A stretch of 64,000 nt of DNA. Source: an uncultured bacterium (GTDB lineage Bacteria > Oederibacteriota > PGYV01 > Palsa-1178). The notes under the pieces were generated by a model. The model was not told the DNA's origin and ran no database searches. It was given only the letters and a program-made list of their open reading frames with translations. This document shows positions 1 through 64,000 of the stretch, in pieces (position 1 is the stretch's first letter; each line of letters opens with the position of its first letter). Location of the stretch: positions 62,001 to 126,000 of the forward strand of contig CALAOR010000064.1 of NCBI GenBank assembly GCA_937889595.1, written 5' to 3'. Both the position numbers and the translations under genes were made by a program.

Positions 1-288
1 ACCATATCCATATATGCGGTAACCAAGTACCAGATAAGCGAATGGGAACTCAACGTGATGAACGAAGACGGCGACGCTGTCAGGACATACAGCGGCGACG
101 ATAATCCGCCCGCGACCATAATATGGAACGGAAAGGACGACAGGGGACTGCCTGTGGCCGACGGTGAATACAAACTTGTCATGAAAGTCAAGGACAAGAA
201 CGGCAGGAACATAGAATCGGGAAAAGAGTCGGTCAAGGTTTCAAGTTCCATACCGCTGCAGCCTGGCGCCGTTAAACTCGAAGAATAA
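1..288 (+). CDS. 3' end of a secreted/envelope protein with a FlgD-type Ig-like domain (partial)
   Basis: The frame is open from base 1, so the track's Met at 55 is probably internal and the gene begins outside the window. About 95 residues are visible. The stretch WNGKDDRGLPVADGEYKL matches the FlgD-Ig (FlgD_ig) beta-sandwich pattern, where a W-x-G-x-D-x-x-G-x-x-V/L-x-x-G-x-Y signature recurs. Such domains close many secreted or outer-envelope proteins. The gene ends 26 nt before the signal-peptide TPR gene and a related WDGIDRDGR motif occurs in the gene at 5980, so it likely belongs to the same envelope cluster. The role of the full protein cannot be judged. Confidence 0.7.
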   Translation, partial: TISIYAVTKYQISEWELNVMNEDGDAVRTYSGDDNPPATIIWNGKDDRGLPVADGEYKLVMKVKDKNGRNIESGKESVKVSSSIPLQPGAVKLEE

Positions 289-314
289 ATATAAAAAAAG
301 GTGAGGAAAAAGAA

Positions 315-3300
315 ATGACAAAAAAAATCACGTTTATAGTTGTGTTTGCATCTTTTCTTGCGGGCTTCGCGGCCATGCCGGCCGCGATTCAGGCTGAAGA
401 CAACGACAAGGAGATGCAGAAAAACTGGACACTCGCTTTGGATTCCGTAAAAACAGCGCCGGCTGACCAGGCGACCTTTGACAAACTTGACAGTTTTGCC
501 GCCAGATGGAAGGATTCAAACAGGCTTGATGCCGCCAAAGCCGTATATTTGAAGGGAATGCTGCAGAACAAGGCCGGAAAATATAATGCGGCGTATGGTA
601 CTTTTAAAGGGCTTGTTGAACAGTATGAAAATTCGCCTTATTCGGACAGCGCAAACTATAAAATGGGCGAGGACCTGTATAATACGGGCAAGTACACCGA
701 CGCCCTGGACGAGTGGAGCAAATACCGTTTTAAGTATTCAAACAGCCTTTATATCATGGAAGCGGTTTACGGGATAAGCCTTTCAAATCTTAATGTAAAG
801 GAATTCAAGAAAGCCGACAGGGAACTCAACGATTTCCTTGCCAAGTATCCTTATTATGCCAATGACGATGACGTAAAATTCATAGGCGGCCTTATAGCCT
901 ACTACCTGGGCAGGTATGTTGAAGCCGCAGACAGGCTCAAAACGCTCAAGACAGACGCCGCTTATTACTACCTCGGGCACAGCCTTTTAAAAGAATCAAA
1001 ATATCTTGACGCCTCCGAAGCCTTCAAACAGGTAAGCGAGGGTGATGGCGCCAAAAAAAGTAAATATCTTGAAAGCGCTCTTTACAATAAAGCGGAGGCT
1101 TTTTACAAGGGCGAAAATTATCCCGTGGCAGCCGATGATTACCTTAATTTTATAAACTTGTTCCCTGCGAGCAATCTTGAGCCTTACGCGGTATATAAAA
1201 GGGGCTCCGCCATGTATAAGGACAAAAAATACGACGCGGCCGCGGCCGTGTTCAGGCAGGTTATTGACTCCAGCGGCGACAAAAGGGTAAAAGCTTACGC
1301 GCAGTATCTCATCGGGGAGTGCCTGCTGAAAGCGAACAAGTTTGACCTGGCGCTTGCCGCATATGAAAAAGTGACGGCAAATTACCCGGATGTTTACGAT
1401 GCTTACGCTTCAGCCCTTGTAAAAGCGGGTTGGTGCTATGTTTCACAGTCTAAATACGACAAAGCCGAGGAAGTGCTCAGGTCATTTACGGAGAAATTTA
1501 CAACGCACGACAGCCTGCCCCTGGGCTACTATCTTCTCGGTAATTCATATTACAGCCAGAAAAAGTACGGCGCCGCGGTTGAAGCTTACAAGTTCATCCT
1601 TGATAAATTCAAGTACAGCGATCTGACCGAGGCCGCGAACCTCATGGTTGAACTTTGTTATTTCAACCAGGGTCAGTTTGCCATATTGACCAGCGAATCC
1701 TCGGTTACCCTCGGGATCTTATCGGATAAGTTCCAGACCCCAAAGACCAATATAAGGGCCAGGTCATACTATTACCTGGGTACTGCGTACATGAAGAGCG
1801 GGATGTTCGGCCTTGCAGCGAAATCGTTCCAGGAAATAGTTGACAATTATTATGACAGCGATATTACAACCGAATCACGCGCCAACCTGGCATGGTGCTT
1901 TTACGAGGTTGATAATTTCCGCGGCGCAAGGACCATGGCAAAGGATGTCGTATCGACCGCATCGGCATCGCCTGACGTGAAAAAAGCGTGCGAGATACTT
2001 ATAGCGCATTCATACTTCTCGGAGAAAGATTATGACAAGGCGTCTGCCGCATACGGGGCATTTGCCTACGCCCATGAAAAAGACAAGGATTCCGAACTGA
2101 CGGCTGAAGCCCTTTTCCAGCAGGGTAAGGTCTACTCGTACCAGGAGTTTTATAACGACGCCATAAAATCATGGCAGGTGCTCGCCGGAAAATTCCCAAA
2201 GTCAAAACGGGCGGCGGAAGCGCTTTTTAATATGTCCGACATATACAATAAAGCGGCCCAGTATGAAAAGGCGCTTGCCGGATACCAGGAGATACTCACC
2301 AAATACCCCAAGGACGACAAGGCGGAAGACGCTATGCTGGCTATTGCGGAAGTTTACTATAACTCGGACCAGGAAGCAAAGGCCGTGGAGGCGTATAAGA
2401 AATTTATGTTAAGATTCCCGGATTCAAACAAGGTTACAAGTGTTGACGAGGGGATGCAGAGGGCCTCTTACAGAAAAGCCGAGAAGTCAAACGACCCGAA
2501 ACTGCTTCTGGAGTTCTACGCAAAATTCCCGAATTCAAACCTTGCGGTCGGAGCGCTTTATAAGGCGGCCGAGACTTATTACACCAATAATAAATTCACC
2601 GAATCGATCGCCGCCTTTAATAAGCTTATAGAGCAGTTCCCGAACGATACCATGGCGATAAACGCGCATTATTATATAGGCGCATGTTACGAGGCTTTAA
2701 AGAAGAGCGACGAGGCGGTCGCGGCTTACAAGGCTTTTATCAAGAACTACCCGAAACACGAGCTTGCATCTGACGTTACTTTCAGGCTTGCAACTTCCGC
2801 CTACATGTCAAAAAATTATGCGGACGCCATATTTTACTACGAAAGGATCATAGAAAAATACCAGGGTACGGATTATGAGATAAACGCCATGTATAACGTG
2901 GCTCTGGCTTACGGCGACTCGGGCAAGCAGGATGACGCTATCAGGTATTACAAACTTTTCGCCAAAACCTTCCCAAAGGACCCCAAGTCAAAGGATATAC
3001 CGCTTCAGGTGGCAGGCATGTATCTTGAGGCAAAAAGGTATAAAGAGGCTATCGCCGCGTATGATGACGCATATAAGAACGCGGCCAGCGACGCTGTAAA
3101 AAACGAGGCGCTTTACAGGACCGGCGATGTTTACGCGACCCTTGAGCAAAATGACAAGGCCATAGAGACATATGCGCTTCTCTTGAAGGCGCAGCCAAAG
3201 GATAATGTATTCAGGGTCACGGCCTTGATCGCGCTTGCCACATTGTATGAGGGAAAGCAGGACTGGAAATCAGCCGTGGATGTTTATGAGGCGGTTGCCG

Positions 3301-3440
3301 TATCGGGCGGACAGAAAGAATACGTTGACGGTGCGAAACAGAGAAAAGAAGACATAAAGGCGGCTTATCCCGACGCGTTCAAAAAAGCGGCCTCCGGAGC
3401 GGCCCCTTCGGCTGTAACACCGGCGGCATCCGCAAAATAA
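315..3440 (+). CDS. Large periplasmic TPR-repeat protein (TonB/ExbB-cluster associated)
   Basis: 1041 residues. An N-terminal hydrophobic stretch ending near AIQA (about residue 28) looks like a cleavable signal peptide. The rest is almost entirely tetratricopeptide repeats: units of the form Y-x-x-A-x-x-x-Y/F-x-x-x-x-x-x-x-P recur from about residue 50 to 1000, many with the YbgF/CpoB-like K/L-F/Y-P spacing (for example FPNSNLAVGALYKAAE). The C-terminus is a low-complexity Ala/Ser/Pro tail. A start with AGGTGAGGAAAAAGAA just upstream fits. TPR proteins of this type next to ExbB/ExbD/TonB or TolQ/R/A act as periplasmic scaffolds or couple the machinery to cell-wall synthesis. That role here is inferred from position; the ligand is unknown. 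Confidence 0.85.
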   Translation: MTKKITFIVVFASFLAGFAAMPAAIQAEDNDKEMQKNWTLALDSVKTAPADQATFDKLDSFAARWKDSNRLDAAKAVYLKGMLQNKAGKYNAAYGTFKGLVEQYENSPYSDSANYKMGEDLYNTGKYTDALDEWSKYRFKYSNSLYIMEAVYGISLSNLNVKEFKKADRELNDFLAKYPYYANDDDVKFIGGLIAYYLGRYVEAADRLKTLKTDAAYYYLGHSLLKESKYLDASEAFKQVSEGDGAKKSKYLESALYNKAEAFYKGENYPVAADDYLNFINLFPASNLEPYAVYKRGSAMYKDKKYDAAAAVFRQVIDSSGDKRVKAYAQYLIGECLLKANKFDLALAAYEKVTANYPDVYDAYASALVKAGWCYVSQSKYDKAEEVLRSFTEKFTTHDSLPLGYYLLGNSYYSQKKYGAAVEAYKFILDKFKYSDLTEAANLMVELCYFNQGQFAILTSESSVTLGILSDKFQTPKTNIRARSYYYLGTAYMKSGMFGLAAKSFQEIVDNYYDSDITTESRANLAWCFYEVDNFRGARTMAKDVVSTASASPDVKKACEILIAHSYFSEKDYDKASAAYGAFAYAHEKDKDSELTAEALFQQGKVYSYQEFYNDAIKSWQVLAGKFPKSKRAAEALFNMSDIYNKAAQYEKALAGYQEILTKYPKDDKAEDAMLAIAEVYYNSDQEAKAVEAYKKFMLRFPDSNKVTSVDEGMQRASYRKAEKSNDPKLLLEFYAKFPNSNLAVGALYKAAETYYTNNKFTESIAAFNKLIEQFPNDTMAINAHYYIGACYEALKKSDEAVAAYKAFIKNYPKHELASDVTFRLATSAYMSKNYADAIFYYERIIEKYQGTDYEINAMYNVALAYGDSGKQDDAIRYYKLFAKTFPKDPKSKDIPLQVAGMYLEAKRYKEAIAAYDDAYKNAASDAVKNEALYRTGDVYATLEQNDKAIETYALLLKAQPKDNVFRVTALIALATLYEGKQDWKSAVDVYEAVAVSGGQKEYVDGAKQRKEDIKAAYPDAFKKAASGAAPSAVTPAASAK

Positions 3441-3457
3441 TTAAAACCCCGGGATTA

Positions 3458-3486
3458 TTGACGGCCTGATGGAAAATAAACATAAA
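3458..3486 (+). promoter_or_regulatory. Possible sigma70-type promoter ahead of exbB
   Basis: TTGACG, 17-nt spacer, CATAAA lies in the 84-nt gap between the TPR gene and exbB. The -35 matches 5 of 6 consensus bases and the -10 only 4 of 6, so this is a weak call. It would allow exbB-exbD-exbD-tonB to be expressed separately from the TPR gene. Confidence 0.35.
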
Positions 3487-3524
3487 TTAAATAAAACCAA
3501 ATCGGATGAAGGAGGACAGACAAG

Positions 3525-4166
3525 ATGCAATTTGACATGATGCAGTTCTTAAGAAGCAGCTGGGTTCTATTACTTATGGGTTCATTGTCTATCGTAGTTG
3601 TTGCGCTGGCTATAGAAAGGTGGTTTTATTTCCAGAGGACCAAAATGGATTCAGAGGCTTTTATGGAAAAAATAAAGGGTTTTATTGTGGACGGCTCATA
3701 TAAAGAAGCGGTGGAATATTGCAAAACTTTTAAGGGAAACGTTGCCGCCGTGGTCCGTTTTGGGCTTGAAAACAGGCAGTTTCCCAGGGAAGAGAACGAT
3801 AAGCTCATGGAAGCCAAAAGAATGGAAGAAAGGCTTAACCTGGACAGGTACCTTGATATTTTGGGAACGCTCGGAAACACCGCTCCTTTCATGGGACTGC
3901 TTGGCACGGTACTGGGCATCATGCAGGCATTCAGGGACCTCGCGAATACCACGGGAGCCGGGCCTGAAGTCGTCATGGTCGGGATCTCGGAAGCCCTGGT
4001 GGCGACGGCAGCCGGACTTGGTGTTGCCATACCGGCGGTTATCATCTTTAACATCTACATGAAAAGGGTAAAAATAATATCGGTTGAAATGGATGCCGTA
4101 TCCAAAAAACTGCTGGTACTGCTGGCAAATTACGGGGAGGGCGCAAGTGGCCGGAAGCGCGGATGA
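3525..4166 (+). CDS. exbB: ExbB/TolQ-family proton channel subunit
   Basis: 213 residues, the usual ExbB/TolQ size. Hydrophobic segments lie near residues 12-32, 118-143 and 155-178, giving the three-helix MotA/TolQ/ExbB topology. The conserved loop LGTLGNTAPFMGLLGTVLGI and the later ALVATAAGLGVAIPAV are the family signatures. AAGGAGGACAGACAAG sits 5 nt or so before ATG. With ExbD it forms the inner-membrane channel that uses proton-motive force to drive TonB or TolA. The exbD genes and tonB follow directly, so the Ton system is the likelier assignment than Tol-Pal. Confidence 0.93.
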   Translation: MQFDMMQFLRSSWVLLLMGSLSIVVVALAIERWFYFQRTKMDSEAFMEKIKGFIVDGSYKEAVEYCKTFKGNVAAVVRFGLENRQFPREENDKLMEAKRMEERLNLDRYLDILGTLGNTAPFMGLLGTVLGIMQAFRDLANTTGAGPEVVMVGISEALVATAAGLGVAIPAVIIFNIYMKRVKIISVEMDAVSKKLLVLLANYGEGASGRKRG

Positions 4167-4578
4167 AGAATCAGCAATAACAGACATTAACGTAACGCCC
4201 CTTGTTGACATATCGCTGGTGCTGGTCATCATACTGATGGTTATTTCGCCGTCTGTCATACAGTCGGGTATAGTTGTTAACTCGTCAAAAGTGACCGAGT
4301 CGGTGGGAAAAAGCACCAAGAGCGAAGCGGTAAATATAAGGGTCACAAAAAAAGGGATCACGATAAACAACAACAAGATTACCGATGAAAATGCGCCTCA
4401 GGCCCTAAAGGCCGCGGTGGAAGCCAATAAGAAAAAACTTGTCATGATAACTTCAGACAGGGACGCATCGCACGGCAGGCTGGTCTGGGCTTTGGACGCG
4501 TCCAAGATGGCCGGCGCGAAGACACTGTCCATAATGAGGGAAGACAAAGGAAAAAAATCAGCAGGGCAATCCGAATAA
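4147..4578 (+). CDS. exbD: ExbD/TolR-family protein, first copy
   Basis: The track begins at 4084, but that segment is out-of-frame exbB sequence. GTG at 4147 follows GGGGAGG at a 6-nt distance and gives a normal N-terminus, 143 residues, overlapping exbB by 20 nt (translational coupling). ITDINVTPLVDISLVLVII holds the single transmembrane helix with the conserved Asp (NVTPLVD) that carries protons with ExbB. The periplasmic part (about 45-143) is the small ExbD alpha/beta domain. A second ExbD follows 13 nt later, so the channel could be heteromeric or the two copies could serve different partners. Confidence 0.93.
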   Translation: MAGSADEESAITDINVTPLVDISLVLVIILMVISPSVIQSGIVVNSSKVTESVGKSTKSEAVNIRVTKKGITINNNKITDENAPQALKAAVEANKKKLVMITSDRDASHGRLVWALDASKMAGAKTLSIMREDKGKKSAGQSE

Positions 4579-4591
4579 GGAGGAAGATAAT

Positions 4592-5014
4592 ATGAGCATG
4601 AAAACAGGCGGCGGAGAAGACGAGCCTATAACCGACATAAACGTAACGCCCCTTGTCGACGTATCGCTGGTTCTGGTTATCATACTTATGGTAACGGCTC
4701 CGATCATGGTACAGTCCGACCTGAAGGTAACGATACCAAAAGCCGTGACTGACGAAGCGAAGAACGAGGATCATGTTACGGTTACAATAGATAAAGACGG
4801 TAAATTATCCGTTAATGAGAAAAAAGTGACTGTCGGACAGGAACTTGAACAGTGGACGGAGCGCAAGCTTGATAAGAGTACCGATAAGGTCGTGATAATA
4901 AAGGCGGACGAAGGTGTGGACGAAGGCATAGTACTGGACGCCCTGGATGACATAAAAAAAGCAAAGCCGAAAAAGATCTATTTTGCGACCGTTCAAAAAG
5001 ACAGGTCGAAATAA
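4592..5014 (+). CDS. exbD: ExbD/TolR-family protein, second copy
   Basis: 140 residues with TAAGGAGGAAGATAAT before ATG. The N-terminal helix again carries NVTPLVDVSLVLVIILMV with the proton-accepting Asp, and the membrane part is nearly identical to the first copy, while the periplasmic domain differs (a charged 85-115 region with EQWTERKLDKSTDK). Recent tandem duplication with divergence of the outer domain is the simplest reading. Immediate neighbours are the first exbD and tonB. Confidence 0.93.
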   Translation: MSMKTGGGEDEPITDINVTPLVDVSLVLVIILMVTAPIMVQSDLKVTIPKAVTDEAKNEDHVTVTIDKDGKLSVNEKKVTVGQELEQWTERKLDKSTDKVVIIKADEGVDEGIVLDALDDIKKAKPKKIYFATVQKDRSK

Positions 5015-5029
5015 GGAGGAGATAATAAT

Positions 5030-5974
5030 ATGTTCGCAAACGACCGGGATGTAAAAGGAGTAAGCGGTTCTTTTATATTTTCTGTGATAGTTCATCTCCT
5101 GATTATAATCCTTATTTTCAGGGCGCAGCAGAAGTCAAAAGAACTGGCCGATTACAAGCTCACCGAAATAACCATGCTGGAACAGGTGCCTGACGAAAAA
5201 AAGCCGGTGGAAATAGAAAAGCCAAAAAAGATGTTTGACATATTAAAACAGCTCATACCCATCAAACAGAAAATGGATCTGGCCATAGAAAAGCCCAAGG
5301 CTTTGGACCTGAAAAAGCCCGAGATGAACCTGGCAAAACCCCAGGTGCTTGCGCTTGACAAGACCAAGCTGGATACCTTAAAGTCGGCTTTAAAGCTTGA
5401 CCTGGAAAATGAGATAGGCGCGAAAAAAATATCGCCGCAGATGGTGGAACAGCAGAAACTCGCGCTTGCGCAGGAAAGAAAGCTTTCGGCCGCGCCGGCA
5501 AGGCTTAACATTAACATGAGCGCTTCCAAGAATAGTTTTTTGCCTGTGGCAAGGCCGGCTGTTTCCATGGATTCCATGAGAGCGGGCAGCGGGCTTAAAA
5601 CCGAGGCCGTAAAGATCGTTTCGACCCCGACGCCCAAGCCTTCTGCGGCCGAGGAAAAGATAAGCATAGCTCCGCAAAAAGGCACGGCCCTTTTGATTAC
5701 CGGCCAGTTGTCGGGGAGGAATATTATAAGGAAAACATCGCCTCAGTACCCGAGGTGGGCGGAGGAGCAGGGAATACAGGCCCAGGTTGCCATAGATTTC
5801 ACGGTGCGTGCCGACGGATCCGTAAAGGAAAACCTTATGGTATCAAGACCATCCGGATATCCGGAACTTGATGACCTTGCAAAAGAAGCGCTCGCGACAT
5901 TCATGTTCGCGCCTCTTTCAAGTTCGGACGACCAGACCGGCACAGCCGTATTTGTATATAAACTTTCGAGGTGA
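5030..5974 (+). CDS. tonB: TonB-family energy transducer
   Basis: 314 residues. One N-terminal helix (about 13-32, IFSVIVHLLIIILIF, with the His typical of TonB anchors) is followed by a long Lys/Pro/Leu-rich periplasmic spacer with EKPK/KKPE repeats, then a C-terminal TonB domain from about residue 235: SPQYPRWAEEQGIQAQV ... DGSVKENLMVSRPSGYPELDD. This domain binds the TonB box of outer-membrane receptors. GAGGAGATAATAAT precedes ATG. The stop overlaps the region of the next start. The BtuB-like receptor at 55.6 kb is one candidate client in this window. Confidence 0.93.
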   Translation: MFANDRDVKGVSGSFIFSVIVHLLIIILIFRAQQKSKELADYKLTEITMLEQVPDEKKPVEIEKPKKMFDILKQLIPIKQKMDLAIEKPKALDLKKPEMNLAKPQVLALDKTKLDTLKSALKLDLENEIGAKKISPQMVEQQKLALAQERKLSAAPARLNINMSASKNSFLPVARPAVSMDSMRAGSGLKTEAVKIVSTPTPKPSAAEEKISIAPQKGTALLITGQLSGRNIIRKTSPQYPRWAEEQGIQAQVAIDFTVRADGSVKENLMVSRPSGYPELDDLAKEALATFMFAPLSSSDDQTGTAVFVYKLSR

Positions 5975-5979
5975 AAAGC

Positions 5980-6888
5980 ATGAAAAGATTGTTTTTGCTT
6001 GTATTTTTAGCGGCAGCGTTGGCTGTATCCACGGTTTATGTTTTTTCCGAGGATAAACCGCAAGGCAACAGTGATTCGTCGCAGGAAGTCGTGGTTAAGG
6101 GCCAGTTAAAGATCAAAATAGACGCGGAAATGCCGGACATCGGCATAAAAACAGATACTAATGAGGTGGCGCAGTCCATAGTGACCACAGAAGAGGGTTT
6201 TCTTTCAATATCCCCTGAAGACGTGAAGGACGTCAAGGCATCATTGCCTGATAAGATAAGCGCTGAAAGGGCGGATTATCACGCAAACCTGTCTTTTCTT
6301 GAAGTCCAGCCTATTTTTAAAATTACCCCGAAGATGGCGAGCATCGACATAGATAAATGGAACTTTAAAGTCACCGATTCAACGGGAGGGACCGTATTCC
6401 TTCAAAAAGGCGAAGGACGCCTGCCTTCTGTAATTTCCTGGGACGGCATTGACCGTGACGGAAGGATAATGAAAATGGGTTCGCCTTACTGGTATGTCCT
6501 GACCTACATGGATAAGGCCGGCAACCCGGGTTCGGTGCGCCGCGAAACGCCAAAGGAAGTAACGGCGATAAAGTATCACAAAGATAATAAGCTTTATATT
6601 GAAGTGTCGTCAAAAGTCATTTTTGAGGAAAAAAGGAAAGAACGCCTGACCGACAACGGCAAGCTGATACTGTCTGAAATACAGGATTACATAAAGATGA
6701 GCAATACTTTCCCGACGGCCATCCAGGTATACTCCGATGACAAGGGCATATCTGCGGATCAGATAAGGACCCTTGAGAAACTTTTTTCCGAGCAAATGAA
6801 AGTGCCCAAGGAATTTTTCAGGATGGAACCCCTGATAGACAACAGCGTTCCTAAAAACTACAGGATAATCTTTATTATAAACGGCTAA
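5980..6888 (+). CDS. Secreted envelope protein with Ig-like middle domain and OmpA-like C-terminus (tentative)
   Basis: The track uses GTG at 5971; ATG at 5980 is preferred because GAGGTG lies 6 nt before it and it starts a clean signal peptide (MKRLFLLVFLAAALAVSTVYVFSE). 302 residues. Residues about 120-195 contain ISWDGIDRDGRIMKMGSPYWYVL, a FlgD-Ig-like pattern also seen in the gene at base 1. The last 90 residues (ERLTDNGKLILSEIQDYI ... PTAIQVYSDD) have the helix/strand order of OmpA-like domains, though the canonical peptidoglycan-binding Asp/Arg pair is not clear. Position after tonB suggests a cell-wall-linked partner of the Ton/Tol machine. Function is inferred only. Confidence 0.6.
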   Translation: MKRLFLLVFLAAALAVSTVYVFSEDKPQGNSDSSQEVVVKGQLKIKIDAEMPDIGIKTDTNEVAQSIVTTEEGFLSISPEDVKDVKASLPDKISAERADYHANLSFLEVQPIFKITPKMASIDIDKWNFKVTDSTGGTVFLQKGEGRLPSVISWDGIDRDGRIMKMGSPYWYVLTYMDKAGNPGSVRRETPKEVTAIKYHKDNKLYIEVSSKVIFEEKRKERLTDNGKLILSEIQDYIKMSNTFPTAIQVYSDDKGISADQIRTLEKLFSEQMKVPKEFFRMEPLIDNSVPKNYRIIFIING

Positions 6889-6899
6889 AGGCGGAAAAC

Positions 6900-7463
6900 A
6901 TGATCTATCTTAAATACAGCGGCAACCTGCAGTCAAAAGATCTGATAGCACAGTTAGTCGACGAATTTGTGGACATATGCAGGATTTCCGGATGGGATTA
7001 TTCTGTAATAAAAGAAAATTTTCAGACTATGACCATGAGGCCGTCTTCTGCCGGCCGGAATCCCATGAAAGATGCGGATGCGATGGAAACACAGACCTTA
7101 AGCAGTTCGGAAGTGTTTTTGGAAGGCATAGCCATAAAGATAAGGCCGGATTGCGACCCTATCAGGTTAACCTTTGACAAGGCGTGCAGGCTTGCGACAA
7201 TAGCTTTTCTGGCCACTGATACATCGGGATTGCATATGAAACTTACTGTAAAAAAATACGAATTCCTTTATTATCCATTCGTGAAGCTTTATACCGCCGG
7301 AGCGGAGTACCATTCACAGGTCATTAAACTTCTCGACTATGTAAAAAAAAGATATGTAAAGGATCTTGAAGTCATAGATTCCTCGTTTTTTTGGGAGACA
7401 CGCGATGAAGAAATGCTGCGGGTGAAGATCTGGAAATCTTCAATAAAACAAAGAAGTATCTGA
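6900..7463 (+). CDS. Hypothetical protein, 187 aa
   Basis: ATG follows AAAGGCGGAAAAC, 11 nt after the previous stop, so it closes the ton-type operon. No signal peptide or membrane helix is visible; it should be cytoplasmic. The sequence is mixed alpha/beta with an early conserved-looking AQLVDEFVDICRISGWDY and a YYPFVKLYTAGAEYHSQVIKLL segment, which hints at a domain that helps choose a residue pair for small-molecule or protein contact, but no family is recognised. A 185-nt gap with repeat B1 separates it from pfkA. Confidence 0.7.
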   Translation: MIYLKYSGNLQSKDLIAQLVDEFVDICRISGWDYSVIKENFQTMTMRPSSAGRNPMKDADAMETQTLSSSEVFLEGIAIKIRPDCDPIRLTFDKACRLATIAFLATDTSGLHMKLTVKKYEFLYYPFVKLYTAGAEYHSQVIKLLDYVKKRYVKDLEVIDSSFFWETRDEEMLRVKIWKSSIKQRSI

Positions 7464-7577
7464 AATATTTTACGGCAATATTATTTTTGGTGTTAACCCT
7501 TTTACAGCGTCCATTTCCCGTTATAAATAAGCCATATCCGTATTAATTAAAATAAAACAGCTTCACATACAAAATCA

Positions 7578-7640
7578 GCAACCTTTATCCGTAACGTTTT
7601 GCTTATACGGACTATAGGGTTGCGGAACTTGAATTAACGG
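7578..7640 (+). repeat. Dispersed palindromic repeat B, copy 1
   Basis: Imperfect hairpin whose outer arms are GCAACC and GGGTTGC and whose inner arms are TATCCGTA and TACGGACTATA. The same element recurs at 24484, 46168 and, inverted, at 46251. The downstream flank is also shared (TTGCGG, two bases, then YTTGWAYTRA), so the unit is about 55-65 nt. Here it ends at the ribosome-binding site of pfkA. The rest of the 7464-7577 spacer shows nothing recognisable. Confidence 0.85.
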
Positions 7641-7648
7641 AGGAACTT

Positions 7649-8626
7649 GTGATTAAAAGAATAGCCGTAATGACCACCGGCGGCGACGCGTCAGGCATGA
7701 ATTCCGCGATAAGGGCCGTCGTCAGGACTGCCATAGCATCCGGTGTGGAAGTTATGGGGATAATCGAAGGCCTGCACGGGCTGCTTCATAACCAGTTCAT
7801 TCCCATGGATATGGCATCGGTAGGCGGGATAATAAACCGCGGCGGGACGATTCTTCAAACGGTCCGTTCAAAAGATTTTTATAAGAAAGAAGTCAGGAAA
7901 ATAGCTTATGATTACCTTTTGGACCGTAAGATTGACGGCTTGATCTCAATTGGCGGGGACGGTTCGAGGCGGGGCCTGAATGTCATAACAAGGGAAACGG
8001 GAATACCCTCATGTTTTATTCCGGCATCCATTGATAATGACGTGTATGGCACGGATTACACCATAGGTTTTGATTCTGCTGTAAATGTGGGTCTTGACGC
8101 CATAGACAAGATAAGGGATACTGCGGCATCCCATCACCGTATCTTTATTGTGGAAGTTATGGGCAGGGAACATGGCTTTTTGGCGCTTGAAGTCGGATTA
8201 ACAGGCGGCGCCGAACTCATTTTGATCCCGGAGTTTAAAAAAGACCTGAAGATCAGCTCCATAGCGGCAGTCTTAAACAGCGGAATGAGACGCGGCAAGA
8301 ACAGCAGTATAATAGTCATGGCTGAAGGCGTCGGTCATTCTGCTGCGCTGGCGGAGAAGATCGAAAAAACGACCGGATTTGAAACAAGATATACGGTATT
8401 AGGCTACATACAGCGCGGAGGCGCCCCTACTTCTTTTTCAAGGAAACTCGGGCTTACTTTCGGATATGAAGCGGTAAAATGCCTGTTGAAGCTTAAAAGG
8501 AAACGGAGCATGATGGTCGGAATGCGTTGCAATGAGGTTGTTGTAATGGAAATGAAAAGCGTTATAGGCAAAGAACGCGGGATTGACGCGGCCGCTTATA
8601 ACATGAATAAAGTATTCTCACTTTAA
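7649..8626 (+). CDS. pfkA: 6-phosphofructokinase
   Basis: 325 residues, normal PfkA length, starting at GTG with GGAGGAA 4 nt upstream. Converts fructose-6-phosphate to fructose-1,6-bisphosphate, the committed glycolytic step. Visible signatures: TTGGDASGMNSAIRAVV (nucleotide loop), SIGGDGSRRG (the GGDGS form is typical of ATP-users, PPi-users have GGDDS), PASIDND (catalytic loop with the base Asp; most PfkA have PGTIDND), EVMGREHGFLAL and GYIQRGGAPTSFSR (sugar-phosphate Arg). The G-to-A and T-to-S changes in the catalytic loop are unusual but keep the Asp. Allosteric residues were not assessed. Confidence 0.92.
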   Translation: MIKRIAVMTTGGDASGMNSAIRAVVRTAIASGVEVMGIIEGLHGLLHNQFIPMDMASVGGIINRGGTILQTVRSKDFYKKEVRKIAYDYLLDRKIDGLISIGGDGSRRGLNVITRETGIPSCFIPASIDNDVYGTDYTIGFDSAVNVGLDAIDKIRDTAASHHRIFIVEVMGREHGFLALEVGLTGGAELILIPEFKKDLKISSIAAVLNSGMRRGKNSSIIVMAEGVGHSAALAEKIEKTTGFETRYTVLGYIQRGGAPTSFSRKLGLTFGYEAVKCLLKLKRKRSMMVGMRCNEVVVMEMKSVIGKERGIDAAAYNMNKVFSL

Positions 8627-8639
8627 ACCGGAGGCTTTT

Positions 8640-10046
8640 TTGATAAAAATTCAATTTTTCGGAGCGGCAAGGGAAGTAACCGGTTCGATGCATGTCCTTG
8701 AAAAAGACGGATACAGGCTGCTGGTGGACTGCGGAATGATACAGGGGAAAAGAAAGGAATCATATGACCGCAACAGGAACATAGCTTTTCCGGCGTATGA
8801 CATAAATGCCATGATATTGACGCACGCCCATATAGACCACAGCGGTAATATCCCCACCCTTATTAAACAGGGTTTTAAGGGAAATGTTTACTGCTCGCAT
8901 GCCACCAGGGATTTATGCGAATTGATGCTTCCTGATTCCGCTTATGTGCAGCTAAAGGACCTGGAATACGTCAATAAAAAGCGTTTAAAGCAGGGCAAGA
9001 CATTATTTGAGCCGTTATATTCGCTAGAGGAGGCTGAAGCCTCGCTTAATTTCTTTGTGACCAAGAATCTGGGCGAGAAAATATCATTCAGGGAGGATAT
9101 TACCGGTTATCTTCTTAACGCGGGGCATATATTGGGATCCACTATGGCTGTAATAAAATTACAGGAAAAAGACAGGGAAGTAAAAATAGGTTTTACGGGT
9201 GACTTAGGGCGAAAAAGCCTGCCAATACTCGCGGACCCGGACCAGATAAGGGATGTGGATTATCTTGTGGTTGAATCAACTTATGGGGGCCGCGACCACA
9301 AACCCATAGCCACGGCATATTCCAGGCTGTCTTCCATAGTAACTGATACATATAACAAGGGCGGCAAGATAATAATACCGGTTTTTGCAGTGGAGCGGGC
9401 CCAGGAAGTCCTGTATGTATTAAATAAACTTTTTCTGTCGGGAAAAATCCCGGCAATGCCTGTTTTCGTTGATTCGCCGCTTACCGTGAAAGTTACCGAA
9501 GTATTTAACAGGCACGCGGAGTGTTTTGACAAGGACATGCTCAAGTTCATAGCTGATAATAACGACCCGTTTCACCTTGGTCTTGTGAAATACACGGCCA
9601 GCGTGGATGAATCAAAAGCTATCAATGATTATGAAAAACCCTGTATTATATTATCCGCGACAGGCATGTGCGAAGCGGGACGGATACTCCACCACCTGAA
9701 GAATAATATCGGAAACCCGAAGAATACCATATTAATCGTGGGATACCAGGCTGTCAATACCCTGGGACGCCGTCTTGTTGAAGGCGACAAGATCGTCAAG
9801 ATATTCGGCGATTCATACAATGTACAGGCGCAGGTTATCGTTATAAATGAATTTTCAGGCCACGCTGGCCAGAAAGAACTGATAAAGTTCATACAGGCTA
9901 CCGCGAAAATGAGCGAAGGCCGGTTAAAGAAAGTTTTTCTGGTACATGGCGAAGAGGGCCAGCAGGAGGAACTGATAAACGCTCTGCATGTCTGCGGAAT
10001 GCAGAATGTGGACAACCCCGGGCCGGGCGAGGAAGTTATCCTTTGA
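8640..10046 (+). CDS. MBL-fold beta-CASP ribonuclease/RNA-processing exonuclease family
   Basis: 468 residues starting at TTG (8640) after CCGGAGG. The metallo-beta-lactamase part holds THAHIDHSG (H-x-H-x-D-H metal site), GHILGS and FTGDLGR (metal-binding His and Asp). The beta-CASP insert and end contain ESTYGG, SPLTVKVTEVF and a C-terminal segment with NEFSGHAGQKEL, the beta-CASP His. This arrangement matches the Ysh1/CPSF73-like group (KH-less), known as RNA endo/exonucleases. No signal peptide. It overlaps ftsE by 4 nt (TTGA), so it is co-translated with the cell-division genes; no functional reason for that link is known to me. Confidence 0.88.
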   Translation: MIKIQFFGAAREVTGSMHVLEKDGYRLLVDCGMIQGKRKESYDRNRNIAFPAYDINAMILTHAHIDHSGNIPTLIKQGFKGNVYCSHATRDLCELMLPDSAYVQLKDLEYVNKKRLKQGKTLFEPLYSLEEAEASLNFFVTKNLGEKISFREDITGYLLNAGHILGSTMAVIKLQEKDREVKIGFTGDLGRKSLPILADPDQIRDVDYLVVESTYGGRDHKPIATAYSRLSSIVTDTYNKGGKIIIPVFAVERAQEVLYVLNKLFLSGKIPAMPVFVDSPLTVKVTEVFNRHAECFDKDMLKFIADNNDPFHLGLVKYTASVDESKAINDYEKPCIILSATGMCEAGRILHHLKNNIGNPKNTILIVGYQAVNTLGRRLVEGDKIVKIFGDSYNVQAQVIVINEFSGHAGQKELIKFIQATAKMSEGRLKKVFLVHGEEGQQEELINALHVCGMQNVDNPGPGEEVIL

Positions 10047-10699
10047 TAAAATTCAACCATGTTTACAAAGTATTTGAAAAGGATATCAAAGCTTTGGATG
10101 ATGTCTCCTTTTCCATAGAAAAAGGCGAGTTTATTTTCATAACCGGGCCTTCGGGCGCTGGTAAGACAACCGTATTTAACCTGCTATACAGGGAAGAAAC
10201 AGCCGATATGGGGACCATATTCGTCGAAGATACCGACATATCGCATCTGCATAATTCCAAGATACCTTTTTACAGAAGGCGTATAGGATTTGTTTTTCAG
10301 GATTTTAAGCTTTTATTTGACCGGTCGATATTTGAGAACATAGCCCTGCCTCTTGTAATTACCGGCGCGCCGCAGGAATTTATACGAAAAACGGTCACTG
10401 AGGCCATAAATAAAATAGGGCTTGCCGGCAGGGAAAATTTAAATCCATGGCACTTATCCGGCGGTGAAAAGCAAAAAACAGCAATCGCCCGCGCGACCAT
10501 ATTAAACCCTCCCTTTATCATGGCTGATGAACCTACCGGGAACCTGGACGAGGACAGTTCCTGGCAGATAATGAATATGTTTCAGGAACTTAATAAAAAA
10601 GGGACAACCATAATGATCGCGTCGCATAACAAGGAAATTACGGCGAAAATGGCAAAACGCGTGATAAGGCTCGAAGCGGGCTCTGTGGCGGCTGTATGA
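10043..10699 (+). CDS. ftsE: Cell-division ABC transporter ATPase FtsE
   Basis: 218 residues, full length, TTG start overlapping the previous stop. Walker A GPSGAGKTTVF, signature LSGGEKQK, Walker B FIMADEPTGNLD and the switch His in IASHNKEI are all present. FtsE partners FtsX (next gene, 4-nt overlap) at the septum and powers activation of peptidoglycan hydrolases through EnvC-type proteins (gene after that). Q-loop FVFQDFKLLFD is the one typical of FtsE/LolD-type ATPases. Confidence 0.93.
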   Translation: MIKFNHVYKVFEKDIKALDDVSFSIEKGEFIFITGPSGAGKTTVFNLLYREETADMGTIFVEDTDISHLHNSKIPFYRRRIGFVFQDFKLLFDRSIFENIALPLVITGAPQEFIRKTVTEAINKIGLAGRENLNPWHLSGGEKQKTAIARATILNPPFIMADEPTGNLDEDSSWQIMNMFQELNKKGTTIMIASHNKEITAKMAKRVIRLEAGSVAAV

Positions 10700-11574
10700 G
10701 GTGGTTAAGGGAAGTGTTCTTAAATTTCAGGCGAAGCGGTTTCATGAGCCTGATATCGATCGGAACCATAATACTCGCGGTAACGGCCCTGGGCGGTTAC
10801 TACCTGATAAACGAATCGATTATCTACACGGTAAAAAGAGTGCAGCAGAAAGTTGAAGTTGTTGTGTTCCTGCATGACGGCCTTGAAAAAGAAAAGATAG
10901 ACAATATAATAACCGAGGCGCAGTCATCGCTTTCCGTACAGGAAATAAAGTTCACGTCAAAAGAAGACGCATATAACGAGTTTTTAAAGGACCCTGATCT
11001 GGCCGAAATTATGAAAACTTTTGACGGCAACCCACTGCCCGACTCAATAAATGTAAAGCTAAAGGAATATTCAAAGGACAATATAAATAAAATAGTTAAG
11101 TTTTTTGACTCCAAGGAAGGCGTCGAGGACATTCAATACGGCGGCAACGAGATTGAAACACTGATCAACATCATTAATGTTGTTAAAATGATAGCCGGGG
11201 CCGCGGGTATAATATTCATTGTATCCGCGCTGCTTGTGGTGTCAAATATAATAAAACTGACCGTGTACGCGAGGCGGCAGGATATATATATATTCAGGAT
11301 GATTGGTGCCTCGGAATCGTTCATACGAATGCCGTTTATTACCGAGGGAATTGTCCATGGATTCATAGGTGGCCTGACAGGCTGGGGGCTGTTGTACGCA
11401 GTTATCAGTATTTTGATAAGCCAGATCAGGAAGGAAACCGGGATAGACCTGTCGGAATTTTATCTTTTTTCCCCCGACTTCTTTAATATCAAATTCATGC
11501 TTGCTTCCATAGGCACGGGTACCCTTTTGGGATTTACCGGAGCCTTATTCGCACAGGGGAGACTTTTCAAGTGA
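10696..11574 (+). CDS. ftsX: Cell-division permease-like protein FtsX
   Basis: 292 residues. First helix near 20-42, then a periplasmic domain of about 110 residues (FLHDGLEKEKIDNI ... KEGVEDIQYGG), then three helices near 160-182, 205-225 and 262-282: the four-helix FtsX topology. Overlaps ftsE and the EnvC-like gene by 4 nt at each end. It transmits FtsE ATP hydrolysis across the membrane to the hydrolase activator. The start has no strong ribosome site, as expected for coupling. Confidence 0.92.
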   Translation: MRWLREVFLNFRRSGFMSLISIGTIILAVTALGGYYLINESIIYTVKRVQQKVEVVVFLHDGLEKEKIDNIITEAQSSLSVQEIKFTSKEDAYNEFLKDPDLAEIMKTFDGNPLPDSINVKLKEYSKDNINKIVKFFDSKEGVEDIQYGGNEIETLINIINVVKMIAGAAGIIFIVSALLVVSNIIKLTVYARRQDIYIFRMIGASESFIRMPFITEGIVHGFIGGLTGWGLLYAVISILISQIRKETGIDLSEFYLFSPDFFNIKFMLASIGTGTLLGFTGALFAQGRLFK

Positions 11575-12776
11575 TGCAAAGGACGGCGCGCTGCCTGATG
11601 CTTTTGGCTTTTTTTTGGCCGCTTCAGGCAGGGCTGGCTTTTGACCTTAAGGCGGCTGTAATAAAGGAGGAAGTCAGGGACTATAAAACCAATCTTGACA
11701 AAACAAAGAACGACTTAACTTCGATCAAGGAAGCAATTAAGCTCCAGCGCGAAACAATACTGAAGGAAAAATTCCGCGAAAAAGCAACCACAAAATACAT
11801 ACAAAAAATCGACAAGGAACTGGATATAACACGGAAGGAACTTTCGGTATATAAGAATAATATAGTAGTGCTTCAAGCGGGTATTGGCGACCTGGATTCA
11901 AGGATAAAAGAAAACGAAAGAGAAAAAAAAAGCAGGGAAAAAGCCGTTATGTCTGCCTTAAGAAGGCAGTATGAGAAGCAGGATAAGACATACCTGAAGT
12001 TTTTGTTCAAATCCGGGGGCATATCGGATTTTATCAAAAGATATAAGTTTGTAAAAATACTCTCGCGCAAGAACGCAGAAGCCGTGGAACAGTACATGAT
12101 GCTTATGGAAAAACTTCAGTCTGACAAAGCTGCTATTTTGGATTACAAAAGCGAACTTGATTCCGTCAAAAAGGACAAGGAACTGCAGTGGAAACGCTTC
12201 AGGGATGAATCCTGGCAGAAAAGGGCCGTGCTTAAGGGCATACGATCAAATATAAAAGAACGCGGGAAAATGATCAAAGAACTTGAACTCTCGGCAAGAA
12301 AACTTACCAAACTGCTGGATACCATGGAAGCGTCGGTTGAACTGTCCGACAAGGATGCTGAAACGGCATTTTCGCAGAATAAGGGAAAATTTCCATGGCC
12401 GGTTGATTCGGGCAATATACTGGCAAAGTTCGGGAAATACAAACATCCGCAGTTCAAAACAATTGTGGAGAACCGGGGGCTGCACATAAGCGAAAGTTAC
12501 GGCGCGCCGGTTTATTCGATCTTTTCCGGCGTTGTTAAATACGCCGATTGGTTTGAGGGCTACGGGAAAATGATAGTCATATTCCACGGCGGCGGATATT
12601 ACAGCATCTACGCGCATCTTTCGGAAATAAACGAGTCCAAAGGCAGCCAGGTGGGTATAAAGCAGGTCATAGGCAGGGTCGGTGATACGGAGTCTTTTTA
12701 CGGAGATGAATTATATTTTGAACTGAGAAATAAGGGTACCCCTGTTGATCCGCTAAAATACCTGAAAAAAAGATAA
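11571..12776 (+). CDS. envC: EnvC-like murein hydrolase activator (coiled coil plus degenerate LytM domain)
   Basis: 401 residues. N-terminal signal peptide (LLAFFWPLQAGLAF), a long coiled coil (about 30-250, rich in K/E/L heptads), and a C-terminal M23/LytM domain (about 285-400). The domain keeps YSIYAHLSE, but the first metal site reads GLHISESYGAP rather than H-x-x-x-D and the last reads ELYFELR where active enzymes have H-x-H (HLHFE). Loss of metal ligands is the hallmark of EnvC-type activators, which bind FtsX and switch on amidases without cutting peptidoglycan. Operon order ftsE-ftsX-envC supports this. Confidence 0.9.
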   Translation: MMQRTARCLMLLAFFWPLQAGLAFDLKAAVIKEEVRDYKTNLDKTKNDLTSIKEAIKLQRETILKEKFREKATTKYIQKIDKELDITRKELSVYKNNIVVLQAGIGDLDSRIKENEREKKSREKAVMSALRRQYEKQDKTYLKFLFKSGGISDFIKRYKFVKILSRKNAEAVEQYMMLMEKLQSDKAAILDYKSELDSVKKDKELQWKRFRDESWQKRAVLKGIRSNIKERGKMIKELELSARKLTKLLDTMEASVELSDKDAETAFSQNKGKFPWPVDSGNILAKFGKYKHPQFKTIVENRGLHISESYGAPVYSIFSGVVKYADWFEGYGKMIVIFHGGGYYSIYAHLSEINESKGSQVGIKQVIGRVGDTESFYGDELYFELRNKGTPVDPLKYLKKR

Positions 12777-12811
12777 AATATGGAGGAAATAAGGTCCCTG
12801 CTTCAAACGCC

Positions 12812-13912
12812 CTATCTTTTGACTTTCATCAGTACGCCCAGGCCGATGAGCAGGAAAAACATGTTGGCCATCCAGGCCGCGAAAACCGGCGGCATAGCCC
12901 CGACCTTTCCCAATGAAAGACCTACGGTGACAAAACCCATATAAAAGAAGGATATTACTATGGTTGTAATGAATCCCAATGCCGCATTTAAGAAGCTCCT
13001 TGTGGTTGAGAACATGAACGGTATGGAGATGCCGAGTAACGCAAAAATGAAAGCGGCAAAAGGGAAGGCAAGCTTTAAGTTCATATTGGTTTCTTCTTCG
13101 CCCGCTGAAAATCCGCTTTCTTTCAGGAGTTTTATAAGTTTATTGAGCCTGAATATGTTTACCGTCAGGGTGTCTTCCGGGCTTTTTCTTCTGACCACGA
13201 AGTCTTCAGGCGCGTCCTTTACCTCAAGCGTGTATAAAGGTGATTTTTCTATACCGGTCTCAATGTTGTTGGAAAATTTACGGTGGACCGCGTCTTTTAA
13301 CAGCCATTTATCCTTGTCCCATGTACCTTCCCTGGCGTCAAGGCGTTCAGTTATATTGAAATTATTATCAATAGTAAGTATACAAACACCCCGCATTAAT
13401 CCAATCAACCCGTCGAAATACTTTATGTAAAACACCTTGCCTCCGGACGAAAGTTTTGCCAGGTCCTGGCGTATTTCAGTGGATGTATTGCCGTTCTTTT
13501 CTATGAGCACATTCTTTATATAGTTGGCTTTCTCGTATGAACTGGAAACAACTGTTTCGTTAAATACAATGGTGAACAGGCTCACAACAAGGGCGAATGC
13601 GAGGATGGGTTTTATCAGGGAAAAAAAATCGATGCCCGCTGATTTCATGGCGTTTAATTCATTGGTCCTGTTTAACTGGCTGAAAACATACAATATGGAA
13701 AGAAGTATGGAGAAAGGAAGCGCTTCAGTGGCTAAAAAAGGAAGCTTGCAGACAAAGTAATTAATAACAAGCAAAAGCGGGGGCTTGTGGCTCAGCATGA
13801 CGGGGGTTTCGTCAATCAGGTTCGAGATCAGTATGAATAATACTATGGCCGAGATAATCAGGAAAAATGATTTGATAATTTCATTAAGTATATACCTGTA
13901 AAGTATTTTCAT
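12812..13912 (-). CDS. lptG: LptF/LptG-family lipopolysaccharide export permease, downstream copy
   Basis: 366 residues, YjgP/YjgQ family. N-terminal helices near 13-33 and 60-82 plus about 100-122, a periplasmic beta-jellyroll-like middle (about 130-260), and three C-terminal helices from about 275. It pairs with the next gene upstream on this strand (4-nt overlap) to form the LptFG core that, with LptB2C, extracts LPS from the inner membrane. Called LptG from gene order only (second after lptF, as in E. coli). Convergent with envC, with 35 nt between and no obvious terminator. Confidence 0.85.
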   Translation of the reverse strand: MKILYRYILNEIIKSFFLIISAIVLFILISNLIDETPVMLSHKPPLLLVINYFVCKLPFLATEALPFSILLSILYVFSQLNRTNELNAMKSAGIDFFSLIKPILAFALVVSLFTIVFNETVVSSSYEKANYIKNVLIEKNGNTSTEIRQDLAKLSSGGKVFYIKYFDGLIGLMRGVCILTIDNNFNITERLDAREGTWDKDKWLLKDAVHRKFSNNIETGIEKSPLYTLEVKDAPEDFVVRRKSPEDTLTVNIFRLNKLIKLLKESGFSAGEEETNMNLKLAFPFAAFIFALLGISIPFMFSTTRSFLNAALGFITTIVISFFYMGFVTVGLSLGKVGAMPPVFAAWMANMFFLLIGLGVLMKVKR

Positions 13913-15057
13913 CCCAGGGATACCTTCTTTTTAAAATATGGTCTTATTGCCATGAAAACAAGAAGCAGCAGCCCAAAGCCGACCAGGAATATATTGGGCA
14001 GCCAGACAGCCAGAAAATAATTCCACTGTCCCTTGTACCCGTAATTTTGCCCGGTCGATAACAGCACGTAGTATATGAATATGAGCACCAGGGAAAAGGC
14101 GATGCCGCCTATACGTCCGCCTTTTTTTGTCATCAGCCCGAGCGGTATGCCGACTATGGCAAAAGCGATGACCGCGAATGGTATGGAAAATTTTTTATGA
14201 AATTCAATGAAAAGCCAGTTTTTGTCATGCTTGCTTTCTTTGCCTTTTTTTATTTCTGCGGCGATCTCTTCGCCTGTCATTTCCCGGGTGCCTTTTATGT
14301 CATCCGGTTCGTTCCTGTTCTTAAACAGGCCCTTTATGTCAAGGTCGACATAGTTCGTATTATAAAAGATCTGGCTTAATTTGTCCGGGTCCGCGTATGA
14401 ACCAAGCTGTATGATGCCGTTTTTAAGCTTCAAAGCGAGCCTGTAGCTTTTATCGTCGTTGATTATTTCCCCTTCGCGGGATAAGATAACTTTAGCCGGG
14501 GTGTCGGGGCTGGTATTGTCCTTGACAAAAACTATCACATTTTTAAGCAGGTCGTTTTTGCTGTCCTTGTCGCCTATATAAAACACATAATCGTCAAAAC
14601 TATTGATGAAAACATGTTTCTGGATCAGCATTCCCGAGCGTTTCTGGATAATGTCATAATATATTTTTTTGTAAGTCAGGTTGGCGGCGGGCAGTACGTA
14701 ATTATTGAACAATATCATTATTATTGTCACAAAAACAGCGAGGTATATGGAAGGCAGCACTATTGATCTTACGCTGATGCCCGAGGCCTGCATGCCGTGG
14801 TATTCGTTGTCCTGCACTATCCTGGAATAGGTGAGCAGGATGCCCACTAAAAAAGCCATGGGTACCGTGACTGCGACTGTGGAAGGCAGCAGCAATATAA
14901 GCAGCTGTCCGACCTTGAAAAGGCTGACCCCGTACTCTATGACAAGGTCGCTCATGACAAAAAGGGAGTTCATTATAAGAAAGAAAGTAAAAATGAAAAA
15001 ACTAATCAATGACACCATGGATACTTCCTTGATTATACTTTTATTAAGGATCTTCAT
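13909..15057 (-). CDS. lptF: LptF/LptG-family lipopolysaccharide export permease, upstream copy
   Basis: 382 residues, same fold as its downstream neighbour: helices near 13-35, 55-78 and 98-120, a periplasmic domain with VILSREGEIINDDKSYRL, then C-terminal helices with FSIPFAVIAFAIVGIPLGL, a strongly conserved family stretch. The pair is translationally coupled. Presence of LptFG implies an outer membrane with LPS or a similar glycolipid. The 108-nt spacer upstream holds the tandem repeat G. The LptF/LptG split is by order, not by sequence. Confidence 0.87.
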   Translation of the reverse strand: MKILNKSIIKEVSMVSLISFFIFTFFLIMNSLFVMSDLVIEYGVSLFKVGQLLILLLPSTVAVTVPMAFLVGILLTYSRIVQDNEYHGMQASGISVRSIVLPSIYLAVFVTIIMILFNNYVLPAANLTYKKIYYDIIQKRSGMLIQKHVFINSFDDYVFYIGDKDSKNDLLKNVIVFVKDNTSPDTPAKVILSREGEIINDDKSYRLALKLKNGIIQLGSYADPDKLSQIFYNTNYVDLDIKGLFKNRNEPDDIKGTREMTGEEIAAEIKKGKESKHDKNWLFIEFHKKFSIPFAVIAFAIVGIPLGLMTKKGGRIGGIAFSLVLIFIYYVLLSTGQNYGYKGQWNYFLAVWLPNIFLVGFGLLLLVFMAIRPYFKKKVSLG

Positions 15058-15108
15058 TTTAATTTTATTCCTTTTTTTATCCGGTTCCGCCCGAATGAAA
15101 GACGCGGC

Positions 15109-15165
15109 CCCCGCCGAAGCTTTAGCGAAGGAGGGGCACCCCGCCGAAGCCTTGGCGAAGGAGGG
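15109..15165. repeat. Tandem GCCGAAGC-type hairpin repeat (family G)
   Basis: Two adjacent units, 15109-15136 and 15139-15165, each of the form CCCCGCCGAAGC, TTTA or CTTG, then GCGAAGGAGGGG. Each can fold by CCCC/GGGG and GC/GC pairing. They fill the gap between lptF and the glycosyltransferase. Near-identical short units occur, as I recall, in spacers of many environmental bacterial genomes. Confidence 0.8.
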
Positions 15166-16614
15166 TTATTTTAACCCTTCAAAATAGTCCATATAATATT
15201 TTCTCATGCTTATGCCCGGTATTGCAACATCAATTTCTTTGGTGAAAATCCGGGTCTTGAAAAATTCCGCCATTTCCCAGCTCTCCCATGGTTCAGAGTA
15301 AACAAACAGACAGTTAAAGCCATGCAGTTTTTCATAGCCGGTCCAGAACCTGTAATTTTTGTTTGACTCGTGTTTGATAAGAATATAAAATTCCGGCTGT
15401 TTTGGCATGTAAAAACCGAGCAGGCTTGACATCTGGTAATGCCGTGAAGAAAGAAAAGTCCTGTCTTTCGCGGGAAGCCTTTGGTACTCGGCGTCAACCC
15501 CGGCAGCGAGTTCTTTAAAACCGTAGGTTTTTTTCAGAGGATTGTATTTTTCGGGAATAATAAAAATCGGGTTGACTGCCTGGATAAATGCAAAGATAAT
15601 TATCAGCATGCCCGACAATATGACAGCGGGAGAAACAACGTTGAAAATGCGTGTTTTTAACGACGAGAGATAGCCGGTTGCCAGGAAGAAAAGGGGCAGG
15701 AAGGTAAAAGCCGGCCAGTTGGCCTCAACCCTGTTTTTTAAGCTAAGTATGAAGAACGGAATGATTGTGACCCAGAAAAGGGTGGCAAAAGCAAAATCTA
15801 AATTAAACGCGGGTTTTTTTATGTTTTTAATGAAAACCGGGATGAAAAGAATAAATAACATCGGCGAGATAAGTCCGGCCTGCGATCCTAACAGCTCGAT
15901 AAAAAATTTAAGCGTAAAGCCGGATTGTGAGCCGCCGCGGATGAACAGGTACTTGACAGTCGCAAAGTCATGGACAAAATTCCAGTATATATAAGGTAGC
16001 GTAAGAAGAACGGTGAAAAGGGTAAAAAAAATGAAACCCTTCAGGTACTTTTTAAAAGTCCCTGTCAAAAGGAGAAATGTCGCCACCCCAAGATACACGG
16101 TTCCCATGGTCAGTTTTGACATTATGCCAAGGCCGAGTAAAATGCCGGCGTGCCCCCAGTGTATGTTGTTTTCCGGTTCTTCTATGATATAAGTCAGGCT
16201 ATAAAGGAATAAAGCGTAAAAGAAGACCATGACAGTGTCGTGCATCATTAAAACCGAACCAATCGCATAGATTAGCGATGAGTTCATTAAAAGCGTGTTT
16301 AAAAGGTTCTCTTTGTCAGCCGTGTCGGAGGGTTTAAATCTTTTATATGTGAAATACGCCGTGATCATGGTTGCAAGAGATAATAGCACTGCTCCAAGCC
16401 GTATGGTGAATACGGTGTTTATTTTAGTGAAAAATGTAAAGATCCAGATGACCAGTGCCGTCATGGGCCCCTGTTCATAATAGCCCCAGTCAAGATGCCT
16501 GGCCCACTGCCAGTAATAAGCCTCATCCCCGAGCAGAGGGAGATAATTGATATATATGAGGCGGATCAGCGTAATTATGCCAATAATGATAAAAATCAGG
16601 TGCTTGTTTTTCAT
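15166..16614 (-). CDS. GT39-type polyprenol-phosphate-sugar glycosyltransferase (ArnT/PMT-like membrane protein)
   Basis: 482 residues with about 10-11 hydrophobic segments. The first luminal loop has LPLLGDEAYYWQWARHLDWGY: the D-E and following Tyr/Trp pattern is the glycosyltransferase family 39 signature (dolichyl/undecaprenyl-phosphate-sugar users such as ArnT). Further LMMHDTVMVFFYALFLY is typical too. AAGGAGGACC precedes ATG. Such enzymes add a sugar or aminoarabinose-like group to lipid A, proteins or glycans; the acceptor cannot be told. Transcribed toward lptF, consistent with an envelope role. Confidence 0.85.
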   Translation of the reverse strand: MKNKHLIFIIIGIITLIRLIYINYLPLLGDEAYYWQWARHLDWGYYEQGPMTALVIWIFTFFTKINTVFTIRLGAVLLSLATMITAYFTYKRFKPSDTADKENLLNTLLMNSSLIYAIGSVLMMHDTVMVFFYALFLYSLTYIIEEPENNIHWGHAGILLGLGIMSKLTMGTVYLGVATFLLLTGTFKKYLKGFIFFTLFTVLLTLPYIYWNFVHDFATVKYLFIRGGSQSGFTLKFFIELLGSQAGLISPMLFILFIPVFIKNIKKPAFNLDFAFATLFWVTIIPFFILSLKNRVEANWPAFTFLPLFFLATGYLSSLKTRIFNVVSPAVILSGMLIIIFAFIQAVNPIFIIPEKYNPLKKTYGFKELAAGVDAEYQRLPAKDRTFLSSRHYQMSSLLGFYMPKQPEFYILIKHESNKNYRFWTGYEKLHGFNCLFVYSEPWESWEMAEFFKTRIFTKEIDVAIPGISMRKYYMDYFEGLK

Positions 16615-16642
16615 GGTCCTCCTTGAGTAATATGATACATAT

Positions 16643-16671
16643 AATATAAAACATTAATGGCTTATGGACAA
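16643..16671 (-). promoter_or_regulatory. Sigma70-type promoter of the GT39 gene
   Basis: Read on the minus strand: TTGTCC, 17-nt spacer, TATATT, ending 28 nt before the start codon. Both boxes match 4-5 of 6 consensus bases and the spacing is ideal. Confidence 0.6.
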
Positions 16672-16720
16672 GGGAAATTTAGGGGGGCAGAGGGGATAGA
16701 TTATACACTGCCTGAAAAGT

Positions 16721-16925
16721 CCTTAATGATAGGTCGCGTCCGGTGCGGATGAAATTTTTCTATGGATTGTGCGCTTGTATTATAAGGGTTTTAGTGGCGC
16801 ACAGGCCATAGAAAAATTTCATCCGCACCGGACACGATAAAGAATTTCATGGATTTATGGGGTTTTCCGGCAGCATTATTTATCAGTGTTAATACATTTT
16901 TCATGCAACTTTAATGGCCCTGCAA
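16721..16925. repeat. Structured repeat A, copy 1 (long covarying hairpin)
   Basis: The core 16735-16836 is a 31-bp stem with one mismatch (left arm ends TTTTTCTATGG, right arm begins CCATAGAAAAA) around a 40-nt middle that has its own 7-bp stem TGTGCGC/GCGCACA. Copy 2 is at 21481. The lead-in CCTTAATGATAGGTCG and the unpaired loop TATTATAAGGGTTTTAG are conserved between copies. Trailing fragments (TTTTCCG, CATGCAAC) are also shared, so the unit may reach about 16925. Lies in a 608-nt gene-free divergent spacer. Confidence 0.9.
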
Positions 16926-17036
16926 TGTCCAATATAACGTAGAGGTTCTTAAATAGTTAAAAAAATGTGAAGATTCACGAAATAAAGATAACCCGGCCTT
17001 AAGCAAGCCGGATATTGTTCTTTGTGCTATTTCCCT

Positions 17037-17067
17037 AAAAAAGCCCCTCAAAAAGAGGGGCTTTTTT
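17037..17067 (+). terminator. Bidirectional intrinsic terminator without an obvious upstream gene
   Basis: Stem GCCCCTC/GAGGGGC with an AAAAA loop, flanked by six A on the left and six T on the right, so it works on either strand. It sits between divergent genes, where neither neighbour needs termination. Confidence 0.85.
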
Positions 17068-17070
17068 ATA

Positions 17071-17115
17071 GGTCAAAACATTAAGATAGTAGAAAGCAGA
17101 GAGTAGTGGGTCAAA
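17071..17115. repeat. Stutter repeat H, copy 1
   Basis: GGTCAAAACATTAAGATAGT then AGAAAGCAGAGAGTAGTGGG. Related copies at 51326, 51575 and 55414 share GTCAAAACATT and runs of AGTAGA/GAGTAG. Confidence 0.7.
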
Positions 17116-17206
17116 TACAAGAAAAGCCGGGTAGTGGCGGCATATTATGCCGCCACCGGGGGAAACGTGAAGTTGGTTAATTATTTGTGGAAATTTATAC
17201 GATTTA

Positions 17207-17215
17207 TGCTATCAT
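17207..17215 (+). promoter_or_regulatory. Extended -10 promoter of the DEAD-box helicase gene, possibly leaderless
   Basis: TGCTATCAT is an extended -10 (TGn plus a 5/6 hexamer). Its end is 8 nt before ATG at 17223, where transcription would be expected to begin, and no ribosome-binding site precedes that ATG. A -35 (TTGTGG at 17185) is poorly spaced. Confidence 0.45.
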
Positions 17216-17222
17216 ATATCAC

Positions 17223-18425
17223 ATGACAAACACAGAAAACAATTTTTATGGCCTGGGGATTGCGCCGGGCTTGATCGAAGTAATAGAAAAACTTAAGTTT
17301 ACAACTCCTACGCCCATACAGCTTAAGGCTATACCCATAGGCATAGAGGGCAAGGACATCATAGGCATAGCGCAGACCGGCACGGGTAAGACGCTTGCTT
17401 TTGGCATTCCTTTGGTCCAGCGCTTGGCGCTTACTACAAAGGGAAAAGGGCTTATAATCGTCCCCACCAGGGAACTGGCCGTACAGGTCAATGAAACCAT
17501 CATGAAACTCGCGCCTGCCGGCGGAATGAAAACAGCGGTTTTAATAGGCGGGGAATCCATGTATAATCAGATCAATGATTTAAAAGCCAACCCGCGCATA
17601 TTAATCGCGACACCCGGGCGTCTTTTGGATCATATTGAAAGACGTACGGCCAGGATAGATGATGCATGCATACTTATTCTTGATGAAGCCGACAGGATGC
17701 TTGATATGGGTTTCATGCCGCAGATAAACCGCATACTCAGGATGATACCCAAGGAAAGGCAAACCATGTTATTTTCAGCGACCATGCCTTCAAGCATAGT
17801 TTCAATCGCGTCAAACCACATGAAGCTTCCGGTCAGGACGGAAATTGCCCCTCAGGGAACAGCATCTGATCTGGTATCGCAGGAAGTTTTGGTTGTGAAA
17901 AAGGAACTCAAGGCAACGGTTCTACTTGAACTTTTAAAGAAACACACGGGGTCGATACTTTTATTCACAAGGACAAAAAGAGGCGCGCATAAAGTTGCAC
18001 AGGCTTTAAGGAACGCCAATCACAGGGCGGCGGAAATACACTCGGACCGCACCATGGCCCAGCGCAAGGAAGCACTGGCTGGTTTTAAATCGGGAAAACA
18101 CAGGATACTTGTGGCAACAGACATAGCCGCAAGGGGTATAGATGTAACCGGTATAGAGGTGGTTATTAATTATGACCTGCCTGATGACCCTGAAAATTAC
18201 GTCCACCGTATCGGCCGCACAGGCAGGGCCGGTCTAAAAGGGCATGCCATATCGCTCGCAACGCCTGACCAGCGCAGCGATTTGAAAAGCATAGAAAACA
18301 TCATAAGGACAGCGATTCCCATATCCACACCCGAGAATCTTCCGATTGCAAAGTTTGATGCCGCATTGCCGGCGTTTTCAACGGGAAGAAATTCCAGGGG
18401 CAGGGGCCGCGGTTATAGGGTTTAA
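17223..18425 (+). CDS. DEAD-box ATP-dependent RNA helicase (RhlE-like)
   Basis: The track start (GTG 17187) lies upstream of the likely promoter; ATG 17223 gives 400 residues. Motifs in order: Q-motif region TTPTPIQLKAIP, Walker A AQTGTGKT, PTRELAVQ, TPGRLLD, DEAD box LDEADRMLD, SAT, then the second RecA domain with ARGIDVTGIEVV and HRIGRTGRAG. A short Arg/Gly tail (SRGRGRGYRV) probably helps RNA binding. These enzymes unwind short RNA duplexes in ribosome assembly or RNA decay. RhlE is the closest pattern, but assignment among RhlE/CshA/DeaD is not certain. Confidence 0.9.
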   Translation: MTNTENNFYGLGIAPGLIEVIEKLKFTTPTPIQLKAIPIGIEGKDIIGIAQTGTGKTLAFGIPLVQRLALTTKGKGLIIVPTRELAVQVNETIMKLAPAGGMKTAVLIGGESMYNQINDLKANPRILIATPGRLLDHIERRTARIDDACILILDEADRMLDMGFMPQINRILRMIPKERQTMLFSATMPSSIVSIASNHMKLPVRTEIAPQGTASDLVSQEVLVVKKELKATVLLELLKKHTGSILLFTRTKRGAHKVAQALRNANHRAAEIHSDRTMAQRKEALAGFKSGKHRILVATDIAARGIDVTGIEVVINYDLPDDPENYVHRIGRTGRAGLKGHAISLATPDQRSDLKSIENIIRTAIPISTPENLPIAKFDAALPAFSTGRNSRGRGRGYRV

Positions 18426-18554
18426 ATTGCCATAAGTCGCATGGCAAAAGGGACGGTTTAAAATTCGGCGCGGAACGATTCAGGCACAAAGTCACAGATT
18501 GCAAACCTAAAAATCCGGCTGGAAAACAAAATTTTATCTTACGGAGGCATCGTT

Positions 18555-19016
18555 ATGAAGAATTATGTTAAAAATGTTTTAATTTTAGCGTTGTTTCTTT
18601 TTGCTTTGGGCGGATCCATGCTGCATATGTATATTCATCCGATCGCAAAACACTCATATGGCTGGGTTCCGCTTATATCCACGGTTGTCAGTGTCGTGGT
18701 TATACCTTTGTTGTTCATGTTCCGCAAAACAATTCACTGGGCTTACATTCTTAACGGTTTTACGGCAATTGTCGGCGTGATAACTATGGCGCACTTTTCA
18801 ATTGTAAAGTCCCCGATAATCCCGGACATTCTGGTGCTTTTAGCCAAGCTGTATGTGGGCCGCGCGATTTTTTGCGTTGAAATCTTCCAGATGGAAACCG
18901 AAGCTTTTAAACCGACTTTGCTCCAATACATCCGCTACCCGCATATGGGTTTTTGGTACGCGCACTTTATACTGCTTTCCCTTGTGTATTTCCTCGGGAA
19001 TTTATTGTGGAGGTAA
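18555..19016 (+). CDS. Hypothetical four-helix membrane protein
   Basis: 153 residues with hydrophobic segments near 6-27, 38-58, 66-88 and 130-150 and short loops. ACGGAGGCATCGTT precedes ATG. Histidines sit near several membrane edges (HMYIHP, HWAYI, HFSIV, HMGFWYAH), which could bind heme or metal, but no family is recognised. A 32-residue membrane ORF follows 5 nt later, suggesting a two-component membrane unit. Confidence 0.75.
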   Translation: MKNYVKNVLILALFLFALGGSMLHMYIHPIAKHSYGWVPLISTVVSVVVIPLLFMFRKTIHWAYILNGFTAIVGVITMAHFSIVKSPIIPDILVLLAKLYVGRAIFCVEIFQMETEAFKPTLLQYIRYPHMGFWYAHFILLSLVYFLGNLLWR

Positions 19017-19021
19017 GATAA

Positions 19022-19120
19022 ATGGACAAATTTAAATTTTTAAAGCCGTTGTGGTTTGTATTGCACATAATTACGATACCTTTTATGTTCTGGCTGGGGC
19101 ATATAGTTAAGTTTAAATGA
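19022..19120 (+). CDS. Small single-helix membrane protein, 32 aa (below track cutoff)
   Basis: ATG follows the previous stop by 5 nt, with GGAGGTAAGATAA (partly the end of the upstream gene) as ribosome site. Sequence: a basic start MDKFKFLKP, a hydrophobic helix with LWFVLHIITIPFMFWLGHIV and a KFK end. Good spacing, basic ends and a His-containing helix like its neighbour argue for a real small protein, but the length alone allows chance. Confidence 0.5.
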   Translation: MDKFKFLKPLWFVLHIITIPFMFWLGHIVKFK

Positions 19121-19189
19121 CCTTTTCCGCATTAGCAAAGTACTAGCGCAAATCTTACCCTATTCTATTTCCAGGCTTATTAACGCGTC

Positions 19190-19218
19190 TTGTTAAATAC
19201 CCCTGTATTGTATATAAT
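19190..19218 (+). promoter_or_regulatory. Sigma70-type promoter of the GH44 gene
   Basis: TTGTTA, 17-nt spacer, perfect TATAAT. Transcription should begin near 19225, about 7 nt before ATG 19232. The overlap with the track's TTG start at 19190 shows that start is wrong. Confidence 0.75.
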
Positions 19219-19231
19219 ATTAACGGAACAC

Positions 19232-21391
19232 ATGTCTGCGTATATTGTCCAATATTTGCGGCGTTTAAAGCCCGCGTTGAGGTGCTGTTTGAAACGGATA
19301 GTATTCGCAACCACAGTCATCATAGTGATTGCTGCTTCAACTTACGCGGCGACCATCACAATTAATACAAATAATACCCGTTTGGCGATAAGCCCATACA
19401 TATATGGGACAAACCAGCAGATGGAAGGCGATGAGAACCTGACTATTATGCGTTTGGGCGGCAATCGTATGACCGCGTATAACTGGGAAAATAACGCTTC
19501 AAACGCCGGTTCTGACTGGTACCAGTCAAGCGACGATTATATGTGCACAGCCATTGAATATCCGCTGTCCGCCACTGAATGCGCGTCTTCCTCGTCAGGC
19601 GTGGTCGATCATTTTGTGGAATACAGTTTAATTCATGGATACAAGTCCATAGTAACCCTGCCCATGGCAGGTTATGTGGCGGCGGACAAGGCCGGAGATG
19701 TCCTCGCGGCCGATACAGCGCCTTCAGCCAGATGGAAGGTACAGGTTCCAAAAAAGGGCAGCGCGTTCCAGTACCCGCCTGACACAACTGATAATTACGT
19801 TTATGACGACGAGGAAGTGTCGCACCTGGTACAGAAATACGGCAATGCAGTTTCAGGCGGGGTTAAGATATACCAGCTTGATAATGAAGGCGATATATGG
19901 AATGCGACACATCCCCTGGTGCATCCCGCGCTTACCGGAGCTGCTGAATGGGTGACGAGAGGTACGGCCCTGTCAAAAGCCATAAAGGACGTGGATGGGA
20001 CTGCGGAAGTATTCGGCCCTGTATTTTTCGGTATCTGGTCCATGTTAAGCCAGGGAAATGACTGGAATGTGGTCAAAGGCAGCCATCAGTGGTATGCTGA
20101 GTATTATCTCGACCAGATGAAACAGGCAAGCATTGCTGACGGCAGGCGGCTTTTGGACGCTATAGATATTCATTATTATTCCGAGGCAAGGGAAGGGCTT
20201 TACCCGCCATTTACATATTCTGTGCCTACGCCCACGCCGGCGCCGTGCAGGATAACTGAAGGCGGCTGCACCTCGGTTCTGGCCCAGCAGGCAAGGCTTC
20301 AGGCTCCAAGGTCTCTTTGGGACCCTGCTTTTACCGAAAACAGCTCTGTAGGGCAGTGGTGCGGCGTGGCCCTGCCGCTTATACCAAAGGTCCAGGCGGC
20401 GATTGATACATATTATCCCGGGACTAAAATAGCGTTCACCGAGCACGCGTTCGGCGGTGGAAACGATTTTTCCGGCGGTATTGCAACTGCGGACTCACTG
20501 GGCATTTACGGGAAATACGGGGTATATGTCGCGACGTTATGGAAGACCGATTATGGGTTGTTTCACTCAGCCGCGTATAAACTGTACAGGAATTATAACG
20601 GAACTTTCGGTACTTACGGGGACACCAAAGTTTACTGCGAATCAAACGACATACCGAACATGACAACGTACGCATCCATAAGCTCGACGGACGATTCCGT
20701 TGTCCATATAATTATTTTGAACAAAGCGGCTGCCGCGCAGACGGCAAATGTAAATATAACAAGCCCGCAGGCGTATACCACGGGCGAAGCATGGGCTTTT
20801 GGAGGCGCGGCTTCCGCAATCACGCTGAGGTCCGCCCCTGTTATCTCCGGAAATTCGTTTTCATATTCTGTGCCGGCGTATTCGGCATTTCACTTTGTTT
20901 TAAAGGCCGGCGCAACCCCGGCCAATACGCCAAGCCGGACAGCCACGCCGACTGAAACAAGCGCATTTACATCCACAACAACGCCGACTGCAACCGGGTC
21001 TATCACAGGCACTCCGCCGACTGAAACAATTACGCCTGCAAATACGCCGACTCCGACACCAACACCCATACCTTCCGTTACGGAACCTGTTTATGGCCCG
21101 GAAATAGTTTATCCAAATCCGTTCAACCCTGACGGCATATATGATCTGCAGTTTGGCATTAACGTGGCAGCAGGCACGTCCAGCGTGAAATTATTGATCT
21201 ATACGATGGGGTTCAGGCTGATTAAGTCCATAGAACTCGGAGCAAGCATGCCCGGATTGGTAATAAAACCTGTAAGCCGGACTTATCTGCAGGGCCTCTC
21301 CGAAGGCATGTATTTATATGTAATAAAACAAGTTAATGCTTCCGGAGATGAGACAAAAAGCAGGATAAAAAAGTTTATAATAATAAAGTGA
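19232..21391 (+). CDS. Secreted GH44 endoglucanase/xyloglucanase with Thr/Pro linker and C-terminal sorting-like domain
   Basis: 719 residues from ATG 19232, with a long basic signal peptide ending near ASTYAA. The catalytic part (about 40-555) carries LGGNRMTAYNWENNASNAG, a glycoside hydrolase family 44 hallmark. Candidate acid/base is Glu219 (YQLDNEGDIW) and nucleophile Glu404 (FTEHAFGG). GH44 cuts beta-1,4-glucans such as xyloglucan and carboxymethylcellulose. A Thr/Pro linker (PTPTPTP) leads to a C-terminal beta domain starting VYPNPFNPDG, the pattern of Por-type/FlgD-like secretion or surface-anchoring tails. Followed by hairpins D and repeat A2, then a sigma factor gene. Confidence 0.9.
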   Translation: MSAYIVQYLRRLKPALRCCLKRIVFATTVIIVIAASTYAATITINTNNTRLAISPYIYGTNQQMEGDENLTIMRLGGNRMTAYNWENNASNAGSDWYQSSDDYMCTAIEYPLSATECASSSSGVVDHFVEYSLIHGYKSIVTLPMAGYVAADKAGDVLAADTAPSARWKVQVPKKGSAFQYPPDTTDNYVYDDEEVSHLVQKYGNAVSGGVKIYQLDNEGDIWNATHPLVHPALTGAAEWVTRGTALSKAIKDVDGTAEVFGPVFFGIWSMLSQGNDWNVVKGSHQWYAEYYLDQMKQASIADGRRLLDAIDIHYYSEAREGLYPPFTYSVPTPTPAPCRITEGGCTSVLAQQARLQAPRSLWDPAFTENSSVGQWCGVALPLIPKVQAAIDTYYPGTKIAFTEHAFGGGNDFSGGIATADSLGIYGKYGVYVATLWKTDYGLFHSAAYKLYRNYNGTFGTYGDTKVYCESNDIPNMTTYASISSTDDSVVHIIILNKAAAAQTANVNITSPQAYTTGEAWAFGGAASAITLRSAPVISGNSFSYSVPAYSAFHFVLKAGATPANTPSRTATPTETSAFTSTTTPTATGSITGTPPTETITPANTPTPTPTPIPSVTEPVYGPEIVYPNPFNPDGIYDLQFGINVAAGTSSVKLLIYTMGFRLIKSIELGASMPGLVIKPVSRTYLQGLSEGMYLYVIKQVNASGDETKSRIKKFIIIK

Positions 21392-21404
21392 TACTGCCGG
21401 AAAA

Positions 21405-21480
21405 CATGCAATGTACCTTGAGCTACTGCGAATGGTACATTGCATGCCATGTACCTGAGCTACTGCGAATGGTACATGGC
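21405..21480. repeat. Two adjacent hairpins with a shared loop (family D)
   Basis: Hairpin 1 (21406-21445) pairs ATGCAATGTACC with GGTACATTGCAT; hairpin 2 (21446-21480) pairs GCCATGTACC with GGTACATGGC. The loops are the same, TGAGCTACTGCGAAT (one extra T in the first). The A-T pair of the first is a C-G pair in the second, a compensatory difference. They begin 14 nt after the GH44 stop and lack a T-run. Confidence 0.9.
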
Positions 21481-21715
21481 CTTAATGATAGGTCGTGTCC
21501 GGCACAGGTCAAATTTTTCTATGGATTGGCCGCCCGGTATTATAAGGGTTTTAGTGGCGCCAGGCCATAGAAAAATTTGACCTGCACCGGACACGAAAGG
21601 AAACACGTCATATTAATGAGGGATTTTCCGACAGTATCAAAGCAGGCAGTTAAATGCCGGGTTCCGGCATAGAGCGCATATCCTGACAATATCCTAAATT
21701 CATGCAACCTTTTTA
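21481..21715. repeat. Structured repeat A, copy 2
   Basis: Core 21494-21595 is again 102 nt with 31-nt arms (TTTTTCTATGG / CCATAGAAAAA) and a 40-nt middle containing the same loop TATTATAAGGGTTTTAG. Relative to copy 1, three stem positions changed on both arms so that pairing is kept and two changed on one arm only. The start abuts hairpin D2. Together with D it fills the 387-nt spacer before the sigma factor gene, with the rest showing only a GCC-rich fragment and the promoter below. Confidence 0.9.
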
Positions 21716-21733
21716 TGCAGTCATGCATTATAA
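21703..21733 (+). promoter_or_regulatory. Candidate ECF-sigma-type promoter of the sigma factor gene
   Basis: TGCAACC followed by TTTTT, 17 nt after it ATTATAA. TGCAACC/TTTT resembles -35 boxes of ECF sigma regulons (AAC core). A second TGCAACC-TTTT with ATTCTAA at 16-nt spacing lies at 22347, before the partner gene. Autoregulation is inferred. The same stretch also contains TATAAT (21729-21734), so a sigma70 reading remains possible. Confidence 0.4.
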
Positions 21734-21778
21734 TATTGGAGTCAGATTCAAGTATAAAACAAGGATGGGAGACTGTAT

Positions 21779-22411
21779 TTGGATAAAGACGCTGAAAAAG
21801 TAATGGTAGAAGAGGCCAGAAAAGATCCGGCTGCTTTTGGCAGGATATTTGAGGCCTATTACCAAAAGATACTCAGTTATTCCATATACCGCACCATGAA
21901 CGTGGAGATCGCCAGGGACATCACATCCGAAACATTTTTTAAAGCCCTTAAGAACCTTTGGCAGTTCAAATGGACCCTTGCCCCGTTTTCTTCCTGGCTT
22001 TACCGCATAGCCTCCAATGAAATAAAGATGTATTTCAGGCACCGCAAATATGAGCCGAAATCCATGGAGGAAGCCATAGAAGAGAATAATATGCCTGAAT
22101 TAGCCTCCCGTAAAGATCTTGAGAAAGAGGTTATGCAGGCGCAGGAGAAACTCGACGAAAACGGTGACCTGGCAAAGGTCATGCGGACGCTAAGGGAACT
22201 CCCGGAGAAATACCAGGAAGTTATAATGTTCAGGTTTTACGGTGAAATGAAAATAGAGGAGATAGCGGAAACACTTAACAAAAAGAAAGGCACTATAAAA
22301 TCTATCCTTTCAAGGGGAATGAAAATGCTAAAGGAAAGGTCAGCCATGCAACCTTTTCCTGGCACAGGCATTCTAAATATGAAAGAGCAAATGGAAGTGG
22401 AGGTAAAGTGA
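21779..22411 (+). CDS. ECF-type RNA polymerase sigma factor
   Basis: 210 residues from TTG 21779 (GGATGGGAG upstream); ATG 21803 is an alternative. Region 2: FGRIFEAYYQKILSYSIY and ARDITSETFFKALKNLWQF (the D-x-x-x-E/D-x-F helix for -10 recognition). Region 4: LPEKYQEVIMFRFYGEMKIEEIAETLNKKKGTIKSILSRGMKML, a clear helix-turn-helix for the -35. There is no region 1.1 or 3, as in ECF sigmas. The linker between regions 2 and 4 is long (about 60 residues, charged). The next gene starts 1 nt after the stop and has the layout of a membrane-bound anti-sigma. Confidence 0.9.
   Translation: MDKDAEKVMVEEARKDPAAFGRIFEAYYQKILSYSIYRTMNVEIARDITSETFFKALKNLWQFKWTLAPFSSWLYRIASNEIKMYFRHRKYEPKSMEEAIEENNMPELASRKDLEKEVMQAQEKLDENGDLAKVMRTLRELPEKYQEVIMFRFYGEMKIEEIAETLNKKKGTIKSILSRGMKMLKERSAMQPFPGTGILNMKEQMEVEVK
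22347..22376 (+). promoter_or_regulatory. Second TGCAACC promoter-like motif inside the sigma gene 3' end
   Basis: TGCAACCTTTT, then ATTCTAA at 16-nt spacing, 37 nt before the anti-sigma-like ORF. Coding constraint (residues AMQPFPG) may explain it, so confidence is low. Confidence 0.25.
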
Positions 22412-22412
22412 C

Positions 22413-23222
22413 ATGGAAGACAAACTGAAAAAAGTTAAAGAGATTGAGCTTCCAAAGAACAAAGAATTTTTAAAGTCGATAATTATGGCCCAAACAGCCA
22501 AAAATGCCGCCAAAACTGCGCGGCTTTCTTTTAATATGAAGTTTATTCCGGTTTTTGCGGCGGTTATCGCGATCGCAGCCGTGGGGCTGTACATGAAGGT
22601 TGATTATAATAATTCGAATTCGCAGCGTAATGAGCTTGGCGGAATATGGTGCACTTATGATGACCGTGCAACGGGAGGCACCTCCAGCGTCTGGCCGCCG
22701 GCATCCACATCGTGCGAGAACCTTTTCGTAAAAAGCGCGCCGGGTTACGGCGGCAGGGGCTATGCCGTGCGGATCACGGGTACGGCAGGAACATCCACGG
22801 GGTCAGATTATATTGGCGTGAATACTTTTTTAAGCGAGTATTCATCATGCCCCCACTGCAACGGCATAGATATAAGGAAATTCCACGGCATTGAGTTCAA
22901 AATAAAGGGATCGGTTACAGCGGGAAAAGTTATGTTCATAATTCCGCATGAAGGAAAGGCGGCGGATAAAAATCTGAACACATGTGGCAGCCTGACTGAT
23001 TATGCTGATTATGAATCTGATATAACAAAGACGATCACCGCGGACTGGAAAACAGTGCGGCTCGATTTTAAGAAGGATTTCAAACAGCCTGTATGGGCTA
23101 AAAAAGAGAACCTGGTAAGTATTGATGAAGTATTGGCTGACGCGAACCTGATCAAGTGGCAGTACAAGGAAGGCAGGGGGCGCCAGGTGGATATATGGAT
23201 AGATGACCTGCAGTTGTTTTAA
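22413..23222 (+). CDS. Membrane-anchored protein with extracytoplasmic carbohydrate-binding-like domain (putative anti-sigma factor)
   Basis: 269 residues, GGAGGTAAAGTGAC before ATG, 1 nt after the sigma stop. Residues 1-42 are a short, charged cytoplasmic part; 44-62 is one helix (FIPVFAAVIAIAAVGLYM); about 75-269 is a beta-rich outside domain. That domain has the features of CBM11/CIA30-type galactose-binding-like folds (GGIWCTYDDRATGG ... VDIWIDDLQLF), with four Cys that could form disulfides. The layout sigma gene, then inside-helix-outside sensor is that of anti-sigma pairs, and the RsgI proteins of cellulolytic clostridia use the same logic (with SigI, not ECF). No known anti-sigma (ASD/ZAS) motif is seen, so the role is inferred. 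Confidence 0.65.
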   Translation: MEDKLKKVKEIELPKNKEFLKSIIMAQTAKNAAKTARLSFNMKFIPVFAAVIAIAAVGLYMKVDYNNSNSQRNELGGIWCTYDDRATGGTSSVWPPASTSCENLFVKSAPGYGGRGYAVRITGTAGTSTGSDYIGVNTFLSEYSSCPHCNGIDIRKFHGIEFKIKGSVTAGKVMFIIPHEGKAADKNLNTCGSLTDYADYESDITKTITADWKTVRLDFKKDFKQPVWAKKENLVSIDEVLADANLIKWQYKEGRGRQVDIWIDDLQLF

Positions 23223-23252
23223 GTGGAATTAAATCTGAAGAGGAGGTGTTTT

Positions 23253-23921
23253 ATGAAAAAGTTCTTGATTGCGGCAGTAGCGGTAGTTGTGGCGGCGGCG
23301 CTTGTATTCGCGGCAGCTGAAAAATTTGTAGTGGATGATTTTACAGGAGGCAAGGCACAGGCATCATCGGGCGGATGGTGGTACACCTACAATGATGTAA
23401 ATACGGGCGGCAACTCGGAAGTGACGCCGGCGCCGGACAAGTTTGTAATGGCAAAGTCGGTCAATAAATTCGCGGCCAGGATGCAGGGCAAGGTCGGAAA
23501 TAAGCTCGGATGGGATTATGTCGGACTTGGAGTGACCCTGGGTGAAAATTGCGGATGCCCGGGCAAGGCAGAACCGGTCGATTTAAGCAAATTCACCACA
23601 CTTACGCTAAGGATCAAAGGCACCATATCGGGAGGCAGGCTTATCGTTAACCTCCCTTATTCGGACAGCAAATGCGAAAATAACAAGACAAACACGCTTA
23701 CGGAGTGGGCCGATTATGAGATGGCGCTGAATACCAAGCTTACAAAGGACTGGACAACGGTTAAGATCGACTTAAGAAATGATTTTAAGCAGCCGAAATG
23801 GGCAAAAACAATTGTCCCGATCGAAAAAGTCCTTCAGAACGCGCACAACATTAATTTTCATTTTTCAAGTCCTGACGGAGATACAGTTGATTTCCAGGTT
23901 GATACGATAGAGTTTAATTAA
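23253..23921 (+). CDS. Secreted protein with a CBM11/CIA30-like domain, paralogue of the preceding sensor
   Basis: The track starts at GTG 23223; ATG 23253 is better because AAGAGGAGGTGTTTT precedes it and it opens a clean signal peptide ending at FAAAE. 222 residues. The whole mature part is one domain matching the outer domain of the previous protein: GGWWYTYNDVNTGGNSEV, LTLRIKGTISGGRL, NDFKQPKWAK versus its counterpart KDFKQPVWAK. Domain-only secreted proteins of this kind could bind glycan and present it to, or compete with, the membrane sensor. No enzyme motif. Ends before a strong terminator, so it is the last gene of the unit. Confidence 0.8.
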   Translation: MKKFLIAAVAVVVAAALVFAAAEKFVVDDFTGGKAQASSGGWWYTYNDVNTGGNSEVTPAPDKFVMAKSVNKFAARMQGKVGNKLGWDYVGLGVTLGENCGCPGKAEPVDLSKFTTLTLRIKGTISGGRLIVNLPYSDSKCENNKTNTLTEWADYEMALNTKLTKDWTTVKIDLRNDFKQPKWAKTIVPIEKVLQNAHNINFHFSSPDGDTVDFQVDTIEFN

Positions 23922-23935
23922 TAAGCTTCATTAAT

Positions 23936-23968
23936 AAAAAGCCCGGCTTGTAAAAGCCGGGCTTTTTA
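23936..23968 (+). terminator. Intrinsic terminator after the sigma/CBM unit
   Basis: Stem GCCCGGCTT/AAGCCGGGC with a GTAA loop, five A before and TTTTTATT after. Confidence 0.92.
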
Positions 23969-24058
23969 TTATTCATTTTTACCGCAACTTTCCCGTGTTT
24001 AAGCTGTCTTAAATTCAGGGACAGTAAGGTTTTAGGCAGGAAAGCCGGAGGTTTGATA

Positions 24059-24418
24059 ATGGTTAAAGAATCGTATGACGAATTAAAAGAGTTGTTGTCA
24101 TACCCTGAAGCGATTGCGCTTATCTGCTTTAACATTAATTATTCAAGCCGTTTTGCTAGGGTGAATCTGGGAGTTTTGGCGGGTTTCCTTGATTTGCCTG
24201 ATGATAAGGTAAAAAGGATGGCAAAAATCTTTGAGAAACTCAAAATGGCAAAAGTTTACCGCACAGGAATAGACACTGAAATAGAAATGTTTGCCCCGGA
24301 TAACGATGACGTAAAGGATATCATTTACGAGGTTATTTGGGAGCATAAAAACGAGTATTCGCTGGTATACAGGCGCATACTGGCGGCAGAGGCGGTTGAG
24401 AGCCTGGCGCTGAATTAA
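24059..24418 (+). CDS. Hypothetical 119-aa protein, winged-helix-like
   Basis: ATG 24059 is chosen over the track's TTG 24053 because CGGAGG lies 7 nt upstream of it. The middle (YSSRFARVNLGVLAGFLDLPDDKVKRMAKIFEKLKMAKVY) reads as helix-turn-helix plus wing: a short recognition unit with LPDDKVKRM then a K-rich turn. It may be a small DNA-binding regulator; no family is recognised and no metal or ligand site is seen. It stands alone between two terminators (23936 and 24440), so it is its own transcription unit. Confidence 0.65.
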   Translation: MVKESYDELKELLSYPEAIALICFNINYSSRFARVNLGVLAGFLDLPDDKVKRMAKIFEKLKMAKVYRTGIDTEIEMFAPDNDDVKDIIYEVIWEHKNEYSLVYRRILAAEAVESLALN

Positions 24419-24439
24419 CAGGGTTTTGTGTAATATAAA

Positions 24440-24467
24440 GGCAGGCGCATTTTTGCCTGCCTTTTTT
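24440..24467 (+). terminator. Intrinsic terminator
   Basis: Stem GGCAGGC/GCCTGCC with loop GCATTTTT and a TTTTTT run, 22 nt after the 119-aa gene. Confidence 0.9.
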
Positions 24468-24483
24468 GTTGTAATTGGATAAT

Positions 24484-24551
24484 GTAGGCGCAACCTTTAT
24501 CCGTAACGCTTTGCTTATACGGACTATAGGGTTGCGGTACTTGTATTGACA
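24484..24551 (+). repeat. Dispersed palindromic repeat B, copy 2
   Basis: GTAGGCGCAACCTTTATCCG, then the ACGCTTTGC turn, then TACGGACTATAGGGTTGCGG. The shared right-hand flank (CTTGTATTGA) runs into and supplies most of the -35 box of the helicase promoter that follows. Confidence 0.88.
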
Positions 24552-24573
24552 CGCTCCTAACAGGTGTTATAAT
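24546..24573 (+). promoter_or_regulatory. Perfect-consensus promoter of the UvrD-like gene; transcript probably leaderless
   Basis: TTGACA, 16-nt spacer, TATAAT with an upstream TGT (extended -10). The -10 ends 7 nt before the A of ATG 24580, the normal start-site distance, and there is no room for a ribosome site. Confidence 0.75.
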
Positions 24574-24579
24574 GACTTT

Positions 24580-27500
24580 ATGAAAAAAAATAAAAAACAA
24601 ACAAAAGCCGACGAGTCTGTTATAGAATCGTTTTTGCTTGGTGAGAACAGCGCTCCCGCGGCTGACAAAGATGACATACAGGAAAGGGCCATAACACACA
24701 AAGAGGGGCCTCTTCTTATAGTGGCGGGCGCCGGCACCGGCAAAACACGCGTTATAACCGAGCGCATAGCGTGGATCATCAATAATAAGCTTGCAAAACC
24801 ATCGGAGGTACTTGCCCTTACTTTCTCGGAAAAAGCAGCCAAGGAAATGGAGCGCAGGGTTGACGCACTGGTGCCTTACGGCATGGTGGACACGCGCACT
24901 TCCACTTTCCATTCATTCGGTCACGATATCATAGGCGAATCTTTTGCAGATTTAAGGATAGCTCCCGACTGGAAAATAATGAAAAAGCCGGAGTCCATAA
25001 TATTCATCGTGGAAAATATCGAAAAATTCGGGCTTGAACTTTACAGGCCGATGAATAATCCCGCCCAGTATGTGTCTGAGCTGACGGATCTCATATCAAA
25101 ACTGAAAGATAACCTTATCACCCCTGTCATGTACGAAGAATATGTCAGGGAACTCCTTAAAGCCGGGCCTGCTGACGGGGAAGATAAAGAAGCCTGGGAA
25201 GAAACCGTTAACAAACAAAAGGAACTCGCCGGATTTTACTCTACCTACGAAAGGCTGAAAACGGAAAAAAATTATATGGATTTCGGCGACCTTATCATGG
25301 TGCCGTTTTACCTTCTTAAAGAAAAAAAGTCGGTTCTTGTAAAGTACCAGGAACGCTATAAATACATACTTATTGACGAATTCCAGGACACTAATTACGC
25401 GCAGTTTGAGCTTATAAAACTCATTGCGGATAAATACAAGAATATCACGGTTGTAGGCGACGACGACCAGATGATCTACCGCTTCAGGGGGGCGGCAATA
25501 TCCAATATAATGGGTTTCAGGGAATGCTACCCGTCGGCCGAGGTTGTGGTGTTAAAAAACAATTACAGGTCGGCTCAGGCCATCCTCGACGCGGCCTACA
25601 AACTCATCCAAAACAACACTGACAGGCTGGAAACCAGGCTTGAAATAACAAAAAATCTGCAGTCCAGGTATAAACAGGAGCATAAGATAGCGCCGTTAAA
25701 TATCATGTCATTTTCAAGCTATTCGGAAGAGGCTGATTTTATAGCGGATGAGATAGAGCGCCTCGTGAAAGCGGGCTATTATAAGTACAGGGATATGGCA
25801 ATACTGCTGCGTGCCAGGGGCGACGCGCGGATGTTCTTAAAAACCCTTGAACGCAGGGGCATCCCGTATAGGTTTACGGGGGACGAGGGTTTATATAATA
25901 AAAAGGAAGTGCAGTTCCTGATAAATTTCTGCAGGATGTTATCCACGCCCTACGAATTTAACCCGGTTTTTGACGTGGCCATATCGGAGTTTTACGGCAT
26001 AGACCCGTACATGATGTCCAAAATAGGAAGCCTTGCAAAAGAATATTCAATTACGGCCCTTGACCTTGCAAGGAAACTTGACACTTACCCCGAGCTTGAA
26101 ATGAACGATTCCGACAGGCACAAGCTTGAACTGCTCATGCAGGACGCTGATAATTACACGGCCCTTGTGAAAGCCGGCTGGAGCGCGGGAGAAATACTGT
26201 ATGACTACATAAAGAACCGTAAGATATTTGACATGCTTCTCCGCGATAAAACAATCGCATCCGACAGGAAGATAGCCAATATTTCCAGGTTTTTCGACAT
26301 ATTGAAGGAGTTCTCCGTATCGGATGATTTTGACACGGTGTATAACTTTGTAAATTACATAGACCTGCGCCAGAAGTCCGGGGACAATCCCGTAAGCGAC
26401 GTGTTTGAAGACATGGAAGAGGACTCGGTGCAGGCAGCCACCATACACAAATCAAAAGGCCTGGAGTTTAAAGTGGTTTTTGTCCCGGCGCTGATACAGG
26501 ACAAGTTCCCGGTCCGTGCCAGGGGAGGCTTCCCGTTCCCGCTGCCTGAAGGGCTCATGAAAGACATGGTGGATGAAAAACTGTATATGCAGGAAGAGGA
26601 ACGCAGGCTTTTCTACGTGGCCATAACCAGGGCAAAAGATTCGCTTAACCTGACATATTCAAAACAGTACGAGGGCGCGGGCAATAAAAAACCGTCCATG
26701 TTCCTGCTGGAACTGGGGTATAAAGAGCCCGAAACAATTGCAAAACCGTCAAAAGAGGACAAGCTGAAATTTTTTGAGAAAAAAGAAGCTGCCGGGGAAG
26801 CCAAAGGCGATACGATAAAACTGAAGACTTTAAAGCTTTCGAATTACCAGATAGACGATTATCTTACCTGCCCGTACAAGTATAAGTTGATACACATACT
26901 GCGCATTCCCATAAAGGAAGAACCGGCCATAGTCTACGGCCAGGCCATGCATAAAGTGGCGTCCGAGTTTTTTAAGGCAAGACAGGAAGGTTCAGTAATA
27001 AAACTGGAATCACTTATGGATATCTTCAAATCCCTGTGGAAGCCGACGGGTTTCATATCAGCCCAGCACGAGCAGAGGCGCTATGAACAGGGTTTAAAGA
27101 ACATTGAGGAGTTTTATAAGGAAGAAAGCAAAAACAACATAGTGCCGAAGTATATAGAGAAGGATTTTGAATTCAAGCTAAGCAGCGATATAACAGTGCG
27201 CGGCAGGTGGGACAGGATAGACGAGATCGACGGCAAGTGGCGCATAATCGACTATAAAACATCCGATGTGAAAGACATTGAAAAGGCCGAAGAAAAGCTG
27301 GACAGCGCGAACATATCAAGGCAGCTGAAATTATATTCCATATCCTTTGACAAAGTATTCGGACATCCGGTGGATGAGGTAGGCATATACTTTTTTGAGT
27401 CCCGCATATCGGTTTTTAAAAAAATGAGAAAAGACACACTTGAAAAGTACGAGGCGCAGATACACGAAACAGCCGCGGACATAAGGGGAGGCAAGTTCGA

Positions 27501-27582
27501 CGCCACCCCAAGCGCGTTTGTCTGCAAATACTGCGCGTTCTTCAACATCTGCCCGCACTCCAAGGCGGACGTTTTGTTCTAA
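24580..27582 (+). CDS. UvrD/PcrA-type helicase fused to an Fe-S PD-(D/E)XK nuclease
   Basis: 1000 residues. Superfamily 1 helicase motifs: Walker A GAGTGKTRVI (about 50-58), Ia LTFSEKAAKEM, Walker B YILIDEFQDTNYAQF, III GDDDQMIYRFRGA, IV NYRS, V TIHKSKGLEF, VI FYVAITRAKDSL. The C-terminal quarter (about 750-990) is a RecB/AddB-type nuclease: GRWDRIDEI ... WRIIDYKTSD supplies the D and D-x-K catalytic residues, and Cys in YLTCPY plus CKYCAFFNIC give the four ligands of an AddB-like 4Fe-4S cluster. Such proteins act in double-strand break processing or in mycobacterial-type AdnA/B. Alternative: a mobile-element defence helicase; no partner subunit is next door. Confidence 0.88.
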   Translation: MKKNKKQTKADESVIESFLLGENSAPAADKDDIQERAITHKEGPLLIVAGAGTGKTRVITERIAWIINNKLAKPSEVLALTFSEKAAKEMERRVDALVPYGMVDTRTSTFHSFGHDIIGESFADLRIAPDWKIMKKPESIIFIVENIEKFGLELYRPMNNPAQYVSELTDLISKLKDNLITPVMYEEYVRELLKAGPADGEDKEAWEETVNKQKELAGFYSTYERLKTEKNYMDFGDLIMVPFYLLKEKKSVLVKYQERYKYILIDEFQDTNYAQFELIKLIADKYKNITVVGDDDQMIYRFRGAAISNIMGFRECYPSAEVVVLKNNYRSAQAILDAAYKLIQNNTDRLETRLEITKNLQSRYKQEHKIAPLNIMSFSSYSEEADFIADEIERLVKAGYYKYRDMAILLRARGDARMFLKTLERRGIPYRFTGDEGLYNKKEVQFLINFCRMLSTPYEFNPVFDVAISEFYGIDPYMMSKIGSLAKEYSITALDLARKLDTYPELEMNDSDRHKLELLMQDADNYTALVKAGWSAGEILYDYIKNRKIFDMLLRDKTIASDRKIANISRFFDILKEFSVSDDFDTVYNFVNYIDLRQKSGDNPVSDVFEDMEEDSVQAATIHKSKGLEFKVVFVPALIQDKFPVRARGGFPFPLPEGLMKDMVDEKLYMQEEERRLFYVAITRAKDSLNLTYSKQYEGAGNKKPSMFLLELGYKEPETIAKPSKEDKLKFFEKKEAAGEAKGDTIKLKTLKLSNYQIDDYLTCPYKYKLIHILRIPIKEEPAIVYGQAMHKVASEFFKARQEGSVIKLESLMDIFKSLWKPTGFISAQHEQRRYEQGLKNIEEFYKEESKNNIVPKYIEKDFEFKLSSDITVRGRWDRIDEIDGKWRIIDYKTSDVKDIEKAEEKLDSANISRQLKLYSISFDKVFGHPVDEVGIYFFESRISVFKKMRKDTLEKYEAQIHETAADIRGGKFDATPSAFVCKYCAFFNICPHSKADVLF

Positions 27583-27770
27583 AAAAAACGTCGTCCGTTG
27601 CATTTTTTTGTTATTCGTAGAGAGGCTGCTTGCTGCCTCTCTGACGCAGGCTTTAAAAACGAAGAACCGTTTTAAAGGGTCAAGGTGAGCGGCAGCAAGC
27701 AGCCGCTCTACAGCTTTTTTTTAATATTGGTTCCGGTCAAAAATCGTATTTATCTTACCCCCAACTGTAG
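27579..27770. repeat. Dispersed palindromic repeat C, copy 1 (extended form)
   Basis: Core 27617-27711: GTAGAGAGGCTGCTTGCTGC at the left pairs with GCAGCAAGCAGCCGCTCTAC at the right. An A-rich lead (CTAAAAAAAACG) starts within the helicase stop codon and a tail ends GGTTCCGG and CCCCAACTGTAG. Other copies: 28505, 29733, 55483. Confidence 0.9.
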
Positions 27771-27830
27771 CGTACACGGGCATTTGCCGTTGTGTTCTAG
27801 GTTGCATGAACCGTCTTACAGTACGTATAT
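27770..27830. repeat. Repeat E, copy 1
   Basis: GCGTAC...GTACGT ends with an inner CGGGCATTTG, CGTTGTGTTC and GTCTTACAGTACG. Copy 2 is at 29206. The ends are complementary (GCGTAC/GTACGY), so this is also a hairpin-type unit. Confidence 0.8.
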
Positions 27831-27837
27831 CCATCCG

Positions 27838-27876
27838 ACTCATGCAGGCTGTCCAATATGGACAGCCTGCATGAGT
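27838..27876. repeat. Perfect 18-bp hairpin
   Basis: ACTCATGCAGGCTGTCCA, loop ATA, then its exact complement. No T-run follows. Lies 25 nt before the toxin-antitoxin promoter; it could be a transcript end from the left or a protein-binding site. Confidence 0.8.
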
Positions 27877-27900
27877 CCAATAAATATATGTAAAGATTAC

Positions 27901-27941
27901 TTGACTTATATTCTTTATGTATTATAATACATAAAGAATAT
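27901..27941 (+). promoter_or_regulatory. Toxin-antitoxin promoter with a 34-bp operator palindrome
   Basis: TTGACT, 16-nt spacer, TATAAT. A perfect dyad, half-site ATATTCTTTATGTATTA, spans 27908-27941 and covers spacer, -10 and start site. GGGAGG follows. This is how HigA/HipB-type antitoxins repress their own operons; the intact HTH gene at 28088 is the likely binder. Confidence 0.8.
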
Positions 27942-27955
27942 GGGAGGGCTGATGA

Positions 27956-28070
27956 ATGTGTTATGAAGTGGAACAATTTACAACAGAAAGCGGAAAAAAG
28001 CCGGTATTAGATTTTATACTTTGAAGTAGCAATAGAGCGGTATAAAAACATGATGAATAGACACTATTGA
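27956..28070 (+). pseudogene. HigB/RelE-type (Gp49-like) toxin reduced to its two ends by an internal deletion
   Basis: ATG 27956 encodes 22 residues with EQFTTESGKKPVLDFI, the typical N-terminus of phage Gp49-like HigB toxins, then stops. From 28023, in a different frame, 15 residues EVAIERYKNMMNRHY resemble the C-terminal end of the same family (E-x-A-x-x-R-x-x-x). The middle, normally about 70-80 residues, is missing, and the joint is out of frame. So the toxin is dead. Neighbours: operator upstream, antitoxin 17 nt downstream. The family match is from memory of the motif and is not searched. Confidence 0.65.
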
Positions 28071-28087
28071 ATAAAAGGAGCAAGGAC

Positions 28088-28420
28088 ATGAAAAAACAAA
28101 TTAAAAAAAGGCCTACATCAACAAGTTTTTTTGACGACCCCAGAGTTAAAAAGATATATGCCGACCCTATCCGCAGAGCAAAAATAAAAGCTAATTTACG
28201 TAACTTGGAATTTTTAGAAGATATTGCGCGTATTAGAAAAGCCGAGAATTTGACACAAGCAGAGGTTTCAAAGCGTTCTAAAATTTCACAGGAAGAAATA
28301 TCGCGGATTGAAAGGGGTAAGAAAAATATTACTTTTGAAACATATGATAGAATTTTAACAAGTCTTGGTTATAAGGCGGAGATTGTACATCATAAAATTC
28401 ATAATGCACATGCATTATGA
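28088..28420 (+). CDS. HTH-type antitoxin (HigA-like)
   Basis: 110 residues from ATG 28088 with AAAAGGAGCAAGGAC before it; the track's TTG 28067 lies in the toxin remnant. The N-terminal 40 residues are basic (dimer or toxin-binding arm) and residues about 50-100 are a Cro/C1-type helix-turn-helix: RKAENLTQAEVSKRSKISQEEISRIERGKKNI. Normally it neutralises a HigB toxin and represses the shared operator, here the palindrome at 27908. With the toxin broken it is a solitary antitoxin. Flanked by C repeats on both sides. AT content is higher than in neighbours, consistent with recent transfer. Confidence 0.85.
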   Translation: MKKQIKKRPTSTSFFDDPRVKKIYADPIRRAKIKANLRNLEFLEDIARIRKAENLTQAEVSKRSKISQEEISRIERGKKNITFETYDRILTSLGYKAEIVHHKIHNAHAL

Positions 28421-28504
28421 AAACTAAAACAATGACCCATGTCAGGTGAGAAACAGGCTGAACCACCCTAAAGTCTCAAGTCACGGTGTGACCCCGGCTG
28501 TTTC

Positions 28505-28665
28505 CTAAAAAAAACGTTGCCCGTTGTATTTTTTTGTTATTCGTAGAGAGGCTGCTTGCTGCCTCTCTGACGCAGGCTTTAAAAACGCAGAACCGTTTTA
28601 AAGGGCCGGGGTGAGCGGCAGCAAGCAGCCGCTCTACAGATTTGTTTTTTAAGATTGGTTCCGGT
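28505..28665. repeat. Dispersed palindromic repeat C, copy 2 (extended form)
   Basis: Core 28543-28637, same length (95 nt) as copy 1 and near-identical, including the A-rich lead and the GGTTCCGGT tail. Copies 1 and 2 therefore form a direct repeat that brackets the first toxin-antitoxin remnant. Confidence 0.9.
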
Positions 28666-28675
28666 ATTAATGGCG

Positions 28676-28705
28676 CTTGACAAGTTATATCTTGTCAAGT
28701 ATAAT
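28676..28705 (+). promoter_or_regulatory. Perfect-consensus promoter with inverted-repeat operator
   Basis: TTGACA, 17-nt spacer, TATAAT. CTTGACAAG (28676-28684) and CTTGTCAAG (28691-28699) form an inverted repeat over the -35 and spacer, a natural autorepression site for the HTH protein that follows 44 nt later. Confidence 0.82.
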
Positions 28706-28748
28706 TGCTAATAAGAAAGGAAATTGAACTTGAAGGAGAACAAATAAA

Positions 28749-29072
28749 ATGAAAAAAATAAAAGAAAAAACAACCATACAGACGGGACAGGTTTTTTTTG
28801 AATCTGAAATGGTAAAAAAATCCTTGAGCAACCCTGATTTCAAAAAAGGGGTGGAGGAAGAACTGTTTATGCTCGAAATCGCCGAATCCCTGTCAATACT
28901 CCGGCATAAAGCAAAACTCACCCAGCGGGCGCTCGCGAAAAAGGCGAATATAAAACAACAGGAAATCTGTGATATAGAAAACGGCCAGCGGAACATAACC
29001 GCAAGAACCATAAGCAGGATAGCGAAAAGTCTCGGATATAAGCCGGAAATAAGCTTCAGGCATGCATCATAA
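28749..29072 (+). CDS. Second HTH antitoxin-like protein without a toxin gene
   Basis: 107 residues, GAAGGAGAACAAATAAA before ATG. The layout mirrors the first antitoxin: charged N-terminus, KKSLSNPDFKKGVEEEL (like its DPRVKKIYADPIRR), then a Cro/C1 helix-turn-helix (KLTQRALAKKANIKQQEICDIENGQRNIT) and a GYKPEISF end. No toxin-like frame was found on either side. Either an orphan antitoxin or a plain repressor. It has its own operator. Related to but clearly diverged from the 28088 protein. Confidence 0.82.
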   Translation: MKKIKEKTTIQTGQVFFESEMVKKSLSNPDFKKGVEEELFMLEIAESLSILRHKAKLTQRALAKKANIKQQEICDIENGQRNITARTISRIAKSLGYKPEISFRHAS

Positions 29073-29388
29073 ATGTTTATGGGTAATAGCCCCGGGTGAC
29101 CCCGGCTGTTTCGTAGTCGCACCCTGCCTTGTCCGCCTACCAGTCCGACGGAGCGTGTTTGCGGAGTCGGAAGCTTCAGCAACGGAGGATACGTCCCACC
29201 GGGGTGCGTACGCGGGCATTTGTCGTTGTGTTCATGGTTGCGTGAACTGTCTTACAGTACGCGTGTATCAGTTCCATATATAGGCGCTTAGCCGGTAGAC
29301 CGTAGGCCCGCGACTACTTGATGAATGCGGGCCTGGTTAACCACGGATACAGGCGCGTAAGGAGTAAAGTAATTAAACGGCGAGGTGG
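29073..29388. other. Spacer with repeat fragments (316 nt)
   Basis: Contains a GTGACCCCGGCTGTTTC fragment shared with 28485, repeat E2 (29206), and a GGCCCGC/GCGGGCC hairpin near 29307-29333. No coding frame; track ORF 29062 overlaps repeat E2 and is rejected. Confidence 0.7.
29206..29268. repeat. Repeat E, copy 2
   Basis: GCGTACGCGGGCATTTG ... GTCTTACAGTACGC. About 85% like copy 1 by eye, with the GCGTAC/GTACGC ends fully complementary here. Confidence 0.8.
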
Positions 29389-29727
29389 ATGTTTTTGAAT
29401 ACAGCAAATTCAGATGTATTAATTATATTAATGGCACTGTGTTTTGTCATGCTTGTTATAACGATGTTTCGCGAGTATCGCATTAAAGGTGATGGCATTT
29501 ATCTTTATTACATCGGGTTTATTATAGGCAGGCGTATATATTTTAAAGATATAGAGGATATAGAAGTGGTGGAAACAAATCTTAAATATATTATGTTGTA
29601 TAAGGCCAAATTTTTTGGAAGATATGTTAAGATAACTCTGAAGGAAGGCTTGTTTAGAACGATTTTGATTGATGTTGAAAAACCAGAGGAGTTTGTCAGA
29701 AAAGTAATGATTGAAAAGTACCATTGA
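29389..29727 (+). CDS. Small membrane protein with a PH-like (bPH_2-type) domain
   Basis: 112 residues. One or two hydrophobic segments at about 10-25 and 39-50 (VLIILMALCFVMLVI; YIGFIIGRRIYF), then KDIEDIEVVETNLKYIMLYKAKFFGRYVKITLKEG, a beta-rich pattern of bacterial PH-domain membrane proteins (YdbT/DUF304-like). ATG 29389 follows CGAGGTGG closely; TTG 29395 is an alternative. It stands alone between repeats E2 and C3 with no partner genes. AT-rich compared with flanking housekeeping genes. Role unknown. Confidence 0.65.
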   Translation: MFLNTANSDVLIILMALCFVMLVITMFREYRIKGDGIYLYYIGFIIGRRIYFKDIEDIEVVETNLKYIMLYKAKFFGRYVKITLKEGLFRTILIDVEKPEEFVRKVMIEKYH

Positions 29728-29732
29728 TATCT

Positions 29733-29885
29733 CTAGCGAGCCTGCTTGTTGCCTCTTTGATGCAGGCTTTTCGAACTGAGTCCGTCTTGAAGAACCATGT
29801 AGAGCGGCAGCAAGCAGCCGCTCTACAAAAAACTAATCCAAACCGATTCTAAAAACTGACTTTATCTTTGTCCCCAACTGTAGTA
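29733..29885. repeat. Dispersed palindromic repeat C, copy 3 (diverged)
   Basis: Core 29733-29826; the right arm GCAGCAAGCAGCCGCTCTAC is intact while the left arm is worn (CTAGCGAGCCTGCTTGTTGC). The tail ending CCCCAACTGTAG is shared with copy 1, so the unit runs up to the tmk promoter. Confidence 0.8.
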
Positions 29886-29889
29886 TAAT
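29884..29889 (+). promoter_or_regulatory. Possible -10 box of the tmk operon
   Basis: TATAAT directly after repeat C3; TTTATC at 17-nt spacing is a poor -35. The start codon is 34 nt further on. Confidence 0.4.
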
Positions 29890-29923
29890 ACGCCTCGCAT
29901 TACACATACCATAGGAGCCTTTA

Positions 29924-30631
29924 ATGAAGAAAAGAGCCTTAAATATAGACCATATAGAAGAGTCTGAGCGTAGCGCGGAAGCCGGCAAGAACAGCGATTT
30001 TAGGCCAAAAACCGGGGCTTTAATCGTATTTGAGGGCCCTGAAGGCTCGGGTAAGTCAACCCAGCTGGACAAACTGATCAAGTATTTCAAAAAGAAGAAG
30101 TCAAAGACCGTTTTACTCCGCGAGCCCGGCGGAACCGTTATTTCCGAGAAGATCCGCTCCATTATCCTTGATCGCACCCATACTAACATGTCCGAAAAGA
30201 CCGAACTCCTGCTTTACATCGCCTGCCGCGCGCAGATAATTGAGGAAAAAATAACCAAACTTCTTGAGGAAGGCTATACCATTCTTCAGGACCGGTTTTA
30301 TCTTGCCACCATCGTTTACCAGGGATATGCCCGCGGTATTGACAGGAAATGGATTGACGAACTTAACAAATACGCCCTGGACGGTTTAAAGGAAGATTTG
30401 ACCATTATTTATGACGTAACCCAGGCCGAAGCGCAGAAGCGGATGAAGAAACGTACCAAGAAGGACAGGCTTGATGAAGAGGATACGGAGTTTCACACCA
30501 AGGTACGGGACGGGTATTTGAAAGAGGCAAAGAAGATGGACAATTGTATCGTAATATCAACCGATAATAAGGATGAGGATTCTGTATTTAAAGAAACTTT
30601 ATACCACCTTGAGCGGAAAGGGTTTATATAA
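29924..30631 (+). CDS. tmk: Thymidylate kinase
   Basis: 235 residues, about 25-30 longer than usual because of a charged N-terminal extension (residues 1-34) before the P-loop. VFEGPEGSGKSTQ is the Walker A; REPGGTVISE binds dTMP; DRFYLATIVYQGYARG is the DR-Y motif; the lid region KRTKKDRLDEED is Arg/Lys rich. Makes dTDP for DNA synthesis. ATG follows ATAGGAGCCTTTA. The stop overlaps holB (TAATG). The tmk-holB-ricT order is also seen in Firmicutes. Confidence 0.93.
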   Translation: MKKRALNIDHIEESERSAEAGKNSDFRPKTGALIVFEGPEGSGKSTQLDKLIKYFKKKKSKTVLLREPGGTVISEKIRSIILDRTHTNMSEKTELLLYIACRAQIIEEKITKLLEEGYTILQDRFYLATIVYQGYARGIDRKWIDELNKYALDGLKEDLTIIYDVTQAEAQKRMKKRTKKDRLDEEDTEFHTKVRDGYLKEAKKMDNCIVISTDNKDEDSVFKETLYHLERKGFI

Positions 30632-31707
30632 TGGCTGTAAAAGATATTATCGGGAACGCTAACAGCAAAAAAATAATATTATCGAACGTCAGCGATAAAA
30701 AGCACGGGACAGCTTATATAATGCTTGGGGAAGAGACTATCGGCAAGAATTTCGCGGCGCGGCAGTTTGTGAAGGCTTTGAATTGTTTGAATCCCGCGCC
30801 TGACATGGACTGCTGCGACGTTTGCGTTAACTGCAAACTCATTGACAAAACACTCGGCGAACTTGATGACCAGGGGTTCCAGGTCAACCCCCATCCTGAC
30901 CTGTCATACGTAAATACCGATAAAGCCCAGCTTACCAAGGAAGTTGTCCAGGGCGCCATTGAAAATCTTAATACTTACAAAGCAATACAACTTAAGAAAA
31001 AGGCCGTCGTAATCCAGGACGCTGACAGGATGAATGAGAGCGCGGCAAATTCCATCCTTAAAGTCCTTGAAGAACCGCACAAGGACGTTATTATAATCCT
31101 TATAGTAAACAACATAGATTCCCAGATGCCTACCATAATCTCGCGGTGCCGCAGGATCGAGCTTTTACGGGCTTCAATTGCCGAGATTGAAAAGGCAACA
31201 AGACGCATTATGCCGCTCTGGACAGACCTTGAAAACAGGGACGCGGCCTCATTTTCCGACGGTAAGATCGGCGATGCCCTGCGTTATGTTGAGGTAAAGC
31301 AGCAGTTTAAGGACGCGGCAGCCATATTTTCAGCTGTTTCAGGGCGGAAAGACAATATAGAGTCCATATTTGACGCTATAAAACGTGTTGAGGAACTTCA
31401 CCGGGACGAAAAAGAAAAGGAAAAAAAGCTTAAAAAAAAGGGCATTGCACGGTTGTTTTTGCTTGATATTATCAGGATATTATCATATATTTATAGGGAT
31501 TATATGCTGGAGAAACTCGGGGTCAAGAACGTTCTCAGGGCCCGGTACGGCATAAGCACAACTGATGTCAGGGATTACAGCCCTGTAAAAATCAGCGCAA
31601 TACAAAAAATTATCGAACGGTCATGCAGAGATGTGGAAGGCAACGCCAATGTGAGCGTACTTTTTACGAATCTGCTTTTCCAGATACGAAAGGAAGGTTT
31701 AAGCTAA
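30631..31707 (+). CDS. holB: DNA polymerase III delta' subunit (clamp loader)
   Basis: 358 residues. AAA+ domain: the Walker A position reads GEETIGKN, degenerate as expected for delta', which does not bind ATP productively. A Cys cluster (NCLN, DCCDVCVNC) is the zinc module typical of delta'/tau. HPDLSYV, NESAANSILKVLEEPH and SRCRRIELLRAS are conserved landmarks, the last including sensor-type SRC. The C-terminal part (about 215-358) is the helical collar domain. It acts with DnaX and HolA to load the beta clamp. Confidence 0.92.
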   Translation: MAVKDIIGNANSKKIILSNVSDKKHGTAYIMLGEETIGKNFAARQFVKALNCLNPAPDMDCCDVCVNCKLIDKTLGELDDQGFQVNPHPDLSYVNTDKAQLTKEVVQGAIENLNTYKAIQLKKKAVVIQDADRMNESAANSILKVLEEPHKDVIIILIVNNIDSQMPTIISRCRRIELLRASIAEIEKATRRIMPLWTDLENRDAASFSDGKIGDALRYVEVKQQFKDAAAIFSAVSGRKDNIESIFDAIKRVEELHRDEKEKEKKLKKKGIARLFLLDIIRILSYIYRDYMLEKLGVKNVLRARYGISTTDVRDYSPVKISAIQKIIERSCRDVEGNANVSVLFTNLLFQIRKEGLS

Positions 31708-32462
31708 TGATAGAAGTTATCGGCATCAAGTTCAAAGACGACGAAAAGATACATTACTATAACCCCCAGAAATTGCATCTTGAAAAGGGGGAAAAATGCA
31801 TTGTGGAGATAGAGGAAGGCTCGCGCGAGGGCGAGGTTTCCATGGCGAACTTTTTTCTGGAACCGGACAAGATATACGCGCCGCTGCGCAGGGTTATGGA
31901 GTATATAACCGATAAGCAGGAAGTGCTTGAACAGAAGAAAGACAAGATGGAAGAAAAGGCCAGGGAATTTTGCGCCGGCAGGATAGAGGAACGTAAACTG
32001 GTCATGAAGTTGGTAGATGTCAAATATTCCGACGATTTAAAAAAGGTTGTTTTCTTTTTTGTCGCGGAAAAAAGGGTTGATTTCAGGGAGCTTTTAAAGG
32101 ACCTTGTGAAAGCCTTAAGGATAAAGATAGAATTAAGGCAGATAAGCCGCAGGGAATACGCCAAGAAAATCGGCGCCGCGGGCATATGCGGCAGGATAGT
32201 CTGCTGCAAGAACCACCTTAAATCATTCGCGCCTATTACCATTAAAATGGCCAAGAACCAGGGCTTGCCCTTGAATCCCACCAAAATTTCCGGAGTTTGC
32301 GGCAGGCTTTTATGCTGCCTGGCTTATGAAAAATATGAAGCACCTGTCCAGAATTCGATCATTCAGCGCCTGCAGGTAAGCGAAAATGACCCGGGTGAAA
32401 TAATCATGGATGAGCCTACTTCAACCGAAACCGATTCGGAAGCGGACGTAAGCTGGGAATAG
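31707..32462 (+). CDS. ricT: PSP1-domain protein RicT (YaaT family)
   Basis: The track begins at 31623 in a holB frame; ATG 31707 overlaps the holB stop (TAATG) and gives 251 residues of the normal form. GICGRIVCCKNHL and GVCGRLLCCLAYE are the Cys-rich PSP1 signatures: six to seven Cys, some of which bind 4Fe-4S in the Bacillus RicAFT complex that works with RNase Y in mRNA maturation. KMEEKAREFCAGRIEERKLVMKLVDVKYS is also conserved. Gene order tmk-holB-ricT supports the assignment. Confidence 0.92.
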   Translation: MIEVIGIKFKDDEKIHYYNPQKLHLEKGEKCIVEIEEGSREGEVSMANFFLEPDKIYAPLRRVMEYITDKQEVLEQKKDKMEEKAREFCAGRIEERKLVMKLVDVKYSDDLKKVVFFFVAEKRVDFRELLKDLVKALRIKIELRQISRREYAKKIGAAGICGRIVCCKNHLKSFAPITIKMAKNQGLPLNPTKISGVCGRLLCCLAYEKYEAPVQNSIIQRLQVSENDPGEIIMDEPTSTETDSEADVSWE

Positions 32463-32532
32463 CCCTTTGATCCCGGCGCTTGCGTTTTATCAGCGAAAAT
32501 AACCCGGTAACTTAATATCTGAAAGGGTATAA

Positions 32533-34125
32533 ATGAGCGACAAAAAACATTACTTCATTACAACCGCAATAGACTACGCTAATTCAAAACCGCATATCGG
32601 CCATGCTTATGAAAAAGTCACCGCTGATATCATAGCCAGGTACAAAAGATTAAAAGGTTATGAAGTTTATTTTTCAACCGGCACGGACGAACACTCTTTA
32701 AATGTTATGGCCAAGGCAAAAGAAACCGGCGTGGACCCGAAAGCTTATGTGGATAACATAGCCGTGGCTTTTAAGGACCTGTGTACGCAGTATAAGATAA
32801 CCATAACTGATTTTGTGCAGACCTCGGAAGTAAGGCACGCGAAAGCCGTATCCGAGATATTCCGCAGGTGTTTTGAAACCGGCGATATTTACAAAGGCAC
32901 TTATGAGGGCTGGTATTGCAAGTCCTGTGAATCATTCTACGCGCAGGGTGAACTTACCGAGGACAACTGCTGCCCGACACACAAGTCAAAAGCAGACCTG
33001 ATTAAAGAAGACAATTATTTTCTCAAAATAACAAAATATACGGATAAACTTTTGAAACACATAGAGGATAATCCGGATTTTATACAGCCGGAAACACGCA
33101 GGAACGAGATACTCGCCATGCTTAAATCGGGTTTCAGGGATGTCAGCGTTTCCAGGCCCGGATTAAACTGGGGAATTCCCCTTCCGGTTGACCATACCCA
33201 GACAGTATATGTGTGGTTTGACGCGCTTATTAACTATGCCACAGCCGCGGGCTTTGCTACTGACGAAGAAAAGTTCAAAAAATACTGGCCGGCTGACGCG
33301 CATATCATAGGCAAGGATATTACCAAGTTTCACTGCATTATCTGGCCCATTATGTTAATGTCGGCGGGATTGGCGCTTCCTAAAAAGGTATTTGGCCACG
33401 GTTTCCTGCTTAACAAAGGCGAAAAAATGTCAAAGACCAGGGGCAATATAGTCGACCCGGTTAATATCGCAAATGTGTTTGGCGTGGACGTCATTAGGTA
33501 TTATTTCGCGGCCAATATAACAAACGGCAGCGATGGGGAGTTTTCAGAAGACTCCATAATATTATGCTATAACACCGACCTTGCCAATGACCTCGGCAAC
33601 CTGATTAACAGGTCGCTTAACATGGTTGAAAAATACTGCGGGGCAAAAGTGCCGCAATATTATGAGACAATCCTTGATGATAAAATGAAAGCCATTGTGG
33701 AACAGGCAAAACAGCTTCATAAAGTTTATGGGGAACGCATGGATGTTTTTAACCTGTCAGGCTCGCTTGACGCGGCATGGGACCTGATAAGCATGGCCAA
33801 TAAGCTTATAGAAGACGAGGCCCCGTGGAACCTGCAGAAGAACAATAAAATACATGAACTTGAAACAGTGCTGTACATTTTGCTCGAGGTAATAAGGCTT
33901 GTTTCCATTGTGATCTTACCGGTAATGCCGGATACCGCGTCCAGGATATGGGCAAAGCTCGGCGTTAATTACGATGAAAAGACAATAATAATAGATGAAG
34001 AACTTCACTTTGGAAAACTTGCAAAAGGCGGCGCAGTTGCTAAAGGCGATCCGCTCTTTCCAAGGATACTGGATGAGAAAGAGGCTGAGAAGCTGAAGGC
34101 TCTGAAAGAGAAAACACTGAAATGA
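32533..34125 (+). CDS. metG: Methionyl-tRNA synthetase
   Basis: 530 residues, the short form without the C-terminal tRNA-binding dimerisation domain. TTAIDYANSKPHIGHAYEKV holds the class I HIGH motif (PHIGH); the KMSKS loop is KMSKTRGN. A zinc/knuckle segment has CKSCESFYAQGELTEDNCC. TVYVWFDALINYATA and FHCIIWPIMLM are MetRS core. C-terminal helical anticodon domain about 380-510. Charges tRNA-Met. GAAAGGGTATAA precedes ATG; 70 nt separate it from ricT and tatD follows in 43 nt, the metG-tatD pairing common in bacteria. Confidence 0.95.
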   Translation: MSDKKHYFITTAIDYANSKPHIGHAYEKVTADIIARYKRLKGYEVYFSTGTDEHSLNVMAKAKETGVDPKAYVDNIAVAFKDLCTQYKITITDFVQTSEVRHAKAVSEIFRRCFETGDIYKGTYEGWYCKSCESFYAQGELTEDNCCPTHKSKADLIKEDNYFLKITKYTDKLLKHIEDNPDFIQPETRRNEILAMLKSGFRDVSVSRPGLNWGIPLPVDHTQTVYVWFDALINYATAAGFATDEEKFKKYWPADAHIIGKDITKFHCIIWPIMLMSAGLALPKKVFGHGFLLNKGEKMSKTRGNIVDPVNIANVFGVDVIRYYFAANITNGSDGEFSEDSIILCYNTDLANDLGNLINRSLNMVEKYCGAKVPQYYETILDDKMKAIVEQAKQLHKVYGERMDVFNLSGSLDAAWDLISMANKLIEDEAPWNLQKNNKIHELETVLYILLEVIRLVSIVILPVMPDTASRIWAKLGVNYDEKTIIIDEELHFGKLAKGGAVAKGDPLFPRILDEKEAEKLKALKEKTLK

Positions 34126-34168
34126 GGTTCCAGGACGGGTATAACTTTAGGCTGTTTACGGAGCCGTT

Positions 34169-34927
34169 ATGATCATTGAAACCCATGTTCATCTTTGCGA
34201 CGAAAAGTACGATCACGACAGGGATGAGGTTTTAAAACGCGCCAATGCTTCCGGCGTCATGAAGTTCTTGAACATCGGGGCGGAATTAAAGGAAGTCCGG
34301 AAGATTGCGGCCATGGAAATAGAGAATGTTTACAAGGCAATGGGATTACACCCTCATAACGCGGCTGAATTAACTGACGGGGTTTATGACGAAATAAAAG
34401 GATATTTTAAAGCACAGAAAAAGGCGGTTGCCGTCGGTGAAATCGGGCTGGATTATTATAAGAACCCGGTTCCGAAGGCACTTCAGGAAAAAGTGTTCCG
34501 CGCCTTTCTTGGACTGGCTAAAGAACTTGATCTGCCTGTGGCGATTCACAGCAGGGAAGCGCATGATGATGTATATAATATAATCAGGGAATATGTGCTA
34601 AACAAGCGGGGCGTGATCCACTGTTTTTCCGGGGACGCCGGGATTGCCGGAAAATTTACTGACCTGGGATACATGCTCGGGATAGGCGGGGTAATAACCT
34701 TTCCCAACGCGGAGACATTAAGGAACGCGGTGGCTTCAGTGCCACTTGAGTGCTTGGTGCTTGAAACCGACGCGCCCTGGCTGGCTCCCCAGCAGGAGCG
34801 GGGGAAAAGGAACGAACCGTCATATTTAAGGCACATAGCGCAGGCTGTGGCAAGGCTGAAAAATGTAAGCGTGGAGCAGATTGAAAGCGTCACCACGAAG
34901 AATGCGGAAAAATTATTTAATATATAA
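34169..34927 (+). CDS. tatD: TatD-family metal-dependent hydrolase/DNase
   Basis: 252 residues. METAL SITE: ETHVHLCD (H-x-H) at the start, VGEIGLDYY (E of the DNase motif), AIHSREAH (His), GVIHCFSGD (His), LETDAPWLAP (Asp): all the TIM-barrel ligands are present. TatD proteins are 3'-5' exonucleases or D-aminoacyl-tRNA hydrolase-like enzymes; the exact substrate is not visible. Directly after metG and 13 nt before trpD, so trpD may be transcribed from the same message. Confidence 0.92.
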   Translation: MIIETHVHLCDEKYDHDRDEVLKRANASGVMKFLNIGAELKEVRKIAAMEIENVYKAMGLHPHNAAELTDGVYDEIKGYFKAQKKAVAVGEIGLDYYKNPVPKALQEKVFRAFLGLAKELDLPVAIHSREAHDDVYNIIREYVLNKRGVIHCFSGDAGIAGKFTDLGYMLGIGGVITFPNAETLRNAVASVPLECLVLETDAPWLAPQQERGKRNEPSYLRHIAQAVARLKNVSVEQIESVTTKNAEKLFNI

Positions 34928-34940
34928 AAGAGGTTTTAAA

Positions 34941-35954
34941 ATGCTTAAAAAATTCATAAAAAAAGTGACGGAGCGGCAGGACCTTACATTTGACGAAATG
35001 CGTGATGCGATGGATATTATCACGACCGGGCAGGCCACGGACGCGCAGATTGCCGGTCTTTTGATAGGCTTAAAAATGAAAGGCGAGACAGTTGAGGAGA
35101 TAACAGCCTCCGCCATGTTAATGCGCGAGAAAGCCCATTACGTGGAGATAGACGAGGATATAATACTTGATACATGCGGCACCGGCGGCGACGGGTATGG
35201 GACCATAAATATTTCAACGGCAGTCTCCATAATTGCCGCGGCTGCGGATGTTACTGTGGCCAAGCACGGCAACAGGTCGGTTACGTCCGAGTGCGGAAGC
35301 GCGGACGTCCTAAAGGCGCTGGGTGTTAATATAGATATAAACCATGAATTAATAAAAAAATGCATTGAAACCACAGGCATAGGGTTCTTTTTCGCGCCCG
35401 CCTGCCATGTGGCGATGAAATACGCCATGGGCGTCAGAAAAGAGCTCGGGGTCAGGACTATTTTCAACCTGCTGGGGCCGATTATTAATCCGGCAAGGCA
35501 TACGCATCATCTGATGGGGGTTTTTTCCGATACTTTGACTGAAAAAATCGCACTGGTGCTTAAAAATATGGGGCAGGTCCACTCGGCGGTTGTGTGCGGG
35601 CAGGGAAATATGGACGAGATAACGCTTGCCGGGCCGACAAAGGTTTCCGAACTCAAAGACGGGAAGATAAACACATACTACATAAAACCGTCTGATTTCG
35701 GCATAACAGAAGCGCCCATGGAAGCGGTCAAAGGAGGAGGGCCCGAAAAGAACGCTTCCATTTTAATGGATATATTTGACGGTAAAGAAACCGGGCCTTA
35801 CAGGGATGTGATAGTTCTAAACAGCGGCTTCGCGCTTTTTATAGCGGATAAAGTAAGCACACCACAGGAAGGAGTTGCTCTTGCCGGTAAAATAATAAAA
35901 TCGGGAGATGCGGCAAGGAAACTCAAAGAGTTCGTTAAGTGTTCGAACAGTTAA
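34941..35954 (+). CDS. trpD: Anthranilate phosphoribosyltransferase
   Basis: The track's start (34881) is inside tatD; ATG 34941 after AAAGAGGTTTTA gives 337 residues, the family norm. Hallmarks: DTCGTGGDGYGTINIST (phosphoribosyl-binding glycine loop), VAKHGNRSVTSECGSADVLKALG (PRPP/Mg loop with KHGNR), ACHVAMKYAMGVRKELGVRTIFNLLGPIINP. Transfers phosphoribose to anthranilate in tryptophan synthesis. First gene of trpDCFBA here; trpE and trpG are not in the window. Confidence 0.95.
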   Translation: MLKKFIKKVTERQDLTFDEMRDAMDIITTGQATDAQIAGLLIGLKMKGETVEEITASAMLMREKAHYVEIDEDIILDTCGTGGDGYGTINISTAVSIIAAAADVTVAKHGNRSVTSECGSADVLKALGVNIDINHELIKKCIETTGIGFFFAPACHVAMKYAMGVRKELGVRTIFNLLGPIINPARHTHHLMGVFSDTLTEKIALVLKNMGQVHSAVVCGQGNMDEITLAGPTKVSELKDGKINTYYIKPSDFGITEAPMEAVKGGGPEKNASILMDIFDGKETGPYRDVIVLNSGFALFIADKVSTPQEGVALAGKIIKSGDAARKLKEFVKCSNS

Positions 35955-36008
35955 AATATGACATCAGGCGTGGGCTAAAATATAAAATAAAAAAATGGAG
36001 GAAAAAAG

Positions 36009-36803
36009 ATGAGCATACTGAAAAAGATAATAAAGGCAAAAAAGGCCGAGGTTAAGCTGAAAAAGGAAAAAATGCCCGTTGAAAAGCTTTTAAACGACAT
36101 AACCAAGGCGCCTGCAAACAGGAATTTCAGGGATATTTTTGAGTACAATGATTTCTCCATAATCGCGGAGATAAAGAAAAAGTCGCCTTCCAAAGGCACC
36201 ATAAAGGCGAACATAAGCATAAAAAAAATAGCCGAGAATTACGAGGCTGCGGGCGCGAGGGCCATATCGGTAGTTACCGACAAAAAGTTTTTTGACGGGA
36301 AGCTTGAGTATATAGAGGAAGTAAAGAAGTATTCCTCGCTGCCCGTACTGCGCAAGGATTTTATCATAGACGAGTACCAGATATACGAGTCGCGCTGGGC
36401 CAGGGCCGATGCCGTCCTTTTGATAGCGGCGGCGCTGGAAAAAAAGGTGGTTACGCAGTTCGTGAAAAAAGTGCGTTTCCTCAACATGACACCGATCGTG
36501 GAAGTACATAACAGCGAAGATCTAAGAAAAGCACTGGGTTCGGGTGTGGATATAATAGGGATAAACACCAGGGACCTGAAGACCTTTAAGATAAATTTCG
36601 GGGTGATCAAGAATATAATAAAGGCGATCCCGAAAGAGAAGTACGTAATAATTGAAAGCGGCGTTGATGAAGTGGAAGACCTTGAAAAAATGATCACAGA
36701 CAGCAGGATAAAAGGCGTCCTGATCGGCTCGATGTTCATGAAAATGAACGAGAAAGCCGTGAAGGAATCAATGCATAAAATAATGAGCAAATACGGTAAC
36801 TAA
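36009..36803 (+). CDS. trpC: Indole-3-glycerol-phosphate synthase
   Basis: 264 residues with ATGGAGGAAAAAAG before ATG. (beta/alpha)8 barrel. Catalytic stretch IIAEIKKKSPSKGTI (Lys of the KxSPS motif), SVVTDKKFFDG, VLRKDFIIDEYQ (Glu/Lys), LNMTPIVEVHN, GINTRDLKTF and ESGVD are the expected strand-end motifs. Closes the indole ring. Downstream trpF starts 3 nt after the stop, so the two are coupled. Confidence 0.95.
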   Translation: MSILKKIIKAKKAEVKLKKEKMPVEKLLNDITKAPANRNFRDIFEYNDFSIIAEIKKKSPSKGTIKANISIKKIAENYEAAGARAISVVTDKKFFDGKLEYIEEVKKYSSLPVLRKDFIIDEYQIYESRWARADAVLLIAAALEKKVVTQFVKKVRFLNMTPIVEVHNSEDLRKALGSGVDIIGINTRDLKTFKINFGVIKNIIKAIPKEKYVIIESGVDEVEDLEKMITDSRIKGVLIGSMFMKMNEKAVKESMHKIMSKYGN

Positions 36804-36806
36804 ATA

Positions 36807-37460
36807 ATGCCGAGGATAAAAATATGCGGGATAACGAATTTAACTGACGCAAAGCTTGCCCAGCGGCTCGGCGCGGACATAGAAGGTTTTATTTTTGCCG
36901 AAAGCCCGCGGAGGATAACGCCTGAAAAAGCCGCTTTAATCATAAAAAAGCTGAAGCCCGGGGTTTTAAAAGCCGGGGTTTTTGTGGATGAAAAAGCGCA
37001 AACCGTGAACAATATCATAAAAAAACTCAGGCTTAACATGGTCCAGCTGCACGGCGATGAATCCGTATCTTATTTAAGGGAAATAAAAGGCGCCATGATA
37101 GTCAAGGTAATAAGGGTTAAAAATACCGCTGACCTGAAACGGCAGGTTAAAAAGTATGGGAAAAACGCGGATGCTTTTCTTTTTGACACATACAGCAGGG
37201 CGGCCCGCGGGGGAACAGGCCAGTGTTTTGACTGGAAAATGCTCAAAGGCATTAAATTTCCCAAACCGTTCTTTGTGGCAGGCGGAATAAACCCGGAAAA
37301 CGTCTGTAGGGCGATAAAAGAGGCAAAGCCATACGGGGTGGACGTGAGTTCGGGAGTGGAAAAGAAAAAAGGAAAGAAAAGCCCGGCAAAATTAAAAAAG
37401 TTGTTTAAAGAAATTCAAAGTATGGATAAGGCCGCCAAATTGAAAGCTAAAAGGCCTTAA
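36807..37460 (+). CDS. trpF: Phosphoribosylanthranilate isomerase
   Basis: 217 residues. KICGITNLTDAKLAQRLGAD has the catalytic Cys (KICG), VQLHGDES, FLFDTYS (Asp general acid) and FVAGGINPENV follow in the right order. Isomerises PRA to CdRP between the trpD and trpC steps. The C-terminus is a Lys-rich tail (KKKGKKSPAK ... KLKAKRP) beyond the usual end, an oddity but not a defect. Confidence 0.94.
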   Translation: MPRIKICGITNLTDAKLAQRLGADIEGFIFAESPRRITPEKAALIIKKLKPGVLKAGVFVDEKAQTVNNIIKKLRLNMVQLHGDESVSYLREIKGAMIVKVIRVKNTADLKRQVKKYGKNADAFLFDTYSRAARGGTGQCFDWKMLKGIKFPKPFFVAGGINPENVCRAIKEAKPYGVDVSSGVEKKKGKKSPAKLKKLFKEIQSMDKAAKLKAKRP

Positions 37461-37514
37461 TTAGTCCTATGATTTAAACTTAAAGTTCCAGTCTCAAATA
37501 CTCAAGGAGTACTT

Positions 37515-38696
37515 ATGAAACTACCAAACAGCAAAGGTTTTTTCGGGGCATACGGCGGCAAGTTTGCGCCTGAGACCCTGCGCACGCTTGTCGACGACCT
37601 TGAACGTGAATACAGGAAAGCGCAGAACGACCCTTCATTTAAAAAGGAACTTGATTATTACCTGAAATATTACGTGGGCCGGCCAACGCCGTTATACAGG
37701 GCCGATAGGCTTTCAAAAAGGTTTAATAACGCAAAAATTTACCTTAAGAGGGAAGACTTAAACCATACCGGCGCTCATAAAATAAATAATACCCTGGGCC
37801 AGATTTTGCTTGCGCGCAGGATGGGCAAAACAAGGATAATTGCCGAGACAGGCGCGGGGCAGCACGGGGTGGCCACGGCAACTGTTGCGGCCATGTTTGG
37901 TCTGGAGTGCGAGGTTTACATGGGGGAGGAAGACACCCGCAGGCAGGCCTTAAACGTATTTCGCATGCAGCTTTTAGGGACAAAAGTCATACCGGTAAAA
38001 TCCGGGACAAGAACTCTAAAAGACGCCATGAACGAAGCAACACGGGATTGGCTCAAAAATGTTGACAATACTTTTTATATTATAGGTTCTGTTGCCGGGT
38101 TTCATCCTTATCCCGAGATGGTCAGGGATTTCCAGTCTATAATCGGCAAAGAAGCAAGAAAACAGATAATGAAAGCCGAAGGAAAGCTTCCTGATTACAT
38201 TTTAGCCTGCGTCGGCGGAGGCTCAAATGCCATGGGGATTTTTTACCCATTTTTGAATGATAAAAAAGTGAAATTGATCGGCGTCGAAGCGGGAGGGCTT
38301 GGGGTTGAAACGGGTAAACACTCGGCAACCCTCACAAAGGGAAGGACCGGGGTATTGCACGGGTCCAAGACATATGTATTGCAGGATATTAACGGCCAGA
38401 TAGCAGAGACTCATTCCATATCAGCGGGTCTGGATTACCCGGGTGTCGGGCCGGAACACAGCTATCTGAAGGACACAGGCAGGGTCAAATATGACTATGT
38501 AGTCGACCATGAAGCCGCAGACGCGTGCATAATGCTTTCAAAAGAAGAAGGCATAATCCCGGCATTGGAATCATCGCATGCCGTGGCGTACCTCGACAAA
38601 ATGAAGTTGTCTAAAAAGGACCTGGTAATAGTGAACATTTCAGGCAGGGGCGACAAGGATATGGGGACGATAATGGAGTATGTCGGTAAAAAATAG
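37515..38696 (+). CDS. trpB: Tryptophan synthase beta chain
   Basis: 393 residues (TrpB1-size). AAGGAGTACTT before ATG. The PLP Lys is in [46 protein letters not shown] (PLP phosphate loop), [15 protein letters not shown] and [15 protein letters not shown] are all standard. Makes Trp from indole and Ser with TrpA. A 78-nt spacer with the stutter repeat J separates it from trpA. Confidence 0.96.
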
Positions 38697-38707
38697 TAAA
38701 TACCCAG

Positions 38708-38727
38708 TTCGGAATTCGGAATTCGGA
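38708..38727. repeat. Stutter repeat J in the trpB-trpA gap
   Basis: TTCGGAATTCGGAATTCGGA: a 7-nt unit (GAATTCG) repeated, self-complementary through GAATTC. Confidence 0.85.
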
Positions 38728-38774
38728 GTGGCGCGGGCAAGAAAACAAATACCTTTGAACCAAATGGAGAGCTT

Positions 38775-39554
38775 ATGAACCGACTTGACTCACTCAAAGA
38801 CAGCCGCAAAAAACATCTTGTTATCTATTTGATGGCCGGGGATCCGGACCTGAAAACCACTGAAGAACTTATATACAGCCTGGCTGGACAGGGGGTTTCT
38901 GCTATTGAGCTTGGCATCCCTTTTTCCGACCCTGTGGCTGACGGGCCTACCATACAAAGGGCCGGAGAGCGGGCGATTGCAAACAAAATTACCATAAAAG
39001 ACGGGCTTGGGCTCGTGTCCAAGGTCAGGGCCAGGGTAAGCGTTCCTATAATCTTCATGCTTTACTACAACCTGATATACAGCTATGGTATAGAAAGGTT
39101 TGTCAATGACTGCGTTAAAGCCGGAGTTGACGGCGCTATAGTGCCTGATCTTCCTTATGATGAAGAAAAGCAATTCTATGATTATGCTGAAAATAAAGGG
39201 TTTTATGTGATTTGTCTTGTTTCACCTACTAATACGGTTGAAAGAATGAAGAAAATAGTAGAAAAATCGCGGGGTTTTGTGTATTATATCCTGCTGAAAG
39301 GCGTAACCGGCGCGCAAAAGAAGTTATCAACTGACTTTGAGTTCCTGTCAAAGATAATGAAAATTGCGGAAAAACCGGTTTTTGCGGGTTTTGGAATATC
39401 CACGCCCGCTCAGGCGGAAGAAGTGGCAAAGCATGCGGACGGGGTAATCATTGGCAGTGCATATGTAAGCCTGATCGAGCATTTCGCCGGGAATAAAAAG
39501 CAGCTGCACCTTAAGTCGAAGCAGTTCGTCAATAAACTATTGAAGAGGTTATGA
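38775..39554 (+). CDS. trpA: Tryptophan synthase alpha chain
   Basis: 259 residues, AATGGAGAGCTT before ATG. Barrel motifs: YLMAGDPDLKTTEEL, IELGIPFSDPVADGPTIQRA (with catalytic Glu and Asp), FMLYYNLIYSYGIERF, GAIVPDLPYDEE, YYILLKGVTGAQ, FGISTPAQAEEV and IIGSAYVSLIEH. Splits indole-3-glycerol phosphate to indole, channelled to TrpB. The stop overlaps the next gene by 4 nt. Confidence 0.95.
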   Translation: MNRLDSLKDSRKKHLVIYLMAGDPDLKTTEELIYSLAGQGVSAIELGIPFSDPVADGPTIQRAGERAIANKITIKDGLGLVSKVRARVSVPIIFMLYYNLIYSYGIERFVNDCVKAGVDGAIVPDLPYDEEKQFYDYAENKGFYVICLVSPTNTVERMKKIVEKSRGFVYYILLKGVTGAQKKLSTDFEFLSKIMKIAEKPVFAGFGISTPAQAEEVAKHADGVIIGSAYVSLIEHFAGNKKQLHLKSKQFVNKLLKRL

Positions 39555-41314
39555 AATTGGCAAAAAAGGCCTTAAAAAAAGCTGCAAAAAAGAAGAAACC
39601 GGCAAATAAAAATATTAAGATTGGCAAAATCGGTATTTTAGAGGTTTTTGAGGATGAAAATGCTCCAGCAAGCGCCGCGGAACAATACAGGCTTAAGGTC
39701 GAAAAACTTGAAAAAGAAGTATTGATACTGAGGGAAATAGCGGAAGTCACCAATAAGGATTTTAGCCTGGATAAGATACTTGAAAGGTTCCTGGAACTGC
39801 TCATGGATACCATATGCGCAGACGCGGGATCCCTGCTTTTGGTTGATAAGGCATCTGATACGCTTACGTTTACTGCGGCGCTAGGGAAAAAGGCGGGAAA
39901 ACTCAAGGACTATAAATTAAAAATGGGAGAGGGCATTGCCGGATGGGTGGCCCAGTCAGGCAAGGCTATAATTACCCCGGATGTTAAAAAAGACATAAGA
40001 TTCAGCCCCACGATAAGCAGGGCGATCAAATACGCGACGCGCAATATATTGTGCGTGCCATTAAAGTTTGAACATGACATATTGGGCGTGGTGGAACTCT
40101 TAAATAAGCACGGCAACGGAGCGTTTGATGAAAATGACCTTGCCATCGTATCAGCTTATGTACCGTATGTATCGATGATCATAAAGAACGCGCAGCTTTT
40201 TATAGAAAATAAAAACAGGATACACAGGCTGGAACACCTGATGCAGCTGACCGAGTATGTGAATTCCACTCTGAATATTGACACGCTTTTTGATATGATA
40301 CTTGGAATATCCATGGATACCTTGGGCGCCGAAGCCGGTTCCATCATGATGCTCGACGAAGAAAAGCAGACATTGAAGTTCGCGGCTGTGTCAGGGCCTA
40401 AGTCAGGAAAATTAAAGGAAGTAAAGGTGCCGGTAGGCGAAGGCATCGCGGGTTGGGTGATACGCGAGAATAGAGGCGTCCTGATAACCGACGCGCAGTC
40501 TGACCCGCGTTTTTTTAAGGAGGCCGACCAGAAAACCGATTTTAAGACCAAGTCGGTTCTGGCAGTGCCTTTAAGGACCAAAAACAACCTGATCGGCGTT
40601 GTGGAAGTGTTAAATAAGAAAAATAACGAGTCTTTCAACAGCGATGACATGCTCATGCTTGAGGCGCTCTCGAATCAGGCTGCGATAGCCATAGAAAATG
40701 CGAGGCTTTATGCAAATGTAAAGGAGCTCTTTGTAAATACGGTCAGGTCGCTGGCAACCGCGATAGAAACCAAGGACGTTTACACCCGGGGCCATTCGGA
40801 GCGCGTTACCATGTTTTCCGGGCTGATGGCAAAAGCGCTTAGTTTTAGCGAGGAAGAAACGGAAAACCTGAATCTTACCGGCATACTGCATGACATTGGC
40901 AAGATAGGCGTGGACGAGTCGATACTGCGAAAGCCTTCAAAGTTAACGGAGGCGGAATACACGGAAATAATGAAACACCCGGAATACGCGGCAAACATAC
41001 TCGAGGCCATACCGCAGTTGCGGCACATAATACCGGCGGTAAAACATCATCATGAGCGTTACGACGGCAACGGTTATCCGTCAAAATTAAAAGGGGAGAA
41101 AATACCGTATTTTTCAAGGATACTGGCGATAGCGGACACATTTGACGCCATGTCTTCAAGCAGGCCCTACAGGCAGGCGCTGCCTTTTAATGTGTGTATA
41201 GAAGAGATAAAAAGGTGCGCGGGAACGCAGTTTGATCCGGAACTCGCCGAGGTGGCGGTAAAAGCATTTAAATTATGGCATGGTTTAAAGATGAAAAACA
41301 CAAAGGAGAAATAA
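39551..41314 (+). CDS. GAF-GAF-HD-GYP protein, probable cyclic-di-GMP phosphodiesterase
   Basis: 587 residues. A Lys-rich N-terminus (about 1-25), two GAF domains (about 60-205 and 230-385, each with the GEGIAGWV core) and an HD-GYP domain (about 395-565): HDIGKIGVDE, HPEYAANIL, VKHHHERYDGNGYPSKLKGE and ADTFDAMSSSRPYR. HD, HHE and GYP motifs are all intact, so it should hydrolyse c-di-GMP, controlled by whatever the GAF domains bind. No helix, so cytoplasmic. The 4-nt overlap with trpA and 2-nt gap to accD place it in a mixed operon. No partner GGDEF is visible. Confidence 0.9.
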   Translation: MKLAKKALKKAAKKKKPANKNIKIGKIGILEVFEDENAPASAAEQYRLKVEKLEKEVLILREIAEVTNKDFSLDKILERFLELLMDTICADAGSLLLVDKASDTLTFTAALGKKAGKLKDYKLKMGEGIAGWVAQSGKAIITPDVKKDIRFSPTISRAIKYATRNILCVPLKFEHDILGVVELLNKHGNGAFDENDLAIVSAYVPYVSMIIKNAQLFIENKNRIHRLEHLMQLTEYVNSTLNIDTLFDMILGISMDTLGAEAGSIMMLDEEKQTLKFAAVSGPKSGKLKEVKVPVGEGIAGWVIRENRGVLITDAQSDPRFFKEADQKTDFKTKSVLAVPLRTKNNLIGVVEVLNKKNNESFNSDDMLMLEALSNQAAIAIENARLYANVKELFVNTVRSLATAIETKDVYTRGHSERVTMFSGLMAKALSFSEEETENLNLTGILHDIGKIGVDESILRKPSKLTEAEYTEIMKHPEYAANILEAIPQLRHIIPAVKHHHERYDGNGYPSKLKGEKIPYFSRILAIADTFDAMSSSRPYRQALPFNVCIEEIKRCAGTQFDPELAEVAVKAFKLWHGLKMKNTKEK

Positions 41315-41316
41315 TA

Positions 41317-42189
41317 ATGGCAGCATGGTTTCACAGGCCCAAATATACAATAGTCAGGAAGACCACTGAAAGGTCGGAGACAAAGATACCCGAGGGAATG
41401 TGGGTTAAGTGCGAGAAGTGCGACTCCATACTCCTGAAAAAAGAGCTTGATGACAATTTAAGCGTTTGCCCCAAATGCGGGCTTCACAGCAGGATAACGG
41501 CGAAAAAGAGGATAGAGATACTGACGGATGAGGGAAGTTTTGTTCCTATGTTTGAGGATGTCCGTTCTGTCGATTTTTTGGGATTCCCCCAGTATAAGGA
41601 AAAACTTGAAAGTTCAATAAAAAAAACCAATATGACGGATTCGGTACTGGCCGGAACGGCAAAGATAAACAGCATGGATATAGCGCTCGCGGTTACGGAT
41701 TTCTTTTTCATGGGCGGCTCGCTCGGTTCTGCGATGGGCGAGAGGATAACCGCCCTGATCGAACTGGCGATCAGGGAAAACCTGCCTGTCATCATAATAT
41801 CCGCGTCAGGCGGAGGCGCGAGGATGCACGAAGGAATAATGTCTTTGATGCAGATGGCGAAAATATCGGCAGGGCTTGGAAAACTGGCGGATAAAGGGCT
41901 GCCCTTCGTATCTGTGATGACCGACCCCACAGGCGGCGGCGTCACGGCTTCTTTTGCCATGCTCGGCGATTTAAACATAGCCGAACCGGAGGCTTTCATT
42001 ATGTTCGCGGGTCCGAGGGTGATCGAAGGAACCATAAAGCAGAAACTGCCGGCCGGATTCCAGCGCGCTGAATTTTTGCAGGAGCACGGCATGATAGATT
42101 ACATAGTGGTCCGCAAGGACATGAAAAATGCCATACATCAATCATTGTCAACCATGTTGAATAAAGAAAAATATGCGGGCAGGGCTTAA
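41317..42189 (+). CDS. accD: Acetyl-CoA carboxylase carboxyltransferase beta subunit
   Basis: Track start 41275 is in the previous gene; ATG 41317 follows AAGGAGAAATAATA and gives 290 residues. The four-Cys zinc finger (VKCEKCDSILL ... VCPKCG) at about 26-55 and the crotonase-type core SGGGARMHEGIMSLMQMAK and DPTGGGVTASFAMLGD are hallmarks. With AccA (not in window) it transfers CO2 from biotin to acetyl-CoA for fatty acid synthesis. Overlaps folC by 17 nt, the accD-folC pair seen in many bacteria. Confidence 0.95.
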   Translation: MAAWFHRPKYTIVRKTTERSETKIPEGMWVKCEKCDSILLKKELDDNLSVCPKCGLHSRITAKKRIEILTDEGSFVPMFEDVRSVDFLGFPQYKEKLESSIKKTNMTDSVLAGTAKINSMDIALAVTDFFFMGGSLGSAMGERITALIELAIRENLPVIIISASGGGARMHEGIMSLMQMAKISAGLGKLADKGLPFVSVMTDPTGGGVTASFAMLGDLNIAEPEAFIMFAGPRVIEGTIKQKLPAGFQRAEFLQEHGMIDYIVVRKDMKNAIHQSLSTMLNKEKYAGRA

Positions 42190-43411
42190 GTTTTACAGCC
42201 GTCTTGAGGACTTGAACGAATTCAAGTTTGATTTCTCGCTTGAACGGGTCAGATCGGCCCTTATCCTGGCCGGTTCGCCGCAGGACGCATTTGACTGCGT
42301 CCACATCGCGGGTTCCAACGGCAAGGGTTCAACAGCCTGGTACCTTTCAAATATATTCATGATGCACGGCCTTAAAACAGGCACGTACACTTCACCCCAC
42401 TTGATTGACGTAAAAGAACGCATCGCGATCAACGGCAAAAATGTCAAAGAAAAGTTATTCATAAGCGAAGGTTTAAAACTATTCTCTGTTATCGCAAAAA
42501 ACCGCATCAAACTCACTTACTTTGAATTCTTAACCGTGCTTGCTTTTATGATATTTAAGGCTGAAAAAGTCAGGATAGCGGTGATCGAAGCCGGCTTGGG
42601 CGGCAGGTATGACGCCACGAATGTCGGCTATAAAAATAAATTATTAAGCGTTATAACTTCCATATCGCTTGAGCACACTGATTATCTCGGCAAAACCAGG
42701 ATGCTTATCCTAAAGGAAAAGGAAGAGATAGCCGGCAAAGGCATGCTGGTGGTTAATGTTGACGGGGCTCTGTTAAAGAACCACCTGAAAAAAAGGTTCG
42801 TAAACAGGGTGGTTTTCGCCGATGAGTTATATCCGGTGAAGGGGATGGGCCACAGGCTGGGCAGGATAGTGCTGGACTTTGTCAGTATCGTCCTTGATAC
42901 CCGCATGGTAGAGCCTGTCCAGGCAAAAAACCTGGCAACGGTTTTGAGCTGCCTTAAAGTAATGGAAAGTTCAGGTTACAGTTTTGACCCTGATAAAGTA
43001 AAAAAAGCAGTCTTGAAAACAAAGGTTTTGGGCAGGATGTCATGGAACGCAAAAGGATATTTTTTGAGCGTGGCGCATAACCCGGGCGCCTTCAAAGAGG
43101 TGCTTAAGACCCTGGCTTTATCATATCCCTGTAAAAGAACGGTTTTTGTATTCAGCCTGCTCAAAGACAAGGACGCAGGCGCTATTTTTAAGGAAGCATC
43201 GCATTTTAAGAACATAAGCTTTGTCCTGACCTCGATAGATAATCCCAGGGCAATAAGTATTGCAAAAATGAAAGAATATGTAGTAAAATATGGGATAAGG
43301 TTTAAGATAGAAACCGACAATAATTCCGCGTTAAAATTGGCGAGAAAATTGGCTGGGGAGGGGATAGTGGTAGTTGGAGGAAGTTTTTATCTGATAAGTA
43401 AGTTCGTTTAA
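42173..43411 (+). CDS. folC: Bifunctional folylpolyglutamate synthase/dihydrofolate synthase
   Basis: 412 residues. Mur-ligase fold with the P-loop [59 protein letters not shown] (Mg-binding His) and the C-terminal domain [12 protein letters not shown]. Start ATG 42173 lies inside accD. Adds Glu to folates. The catalytic His and Lys are kept. Confidence 0.92.
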
Positions 43412-43467
43412 AGGCTTTTGGCTTAAAAACTTTAAAAGCAGGCTTTATAATCCAGGAGGTTTTATTT

Positions 43468-44103
43468 ATGTCCATCATCGACGATATTAAGGTGGTCTTT
43501 GACCGCGATCCGGCGGCCAAGAGTCTGTTTGAGGTCATTTTCATGTATCCTGGCCTTCATGCCATCATTAACCACAGGATAGCCCATTTCTTGTGGAAAT
43601 TAAAAATACCCATACTGCCAAGGATGATATCCGCTTTTTCAAGGTTCCAGACAGGCATTGACATACACCCGGGCGCGCAAATAGGCAAAAGATTTTTCAT
43701 AGACCACGGCATGGGTGTTGTCATAGGCGAGACCACGATTATCGGGGATAACGTTCTTCTATACCAGGGCGTGACTTTGGGAGGCACAGGCAAGGAAAAA
43801 GGAAAGCGCCACCCGACACTCGGTAACGATATAGTATGCGGCTCGGGCGCCAAAGTGCTGGGTAATATAACGATCGGGAACAATGTAAAAATAGGCGCGG
43901 GTTCGGTAGTCATAACAAATGTGCCTGATAATTCCACGGCGGTCGGTGTTCCCGCGCGAATAGTAAGAAAAGGCGAAAAACACCCTGAAGATTCGCTGCA
44001 GCACGGACAACTGCCTGATATAGAAGCCATTGGAGTATTAAAACTGTGCAAAAAAGTCGGAGAGCTGGAAAAACTGCTGAAAAAGGCAAAAAGGAAAAAG
44101 TAG
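43468..44103 (+). CDS. cysE: Serine O-acetyltransferase
   Basis: 211 residues, CAGGAGGTTTTATTT before ATG. A short N-terminal helical part and a left-handed beta-helix of hexapeptide repeats: [56 protein letters not shown]. His in DHGMG and Asp near DIHPG are the catalytic pair. First step of cysteine synthesis. It lacks the long N-terminal domain of the E. coli enzyme, matching the short SAT type. A Lys-rich C-terminal tail follows. Confidence 0.93.
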
Positions 44104-44127
44104 GCGTTTTCAAAACGAATAATATGA

Positions 44128-46146
<2,019 letters not shown>

Positions 46147-46167
46147 ACAGACTGTGAGATTTGATTG

Positions 46168-46225
46168 TGTAGGCGCAACCTTTATCCATGTTCCATGGAC
46201 AATAAGGTTGCGGATTTTGATTAAA
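46168..46225 (+). repeat. Dispersed palindromic repeat B, copy 3 (short variant)
   Basis: GTGTAGGCGCAACCTTTATCC as usual, then CATG-TTC-CATG in place of the standard turn, then AATAAGGTTGCGG and the shared flank TTTTGATTAAA. The inner arm CCATG/CATGG replaces CCGTA/TACGG, so pairing is kept. Confidence 0.85.
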
Positions 46226-46250
46226 ATGAAGAAGCAGTGGTTTGGACCGT

Positions 46251-46320
46251 CGTTAGTACAAGAGCCGCAACCCTATAGTCCGTATAAGCAAAGCGTTATG
46301 GATAAAGGTTGCGCCTACAC
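46251..46320 (-). repeat. Dispersed palindromic repeat B, copy 4, inverted to copy 3
   Basis: On the minus strand it reads like copy 2, including the lead GTGTAGGCGCAACC and the flank CTTGTACTAACG. Its outer 21 nt are an exact inverted match to those of copy 3, so copies 3 and 4 enclose a 40-nt centre. The 277-nt ligA-GH57 spacer otherwise holds only the promoter below. Confidence 0.88.
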
Positions 46321-46364
46321 AGGCAATTACAGAAAACCATTACAGTAAAGCGCCCAAAAAAACA

Positions 46365-46394
46365 TTGCCAAATACTTAAAATCTATATTATAAT
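46365..46394 (+). promoter_or_regulatory. Sigma70-type promoter of the GH57 gene
   Basis: TTGCCA, 18-nt spacer, TATAAT, 29 nt before ATG; AAAGGAGA lies between. Confidence 0.65.
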
Positions 46395-46423
46395 AATTAG
46401 ACATAAACGCTTAAAGGAGACAC

Positions 46424-48565
46424 ATGAAACAGCCTTTACAGATTACTTTTTTGTGGCACATGCACCAGCCTTACTATAAGAACATAGAGACCGACAAATT
46501 CATACTGCCATGGGTCAGGCTGCACGCTGTTAAGGACTATTACGACATGGCGGCAATACTGGACAATTACCCTAAAATAAAACAGAATTTTAACCTTGTG
46601 CCGTGCTTACTGCTTCAAATCGATGAATATTTAAACGGCACTACCGATGTATTCATGGACGTGTCGCTAAAATCCGCCGCTTCACTTACGGAAGAAGAAC
46701 GTATTTTTGTAATATATAACTTTTTCATGGCAAATTGGGAGACTATGATATTCCCTTACCCGCGCTATTCTTATCTGCTCAAAAAGAGGGGAGAGAACTC
46801 CCACCCTGACGAAATAAAAAAGACACATATACTTTTTACCGTTGATGAGATACGCGATCTGCAGATGTGGTTTAACCTTACGTGGATCGACCCTGTGTTC
46901 CTGAAAATGTATCCGGAGCTTGACAGGCTGAAGAAAAAGGGCGAGAACTTTACCGAGGAGGAAAAGAACTACTGCATAAATTCACATCTGGAAATAATGA
47001 AACTGATCATACCCAAATACAGGGAACTGCAGGAAAAAGGCAGGATAGAGATCTCAACCACGCCTTTTTACCATCCCATACTGCCGCTGGTGTGCAATAC
47101 GGATACGGCAAAAACATGTATGCCCAAAATAGCGCTTAATTTTAATTTTTCACACCCTGAAGACGCCGATATGCAGGTTAAAAAAGCGGTTGATTACTAC
47201 ACGGAAAAATTTGGGACACCCCCTTCAGGCATGTGGCCGTCAGAAGGTTCGGTTTCCACCGAGGCCATGGGTATACTCGCAAAAAATGGCATCAAGTGGG
47301 CCGCAACCGACGAGGAAATACTAAGGGAATCCATGTACATAGACGGGATAAAACAGGGAAAAGACACGATTTATAAACCATACTTTGTAAATACGCCGTC
47401 CGGACCGGTTAACATGGTGTTCCGCAATCACTATTTGTCCGACCTTATAGGGTTTACTTATCAGGGATGGAACGCAAAAGAAGCCGCGGATCACTTCATA
47501 AAAGAACTTTACAATATTAAGAACAGCCTTGATGAAAAAGCCCACGCGGTAAATGTGATACTTGACGGCGAGAACTGCTGGGAGTACTATCCGAACGACG
47601 GGCGTGATTTTCTGGATGAGTTGTATAAGGCGCTGTCATCCAATGACGATTTTGAAACAGTTACGATTAGCGAGCTCACTAAAAGTTTCACTGATAAGCC
47701 TGAAATAAAAAACCTGTTTCCGGGTTCATGGATAAACCATGATTTTTATATATGGATAGGCCATGAAGACGACAGGACATCCTGGAAACTGCTGAAAAAA
47801 GTGAGAGAGCACCTTGTACGCTGGCAGGAGGATCATCCGGCGGAAACAAACAAGTTAAGCCGCGCATGGGAGTCCATATACACGGCCGAGGGCAGTGATT
47901 GGAACTGGTGGTACGGCGACGATCATTCATCGAAAAATGATACGGAGTTTGATAACCTGTACAGACTGCATCTGATCAACGTATATAAAATAATCGGTGA
48001 AAAAGTGCCTGACCTGCTGTATGTTCCAATATCCAAGGCCGCTTCATCCTTTGAGATACCTCCGACCGCGTTCATTACGCCGGAAATAGACGGTATGGAC
48101 ACGAACTTTTATGAGTGGAAAGGCGCGGGAATAGTGGATATGTCAAAAGAAGGCGGGGCAACGCACAAAGTCTCAAAAATGACGCAGAAACTGCTGTATG
48201 GATTTGACCTAAAGGCGCTTTATTTCAGGATAGATATGGCCGAAAAGGTAAAAGACGTAAAGGGATTAGCCGTTGAAGTGCGCCTTACGGACGGGATAAA
48301 TATTGGCACGGTAAAATTCATGCCTGCCAACGGGAACATAGAAACCAATAACGTGCGCAGGGACAATATAACTTTCAGCGTGAAGGAGATTTTTGAGGCA
48401 AAAATCCCGTTTGAATCATTGGGCGCGCTCAGGGAAAACAAGGAAGTAACTGTCCTGGTATTTTTATATGTTGACGGGGTGGAAAAGGAAAAGGTCCCGG
48501 AAAAAGGCGTGATCAGGATACAGATGCCTGATGAGTTTTTTAACCTGTACAACTGGAAAGTTTGA
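46424..48565 (+). CDS. Glycoside hydrolase family 57 enzyme (alpha-amylase/glucanotransferase type)
   Basis: 713 residues, no signal peptide, so cytoplasmic. GH57 motifs: TFLWHMHQPYY at the very start (motif 1), TPFYHPILPLV (motif 2), GMWPSEGSVSTEAM with the nucleophile Glu274 (motif 3), VNVILDGENCWEYY with the acid Asp (motif 4) and a later WNWWYGDDHSS. The last about 170 residues are a beta-sandwich seen in GH57 amylopullulanases. Likely acts on glycogen or starch-type alpha-glucans; the fine specificity (amylase, 4-alpha-glucanotransferase, branching) is not decidable here. Confidence 0.9.
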   Translation: MKQPLQITFLWHMHQPYYKNIETDKFILPWVRLHAVKDYYDMAAILDNYPKIKQNFNLVPCLLLQIDEYLNGTTDVFMDVSLKSAASLTEEERIFVIYNFFMANWETMIFPYPRYSYLLKKRGENSHPDEIKKTHILFTVDEIRDLQMWFNLTWIDPVFLKMYPELDRLKKKGENFTEEEKNYCINSHLEIMKLIIPKYRELQEKGRIEISTTPFYHPILPLVCNTDTAKTCMPKIALNFNFSHPEDADMQVKKAVDYYTEKFGTPPSGMWPSEGSVSTEAMGILAKNGIKWAATDEEILRESMYIDGIKQGKDTIYKPYFVNTPSGPVNMVFRNHYLSDLIGFTYQGWNAKEAADHFIKELYNIKNSLDEKAHAVNVILDGENCWEYYPNDGRDFLDELYKALSSNDDFETVTISELTKSFTDKPEIKNLFPGSWINHDFYIWIGHEDDRTSWKLLKKVREHLVRWQEDHPAETNKLSRAWESIYTAEGSDWNWWYGDDHSSKNDTEFDNLYRLHLINVYKIIGEKVPDLLYVPISKAASSFEIPPTAFITPEIDGMDTNFYEWKGAGIVDMSKEGGATHKVSKMTQKLLYGFDLKALYFRIDMAEKVKDVKGLAVEVRLTDGINIGTVKFMPANGNIETNNVRRDNITFSVKEIFEAKIPFESLGALRENKEVTVLVFLYVDGVEKEKVPEKGVIRIQMPDEFFNLYNWKV

Positions 48566-48580
48566 TAAAATGAGAGAATG

Positions 48581-48632
48581 GAAGTTTCGAGTTTTGAGTT
48601 TTAAGATTTGAAACTTGAAACTTAAGATTTAC
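48581..48632. repeat. Stutter repeat K before purD
   Basis: AAGTTTCGAGTTTTGAGTTT followed by TTTGAAACTTGAAACTTAAG: short units and a loose inverted match between the two parts. Confidence 0.75.
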
Positions 48633-48642
48633 CGGAGGTTTA

Positions 48643-49926
48643 ATGGACATACTTGTCATAGGGAGCGGCGGGCGCGAACACGCCATAGTCTGGTGCGCGG
48701 CTAAATCAAAACGCGTTGATAAGATATACTGCGCGCCCGGAAATGCGGGGACGGCAAAGACAGCCGAAAACGTCAGCATCAAAGTTGACGACATAAACGG
48801 CCTGCTTAAATTCGCCAGAGAAAAAAAAATAGGCCTGACCATTGTCGGGCCTGAAATACCGCTTGTGGCGGGCATAGTCGATATATTTGAAGCGGAAGGG
48901 CTTAAAATATTCGGCCCAAATAAAGCCGCGGCGCAGATGGAAGGCAGCAAGGCTTTTACAAAGAACCTTTTTAAAAAATACAGGATACCAACCGCTGATT
49001 TTGGTGAGTTTGACAAAAGTACGGACGCTGTCAAATACATAAAAGCCCATAAAAAATATCCTCTGGTAGTGAAAGCGGACGGGCTTGCCGCAGGTAAGGG
49101 CGTGATAATAGCCGCAAACGAAGCGGAAGCCATAGGTGCGGTTAAAGATATCATGGATTTAAAGATTTTCGGCGGCGCCGGGAAACGAACGGTCATTGAG
49201 GAGTTCCTGGAAGGCGAGGAAGCGAGCATACTCGCTTTTACCGACGGTGAAACAGTGCTGCCATTGCCTGCGTCCCAGGACCACAAGCGCATATTTGACG
49301 GGGACAAAGGCCCGAACACGGGAGGCATGGGCGCATACGCGCCCGCGCCGCTTATCACTCCGGCATTGGCTGAAAAGATAAAAAACGAAATACTTCTGCC
49401 GACGGTTTCTGCCTTAAGAAGCGAGGGCATAATTTATAAAGGCATACTATATGCGGGTATTATGATGACAAAGGACGGGCCAAAAGTACTCGAGTACAAC
49501 GTGCGTTTTGGCGACCCTGAAACACAGGCTGTGCTGCCGCTTCTGAAAACCGATCTGCTTGAACTTTGCCTCGCGTCAGCTGAAGGCAGGCTTAAGGACA
49601 TAAAGATGGAAATAGAAAATAAAGCCTCGATAACCGTTGTTCTGGCCTCAAAAGGTTATCCGGGCGATTATGAAAAAGGCAGGGAAATAGCGGGCCTGGA
49701 CGCCTTTGACAACATGAATGATGTTATGGTCTTTCACGCGGGCACCACAATTAAAAATGGTAAAATTGTAACAGCCGGGGGCCGCGTGCTTAACGTAACC
49801 GCCGTGGCAAAAGATATAAGATCAGCCATAGAAAAGGTATACAAGCATATAGACAAAGCGCATTTTGAAGGCGTATACTATAGGAAAGACGTGGGCAGAA
49901 AGGCTTTAAAATGGAGGTTCTTATGA
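48643..49926 (+). CDS. purD: Phosphoribosylamine-glycine ligase (GARS)
   Basis: 427 residues, ACCGGAGGTTTA before ATG. N-terminal IGSGGREHAIVW (phosphate loop), ATP-grasp centre YPLVVKADGLAAGKGVIIA, EEFLEGEEASILAFTDG, QDHKRIFDGDKGPNTGGMGAYAPA and LEYNVRFGDPETQAVL (Mg ligands). Second committed step in purine synthesis. Overlaps purE by 4 nt (ATGA). Confidence 0.95.
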   Translation: MDILVIGSGGREHAIVWCAAKSKRVDKIYCAPGNAGTAKTAENVSIKVDDINGLLKFAREKKIGLTIVGPEIPLVAGIVDIFEAEGLKIFGPNKAAAQMEGSKAFTKNLFKKYRIPTADFGEFDKSTDAVKYIKAHKKYPLVVKADGLAAGKGVIIAANEAEAIGAVKDIMDLKIFGGAGKRTVIEEFLEGEEASILAFTDGETVLPLPASQDHKRIFDGDKGPNTGGMGAYAPAPLITPALAEKIKNEILLPTVSALRSEGIIYKGILYAGIMMTKDGPKVLEYNVRFGDPETQAVLPLLKTDLLELCLASAEGRLKDIKMEIENKASITVVLASKGYPGDYEKGREIAGLDAFDNMNDVMVFHAGTTIKNGKIVTAGGRVLNVTAVAKDIRSAIEKVYKHIDKAHFEGVYYRKDVGRKALKWRFL

Positions 49927-50441
49927 AAGTTGCCATCGTTATGGGAAGCGATTCGGATTTGGCTGTGATGAAGGAAACTGTGGATATCCTCGCGGGTTTT
50001 GGCGTTGAAACATACGTAAGCATAACTTCAGCGCACAGAACCCCTGATAAGGTAAAATCTTTCCTTGATGAATCTGAAAAGAACGGTTGTGAAGTTATAA
50101 TAGCCGCCGCGGGAATGGCCGCCCATCTGGGCGGCGTGATTGCGGCGGAAACAACCATGCCTGTCATAGGAGTTCCAATGCAGGGCGGCGGTCTGGACGG
50201 GTTGGATGCGTTTTATTCAATAGTCCAGATGCCGGGCGGCATACCGGTCGCCTGCATGTCAATAGGGAAAGCAGGGGCGATAAACGCGGGTATTTTTGCG
50301 GCACAGATACTGGCAGTTAAATACCCGGTGCTTAAAAAGAAACTTGTTGAATATAAGAAAAACCTCGCTTCTTCAGTCGAGAAAAAAGACAAAGAACTTC
50401 AGGAAAAGGGAATAAAGAAATACCTTGAAGATAAAAAATGA
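49923..50441 (+). CDS. purE: N5-carboxyaminoimidazole ribonucleotide mutase, PurE class I
   Basis: The track starts at 49911; ATG 49923 after GGAGGTTCTT is better and overlaps the purD stop. 172 residues. IVMGSDSDLAVM (phosphate loop), SAHRTPDKV (catalytic His region), AAAGMAAHLGGVIA and GGLDGLDAFYSIVQMPGG. The S-D-x-D and SAHRTP pattern is class I (with PurK). No purK is next door. The end carries a Lys-rich helix. Confidence 0.95.
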   Translation: MKVAIVMGSDSDLAVMKETVDILAGFGVETYVSITSAHRTPDKVKSFLDESEKNGCEVIIAAAGMAAHLGGVIAAETTMPVIGVPMQGGGLDGLDAFYSIVQMPGGIPVACMSIGKAGAINAGIFAAQILAVKYPVLKKKLVEYKKNLASSVEKKDKELQEKGIKKYLEDKK

Positions 50442-50998
50442 ACGCGGATAAGATAAATAAAGCCCTGGAAATCCTTAAAAATGATGATGCCTGTATTTTT
50501 CCAACGGATACTGTTTACGGTCTGTTTTGCAGGGCATTAAGCCCGCGCGCTGCATCCAGGGTTTACCGGATAAAGGGCAGGTCAAAGAAAAAGCCCTTGC
50601 AGCTTTTTTTAGCCGATAAAAAGGATATTTTCAGATATACCACGGCAACACCCGCCTTAAAACGCAAGATCAGCGGATTGCTTCCCGGGCCTTATACCGT
50701 TATATTAAAATTAAACAGAGAATACAGGACCAGGTTCTCTTTTCTAAAAACAGGTACAGCCGGTTTCAGGGTGATAAAATCATCCTTAATTAACGGAATA
50801 TTAAAAAAACTGGATGAACCTTTAGCCGCGACTTCAGCCAATATTTCTGGCAATAGATCCCCCCGGAAGTTCAGCGAAATTGAAGCAATTGTCATGCGCG
50901 GGGTAAGGATGGCTGTAAAGGATGATAAAAAAGTGAAAGGAAAGCCTTCGAAAGTGCTTGATTTTACGGGCAAAAAAGAAAAAGTATTAAGGGCTTAA
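50438..50998 (+). CDS. tsaC: L-threonylcarbamoyladenylate synthase (Sua5/YrdC family)
   Basis: 186 residues, overlapping purE by 4 nt. ATP/Thr site IFPTDTVYGLFCRAL, KGRSKKKPLQLFL (K-R-P-like) and PLAATSANISGNRSPRKF are the family landmarks. Makes threonylcarbamoyl-AMP for t6A37 in ANN-decoding tRNAs. Lacks the extra Sua5 domain, so the short YrdC/TsaC form. The gene order purE-tsaC is not one I recognise as conserved. Confidence 0.9.
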   Translation: MNADKINKALEILKNDDACIFPTDTVYGLFCRALSPRAASRVYRIKGRSKKKPLQLFLADKKDIFRYTTATPALKRKISGLLPGPYTVILKLNREYRTRFSFLKTGTAGFRVIKSSLINGILKKLDEPLAATSANISGNRSPRKFSEIEAIVMRGVRMAVKDDKKVKGKPSKVLDFTGKKEKVLRA

Positions 50999-51005
50999 AT
51001 ATAAC

Positions 51006-51034
51006 TTGAAATTTTTTAAAAAATATTATATATT
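51006..51034 (+). promoter_or_regulatory. Sigma70-type promoter of the ferredoxin gene
   Basis: TTGAAA, 17-nt spacer, TATATT, followed 50 nt later by GTG with AAAGGAGATG upstream. Confidence 0.7.
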
Positions 51035-51083
51035 AGCGTCGCAGGTTTTAATCGACTAAATAACAGTTTAAAGGAGATGTATC

Positions 51084-51317
51084 GTGGCGAACAAAGGCGG
51101 TAAAGTATCAGAAAACGTACCGGGTAAATTTTACGTTGATGACCAATGCATAGCATGCGGAGTATGCGAAGGTTCTGCTCCGGAAAATTTCAAGATGAAT
51201 GATGATGGTTCGCACGCTTATGTGTACAAACAGCCGGCGAATGACGGCGAGATCGCCGCTTCCAAAGATTCAATGGGTTCATGCCCGACCAACTCGATAG
51301 GCGATGACGGGGAATAG
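51084..51317 (+). CDS. [4Fe-4S] ferredoxin, single-cluster type
   Basis: 77 residues from GTG 51084. FYVDDQCIACGVCEGSAPEN carries C-x2-C-x2-C and the last Cys is in SMGSCPTNSI, the layout of monocluster ferredoxins such as the Pyrococcus and Desulfovibrio types. Acts as a small soluble electron carrier. Stand-alone with its own promoter; the B12 locus that follows is separated by repeat H2. Confidence 0.9.
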   Translation: MANKGGKVSENVPGKFYVDDQCIACGVCEGSAPENFKMNDDGSHAYVYKQPANDGEIAASKDSMGSCPTNSIGDDGE

Positions 51318-51325
51318 TCAAAACA

Positions 51326-51371
51326 AGTCAAAACATTCAGATAGTAGATAGTAGAGAGTAGAAGGTCAAAA
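51326..51371. repeat. Stutter repeat H, copy 2
   Basis: AGTCAAAACATTCAGATAGT then AGATAGTAGAGAGTAGAAGG and TCAAAA. Starts within 10 nt of the ferredoxin stop. Just upstream of the riboswitch, the leader also has a direct duplication of AAGTRTAAAGAAATAAA (about 51380-51413). Confidence 0.75.
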
Positions 51372-51420
51372 TATATTAAAAGTATAAAGAAATAAAAGTG
51401 TAAAGAAATAAACGTTTTAT

Positions 51421-51532
51421 CAGAGGAAGTCCCCGTGAGATTCGGGGCGCTGTCGCGCAACGGTAATGGCCCAAAAGGCATGAGCCCGGTCCACTGATAT
51501 AATGGATAGTGCCTTCGCGGTAGGGGAAACGG
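51421..51532 (+). promoter_or_regulatory. Cobalamin (B12) riboswitch
   Basis: The leader contains the core of the cobalamin aptamer: GAGGAAGTCCCCGTGAGATT, then CGGGGCGCTGTCGCGCAACG and GTAA (compare the consensus pattern GGGAA...GGTGAAATCC...GCGGTCCCGC.ACTGTAA), and a later GGTAGGGGAAACGG arm that can pair back to the first. The gene content behind it (phosphatase, adenosyltransferase, BtuFCD, BtuB) is exactly what B12 riboswitches control. High B12 should switch expression off through the hairpin below. A Rfam search (cobalamin model) would be decisive. Confidence 0.88.
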
Positions 51533-51543
51533 TTTTACATATG

Positions 51544-51566
51544 ACCCGGCGCGAGCCGGGTTTTGT
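51544..51566 (+). terminator. Expression platform: intrinsic terminator behind the riboswitch
   Basis: ACCCGGC, GCGA loop, GCCGGGT then TTTTG. A weaker outer pairing ATGAC/GTCAT also exists. It lies 11 nt after the aptamer, 90 nt before the first gene. Confidence 0.75.
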
Positions 51567-51574
51567 CATTTATA

Positions 51575-51620
51575 AGGTCGAAACATTCAGAAAGTAGATA
51601 GCAATGAGTAGAAAGGCAAG
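51575..51620. repeat. Stutter repeat H, copy 3
   Basis: GGTCGAAACATTCAGAAAGT and AGATAGCAATGAGTAGAAAG. Copies 2 and 3 bracket the riboswitch and its terminator. Confidence 0.75.
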
Positions 51621-51655
51621 AACTAAAGAGCCTGCTTATGGAGGTTTTAGGACCG

Positions 51656-52264
51656 ATGTATATTTATCTTGTCCGGCACGGTGAGACAGACTGGAACAAC
51701 AAGTTCTTATTCCAGGGGCAGACCGATATACCCTTAAATAAAACCGGCCTCATGCAGGCGCGTGCAATAGCAAAAGAATTCAAGCACCGGAAAATAGACG
51801 CCATTATCAGCAGCGATTTAAAAAGGGCATACCAGACTGCGTACGAGATAAAAAAGGCAACAGGTTTAAAGGCCCGGATACACAAGATGAAAACTTTAAG
51901 GGAACGCAACTACGGCAATCTGGAAGGGACCACATACGACCGGTATCACAGCCAGAAAAAGGGTTTTACGGGCGAAAAGGACCCGGCGTTTTTTGCCAGG
52001 CTGAATAAGGCCTTTATGCAGGTTGTAAAAAAGTACAAAGGCAAAGACATAGTTTTGGTGGCGCACGGAGGAGTGGTAAGGCAGATAGTTTCTTTTGTGA
52101 TAGGGCTTAAGGATTATAAAAGGCTCAGGATTTATAATGCGTCGCTATCTGAAGTGTTTTACGACTCAAAAAGGGGCGCGTTTTTCCTGCTGCTGCTGAA
52201 CAGCGTGTCGCACCTGCCGAAGAAGGAAAGGAACAAGATTTTATACCATATAAAAGGCGTTTAA
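51656..52264 (+). CDS. cobC: Histidine phosphatase family protein, probable alpha-ribazole phosphatase
   Basis: The track starts at 51638; ATG 51656 (TTAGGACC upstream) gives the usual N-terminus MYIYLVRHGETDWN and 202 residues. RHGETDWN is the phospho-His motif (phosphoglycerate-mutase superfamily), with the second His in VLVAHGGVVRQ and SSDLKRAYQTA. In this operon the likeliest substrate is alpha-ribazole-5'-phosphate in nucleotide-loop assembly, but other phosphate esters are possible. First gene after the riboswitch. About 10 nt to cobO. Confidence 0.8.
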   Translation: MYIYLVRHGETDWNNKFLFQGQTDIPLNKTGLMQARAIAKEFKHRKIDAIISSDLKRAYQTAYEIKKATGLKARIHKMKTLRERNYGNLEGTTYDRYHSQKKGFTGEKDPAFFARLNKAFMQVVKKYKGKDIVLVAHGGVVRQIVSFVIGLKDYKRLRIYNASLSEVFYDSKRGAFFLLLLNSVSHLPKKERNKILYHIKGV

Positions 52265-52274
52265 GGAGTTAACC

Positions 52275-52802
52275 ATGAAAAACGGACTCATACAGGTTTA
52301 CACAGGGGCCGGCAAAGGAAAAACCACGGCAGCCATCGGGCTCGCGATACGCGCGGCCGGCGCGGGGCTTAAGGTAGCTTTTTACCAGTTTTTAAAAGGC
52401 GGGGAGTTCCCGGTTTCTGAGGAAAAAATCTTAAGCAGCTTTACAGATATTGATTTTATCAGGTTTAACCAGACAACGCCGTTATTTGACAGGAAAGCGT
52501 CTGTTGAAGCATTGGCTGGACAGGTTCAAAGCGACCTCGAAACAGCCGCCAATACAATTGCAAACGGGAATTATGACCTTATTATACTTGATGAGCTTAC
52601 GCACCTGGTAAATTTCAGGTTAGTTGAAGAAAGTAAGGTCTTAAAGATGCTTGATTCAAAATCCGCCAAGCTCGAGATTGTTATTACCGGCAGGAACGCT
52701 TCCAAAGGGCTCCTGAAAAGGGCGGATCTGGTCACGGAAATGAAGGAAGTAAAACATCCGTTTAAAAAAGGCGTAAAGGCCAGAAAAGGGATCGACTTTT
52801 AA
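52275..52802 (+). CDS. cobO: Cob(I)alamin/corrinoid adenosyltransferase, CobO/BtuR family
   Basis: 175 residues. P-loop GAGKGKTTAAIGLAIRAAGA, FYQFLKGGEF, and DLIILDELTHLVN (Walker B-like DE) are the family marks. Adds the adenosyl group to reduced corrinoids, making the coenzyme form. TAAGGAGTTAACC before ATG. It ends 1 nt before btuF. Confidence 0.93.
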   Translation: MKNGLIQVYTGAGKGKTTAAIGLAIRAAGAGLKVAFYQFLKGGEFPVSEEKILSSFTDIDFIRFNQTTPLFDRKASVEALAGQVQSDLETAANTIANGNYDLIILDELTHLVNFRLVEESKVLKMLDSKSAKLEIVITGRNASKGLLKRADLVTEMKEVKHPFKKGVKARKGIDF

Positions 52803-52803
52803 C

Positions 52804-53661
52804 ATGAAAAAATTAATGGTGCTATCAACCGCGGTGTTTATCGCATGCGCTTTACAGGCAACTGTTATTACCGATGATGTGGGCCGCAAGGTTGAAGTTA
52901 ACACGCCTGTTAAATCCATTGTCTGCCTTTCGCCGGCGCATACCGAGATGATCTACTGGATGGGCAAGCAGGACATGCTATTGGCGGTTTCCACCAACTG
53001 CGATTGGCCGGCGGGCGCGAGGAAAAAGGAAAAAGCCGGTTCTTTCATGGCTCCTGATGTTGAAAAAATAGTGCATTTAAAGCCGGACGTGGTCATATCC
53101 GGCGGGGGGATACAAAAGAAAGCCATATCAAGCCTTGAAAAACTGGGGATACCGGTCATAGTCATGTATCCGATGAACCTGACTGAAGGAATATGGGGGG
53201 ACATTAACATCCTAGGCAAACTTACAGGCGATCCAATAACAGCAAGAAATAAAATAATAGAATTTGAAAGGGCCATGGATTCAGTGGTGTCGGCGTCTGA
53301 TACGCCATTGAAAGTTTATGTGGAGTTATGGAGCCAGCCTGTGATGGCGATCGGAAAAGCTTCATTTATAAATGAGGCAATTAAGCTGGCCGGCGGGAAG
53401 AATATATTATATAACGCCGGGACGGAATATCCGAAGATTTCCCCCGAAGAAGTCATCAAAAGGAACCCGGATGTTATAATACTTTTATACAAACCCGAAG
53501 CAGACTACCTGAAAAGGGAATATTTTTTGCAGACTTCGGCGGGCAGGAAAGGTAATATATATGTGCTGGATAATTTTGACATGCTGCTCAGGCCGGGTCC
53601 GCGCATACCCCAGGCGATCAGGATGTTAAAACAGATATTTCACAAGGCGATAATGAAATGA
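52804..53661 (+). CDS. btuF: Periplasmic B12-binding protein of the BtuCDF transporter
   Basis: 285 residues with a signal peptide (MKKLMVLSTAVFIACALQA). Two-lobe cluster A-II binding-protein fold: DDVGRKVEVNTPVKSIVCLSPAHTEMIYWMG, DVVISGGGI and TEYPKISPEEVIKRNPDVIIL are conserved. Stop/start overlap with btuC. Genomic context (riboswitch, BtuC/D, CobO) sets B12 as ligand over iron siderophores. Confidence 0.9.
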   Translation: MKKLMVLSTAVFIACALQATVITDDVGRKVEVNTPVKSIVCLSPAHTEMIYWMGKQDMLLAVSTNCDWPAGARKKEKAGSFMAPDVEKIVHLKPDVVISGGGIQKKAISSLEKLGIPVIVMYPMNLTEGIWGDINILGKLTGDPITARNKIIEFERAMDSVVSASDTPLKVYVELWSQPVMAIGKASFINEAIKLAGGKNILYNAGTEYPKISPEEVIKRNPDVIILLYKPEADYLKREYFLQTSAGRKGNIYVLDNFDMLLRPGPRIPQAIRMLKQIFHKAIMK

Positions 53662-54632
53662 AGCCAAAAGTCATGGTTTATACAGCGTCAAGCGCTTTTG
53701 TTTTATTATTGTGTTTTGTCTGGGCCATATCGTGCGGTTCGGTGCATGTGGCCATGTCCGATATAATAAGTTTTTTAACAGGCAAAGAGGGCGGTTCCAA
53801 TTACGATATAATAATGAAAATAAGGCTGCCGAGGATAATATTCGCCGTGTTGGTCGGCGGCATGCTTGCATCAAGCGGCGCCATTCTTCAGGCGCTTTTA
53901 AAAAATCCGCTGGTTGATCCTTTTATTACCGGCATATCATCAGGCGCAGCCTTTGGGGCGGCCTGCGCTATTATAGCCGGAGTGTCCGGACTTATACTGC
54001 CTTCGATCGCGGGCGCGCTTGTCACCATGTATGTGGTTTACAGGCTGTCAATTGCTTTCGGGTCCCTGTCTGTTTCGAGGCTTTTGCTGACAGGCGTAAT
54101 GATAGGATCATTTTTTTCTTCCCTTATCATGATGCTAAACGCGGTATTTTCCCGGGATCTGGTTAAAGTGGTATTCTGGCTCATGGGTGATCTGTCAAAT
54201 ATAAGCCCTAGTCTTGCAATTTACGGGGCCTTAATCACGCTGATCATACTTGCCGCGGCTCTATACTTTGCGAATGACCTGAACATAATGGCCACGGGAG
54301 AGGACGAGGCAAAATCACTCGGCGTCAGGACTGAATTCATAAAAGTCATATATTTCATTTTTGCCGGGGTTTTAACGGCCATATCAGTGGCTTTAAGCGG
54401 GGTAATCGGATTTGTCGGCCTCATAATACCCCATATAACAAGATTTTTCATAGGTCCGGATATGCGGTACATGATCCCGGCTTCATTTTTATCCGGGGCG
54501 GCATTTCTTTTATGCGCCGATACTCTCGCCAGGACAATTTTTCTGCCTGCTGAGATCCCGGTTGGGGTTATTACGGGGCTCATAGGCGTGCCTGTTTTCA
54601 TATTTTTAATGAACAGGAGGAAAAACATATGA
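53658..54632 (+). CDS. btuC: B12 ABC transporter permease
   Basis: 324 residues with about ten hydrophobic helices, FecCD family. RLPRIIFAVLVGGMLASSGAILQALLKNPLVDPFITGISSGAAFGAA is the conserved N-terminal region and GFVGLIIPHITRF the coupling helix area. It overlaps btuD and btuF by 4 nt. Confidence 0.93.
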   Translation: MKPKVMVYTASSAFVLLLCFVWAISCGSVHVAMSDIISFLTGKEGGSNYDIIMKIRLPRIIFAVLVGGMLASSGAILQALLKNPLVDPFITGISSGAAFGAACAIIAGVSGLILPSIAGALVTMYVVYRLSIAFGSLSVSRLLLTGVMIGSFFSSLIMMLNAVFSRDLVKVVFWLMGDLSNISPSLAIYGALITLIILAAALYFANDLNIMATGEDEAKSLGVRTEFIKVIYFIFAGVLTAISVALSGVIGFVGLIIPHITRFFIGPDMRYMIPASFLSGAAFLLCADTLARTIFLPAEIPVGVITGLIGVPVFIFLMNRRKNI

Positions 54633-55447
54633 GGATACTGGAGGCAAAAAACATAGGTTACAGTTATGAGGACGGGGATTTTAGTTTAAAGGACGTGTCA
54701 TTTTTCCTTAATGAAGGGGAATCCGCCGCCTTGATAGGGCCAAACGGCGCGGGCAAGACCACGCTTGTAAAGATACTCGCGGGGTTAACGCGCGGATATA
54801 CGGGAAATGTGTTTTTAGCCGGAAAGCCTGTAAACGGATACACCAATACGCAGCGGGCGTCATTGGTATCGTACATACCGCAGATAGACAACCTGACCTT
54901 TGATTTTTCAGTTGAAGACATAGTGGGCATGGGCAGAAGGCCGTATATCAATGAAACAGGCGCCTTAAAAAAAAGCGACAGGGATAAGGTAGCGGAAGCA
55001 ATCCTCTACTTCGGACTGGATTCAAAAAAAACACACAGCTATAATTCCCTAAGCGGCGGGGAAAAAAGAATGGCGTTAATAGCAAGGGCGTTCGCGCAGG
55101 AAGCAAAGCTGCTGATAATGGATGAGCCGCTGACATATCTTGATGTGAAAAACCAGTCCGAGCTTATGGAGCATATATCAAGGTTGAATAATACGGGGCA
55201 TACGATCCTGATGATATCGCACGGAATAAACCTGGCAGCCGAATATGTGAAAAGAGTTATCCTGATGAAGGACGGCCGCGTGGAAGCCGACGGCTCGCCG
55301 CATGAAGTCATAGAAGAAAGCGTAATAAGGCGCGTGTACGGCCTTGAGAATTTTTACATAGAAAACAACAAAATGACCGGCAAGCCGAATCTGTTCATGG
55401 TGCCGGGAAGTCAAGGTCAAAATATACAGAAAGTTGAGAGTAGATAG
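54629..55447 (+). CDS. btuD: B12 ABC transporter ATPase
   Basis: 272 residues. Walker A GPNGAGKTTLVKIL, signature YNSLSGGEKRMALIARAF, Walker B LLIMDEPLTYLD, switch His MISHGINLA. The last about 12 residues (GQNIQKVESR) come from repeat H4, so the original stop may have been displaced. Followed by repeat C4 and then btuB. Confidence 0.93.
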   Translation: MRILEAKNIGYSYEDGDFSLKDVSFFLNEGESAALIGPNGAGKTTLVKILAGLTRGYTGNVFLAGKPVNGYTNTQRASLVSYIPQIDNLTFDFSVEDIVGMGRRPYINETGALKKSDRDKVAEAILYFGLDSKKTHSYNSLSGGEKRMALIARAFAQEAKLLIMDEPLTYLDVKNQSELMEHISRLNNTGHTILMISHGINLAAEYVKRVILMKDGRVEADGSPHEVIEESVIRRVYGLENFYIENNKMTGKPNLFMVPGSQGQNIQKVESR

Positions 55448-55455
55448 TAGAAAAC
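55414..55455. repeat. Stutter repeat H, copy 4, overlapping the btuD end
   Basis: AGGTCAAAATATACAGAAAG, TTGAGAGTAGATAGTAGAAA. It encodes the last residues of BtuD. Confidence 0.7.
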
Positions 55456-55482
55456 CGAGGGCTCTTGTGTATTTTGGATCTC

Positions 55483-55578
55483 GTAGAGAGGCTGCTTGCT
55501 GCCTCTCTGACGCGGGCCTTACAAACCGAAGAACCGTTTCATGAAGCCAGGGTGAGCGGCAGCAAGCAGCCGCTCTAC
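55483..55578. repeat. Dispersed palindromic repeat C, copy 4
   Basis: Same arms as copies 1 and 2 (GTAGAGAGGCTGCTTGCTGC ... GCAGCAAGCAGCCGCTCTAC). Flanks here are themselves complementary (TTTTGGAT / ATCCAAA). Lies between btuD and btuB, so it could mark a boundary of expression within the B12 locus. Confidence 0.9.
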
Positions 55579-55621
55579 AAAATCCAAATATTGGAATATT
55601 TTATTAAATAAGGAGAACAAT

Positions 55622-57640
55622 ATGAAAAAACTAAACATTATCGCCGTATTACTGGTACTTGCAGCGGGTTTGATCCTGGCTTTTTCGTCCGACTATAACT
55701 CAGCCGGCGCCCAGTATGGCACGCAGGCTTCGCAGGGAAATTCGTTGGCCCAGCAGAACGGGGCATCGGCGCCATCGGGCATCTCAAGCAAGGGAAACGC
55801 GCCGGGTGTTTACGACTGGAAGAATAAGGTTGTTCCGACCCCGGCGGCCCAGCAGGCTCAAACGGCCCAGACCGCCACAAACGCCGGTGAAATTGTCGTG
55901 ACTGCGCGCAGGGTACCCGAGGATATCGCGCTTGTACCGCGCAATGTCGAGGTCATAAAAGCGGCCGCAATAGCTGACTCAGGGGAGGCAAAACTCCAGG
56001 ATGTGCTTGATTCCATCCCGGGAGCGATAGTGCTGAGGTCCGGCGGCTACCAGGGGGTAAGCTCTGTTTTAATCCGCGGGGCAAATTCCAGCCATACTTT
56101 AATTATGCAGGATGGGGTGCCTTTAAATGATATTGAGGTTGGCGGCGTCGATTTAAACCAGATAGAGATCGGTGATATTGACAGGATAGAGATAGTAAAA
56201 GGCGGGTTGTCATCTGTTTACGGGGCAAACGCGGCATCAGGGGTGATAAATGTGATCACCGGTTCAAAAGAGGAAAAACCTGTCGTTGCCTCGGCTTCCT
56301 ACGGATCATATAACTTCCAGAAATATGCCGTATCATCCGATTATAAGGTTTTTGGCGTCAAGTATTCGGCGTCCGCGGTTGAGGAAAAAAGCGACGGGTA
56401 CACGGATAATTCAGCCTATCTAAAGAATACCCTGAATGCAAAACTCGCTTTTACGGGTGATTTTCTTGATTCAACCCTGTTTGGTTACTATTTTAACAGG
56501 CAAATGGGAGTGCCTTTCTCGGGTTTAAACCCGCCCTATGACAAATCGCAGGATGCGAAAGAAACGGATGAGAATTACCATTTTGGAGCTGATGAAAAGT
56601 TTAACATTGGCGTGATCAAGGCACAATTAAGCGGGTATATGCGTTCCGCCCAGCTGCGTTTTATTGAACCGAGTATTTTTATGAACTCAAACCAAAAGAA
56701 AAAAGAATACAACGGGTCATTTAATATGCTATATGATGAAGGAGGATTTTTCTCGGGTATGACCGGATATGAAGCAAATCTAAAACAATTGGACAGCACT
56801 GATATAGGCAATACAACAAATACAAATCAAGCGTCAGTCTCCAATATTTCAGTTAAAATGCTCGACGATAAGCTTTTGATAAACATGGGATTCCGGGCTG
56901 ATTTTAATTCCGCTTATAATAACATGTCCAGCGAAAATATAAGCGCCAAATACAAATTCCCCGAAAATGTTGACTTCAGGGTTTCGTTTGATAAATCATT
57001 TTCCGCACCGACGCTTGGGGATTTATACTGGCCAGTGCAGGATTTTGGGTACGGTTATTATATGAAAGGCAACCCGGGCCTTAAGCCTGAAGATTCAACC
57101 AGCTATGAGATAGGCGTCGGGAAAAAAGACGCGAAAATAACCGAATCAGTAACTTTTTTTAAAAGCGAAATTGTAAACCTTATCAGTTGGATGGATATGA
57201 CAGACGGTACGTCAGTTACAACGACCCCGTTCAACATTAACAAGGCCGAGATCAGCGGTATCGAGGCAAAAGTTGATTTTGTGCCTGCGGATTTCCTTGC
57301 AGTGTACGTGCGTTACACGTTCCTCAGGGCGGTTGACCAGAACAATAAGCAGCTTCCCTACAGGCCCGAAGGCGCAGTAGACGCGGGGGTAAATATAAAG
57401 TTCCCGTTTGATACCAAGCTTACGGTTGACGGGCAGTATGTGGACTTAAGAAAAGACAACTCGGGAAAAACTTTAAAATCTTATTACTTGCTTAATTGCA
57501 CGGCTGTTCATGAGATAAGCAAGAATGTAAAAGTATTCTTGGATTTTAAGAATATTCTTGATAATACAACTTATGAAGTTGTCAGTAACTTTCCCATGCC
57601 GGGCAGGACATTTAACGCGGAGATACAGTTGCGTTTTTAA
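55622..57640 (+). CDS. btuB: TonB-dependent outer-membrane vitamin B12 receptor
   Basis: 672 residues. Signal peptide to about residue 22, then a Gln/Ala/Ser-rich spacer, TonB-box-like IVVTARR (about residue 92), a plug domain (VLDSIPGAIVLRSGGYQG ... VSSVLIRGANSSHTLIMQDG ... YGANAASGVINVITG) and a beta barrel of about 22 strands ending NAEIQLRF, with the terminal Phe needed for insertion by BAM. 55-60 residues precede the TonB box, longer than in E. coli BtuB. Given CobO-BtuFCD and the riboswitch, B12 is the ligand; another corrinoid or siderophore is less likely. A ribosome site AAGGAGAACAAT precedes ATG. Confidence 0.9.
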   Translation: MKKLNIIAVLLVLAAGLILAFSSDYNSAGAQYGTQASQGNSLAQQNGASAPSGISSKGNAPGVYDWKNKVVPTPAAQQAQTAQTATNAGEIVVTARRVPEDIALVPRNVEVIKAAAIADSGEAKLQDVLDSIPGAIVLRSGGYQGVSSVLIRGANSSHTLIMQDGVPLNDIEVGGVDLNQIEIGDIDRIEIVKGGLSSVYGANAASGVINVITGSKEEKPVVASASYGSYNFQKYAVSSDYKVFGVKYSASAVEEKSDGYTDNSAYLKNTLNAKLAFTGDFLDSTLFGYYFNRQMGVPFSGLNPPYDKSQDAKETDENYHFGADEKFNIGVIKAQLSGYMRSAQLRFIEPSIFMNSNQKKKEYNGSFNMLYDEGGFFSGMTGYEANLKQLDSTDIGNTTNTNQASVSNISVKMLDDKLLINMGFRADFNSAYNNMSSENISAKYKFPENVDFRVSFDKSFSAPTLGDLYWPVQDFGYGYYMKGNPGLKPEDSTSYEIGVGKKDAKITESVTFFKSEIVNLISWMDMTDGTSVTTTPFNINKAEISGIEAKVDFVPADFLAVYVRYTFLRAVDQNNKQLPYRPEGAVDAGVNIKFPFDTKLTVDGQYVDLRKDNSGKTLKSYYLLNCTAVHEISKNVKVFLDFKNILDNTTYEVVSNFPMPGRTFNAEIQLRF

Positions 57641-57663
57641 GCGGGAAAATATTTGAAGACGGT

Positions 57664-57747
57664 TAACGCAGGGGCGGGACTAAAGCCCGCCCAACGAGGA
57701 CATTAAAACGAAGCCGCCCGGGCACGCGTTCGTCGCGCCCCTACGCA
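57664..57747. repeat. GC-rich double hairpin (family F)
   Basis: GGGCGGG/CCCGCCC with loop ACTAAAG, followed by GGGCACGCGTTCGTCGCGCC. The outer ends ACGCAGGGGCG and CGCCCCTACGC are nearly complementary. In the 259-nt btuB-mre spacer, which holds otherwise only the mre promoter. Confidence 0.8.
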
Positions 57748-57792
57748 GGCAAAAACGTTTGTCCTATAACATAAATTCCCGGGTAAAAAGTA

Positions 57793-57821
57793 TTGCATTG
57801 TATGCTGTATTTTGATATACT
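57793..57821 (+). promoter_or_regulatory. Extended -10 promoter of the mre/rodA operon
   Basis: TTGCAT, 17-nt spacer, TATACT preceded by TGA. About 78 nt before the first start, with AGGAGGTCTTAAG as ribosome site. Confidence 0.65.
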
Positions 57822-57899
57822 GACGCTTGTTATTTTAATGCCCTTGTTATTTCTATAAATATCATAATTATAAGGGTAAAAATTTCAGGAGGTCTTAAG

Positions 57900-59173
<1,274 letters not shown>

Positions 59174-59177
59174 TTTT

Positions 59178-59957
59178 ATGAAAAGGAAGAAAAGCCCGGA
59201 CAGGATTATATACGCGGCGGTAGTCATACTGCTTCTCATAGGGCTTTTTTTTATATGGAAAAAACCCCGCTTTAACTTTATATCTTCCTTCACGGGCGGA
59301 TTCCAAAAAAAAATGTCGGATTTTATTTCTTATACCGGCGATGCTTTCAGTTCTTCGGCGAAAAAGAGCTTAAAAGTAATAAGCGAAAAGAATATGCAGC
59401 TTGAAGCCGAAAGCCAGGTATTAACAGCCGAGAGTGACAGGCTGAGAAAAATGGTCGTACTGAGATCCGTCCGCGATTTTAAATCATCGGTTATCTGTTA
59501 TGCCTTCGTGATCGGATCAAATGACGACGGCCTGATTTATTTTTATACCATAGACCGCGGCTCGGACGACGGCATATCGGAAGGCGACGGGGTGATTAAT
59601 TCTGAAGGCGCCGTGGGGCGGGTGTTTAAAGTTACCGGCACTACCGCACAGGTTCAGCTTTTAACCGATGTAAAAAGCGCTGTTTCCGCGAGGGACGCAA
59701 GAAGCCGGGTGACAGGCATTTTATCCGGTGAAAGTTACAATAAATGTTCCATTAACTACATCCCCCGGGAAGAAGATGTAAAAGAAGGCGATAATATAGT
59801 TACTTCGGGATTGGGAAAGTCATTTCCTGAAGGCGTAAGGATAGGCACTGTGATAAAAGCCGATAAAAAAGTTGACAGCCTGTCAATGGTTGTAAAAGTA
59901 AAGCCCGCAGTTAATATGATGACAGTTGAAGAAGTACTTATAATTAGAAAAAAATGA
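59178..59957 (+). CDS. mreC: Rod shape-determining protein MreC
   Basis: 259 residues. An N-terminal helix (about 8-28), a coiled coil (about 70-95, SLKVISEKNMQLEAESQVL) and the periplasmic two-barrel domain with SDDGISEGDGVINSEGAVGRV and YIPREEDVKEGDNIVTSG. Scaffold between MreB and PBP2. Its last bases carry the ATGA that begins the mreD frame. Confidence 0.92.
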   Translation: MKRKKSPDRIIYAAVVILLLIGLFFIWKKPRFNFISSFTGGFQKKMSDFISYTGDAFSSSAKKSLKVISEKNMQLEAESQVLTAESDRLRKMVVLRSVRDFKSSVICYAFVIGSNDDGLIYFYTIDRGSDDGISEGDGVINSEGAVGRVFKVTGTTAQVQLLTDVKSAVSARDARSRVTGILSGESYNKCSINYIPREEDVKEGDNIVTSGLGKSFPEGVRIGTVIKADKKVDSLSMVVKVKPAVNMMTVEEVLIIRKK

Positions 59958-60613
59958 TTGTTCTATGTTCTGTGTTCTGTGTTCTCTGTTGTTCTGTGAA
60001 TGAACGTACGTACACAGAACAGAGAACAGAGATCAAAGAACAAACAAAATATAGCGTTTTTAATCATAAAGCGCGTCAATTAAGCGAAGAGGTGGGCTTT
60101 ATCAGGAATGGTTTTTTCTTATGGCTCCTGCTTGCGTTGGTTATACTATATGACAACTCGGCGTATGCCATTAACAGGCACTTTCATTACATCGATTTCA
60201 CCCTGATAGCCGGTGTCATGCTTTTGATCGGCGGCAGGGATTATACCGCTTTTACGTTTACTGTGATCGCCGCTTTGATCCATGACGCGTTTCTTATGCC
60301 TTTTGTCGGATTTTCGTTGACTTCAAAAATAACCGCATTGCTGGCGGGAAGGATACTTTGTTTAAGCTTATACAGGGACAATTATCCGACGAAGATCGTC
60401 ATACTTGCCTGCGTGGAAGTCATCAAGGAAATAACCGGCGTCATTATCGTATTCTTTTTTTATGCCTCCATGACAAAGGTTGTATTTCCATTTTTCATAA
60501 TACTCTGGAAGATCGCCACTACCATTGCTGCGGGTGCGATCATCATGAAAATTGCGGAGCTTAATTATAAAAGGATTGGTTCATGGCTAAAGACAATGTC
60601 GCCGATAAGATAA
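59954..60613 (+). CDS. mreD: Rod shape-determining protein MreD, N-terminus altered by an inverted repeat
   Basis: 219 residues from ATG 59954; hydrophobic helices from about residue 52 onward (FFLWLLLALVILYDN ... ALIHDAFLMPFVGFSLTSKI), typical MreD topology with five segments. The first about 46 residues are encoded by the TGTTCT repeat I and look unlike MreD. GTG 60092 (V47) just before the first helix gives a normal MreD (173 residues), but a ribosome site there is weak. Overlaps mrdA by 31 nt. Confidence 0.85.
   Translation: MIVLCSVFCVLCCSVNERTYTEQRTEIKEQTKYSVFNHKARQLSEEVGFIRNGFFLWLLLALVILYDNSAYAINRHFHYIDFTLIAGVMLLIGGRDYTAFTFTVIAALIHDAFLMPFVGFSLTSKITALLAGRILCLSLYRDNYPTKIVILACVEVIKEITGVIIVFFFYASMTKVVFPFFIILWKIATTIAAGAIIMKIAELNYKRIGSWLKTMSPIR
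59958..60047. repeat. Stutter inverted repeat I at the mreC/mreD joint
   Basis: Left part TGTTCTGTGTTCTGTGTTCT; right part CACAGAACAGAGAACAGAG, complementary to the left with small gaps, around AATGAACGTACGTA. Confidence 0.85.
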
Positions 60614-62400
60614 AGAGCATCTATAAGAGCCTGATCCGGGTGAACATCCTGGGCTGGATCGTGTCAGTCTGCATGCTGATGCTATTCTTCAGGGTTTTCT
60701 ACCTGCAGGTGATCAGGGGCTCATACTACAAGGAACAGTCCGACGAGAACTGCATAAGCGTTATAAAAATACCGGCGCCGCGCGGTTATATCTATGACAG
60801 GAATTACACCCCGCTTGTGGTAAATAAAACATCGTATACGTTTTCCATCATCCCCGTAAACTTCAGGCAGAACCCGGACAGGGTTAAGGCTTTAAATGCG
60901 ATTGCGTCCATAATTGACATGACGCCTGAGGAGATTGAAGCCAAACTGACCAGGGGCGGCGTTTCCACCGAGTACCTTTTAAGCCCGGTAAAAATAAAAA
61001 GGAATATTTCTGAAAAAGAACTGTCTTTGCTTCTTGAGAAAAAAATAGGTATAAACGGCATATCCGTTTCCCAGGAACCCATACGTTATTACGAGAAAAA
61101 TAATTCAGCCTCGCACGTGCTCGGTTATGTGGGAGAAGTGACTGACGAACAGATGAAACTTACAAAATACAATAAAACCAGGTCCATTGGCGATATCATA
61201 GGCCAGACCGGCATTGAAAATTATTATGATGATATCCTGCGCGGGGAAGACGGGTCTACCCTTATCCTGACCGACGCCCAGGGTAGGCAGAAAAAAGAGA
61301 TCAAGACAACGCCCCCAAAGCAGGGGAAAAATCTGGTACTGACCATAGACTACCGTATGCAGAATTTTGCCGAGAGGCTGCTTGACAGGTACCAGTATAA
61401 AGGCGTCATTATAGTACAGGATCCGAAGACCGGTGAGTTGTTATGCATGGCTTCGAAGCCCGACTATAACCTTAATTATTTTTCCGGGAATATTGACGTG
61501 CGTGAGTGGAAAAAACTCATACGCAACAAGGCAAACCCGTTAAATAACAGGGCGGTACAGGGTTTGTATTCTCCGGGATCGCTGTTTAAAATAGCCGTGG
61601 GAACCGGCGCGCTCAATGAAGGGGTTATCACCACCAAAGATTCCGCGTTTTGCGAGGGGATATACTGGATAAAAACCTGGCCCTATAAATGCTGGAAGAG
61701 AGCCGGGCACGGATGGGTGGATTTTTATCACGCTGTGGCGGAATCATGCGACATTTATTTTTATAAAACGGGCCTTAAGATGAAAGTGGAGCTTCTGAGC
61801 AAATACGCGGCTATGTTCGGTTTCGGCGAGAAAACCGGTATAGACATCCCGGGAGAAAAGGCGGGAATAGTGCCAAGCAGGGAATGGAAACTGCGCGTGG
61901 ACAGGTCGCCATGGTTTCCCGGAAATACGGTCATGATGTCCATAGGCCAGGGTTATATAGTTGGAACGCCCCTGCAGATCATGAATCTGATGACTTTTAT
62001 GGCAAACAGCGGTTACGCTATGGTCCCGCATATAATGAAAGCCGTGACATTGGAAGGACGGCGCATTGAAAGCGAGTATAAGCCCAGAAAATTGTCAGAA
62101 CTTGCCGTAAAGCCGGAAGTCATAGATATAATGAACTCAGCGTTAAAACTTGTTGTCACGTCCCCCCACGGAACCGCCCAAAAGGTCAGGATACCCGGGT
62201 TGTCAATCGCCGGAAAGACAGGGACGGTACAGAACTCACATGGTGACAATCACGCCATGTTCGAGGGTTACGCGCCGACAGGAAACCCTGAAATCGTGGT
62301 ATATGTGCTGGTTGAATTCGGCGGCGGCGGAGCTGAAGTTGCCGTGCCTTTGGCCAGGGAAATGTTTGAATTTTATTTTAAAACATTGAGGGGAAAATGA
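60583..62400 (+). CDS. mrdA: Penicillin-binding protein 2 (elongation transpeptidase)
   Basis: 605 residues. N-terminal helix (about 20-42), dimerisation domain, transpeptidase about 270-595. Active-site Ser333 and Lys336 in YSPGSLFKIAVG, SCD at AVAESCDIYFYKTG (SxN box), KTG in IAGKTGTVQNSHG. Cross-links peptidoglycan for cell elongation with RodA, next gene. ATG lies in the mreD frame region. The small PG pedestal segment APRGYIYDRNYTPLVVN is also typical. Confidence 0.95.
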   Translation: MAKDNVADKIKSIYKSLIRVNILGWIVSVCMLMLFFRVFYLQVIRGSYYKEQSDENCISVIKIPAPRGYIYDRNYTPLVVNKTSYTFSIIPVNFRQNPDRVKALNAIASIIDMTPEEIEAKLTRGGVSTEYLLSPVKIKRNISEKELSLLLEKKIGINGISVSQEPIRYYEKNNSASHVLGYVGEVTDEQMKLTKYNKTRSIGDIIGQTGIENYYDDILRGEDGSTLILTDAQGRQKKEIKTTPPKQGKNLVLTIDYRMQNFAERLLDRYQYKGVIIVQDPKTGELLCMASKPDYNLNYFSGNIDVREWKKLIRNKANPLNNRAVQGLYSPGSLFKIAVGTGALNEGVITTKDSAFCEGIYWIKTWPYKCWKRAGHGWVDFYHAVAESCDIYFYKTGLKMKVELLSKYAAMFGFGEKTGIDIPGEKAGIVPSREWKLRVDRSPWFPGNTVMMSIGQGYIVGTPLQIMNLMTFMANSGYAMVPHIMKAVTLEGRRIESEYKPRKLSELAVKPEVIDIMNSALKLVVTSPHGTAQKVRIPGLSIAGKTGTVQNSHGDNHAMFEGYAPTGNPEIVVYVLVEFGGGGAEVAVPLAREMFEFYFKTLRGK

Positions 62401-63512
62401 AGATAAAAATACCGTTTGCCGATGCAATAAAGGGATACTACAGGAATATGAACCCGGTGATCTTAGTCTGTACCCTGCTTTTGATGATAGTGGGCTCGGC
62501 GGCCGTTTACAGCGCTACAGGAACATCAGGAAACCCTTTCTTTGAAAAACAGCTGATATGGTACCTGGTCGGGATTATAATAATGCTTTTCTTCGCAAAT
62601 ACAAATTATAACAGCCTGATCAACCTGGCCAATTATTTTTACGCGGCGTTTATGCTGCTTTTGATGCTTGTTTTGCTGATAGGGCACACGTCGCTCGGCG
62701 CGACACGCTGGCTGAAAATAGGCAGTTTCCAGTTCCAGCCAAGCGAGTTTATGAAGATCATAGTGCCACTGGCTATGATCAGGTTCATGCTGGTTTCAAG
62801 CAGGGACAGCTTTGACTGGAAAAATATCCTGAAACTCCTGCTGCTTGTCGCGGTGCCGCTTGCTTTCATCATCAAGCAGCCCGACCTGGGGACATCCATA
62901 CTCCTCCTCCCAGTTGTTTTAGCGGTCCTTTTTATGGGAAACATACCCGCAAAAAAATTAATCACAATTATTATCGTCGGCGCGCTTATAATGCCCGTGG
63001 CATATCTTTTCCTGCATGATTACCAGAAGCAGCGTATACAGGTTTTTATAAACCCGCAGAGTGATTCGCTCGGCGCCGGATACAATGTCATACAGTCGCA
63101 AATAGCCGTAGGCTCGGGGAAATTAATAGGCAAAGGATGGGCGCAGGGCACGCAGAGCCAGTTGAATTTTATACCGATAAAGTACACGGATTTTATATTT
63201 GCGGTAATTGCGGAAGAGTTCGGCATGGTAGGCAGCCTGGTGGTCATGCTTATATACTATTTTCTCCTCATGGAAGGACTTAAAATCGTGAAATTGTGCA
63301 AATTTAACGGGGGCAAAATGCTCGGGGGCGCCTTGACATGCGTGCTCTTTATGCAGATCTTTATAAATATAGGCATGAACATAGGCATTATGCCCGTGAC
63401 AGGGATAACCCTGCCGCTGTTAAGCTACGGCGGTTCTTCTGTCATGGTTGTAATGATGATACTGGGAATATTGCAGAACATATACAGGGAATACATAAAA
63501 GTCGAGGATTAA
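62397..63512 (+). CDS. mrdB: SEDS peptidoglycan glycosyltransferase RodA
   Basis: 371 residues, about ten helices, 4-nt overlap with mrdA. SEDS signatures: GATRWLKIGSFQFQPSEFMKI, IKQPDLGTSILLLP (catalytic Asp), DFIFAVIAEEFGMVGSLVV, and PVTGITLPLLSYGGSSVM. Polymerises lipid II with PBP2. No terminator before the next gene, which begins 1 nt later. Confidence 0.95.
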   Translation: MKIKIPFADAIKGYYRNMNPVILVCTLLLMIVGSAAVYSATGTSGNPFFEKQLIWYLVGIIIMLFFANTNYNSLINLANYFYAAFMLLLMLVLLIGHTSLGATRWLKIGSFQFQPSEFMKIIVPLAMIRFMLVSSRDSFDWKNILKLLLLVAVPLAFIIKQPDLGTSILLLPVVLAVLFMGNIPAKKLITIIIVGALIMPVAYLFLHDYQKQRIQVFINPQSDSLGAGYNVIQSQIAVGSGKLIGKGWAQGTQSQLNFIPIKYTDFIFAVIAEEFGMVGSLVVMLIYYFLLMEGLKIVKLCKFNGGKMLGGALTCVLFMQIFINIGMNIGIMPVTGITLPLLSYGGSSVMVVMMILGILQNIYREYIKVED

Positions 63513-63513
63513 A

Positions 63514-64000
63514 ATGAAAAGCATCTACATCAACACAGAGGATTTTGACACAAATGTTGCCATAGCCGGGGAAGGCAGGCTGTGTAATTTTTTTACGGAG
63601 AAAAACCTGTATGCACAGAACGGCAATGTATATAAGGGAAAGATATCAAAGATAGTATCGAACATGAACTTTGTGTTTGTGGAAATAGGCGACGCAAAAC
63701 CGGCGTTTTTGTCCGAAAAAGAGTATTATGACTTTTCCAGCAAGGATATAACCGAGGCTGTATGCGTATCGGAAATTTCCGGTACGGATGATAACGGCAG
63801 GCAAAACGGGACAATAGCGGGCCTCTTTAAAAAAGGACAGGAAGTCATGGTGCAGGTAATCAAGGAACCGTATAATACAAAAGGCGCGAGATTAACAACC
63901 AATGTGACGCTTCCGGGGCAGCATATTGTATTTGCCCCATTCATGAAACATACCGGAGTTTCAAAACGCATTACGGATGACCGCGAACGCGACCGCCTTA
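63514..64000 (+). CDS. rng: Ribonuclease E/G family protein, N-terminal part (runs off the window)
   Basis: 162 codons visible, missing from the track because no stop is reached. S1-like part: GNVYKGKISKIVSNMNFVFVEIGDAKPAFL; then VIKEPYNTKGARLTTNVTLPGQHIVF, GVSKRITDDRERDRL, landmarks of the RNase E/G core. Functions in rRNA 5' maturation and mRNA decay; often beside mre/rodA genes (mreB-C-D-rng in E. coli). Whether E or G cannot be told. Confidence 0.9.
   Translation, partial: MKSIYINTEDFDTNVAIAGEGRLCNFFTEKNLYAQNGNVYKGKISKIVSNMNFVFVEIGDAKPAFLSEKEYYDFSSKDITEAVCVSEISGTDDNGRQNGTIAGLFKKGQEVMVQVIKEPYNTKGARLTTNVTLPGQHIVFAPFMKHTGVSKRITDDRERDRL

Follow-up and report, generated by a model that had tools for sequence, protein, structure and literature searches.

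The window, by which we mean the whole stretch of 64,000 nucleotides analyzed here, contains two copies of a long hairpin. Copy 1 is neighbored by a PMT_2-domain glycosyltransferase gene on the minus strand and a DEAD-box helicase gene on the plus strand, and copy 2 by genes for a GH44-domain protein and a sigma-70-type factor, both on the plus strand. These gene calls are ORF-based, and the assemblies used throughout are metagenome bins with gaps within some of the hairpins. The features of the two copies are as follows:

16704..16718, + strand: left terminal inverted repeat of copy 1, decayed (TACACTGCCTGAAAA; four mismatches to GATACTGTCGGAAAA)
16734..16837, + strand: hairpin copy 1, with outer stem, internal loop, inner stem and loop (sequence, alignment and folding)
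16778..16794, + strand: conserved loop TATTATAAGGGTTTTAG of copy 1 (sequence and alignment)
16863..16877, + strand: right terminal inverted repeat of copy 1 (TTTTCCGGCAGCATT; three mismatches)
21390..21404, + strand: left terminal inverted repeat of copy 2 (GATACTGCCGGAAAA; sequence and analysis of units bounded by two terminal repeats)
21405..21477, + strand: two small hairpin modules of the CATGTACCTGAGCTACTGCGAATGGTACATGG type, in tandem inside copy 2
21493..21596, + strand: hairpin copy 2, with a bulged inner stem (sequence, alignment and folding)
21538..21554, + strand: conserved loop TATTATAAGGGTTTTAG of copy 2 (sequence and alignment)
21624..21638, + strand: right terminal inverted repeat of copy 2 (TTTTCCGACAGTATC; sequence and analysis of units bounded by two terminal repeats)

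A preliminary description had placed the hairpins at 16735-16836 and 21494-21595, each of 102 nt with 31-nt arms. These bounds are correct, and in both copies the pairing reaches 1 bp beyond them, giving 104 nt each. The loop that it took to be conserved is identical in the two copies, and the three stem positions that it saw differing on both arms with pairing intact fall at alignment columns 14, 16 and 18 (G-C/A-T, A-T/G-C and G-C/C-G). It overlooked three further stem differences that are one-sided: one is responsible for a C.A mismatch in copy 1, and the other two together produce a tandem C.A/A.C mismatch in copy 2. The paired change it reported for the inner stem also holds, with both sides differing (GTGCGC/GCGCAC in copy 1 versus GGCCGCC/GGCGCC with a bulged C in copy 2). 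The hairpins fold far beyond chance on either strand (z of -7.6 to -13.8), with none of 200 shuffles as good.

The flanks of copy 2, AAAGT and AAAGC, match at four of five positions. The TGA stop codon of the GH44-domain (glycoside hydrolase) gene lies at 21389-21391, and its GA is supplied by the left terminal repeat of copy 2; the gene thus seems to owe its end to the insertion.

The mobile unit and its distribution

Extension of the copies outward from the hairpin revealed 15-bp terminal inverted repeats, GATACTGTCGGAAAA...TTTTCCGACAGTATC. Among 55 units bounded by two such repeats, 26 are flanked by an exact 5-bp duplication, as against a mean of 0.77 upon shuffling and 0-4 cases for duplications of other lengths. 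There are 53 exact sites of ACTGTCGGAAAA in the genome of the window (G000: 3.42 Mb in 93 contigs), and the 15-mer terminal repeat with one mismatch allowed gives 108 matches versus two for a reversed control. The oriented target-site consensus is close to T-ATTTR. Terminal inverted repeats, a duplication of fixed length and many dispersed copies lacking a transposase gene are the hallmarks of a MITE; accordingly, of the functions first proposed for the hairpin, the small non-autonomous mobile element is supported by its terminal repeats and 5-bp target duplications. We would class the element as a new MITE family in which the role of the hairpin is putative.

The unit is modular and has relatives. 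Family E (GCCCGCAAGGGGCGGGCAGCATG..., about 40 copies) combines the same ends with another interior, while family D, found in G003 (see below), is a related element with the ends GGTACTGTCGGAAAA. Certain units have no hairpin (L082, L090 and L083), L125 is a 41-bp end-to-end unit, and some copies carry small hairpin modules or a 75-bp insert inside or beside the hairpin. For instance, in contigs C80 and C88 of G000 (L065 and L066) an insert of about 75 bp occupies the hairpin loop with TAAG at both sides, and part of it equals the start of contig C41.

Beyond the genome of the window, the element is present in two assemblies of the candidate division FCPU426, namely PMTB01 (G001, same genus) and PLPI01 (G003, same family but another genus). 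A covariance model search, with both strands counted, recovered 64, 44 and 38 matches in G000, G001 and G003, respectively, and none in 41 other scanned genomes of the phylum. Likewise, outside these three the loop pattern was absent from the other 42 genomes of the phylum and from viral contigs; across 85,000 species it occurred in FCPU426 and in one Clostridia and one Jordarchaeum match, both of which are presumed to be chance. As far as searched, therefore, the element is confined to one family of FCPU426. Hairpins in a csp neighborhood of two genomes (L070 of G000 and L040 of G003) were considered as candidate orthologous insertions; they lie on opposite sides of the shared intergenic segment and are hence independent insertions. 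L043 and the decayed L061 have a related gene in common.

No autonomous partner turned up in the three genomes, where none of the DDE_Tnp_1, Y1_Tnp and rve loci that were inspected has such ends on its flanks. Nor did both ends occur together on an autonomous transposon among the unpaired terminal-repeat sites, the contig ends or the similar sites of other genomes. One pair of terminal repeats 2.9 kb apart in contig C20 (L071) was rejected as an autonomous element, its enclosed ORFs having no transposase character on inspection. In G000, contig C32 carries an insertion sequence (L211:731-2360) with a single DDE transposase gene (a 487-aa open frame); it sits in a palindrome, is flanked by the 4-bp duplication CAAG and has ends, GAGTCTGTCTCAAAA, that are similar but not equal to those of the MITE.

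Paired change across the copies

Collecting copies for covariance analysis, as the preliminary description had proposed, gave about 90 in all, of which 51 hairpins from the three genomes formed our main alignment. In it, 32 of 39 stem pairs have changed on both sides (19.7 in shuffled alignments) and 95.0% of the stem cells are paired (shuffled 76.7). The covariation score is 0.457, which is about three times the shuffled value (0.141) and about four times the best of the controls in which the structure was slid by 1-3 columns (at most 0.117); as the copies are kin, the shuffled values are not probabilities, while the slid controls preserve this kinship. Thus, the compensatory stem changes first seen between the two copies of the window are far above chance across the 51. 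A further 20 hairpins found by the model outside this alignment have Watson-Crick pairs in 548 of 597 stem cells, although they were picked partly by the model's own pairing, a structural model favoring paired matches. Many of them carry other arm sequences (the GCTGACAAATTTTGCCTCAG type).

The variable arm columns of the G003 copies are just 30% identical to those of the other copies, with the same columns pairing, and the loop is 93% identical between the two genera. Also kept is an unpaired A opposite GG in the internal loop (A34 in 51 of 51 copies, G74 in 51 of 51 and G75 in 50 of 51). Pairing or the entire hairpin has been lost in some copies (L061 and L082).

Constraint or copying, and the strand or level at which the fold may be kept

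In G003, the copies diverge from their own consensus by 0.009 in the loop, 0.022 in the core and 0.066 in the arms, and in their terminal repeats the difference from the repeat sequence derived from G000 amounts to 0.27-0.31 per site; the terminal repeats have thus diverged 10-30 times more than loop and core, though this decay was measured against a single reference end and the excess in G003 may partly be a genus difference. Many G003 ends start with GGTAC. In G000 as a whole, the core divergence (0.117) is little under that of the right terminal repeat (0.158), mainly because several subfamilies are pooled. Since pairing survives in copies with decayed terminal repeats, these data point to a constraint on the fold. 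Gene conversion between copies, instead of selection, could also keep the loop and core.

A different source of the paired changes would be arm-to-arm correction alone, with the hairpin a functionless quasi-palindrome whose arms are copied by template switching in replication, such that pairs change without selection. This process has been published for bacteria and RNA genes (PMC8794818), and it would account for three pairs of near-identical hairpins (L004/L005, L005/L007 and L022/L028) in which a single two-sided change is the sole difference along the entire hairpin; in two cases this is a double transversion (C-G to G-C in L005/L007 and T-A to A-T in L022/L028), which is impossible through a G-U intermediate. 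Of 96 reconstructed double changes, 49 are of the transversion type, with no preference for G-U; these counts are approximate as the tree was built on short recombining repeats. Further, in the pooled and G000 sets arm columns 11-20 differ by 0.37-0.45 per site as against 0.09-0.16 in the adjacent links, but in G001 the left link, at 0.28, varies as much as the arms do. Correction should, however, also remove the A.GG internal loop, in which A34 and G74 are invariant, and the bulged C, and it leaves unexplained both a loop that is conserved between genera while the arms randomize and a loop that outlasts decayed terminal repeats. As the sole process we therefore consider it unlikely. The preliminary description had left selection for structure and arm-to-arm correction as alternatives: the fixed unpaired bases and the fold outliving the ends speak for the former and the double transversions between near-identical copies for the latter, and we think that both operate.

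With regard to the strand, the distinct mismatch states of the main alignment read on the + strand comprise 24 A.C and 11 G.T (p = 0.04), or 20 and 10 (p = 0.10, not significant) without the two commonest columns. The 20 added hairpins have 20 A.C and 8 G.T cells, and the pooled sets give a modest excess of 44 over 19 (p = 0.002); in family D there are five of each. At fourfold sites the coding strand has more T than A and roughly as much G as C, a skew that would not alone produce this excess. In rRNA, 78.5% of two-step changes pass through G-U (PMC8794818). The excess of A.C over G.T on the + strand is the opposite of what is seen in RNA stems and suggests that the fold is kept at the DNA level or on the minus strand.

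This bears on the RNA element that the preliminary description had offered as one option, e.g. a structured + strand RNA that, as a hairpin in a 3'-untranslated or intercistronic region, would act on the ends or the stability of mRNAs. Covariation beyond the controls is as expected of a structured RNA, but a preference for G-U over A-C is not seen, and the mismatch spectrum gives the + strand reading no support; a search of positions 14000-24000 of the window against Rfam returned nothing above the gathering score. In its favor, where the element lies between tandem genes it points in the gene direction in 44 cases versus 3 (p = 2e-10; sets of 32:2 and 12:1, counted with a simple longest-ORF caller), and most G003 copies start a few bases from a stop codon. 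Yet the bias recurs in tandem contexts of family E (15:2) and is equally strong in young (18:0) and old (12:2) copies, which fits oriented insertion, and in a few copies an intrinsic terminator separates the gene from the element. We accordingly regard a + strand RNA as doubtful. Terminators do not explain the orientation either, as a terminator-like hairpin lies upstream of only 5 of 73 sites. Gene-oriented insertion would look no different from insertion oriented by the replication fork; in the window, 34 of 39 long open frames are on the + strand and five on the other. The bias thus offers a testable lead on the site choice of the element. Very improbable, finally, is a hairpin serving as the single-strand substrate of a Y1 transposase (IS200/IS605 or REP-type): Y1_Tnp proteins occur in all three genomes and hairpins are the usual substrates of this class, but it does not make terminal inverted repeats with 5-bp target duplications, and these ends are missing from the Y1 loci that were inspected.

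Taking the evidence on ends, fold and mismatches, we consider the hairpin to be probably, if not firmly, the core of a non-autonomous DDE-type element (MITE) whose fold is constrained, whose changes are partly template-switched and which acts as DNA or on the minus strand. In this MITE, a predicted transposase would recognize ends of the GRTACTGTCGGAAAA form on an element of about 170-250 bp and duplicate 5 bp of the target. Within it, the 104-nt fold-back would present a fixed core, consisting of the unpaired A opposite GG, a CGC/GCG inner stem and an TATTATAA.GGTTTTAG-type loop, on an outer stem of about 33 bp, the sequence of which is almost free while its pairing is kept. We infer that the folded nucleic acid rather than the arm sequence is maintained, with the core resembling a stem-borne recognition site. 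New paired states are probably generated in part by DNA-level copying between arms and are then kept by the constraint, which most likely acts on DNA or the minus strand and not on RNA read from the + strand. A transcribed element would readily show the 44:3 orientation bias, for which the DNA or minus-strand model does not account. More specifically, the loop and the A.GG internal loop might bind a dedicated protein on folded DNA or the minus strand, as part of an orientation-specific (replication or transcription) MITE kept by the host once immobile; this is a tentative proposal of low probability.

Comparison with known systems and other repeats

Bacterial MITEs with a long internal fold-back include the ERIC/IRU, Correia/NEMIS and Nezha types. 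Like them, the FCPU426 element is an intergenic, multicopy unit in the 100-250 bp range with terminal inverted repeats, target duplication, no ORF and a hairpin fold; in contrast to them, its ends and duplication length are different, and its arm sequence is nearly all replaced while the loop and internal mismatch are fixed. Integron attC sites also have a free stem sequence, with the structure and a few extrahelical bases kept, a combination that the element shares. However, it has terminal inverted repeats and target duplications, and an identity as an attC site is not supported: the R/L boxes (RYYYAAC/GTTRRRY) are absent from the alignment as read by eye, and no cassette context was seen. 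With REPINs and REP sequences (PMC3116915; PMC8266576) it has in common intergenic palindromic repeats spread by a host-encoded enzyme, but REP units are 20-40 bp, tied to Y1 transposases and free of target duplications, in contrast to the 5-bp duplications seen here. In template-switch-maintained hairpins of RNA genes, instantaneous double changes likewise keep the stems paired (PMC8794818); the present hairpin, however, is carried by a mobile element and is poor in G-U.

The family offers about 90 natural copies in which the loop is fixed, the paired arms change freely and the terminal repeats provide a rough clock. Such data sets are rare, and this one could help to tell selection on structure apart from correction by template switching; its two-arm changes are well suited as a natural test of the origin of paired changes in hairpins. 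Given that covariation is extreme and the G-U signature is nevertheless missing, strong covariation alone is no proof of a functional RNA.

Two other repeat families were observed in the window: a second hairpin repeat (GTAGAGAGGCTGCTTGCTGCCTCTC ... GAGCGGCAGCAAGCAGCCGCTCTAC) with four copies (27606-27722, 28532-28648, 29722-29836 and 55472-55588), and a third family (GCAACCTTTATCCGTAACG...) of about 62-68 nt that occurs in both orientations (7578-7639, 24483-24550 and 46161-46326).

Follow-up and report, generated by a model that had tools for sequence, protein, structure and literature searches.

The window analyzed here, i.e., the whole 64 kb stretch of DNA, belongs to contig C64 of a 3.4 Mb MAG of candidate division FCPU426 (Goldbacteria), and the nearest named relative of this source genome is also a candidate division FCPU426 MAG. 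The group is probably cellulose-degrading, and a genome sorted on cellulose, with three active GH9-type cellulases, has been reported within Goldbacteria (PMC7031533). At window positions 21779-23921, a triad of genes encodes an ECF sigma factor, then a membrane protein that crosses the membrane once, and finally a secreted protein that copies the outer domain of the latter; an intrinsic terminator comes next (Table 1). The original prediction, made from the sequence alone, had described precisely such a block, and its description is borne out: the sensor gene starts one base past the sigma stop, the outer domains of the second and third products are 33-34% identical and their shared motifs are real, and an 18-pair stem closes the block. 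For the secreted copy, the true start is most likely the ATG at 23253 and not the GTG at 23223 of the listed open reading frame, since GAGGAGG lies just ahead of the former and a signal peptide follows it. The block was further said to sit right behind a secreted GH44 glucanase. A GH44 gene is indeed located upstream, but it is not part of this unit: a gap of 387 nt containing a palindromic repeat of ~100 bp sets it apart from the sigma gene. This repeat, whose arms read GTCCGGTGCAGGTCAAATTTTTCTATGG, is MITE- or REP-like and has a variant copy at window positions 16738-16833; with ≤3 mismatches allowed, its arms matched 17 times, spread over about ten genomic sites, and the reversed control gave none.

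Table 1. Features of the triad and its upstream region (window coordinates)
Feature	Position	Strand	Basis
Secreted GH44 glucanase, C-terminal sorting-like domain	19190..21391	+	PF12891 5.8e-62
Dispersed palindromic repeat between GH44 and sigma gene	21497..21592	.	arm matches genome-wide
ECF-type promoter GCAACCTTTTTATGCAGTCATGCATTATA 5' of sigma gene, predicted autoregulation	21704..21732	+	PWM 27.3
ECF sigma factor (type A), 210 aa, TTG start	21779..22411	+	Pfam Sigma70_r2, r4_2
Second promoter copy, within sigma gene 3' end, 5' of sensor	22347..22376	+	PWM 22.7
Single-pass membrane sensor, putative anti-sigma factor	22413..23222	+	kept in 10 genomes; AF2 model
Secreted soluble copy of sensor outer domain: signal peptide, without cytoplasmic part	23253..23921	+	Pfam CIA30 3.9e-7; AF2 model
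Intrinsic terminator, end of triad	23932..23971	+	18-pair stem then T run

The sigma product comprises Sigma-70 regions 2 and 4 only, without regions 1 and 3, which places it among ECF factors (Pfam Sigma70_r2 at residues 24-90, 1.5e-10, and r4_2 at 133-184, 2.7e-14), and it matches the NCBIfam sigma70-ECF family above the family cut-off. The membrane protein is laid out as an inside segment (residues 1-42), a single hydrophobic stretch (42-63, mean hydropathy 2.1) with the helix placed at about 43-61, and an outer CBM11/CIA30-like domain (75-269). Searches against Pfam and NCBIfam returned no family match for this protein and no recognized anti-sigma domain, class I ASD included, in residues 1-42.

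In whole-genome searches, the sensor outer domain and the secreted copy find each other at E about 1e-34, and AF2 models of both have CBM11, CIA30/NDUFAF1, and CBM30 as their top PDB matches. For the sensor, CBM11 (1v0a) came first (E 4e-6, probability 1.00), with 6r3m and 7zkq also matched, and for the secreted copy NDUFAF1/CIA30 (7zkq, 5e-7) came first and CBM11 (1v0a, 1e-6) second. The models were built from four sequences each, with mean pLDDT values of 54 (sensor) and 62 (copy) and values of 70-90 in parts of the beta domain; confidence this low affects the assignment to a family less than the structural detail. When PDB sequences were searched with a profile of the sensor alignment, no CBM and nothing useful came back. 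As modeled, then, the outer domain is a carbohydrate-binding-module fold of the CBM11/CIA30 beta-sandwich type, in agreement with what had been proposed for both products. Because the lineage is probably diderm, as judged from an outer-membrane beta-barrel-type protein (L184, weak Pfam match), the sensor may see periplasmic oligosaccharides rather than the intact polymer. Separately, sensor-type outer domains are repeated in giant predicted surface proteins (G000:C35:10730-12706 and G001:C138:2972-7138, where G000 is the source genome; open frames of 1683 and 2165 aa).

Of 41 genomes searched, 10 have the full-length sensor, all of them from the same order; elsewhere in the phylum among these, single domains only were matched, and four members of the order are without the module. 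The proposed pairing of an ECF sigma with this sensor is recovered in 10 genomes of the order, across which it is kept in two forms. Type A, i.e., the triad, occurs in 9 genomes, with the secreted copy after the sensor in 9/9 loci and no fixed neighbors, as flanking genes vary between genera. Type B consists of a sigma, a sensor, and a secreted hydrolase-like protein, without a secreted copy of the sensor domain. Its third gene encodes, in 10/10 genomes, a secreted protein whose C-terminal part is hydrolase-like (GH53, 7e-4 by Pfam; PDB match 'Cellulase' 3fw6/3ii1, 2e-6). Type B synteny is largely fixed, behind genes for DNA polymerase I, CoaE, HDOD, GAF-HD, and two GAF-GGDEF proteins, a setting that suggests a possible cyclic-di-GMP link. 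The type B locus of the source genome lies at L055 1-8036 (G000:C64:17000-25036). Type A and type B sigmas are mutual closest paralogues in the genome (48% identity), which encodes four further ECF-like sigmas at 24-30% identity. Lipoprotein paralogues in two genomes (G006 and G011; L064, L065) were considered as a third sensor type and rejected, as they bear lipoprotein-type signals and have no cytoplasmic tail and no adjoining sigma.

The fold and its distribution also bear on what is sensed. The sigma/anti-sigma switch and a cellulase regulon could both be real while the outer domain senses a polysaccharide of the cell's own envelope, some protein partner, or stress on the envelope, given that NDUFAF1/CIA30, an assembly factor that binds protein, is among the fold matches, that CIA30-type domains also serve as protein-binding folds, and that giant surface proteins of the lineage contain the domain too, so that it may serve cell-surface attachment. 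We consider this unlikely, as a hydrolase-like secreted gene stands directly behind the sensor in every type B locus (10/10) and the identifiable predicted targets described below are mostly secreted plant-polysaccharide hydrolases.

Sigma and sensor genes share an ECF-type promoter, GCAAC-N15-17-CRTTATA. It is present 5' of 9/9 type A sigma genes that have upstream sequence, eight of which, aligned by position, have GCAACYTTTT-N-CRTTATAA in common, while the ninth (G002:C76, L139) came from a pattern search; with an AAC-type -35 and a CGT-type -10, these sites would fit the autoregulated promoters typical of ECF sigma genes. A PWM trained on the eight type A sigma-gene sites only places a site 49-93 nt upstream of 19/19 sensors of types A and B, with scores of 15-25 versus a background (true sites included) with a median of 1.5 and a 99th percentile of 11.7. 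The two best PWM sites in the whole 64 kb window are those 5' of the sigma and of the sensor (Table 1), the latter having been left out of the training. This second site encodes the QPFPGTGIL tail of the sigma, and in many loci the sensor promoter likewise lies inside the end of the sigma gene and codes for the conserved QP tail. Other loci have a sigma gene that stops sooner; there the site is intergenic, past the stop codon, and the protein has no QP tail. Loss of the tail with retention of the site indicates that selection acts on the DNA, not on the peptide.

Beyond these loci, the loose pattern GCAACN{15,17}CRTTATA gave 78 matches in 14 genomes versus 19 for its reverse, with 19 of the 78 at sigma or sensor genes and 59 elsewhere; outside sigma/sensor loci in module-bearing genomes, the counts were 53 against 14. 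Among the 59, 21 fall ≤150 nt upstream of a signal-peptide protein, a class assigned by hand from the match listing, versus 1/19 in the reversed control (Fisher p=0.009). The strict pattern, counted outside module loci, occurs 8 times in 26 Mb of module-bearing genomes versus once in 85 Mb of others (p 7e-5). For the loose pattern with module sites removed, module-bearing genomes did not differ significantly from the four members of the order that lack the module (p=0.12). Many motif matches are inside genes or ahead of unrelated genes, and one (G000:C68:14180, L155) was discarded as a false positive within CRISPR-like repeats containing GAGTTGCAACT.

Predicted targets identified by Pfam include GH9 proteins with CelD_N (source genome C32 and G007; L157, L077), GH44 proteins (G009 and, with a longer leader, source genome C57; L156, L187), CBM4 proteins with weak hydrolase similarity (G005 and others; L125, L070), a GH5-like protein (G004; L112), and F5/8C proteins with weak arabinofuranosidase similarity (source genome C75). 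A secreted N-acylglucosamine (GlcNAc) 2-epimerase-type protein is encoded 36 nt past a motif in G003 (L134; G003:C4:41317). In G009 (L094), the type A sigma gene has a divergent neighbor whose product resembles the latter. On contig C32 of the source genome, a cellulase locus (L184, G000:C32:66500-86000, 7458-19500) runs GH9, GH5-CBM9, GH9, LacI, GH9, GH5, with motifs 5' of the first GH9 (G000:C32:73957) and 5' of LacI, and the sister genome (L189) has much the same order as far as its contig reaches, minus the third GH9. The same promoter before the pair and before cellulase genes suggests that this pair detects polysaccharides of plants and switches on the enzymes degrading them, and its presence at sigma, sensor, and scattered cellulase genes lends real support to a sigma controlled by a glycan sensor.

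On a different reading of the promoter data, the sigma would require the sensor for its activity, which would give the sensor a dual role like that of FecR, or else a different ECF sigma would recognize the motif. The sensor tail has no anti-sigma signature, the four other ECF-like sigmas are available as readers, and a promoter of its own is odd for a pure inhibitor, all of which would suit such an arrangement. We nevertheless judge it distinctly improbable, as every module-bearing genome has the motif at its sigma/sensor genes, and the genomes of the phylum that lack the module have almost none.

As to the neighboring glucanase, the original prediction had the sigma drive the adjoining GH44 gene as well as itself, and the position of GH44 just upstream, together with motifs at a 62%-identical relative in G009 and at a second GH44 in the source genome, would favor such a local circuit. 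The window GH44 itself is without the ECF motif: the best upstream scores were 3.8 and 5.6 (two PWMs) versus 15-27 at the sigma/sensor sites. It has instead a sigma-70-like TTGTTA-N17-TATAAT at 19190-19218, although TTGTTA/TATAAT-type matches are no commoner there than in shuffled sequence and are thus weak evidence alone. Nor is the adjacency kept, since a different gene stands beside the sigma in the sister genome and in other genera. The gene upstream of the sigma in the sister genome (L045:1-1251) was examined as a truncated GH44 and rejected, as only the C-terminal sorting-like domain is common to the two; being cut by the contig end, it was compared over its remaining C-terminal part. 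With the missing motif, the sigma-70-like promoter, the unconserved adjacency, and the 387 nt and dispersed repeat in between, we reject the local sigma-to-GH44 circuit as very improbable indeed. The GH44 genes that carry the site, namely the relative in G009 (G009:C49), a genome of another family, and the second own-genome GH44 (G000:C57), make GH44-type enzymes predicted targets in the lineage, while the window copy, without a site, is not one.

Together, these observations are best read, at a probability of about 0.68, as an ECF sigma/anti-sigma switch in FCPU426 (Goldbacteria) that responds to glycans and governs plant-polysaccharide hydrolases, with the adjoining GH44 not among its predicted targets. 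The core of what had been proposed, an ECF sigma under the control of a glycan sensor, is supported by the CBM-type fold, the pair in 10 genomes, and the common promoter; the choice of the neighboring GH44 as target is not. In this switch, the membrane protein would hold the sigma via its short cytoplasmic tail (residues 1-42), and a glycan or oligosaccharide meeting the CBM11/CIA30-like outer domain would release it, probably because the sensor is then cleaved by proteases, as RsiV and RsgI are. The freed sigma and its type B paralogue would then transcribe from GCAAC-N15-17-CRTTATA promoters, as predicted from their conservation and genome-wide occurrence; we infer that these two sigmas, and not other ECF factors, are the readers. 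The predicted regulon takes in the sigma gene, the sensor via its own promoter in the end of the sigma gene (i.e., both positive and negative feedback), the secreted sensor-domain copy via the operon, and scattered secreted GH9, GH44, GH5-like, and CBM4-bearing genes. A separate sensor promoter implies that activation raises the inhibitor too, a built-in brake, and the soluble copy may compete for the ligand, carry it, or simply bind polysaccharide. More tentatively, and with the odds rather against it, the system may be a negative-feedback switch in which one embedded promoter induces both the sensor and a soluble copy acting as ligand competitor or deliverer, order-wide and with a hydrolase-linked paralogous pair on the same promoter.

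Gene regulation in FCPU426/Goldbacteria seems unstudied, and our literature search returned no paper naming both Goldbacteria and sigma factors. The present analysis supplies a pair of regulators, the sequence of a promoter, and a set of predicted target cellulases, all directly testable in a heterologous host.

Among known systems, sigma24C of Clostridium thermocellum is of the ECF type, and we know of no soluble sensor-domain copy for the sigma24C-Rsi24C pair. This pair joins a sigma to a membrane anti-sigma factor with an outer carbohydrate module for biomass sensing (PMC3990059, citing Bahari 2011 and Nataf 2010), and our pair resembles it in linking a sigma to a membrane protein with an outer carbohydrate-type module, although the Rsi24C module is GH5-like and C. 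thermocellum belongs to an unrelated phylum. SigI-RsgI pairs of cellulolytic clostridia (PMC4711584, PMC6056542) are similar in having an outer CBM on a membrane anti-sigma factor, a cellulase regulon, and several paralogous pairs; unlike the sigma here, SigI is not an ECF factor, and no RsgI family match was found in the triad with Pfam or NCBIfam. ECF52/ECF53 of Actinobacteria (PMC5826349, PMC10766802) also combine an ECF sigma with a membrane-spanning segment and a domain that either binds carbohydrate or is a glycosidase, but in one fused protein with a zinc-finger anti-sigma domain, whereas here there are two genes and no zinc finger. SigV-RsiV of Bacillus subtilis shares the ECF sigma, short cytoplasmic part, one helix, and outer domain; RsiV has ~36 cytoplasmic residues and a helix at 37-59, and its outer domain binds the inducer lysozyme directly, after which proteolysis follows (PMC4183432, PMC5014341). 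The RsiV outer domain is, however, DUF4163/DUF3298 and not CBM11/CIA30-like, and no AXA signal-peptidase site like that of RsiV was noticed in the sensor here. For our outer domain, the best fold matches are CBM11 of Lic26A-Cel5E and CIA30/NDUFAF1, at 9-18% identity in the fold alignments. The principle is covered by SigI-RsgI, sigma24C-Rsi24C, ECF52/53, and SigV-RsiV. A split ECF pair whose sensor is of the CBM11/CIA30 type and comes with a soluble copy was not found as a combination in the literature searched, but the original claim that it is undescribed goes too far, given the precedents of sigma24C-Rsi24C and of the ECF52/53 fusions with CBMs. The idea of a glycan-sensing anti-sigma factor, known from clostridia and actinobacteria, would be extended here to an ECF system of an unrelated candidate phylum, one in which the sensor is CBM11/CIA30-like and has a soluble counterpart.
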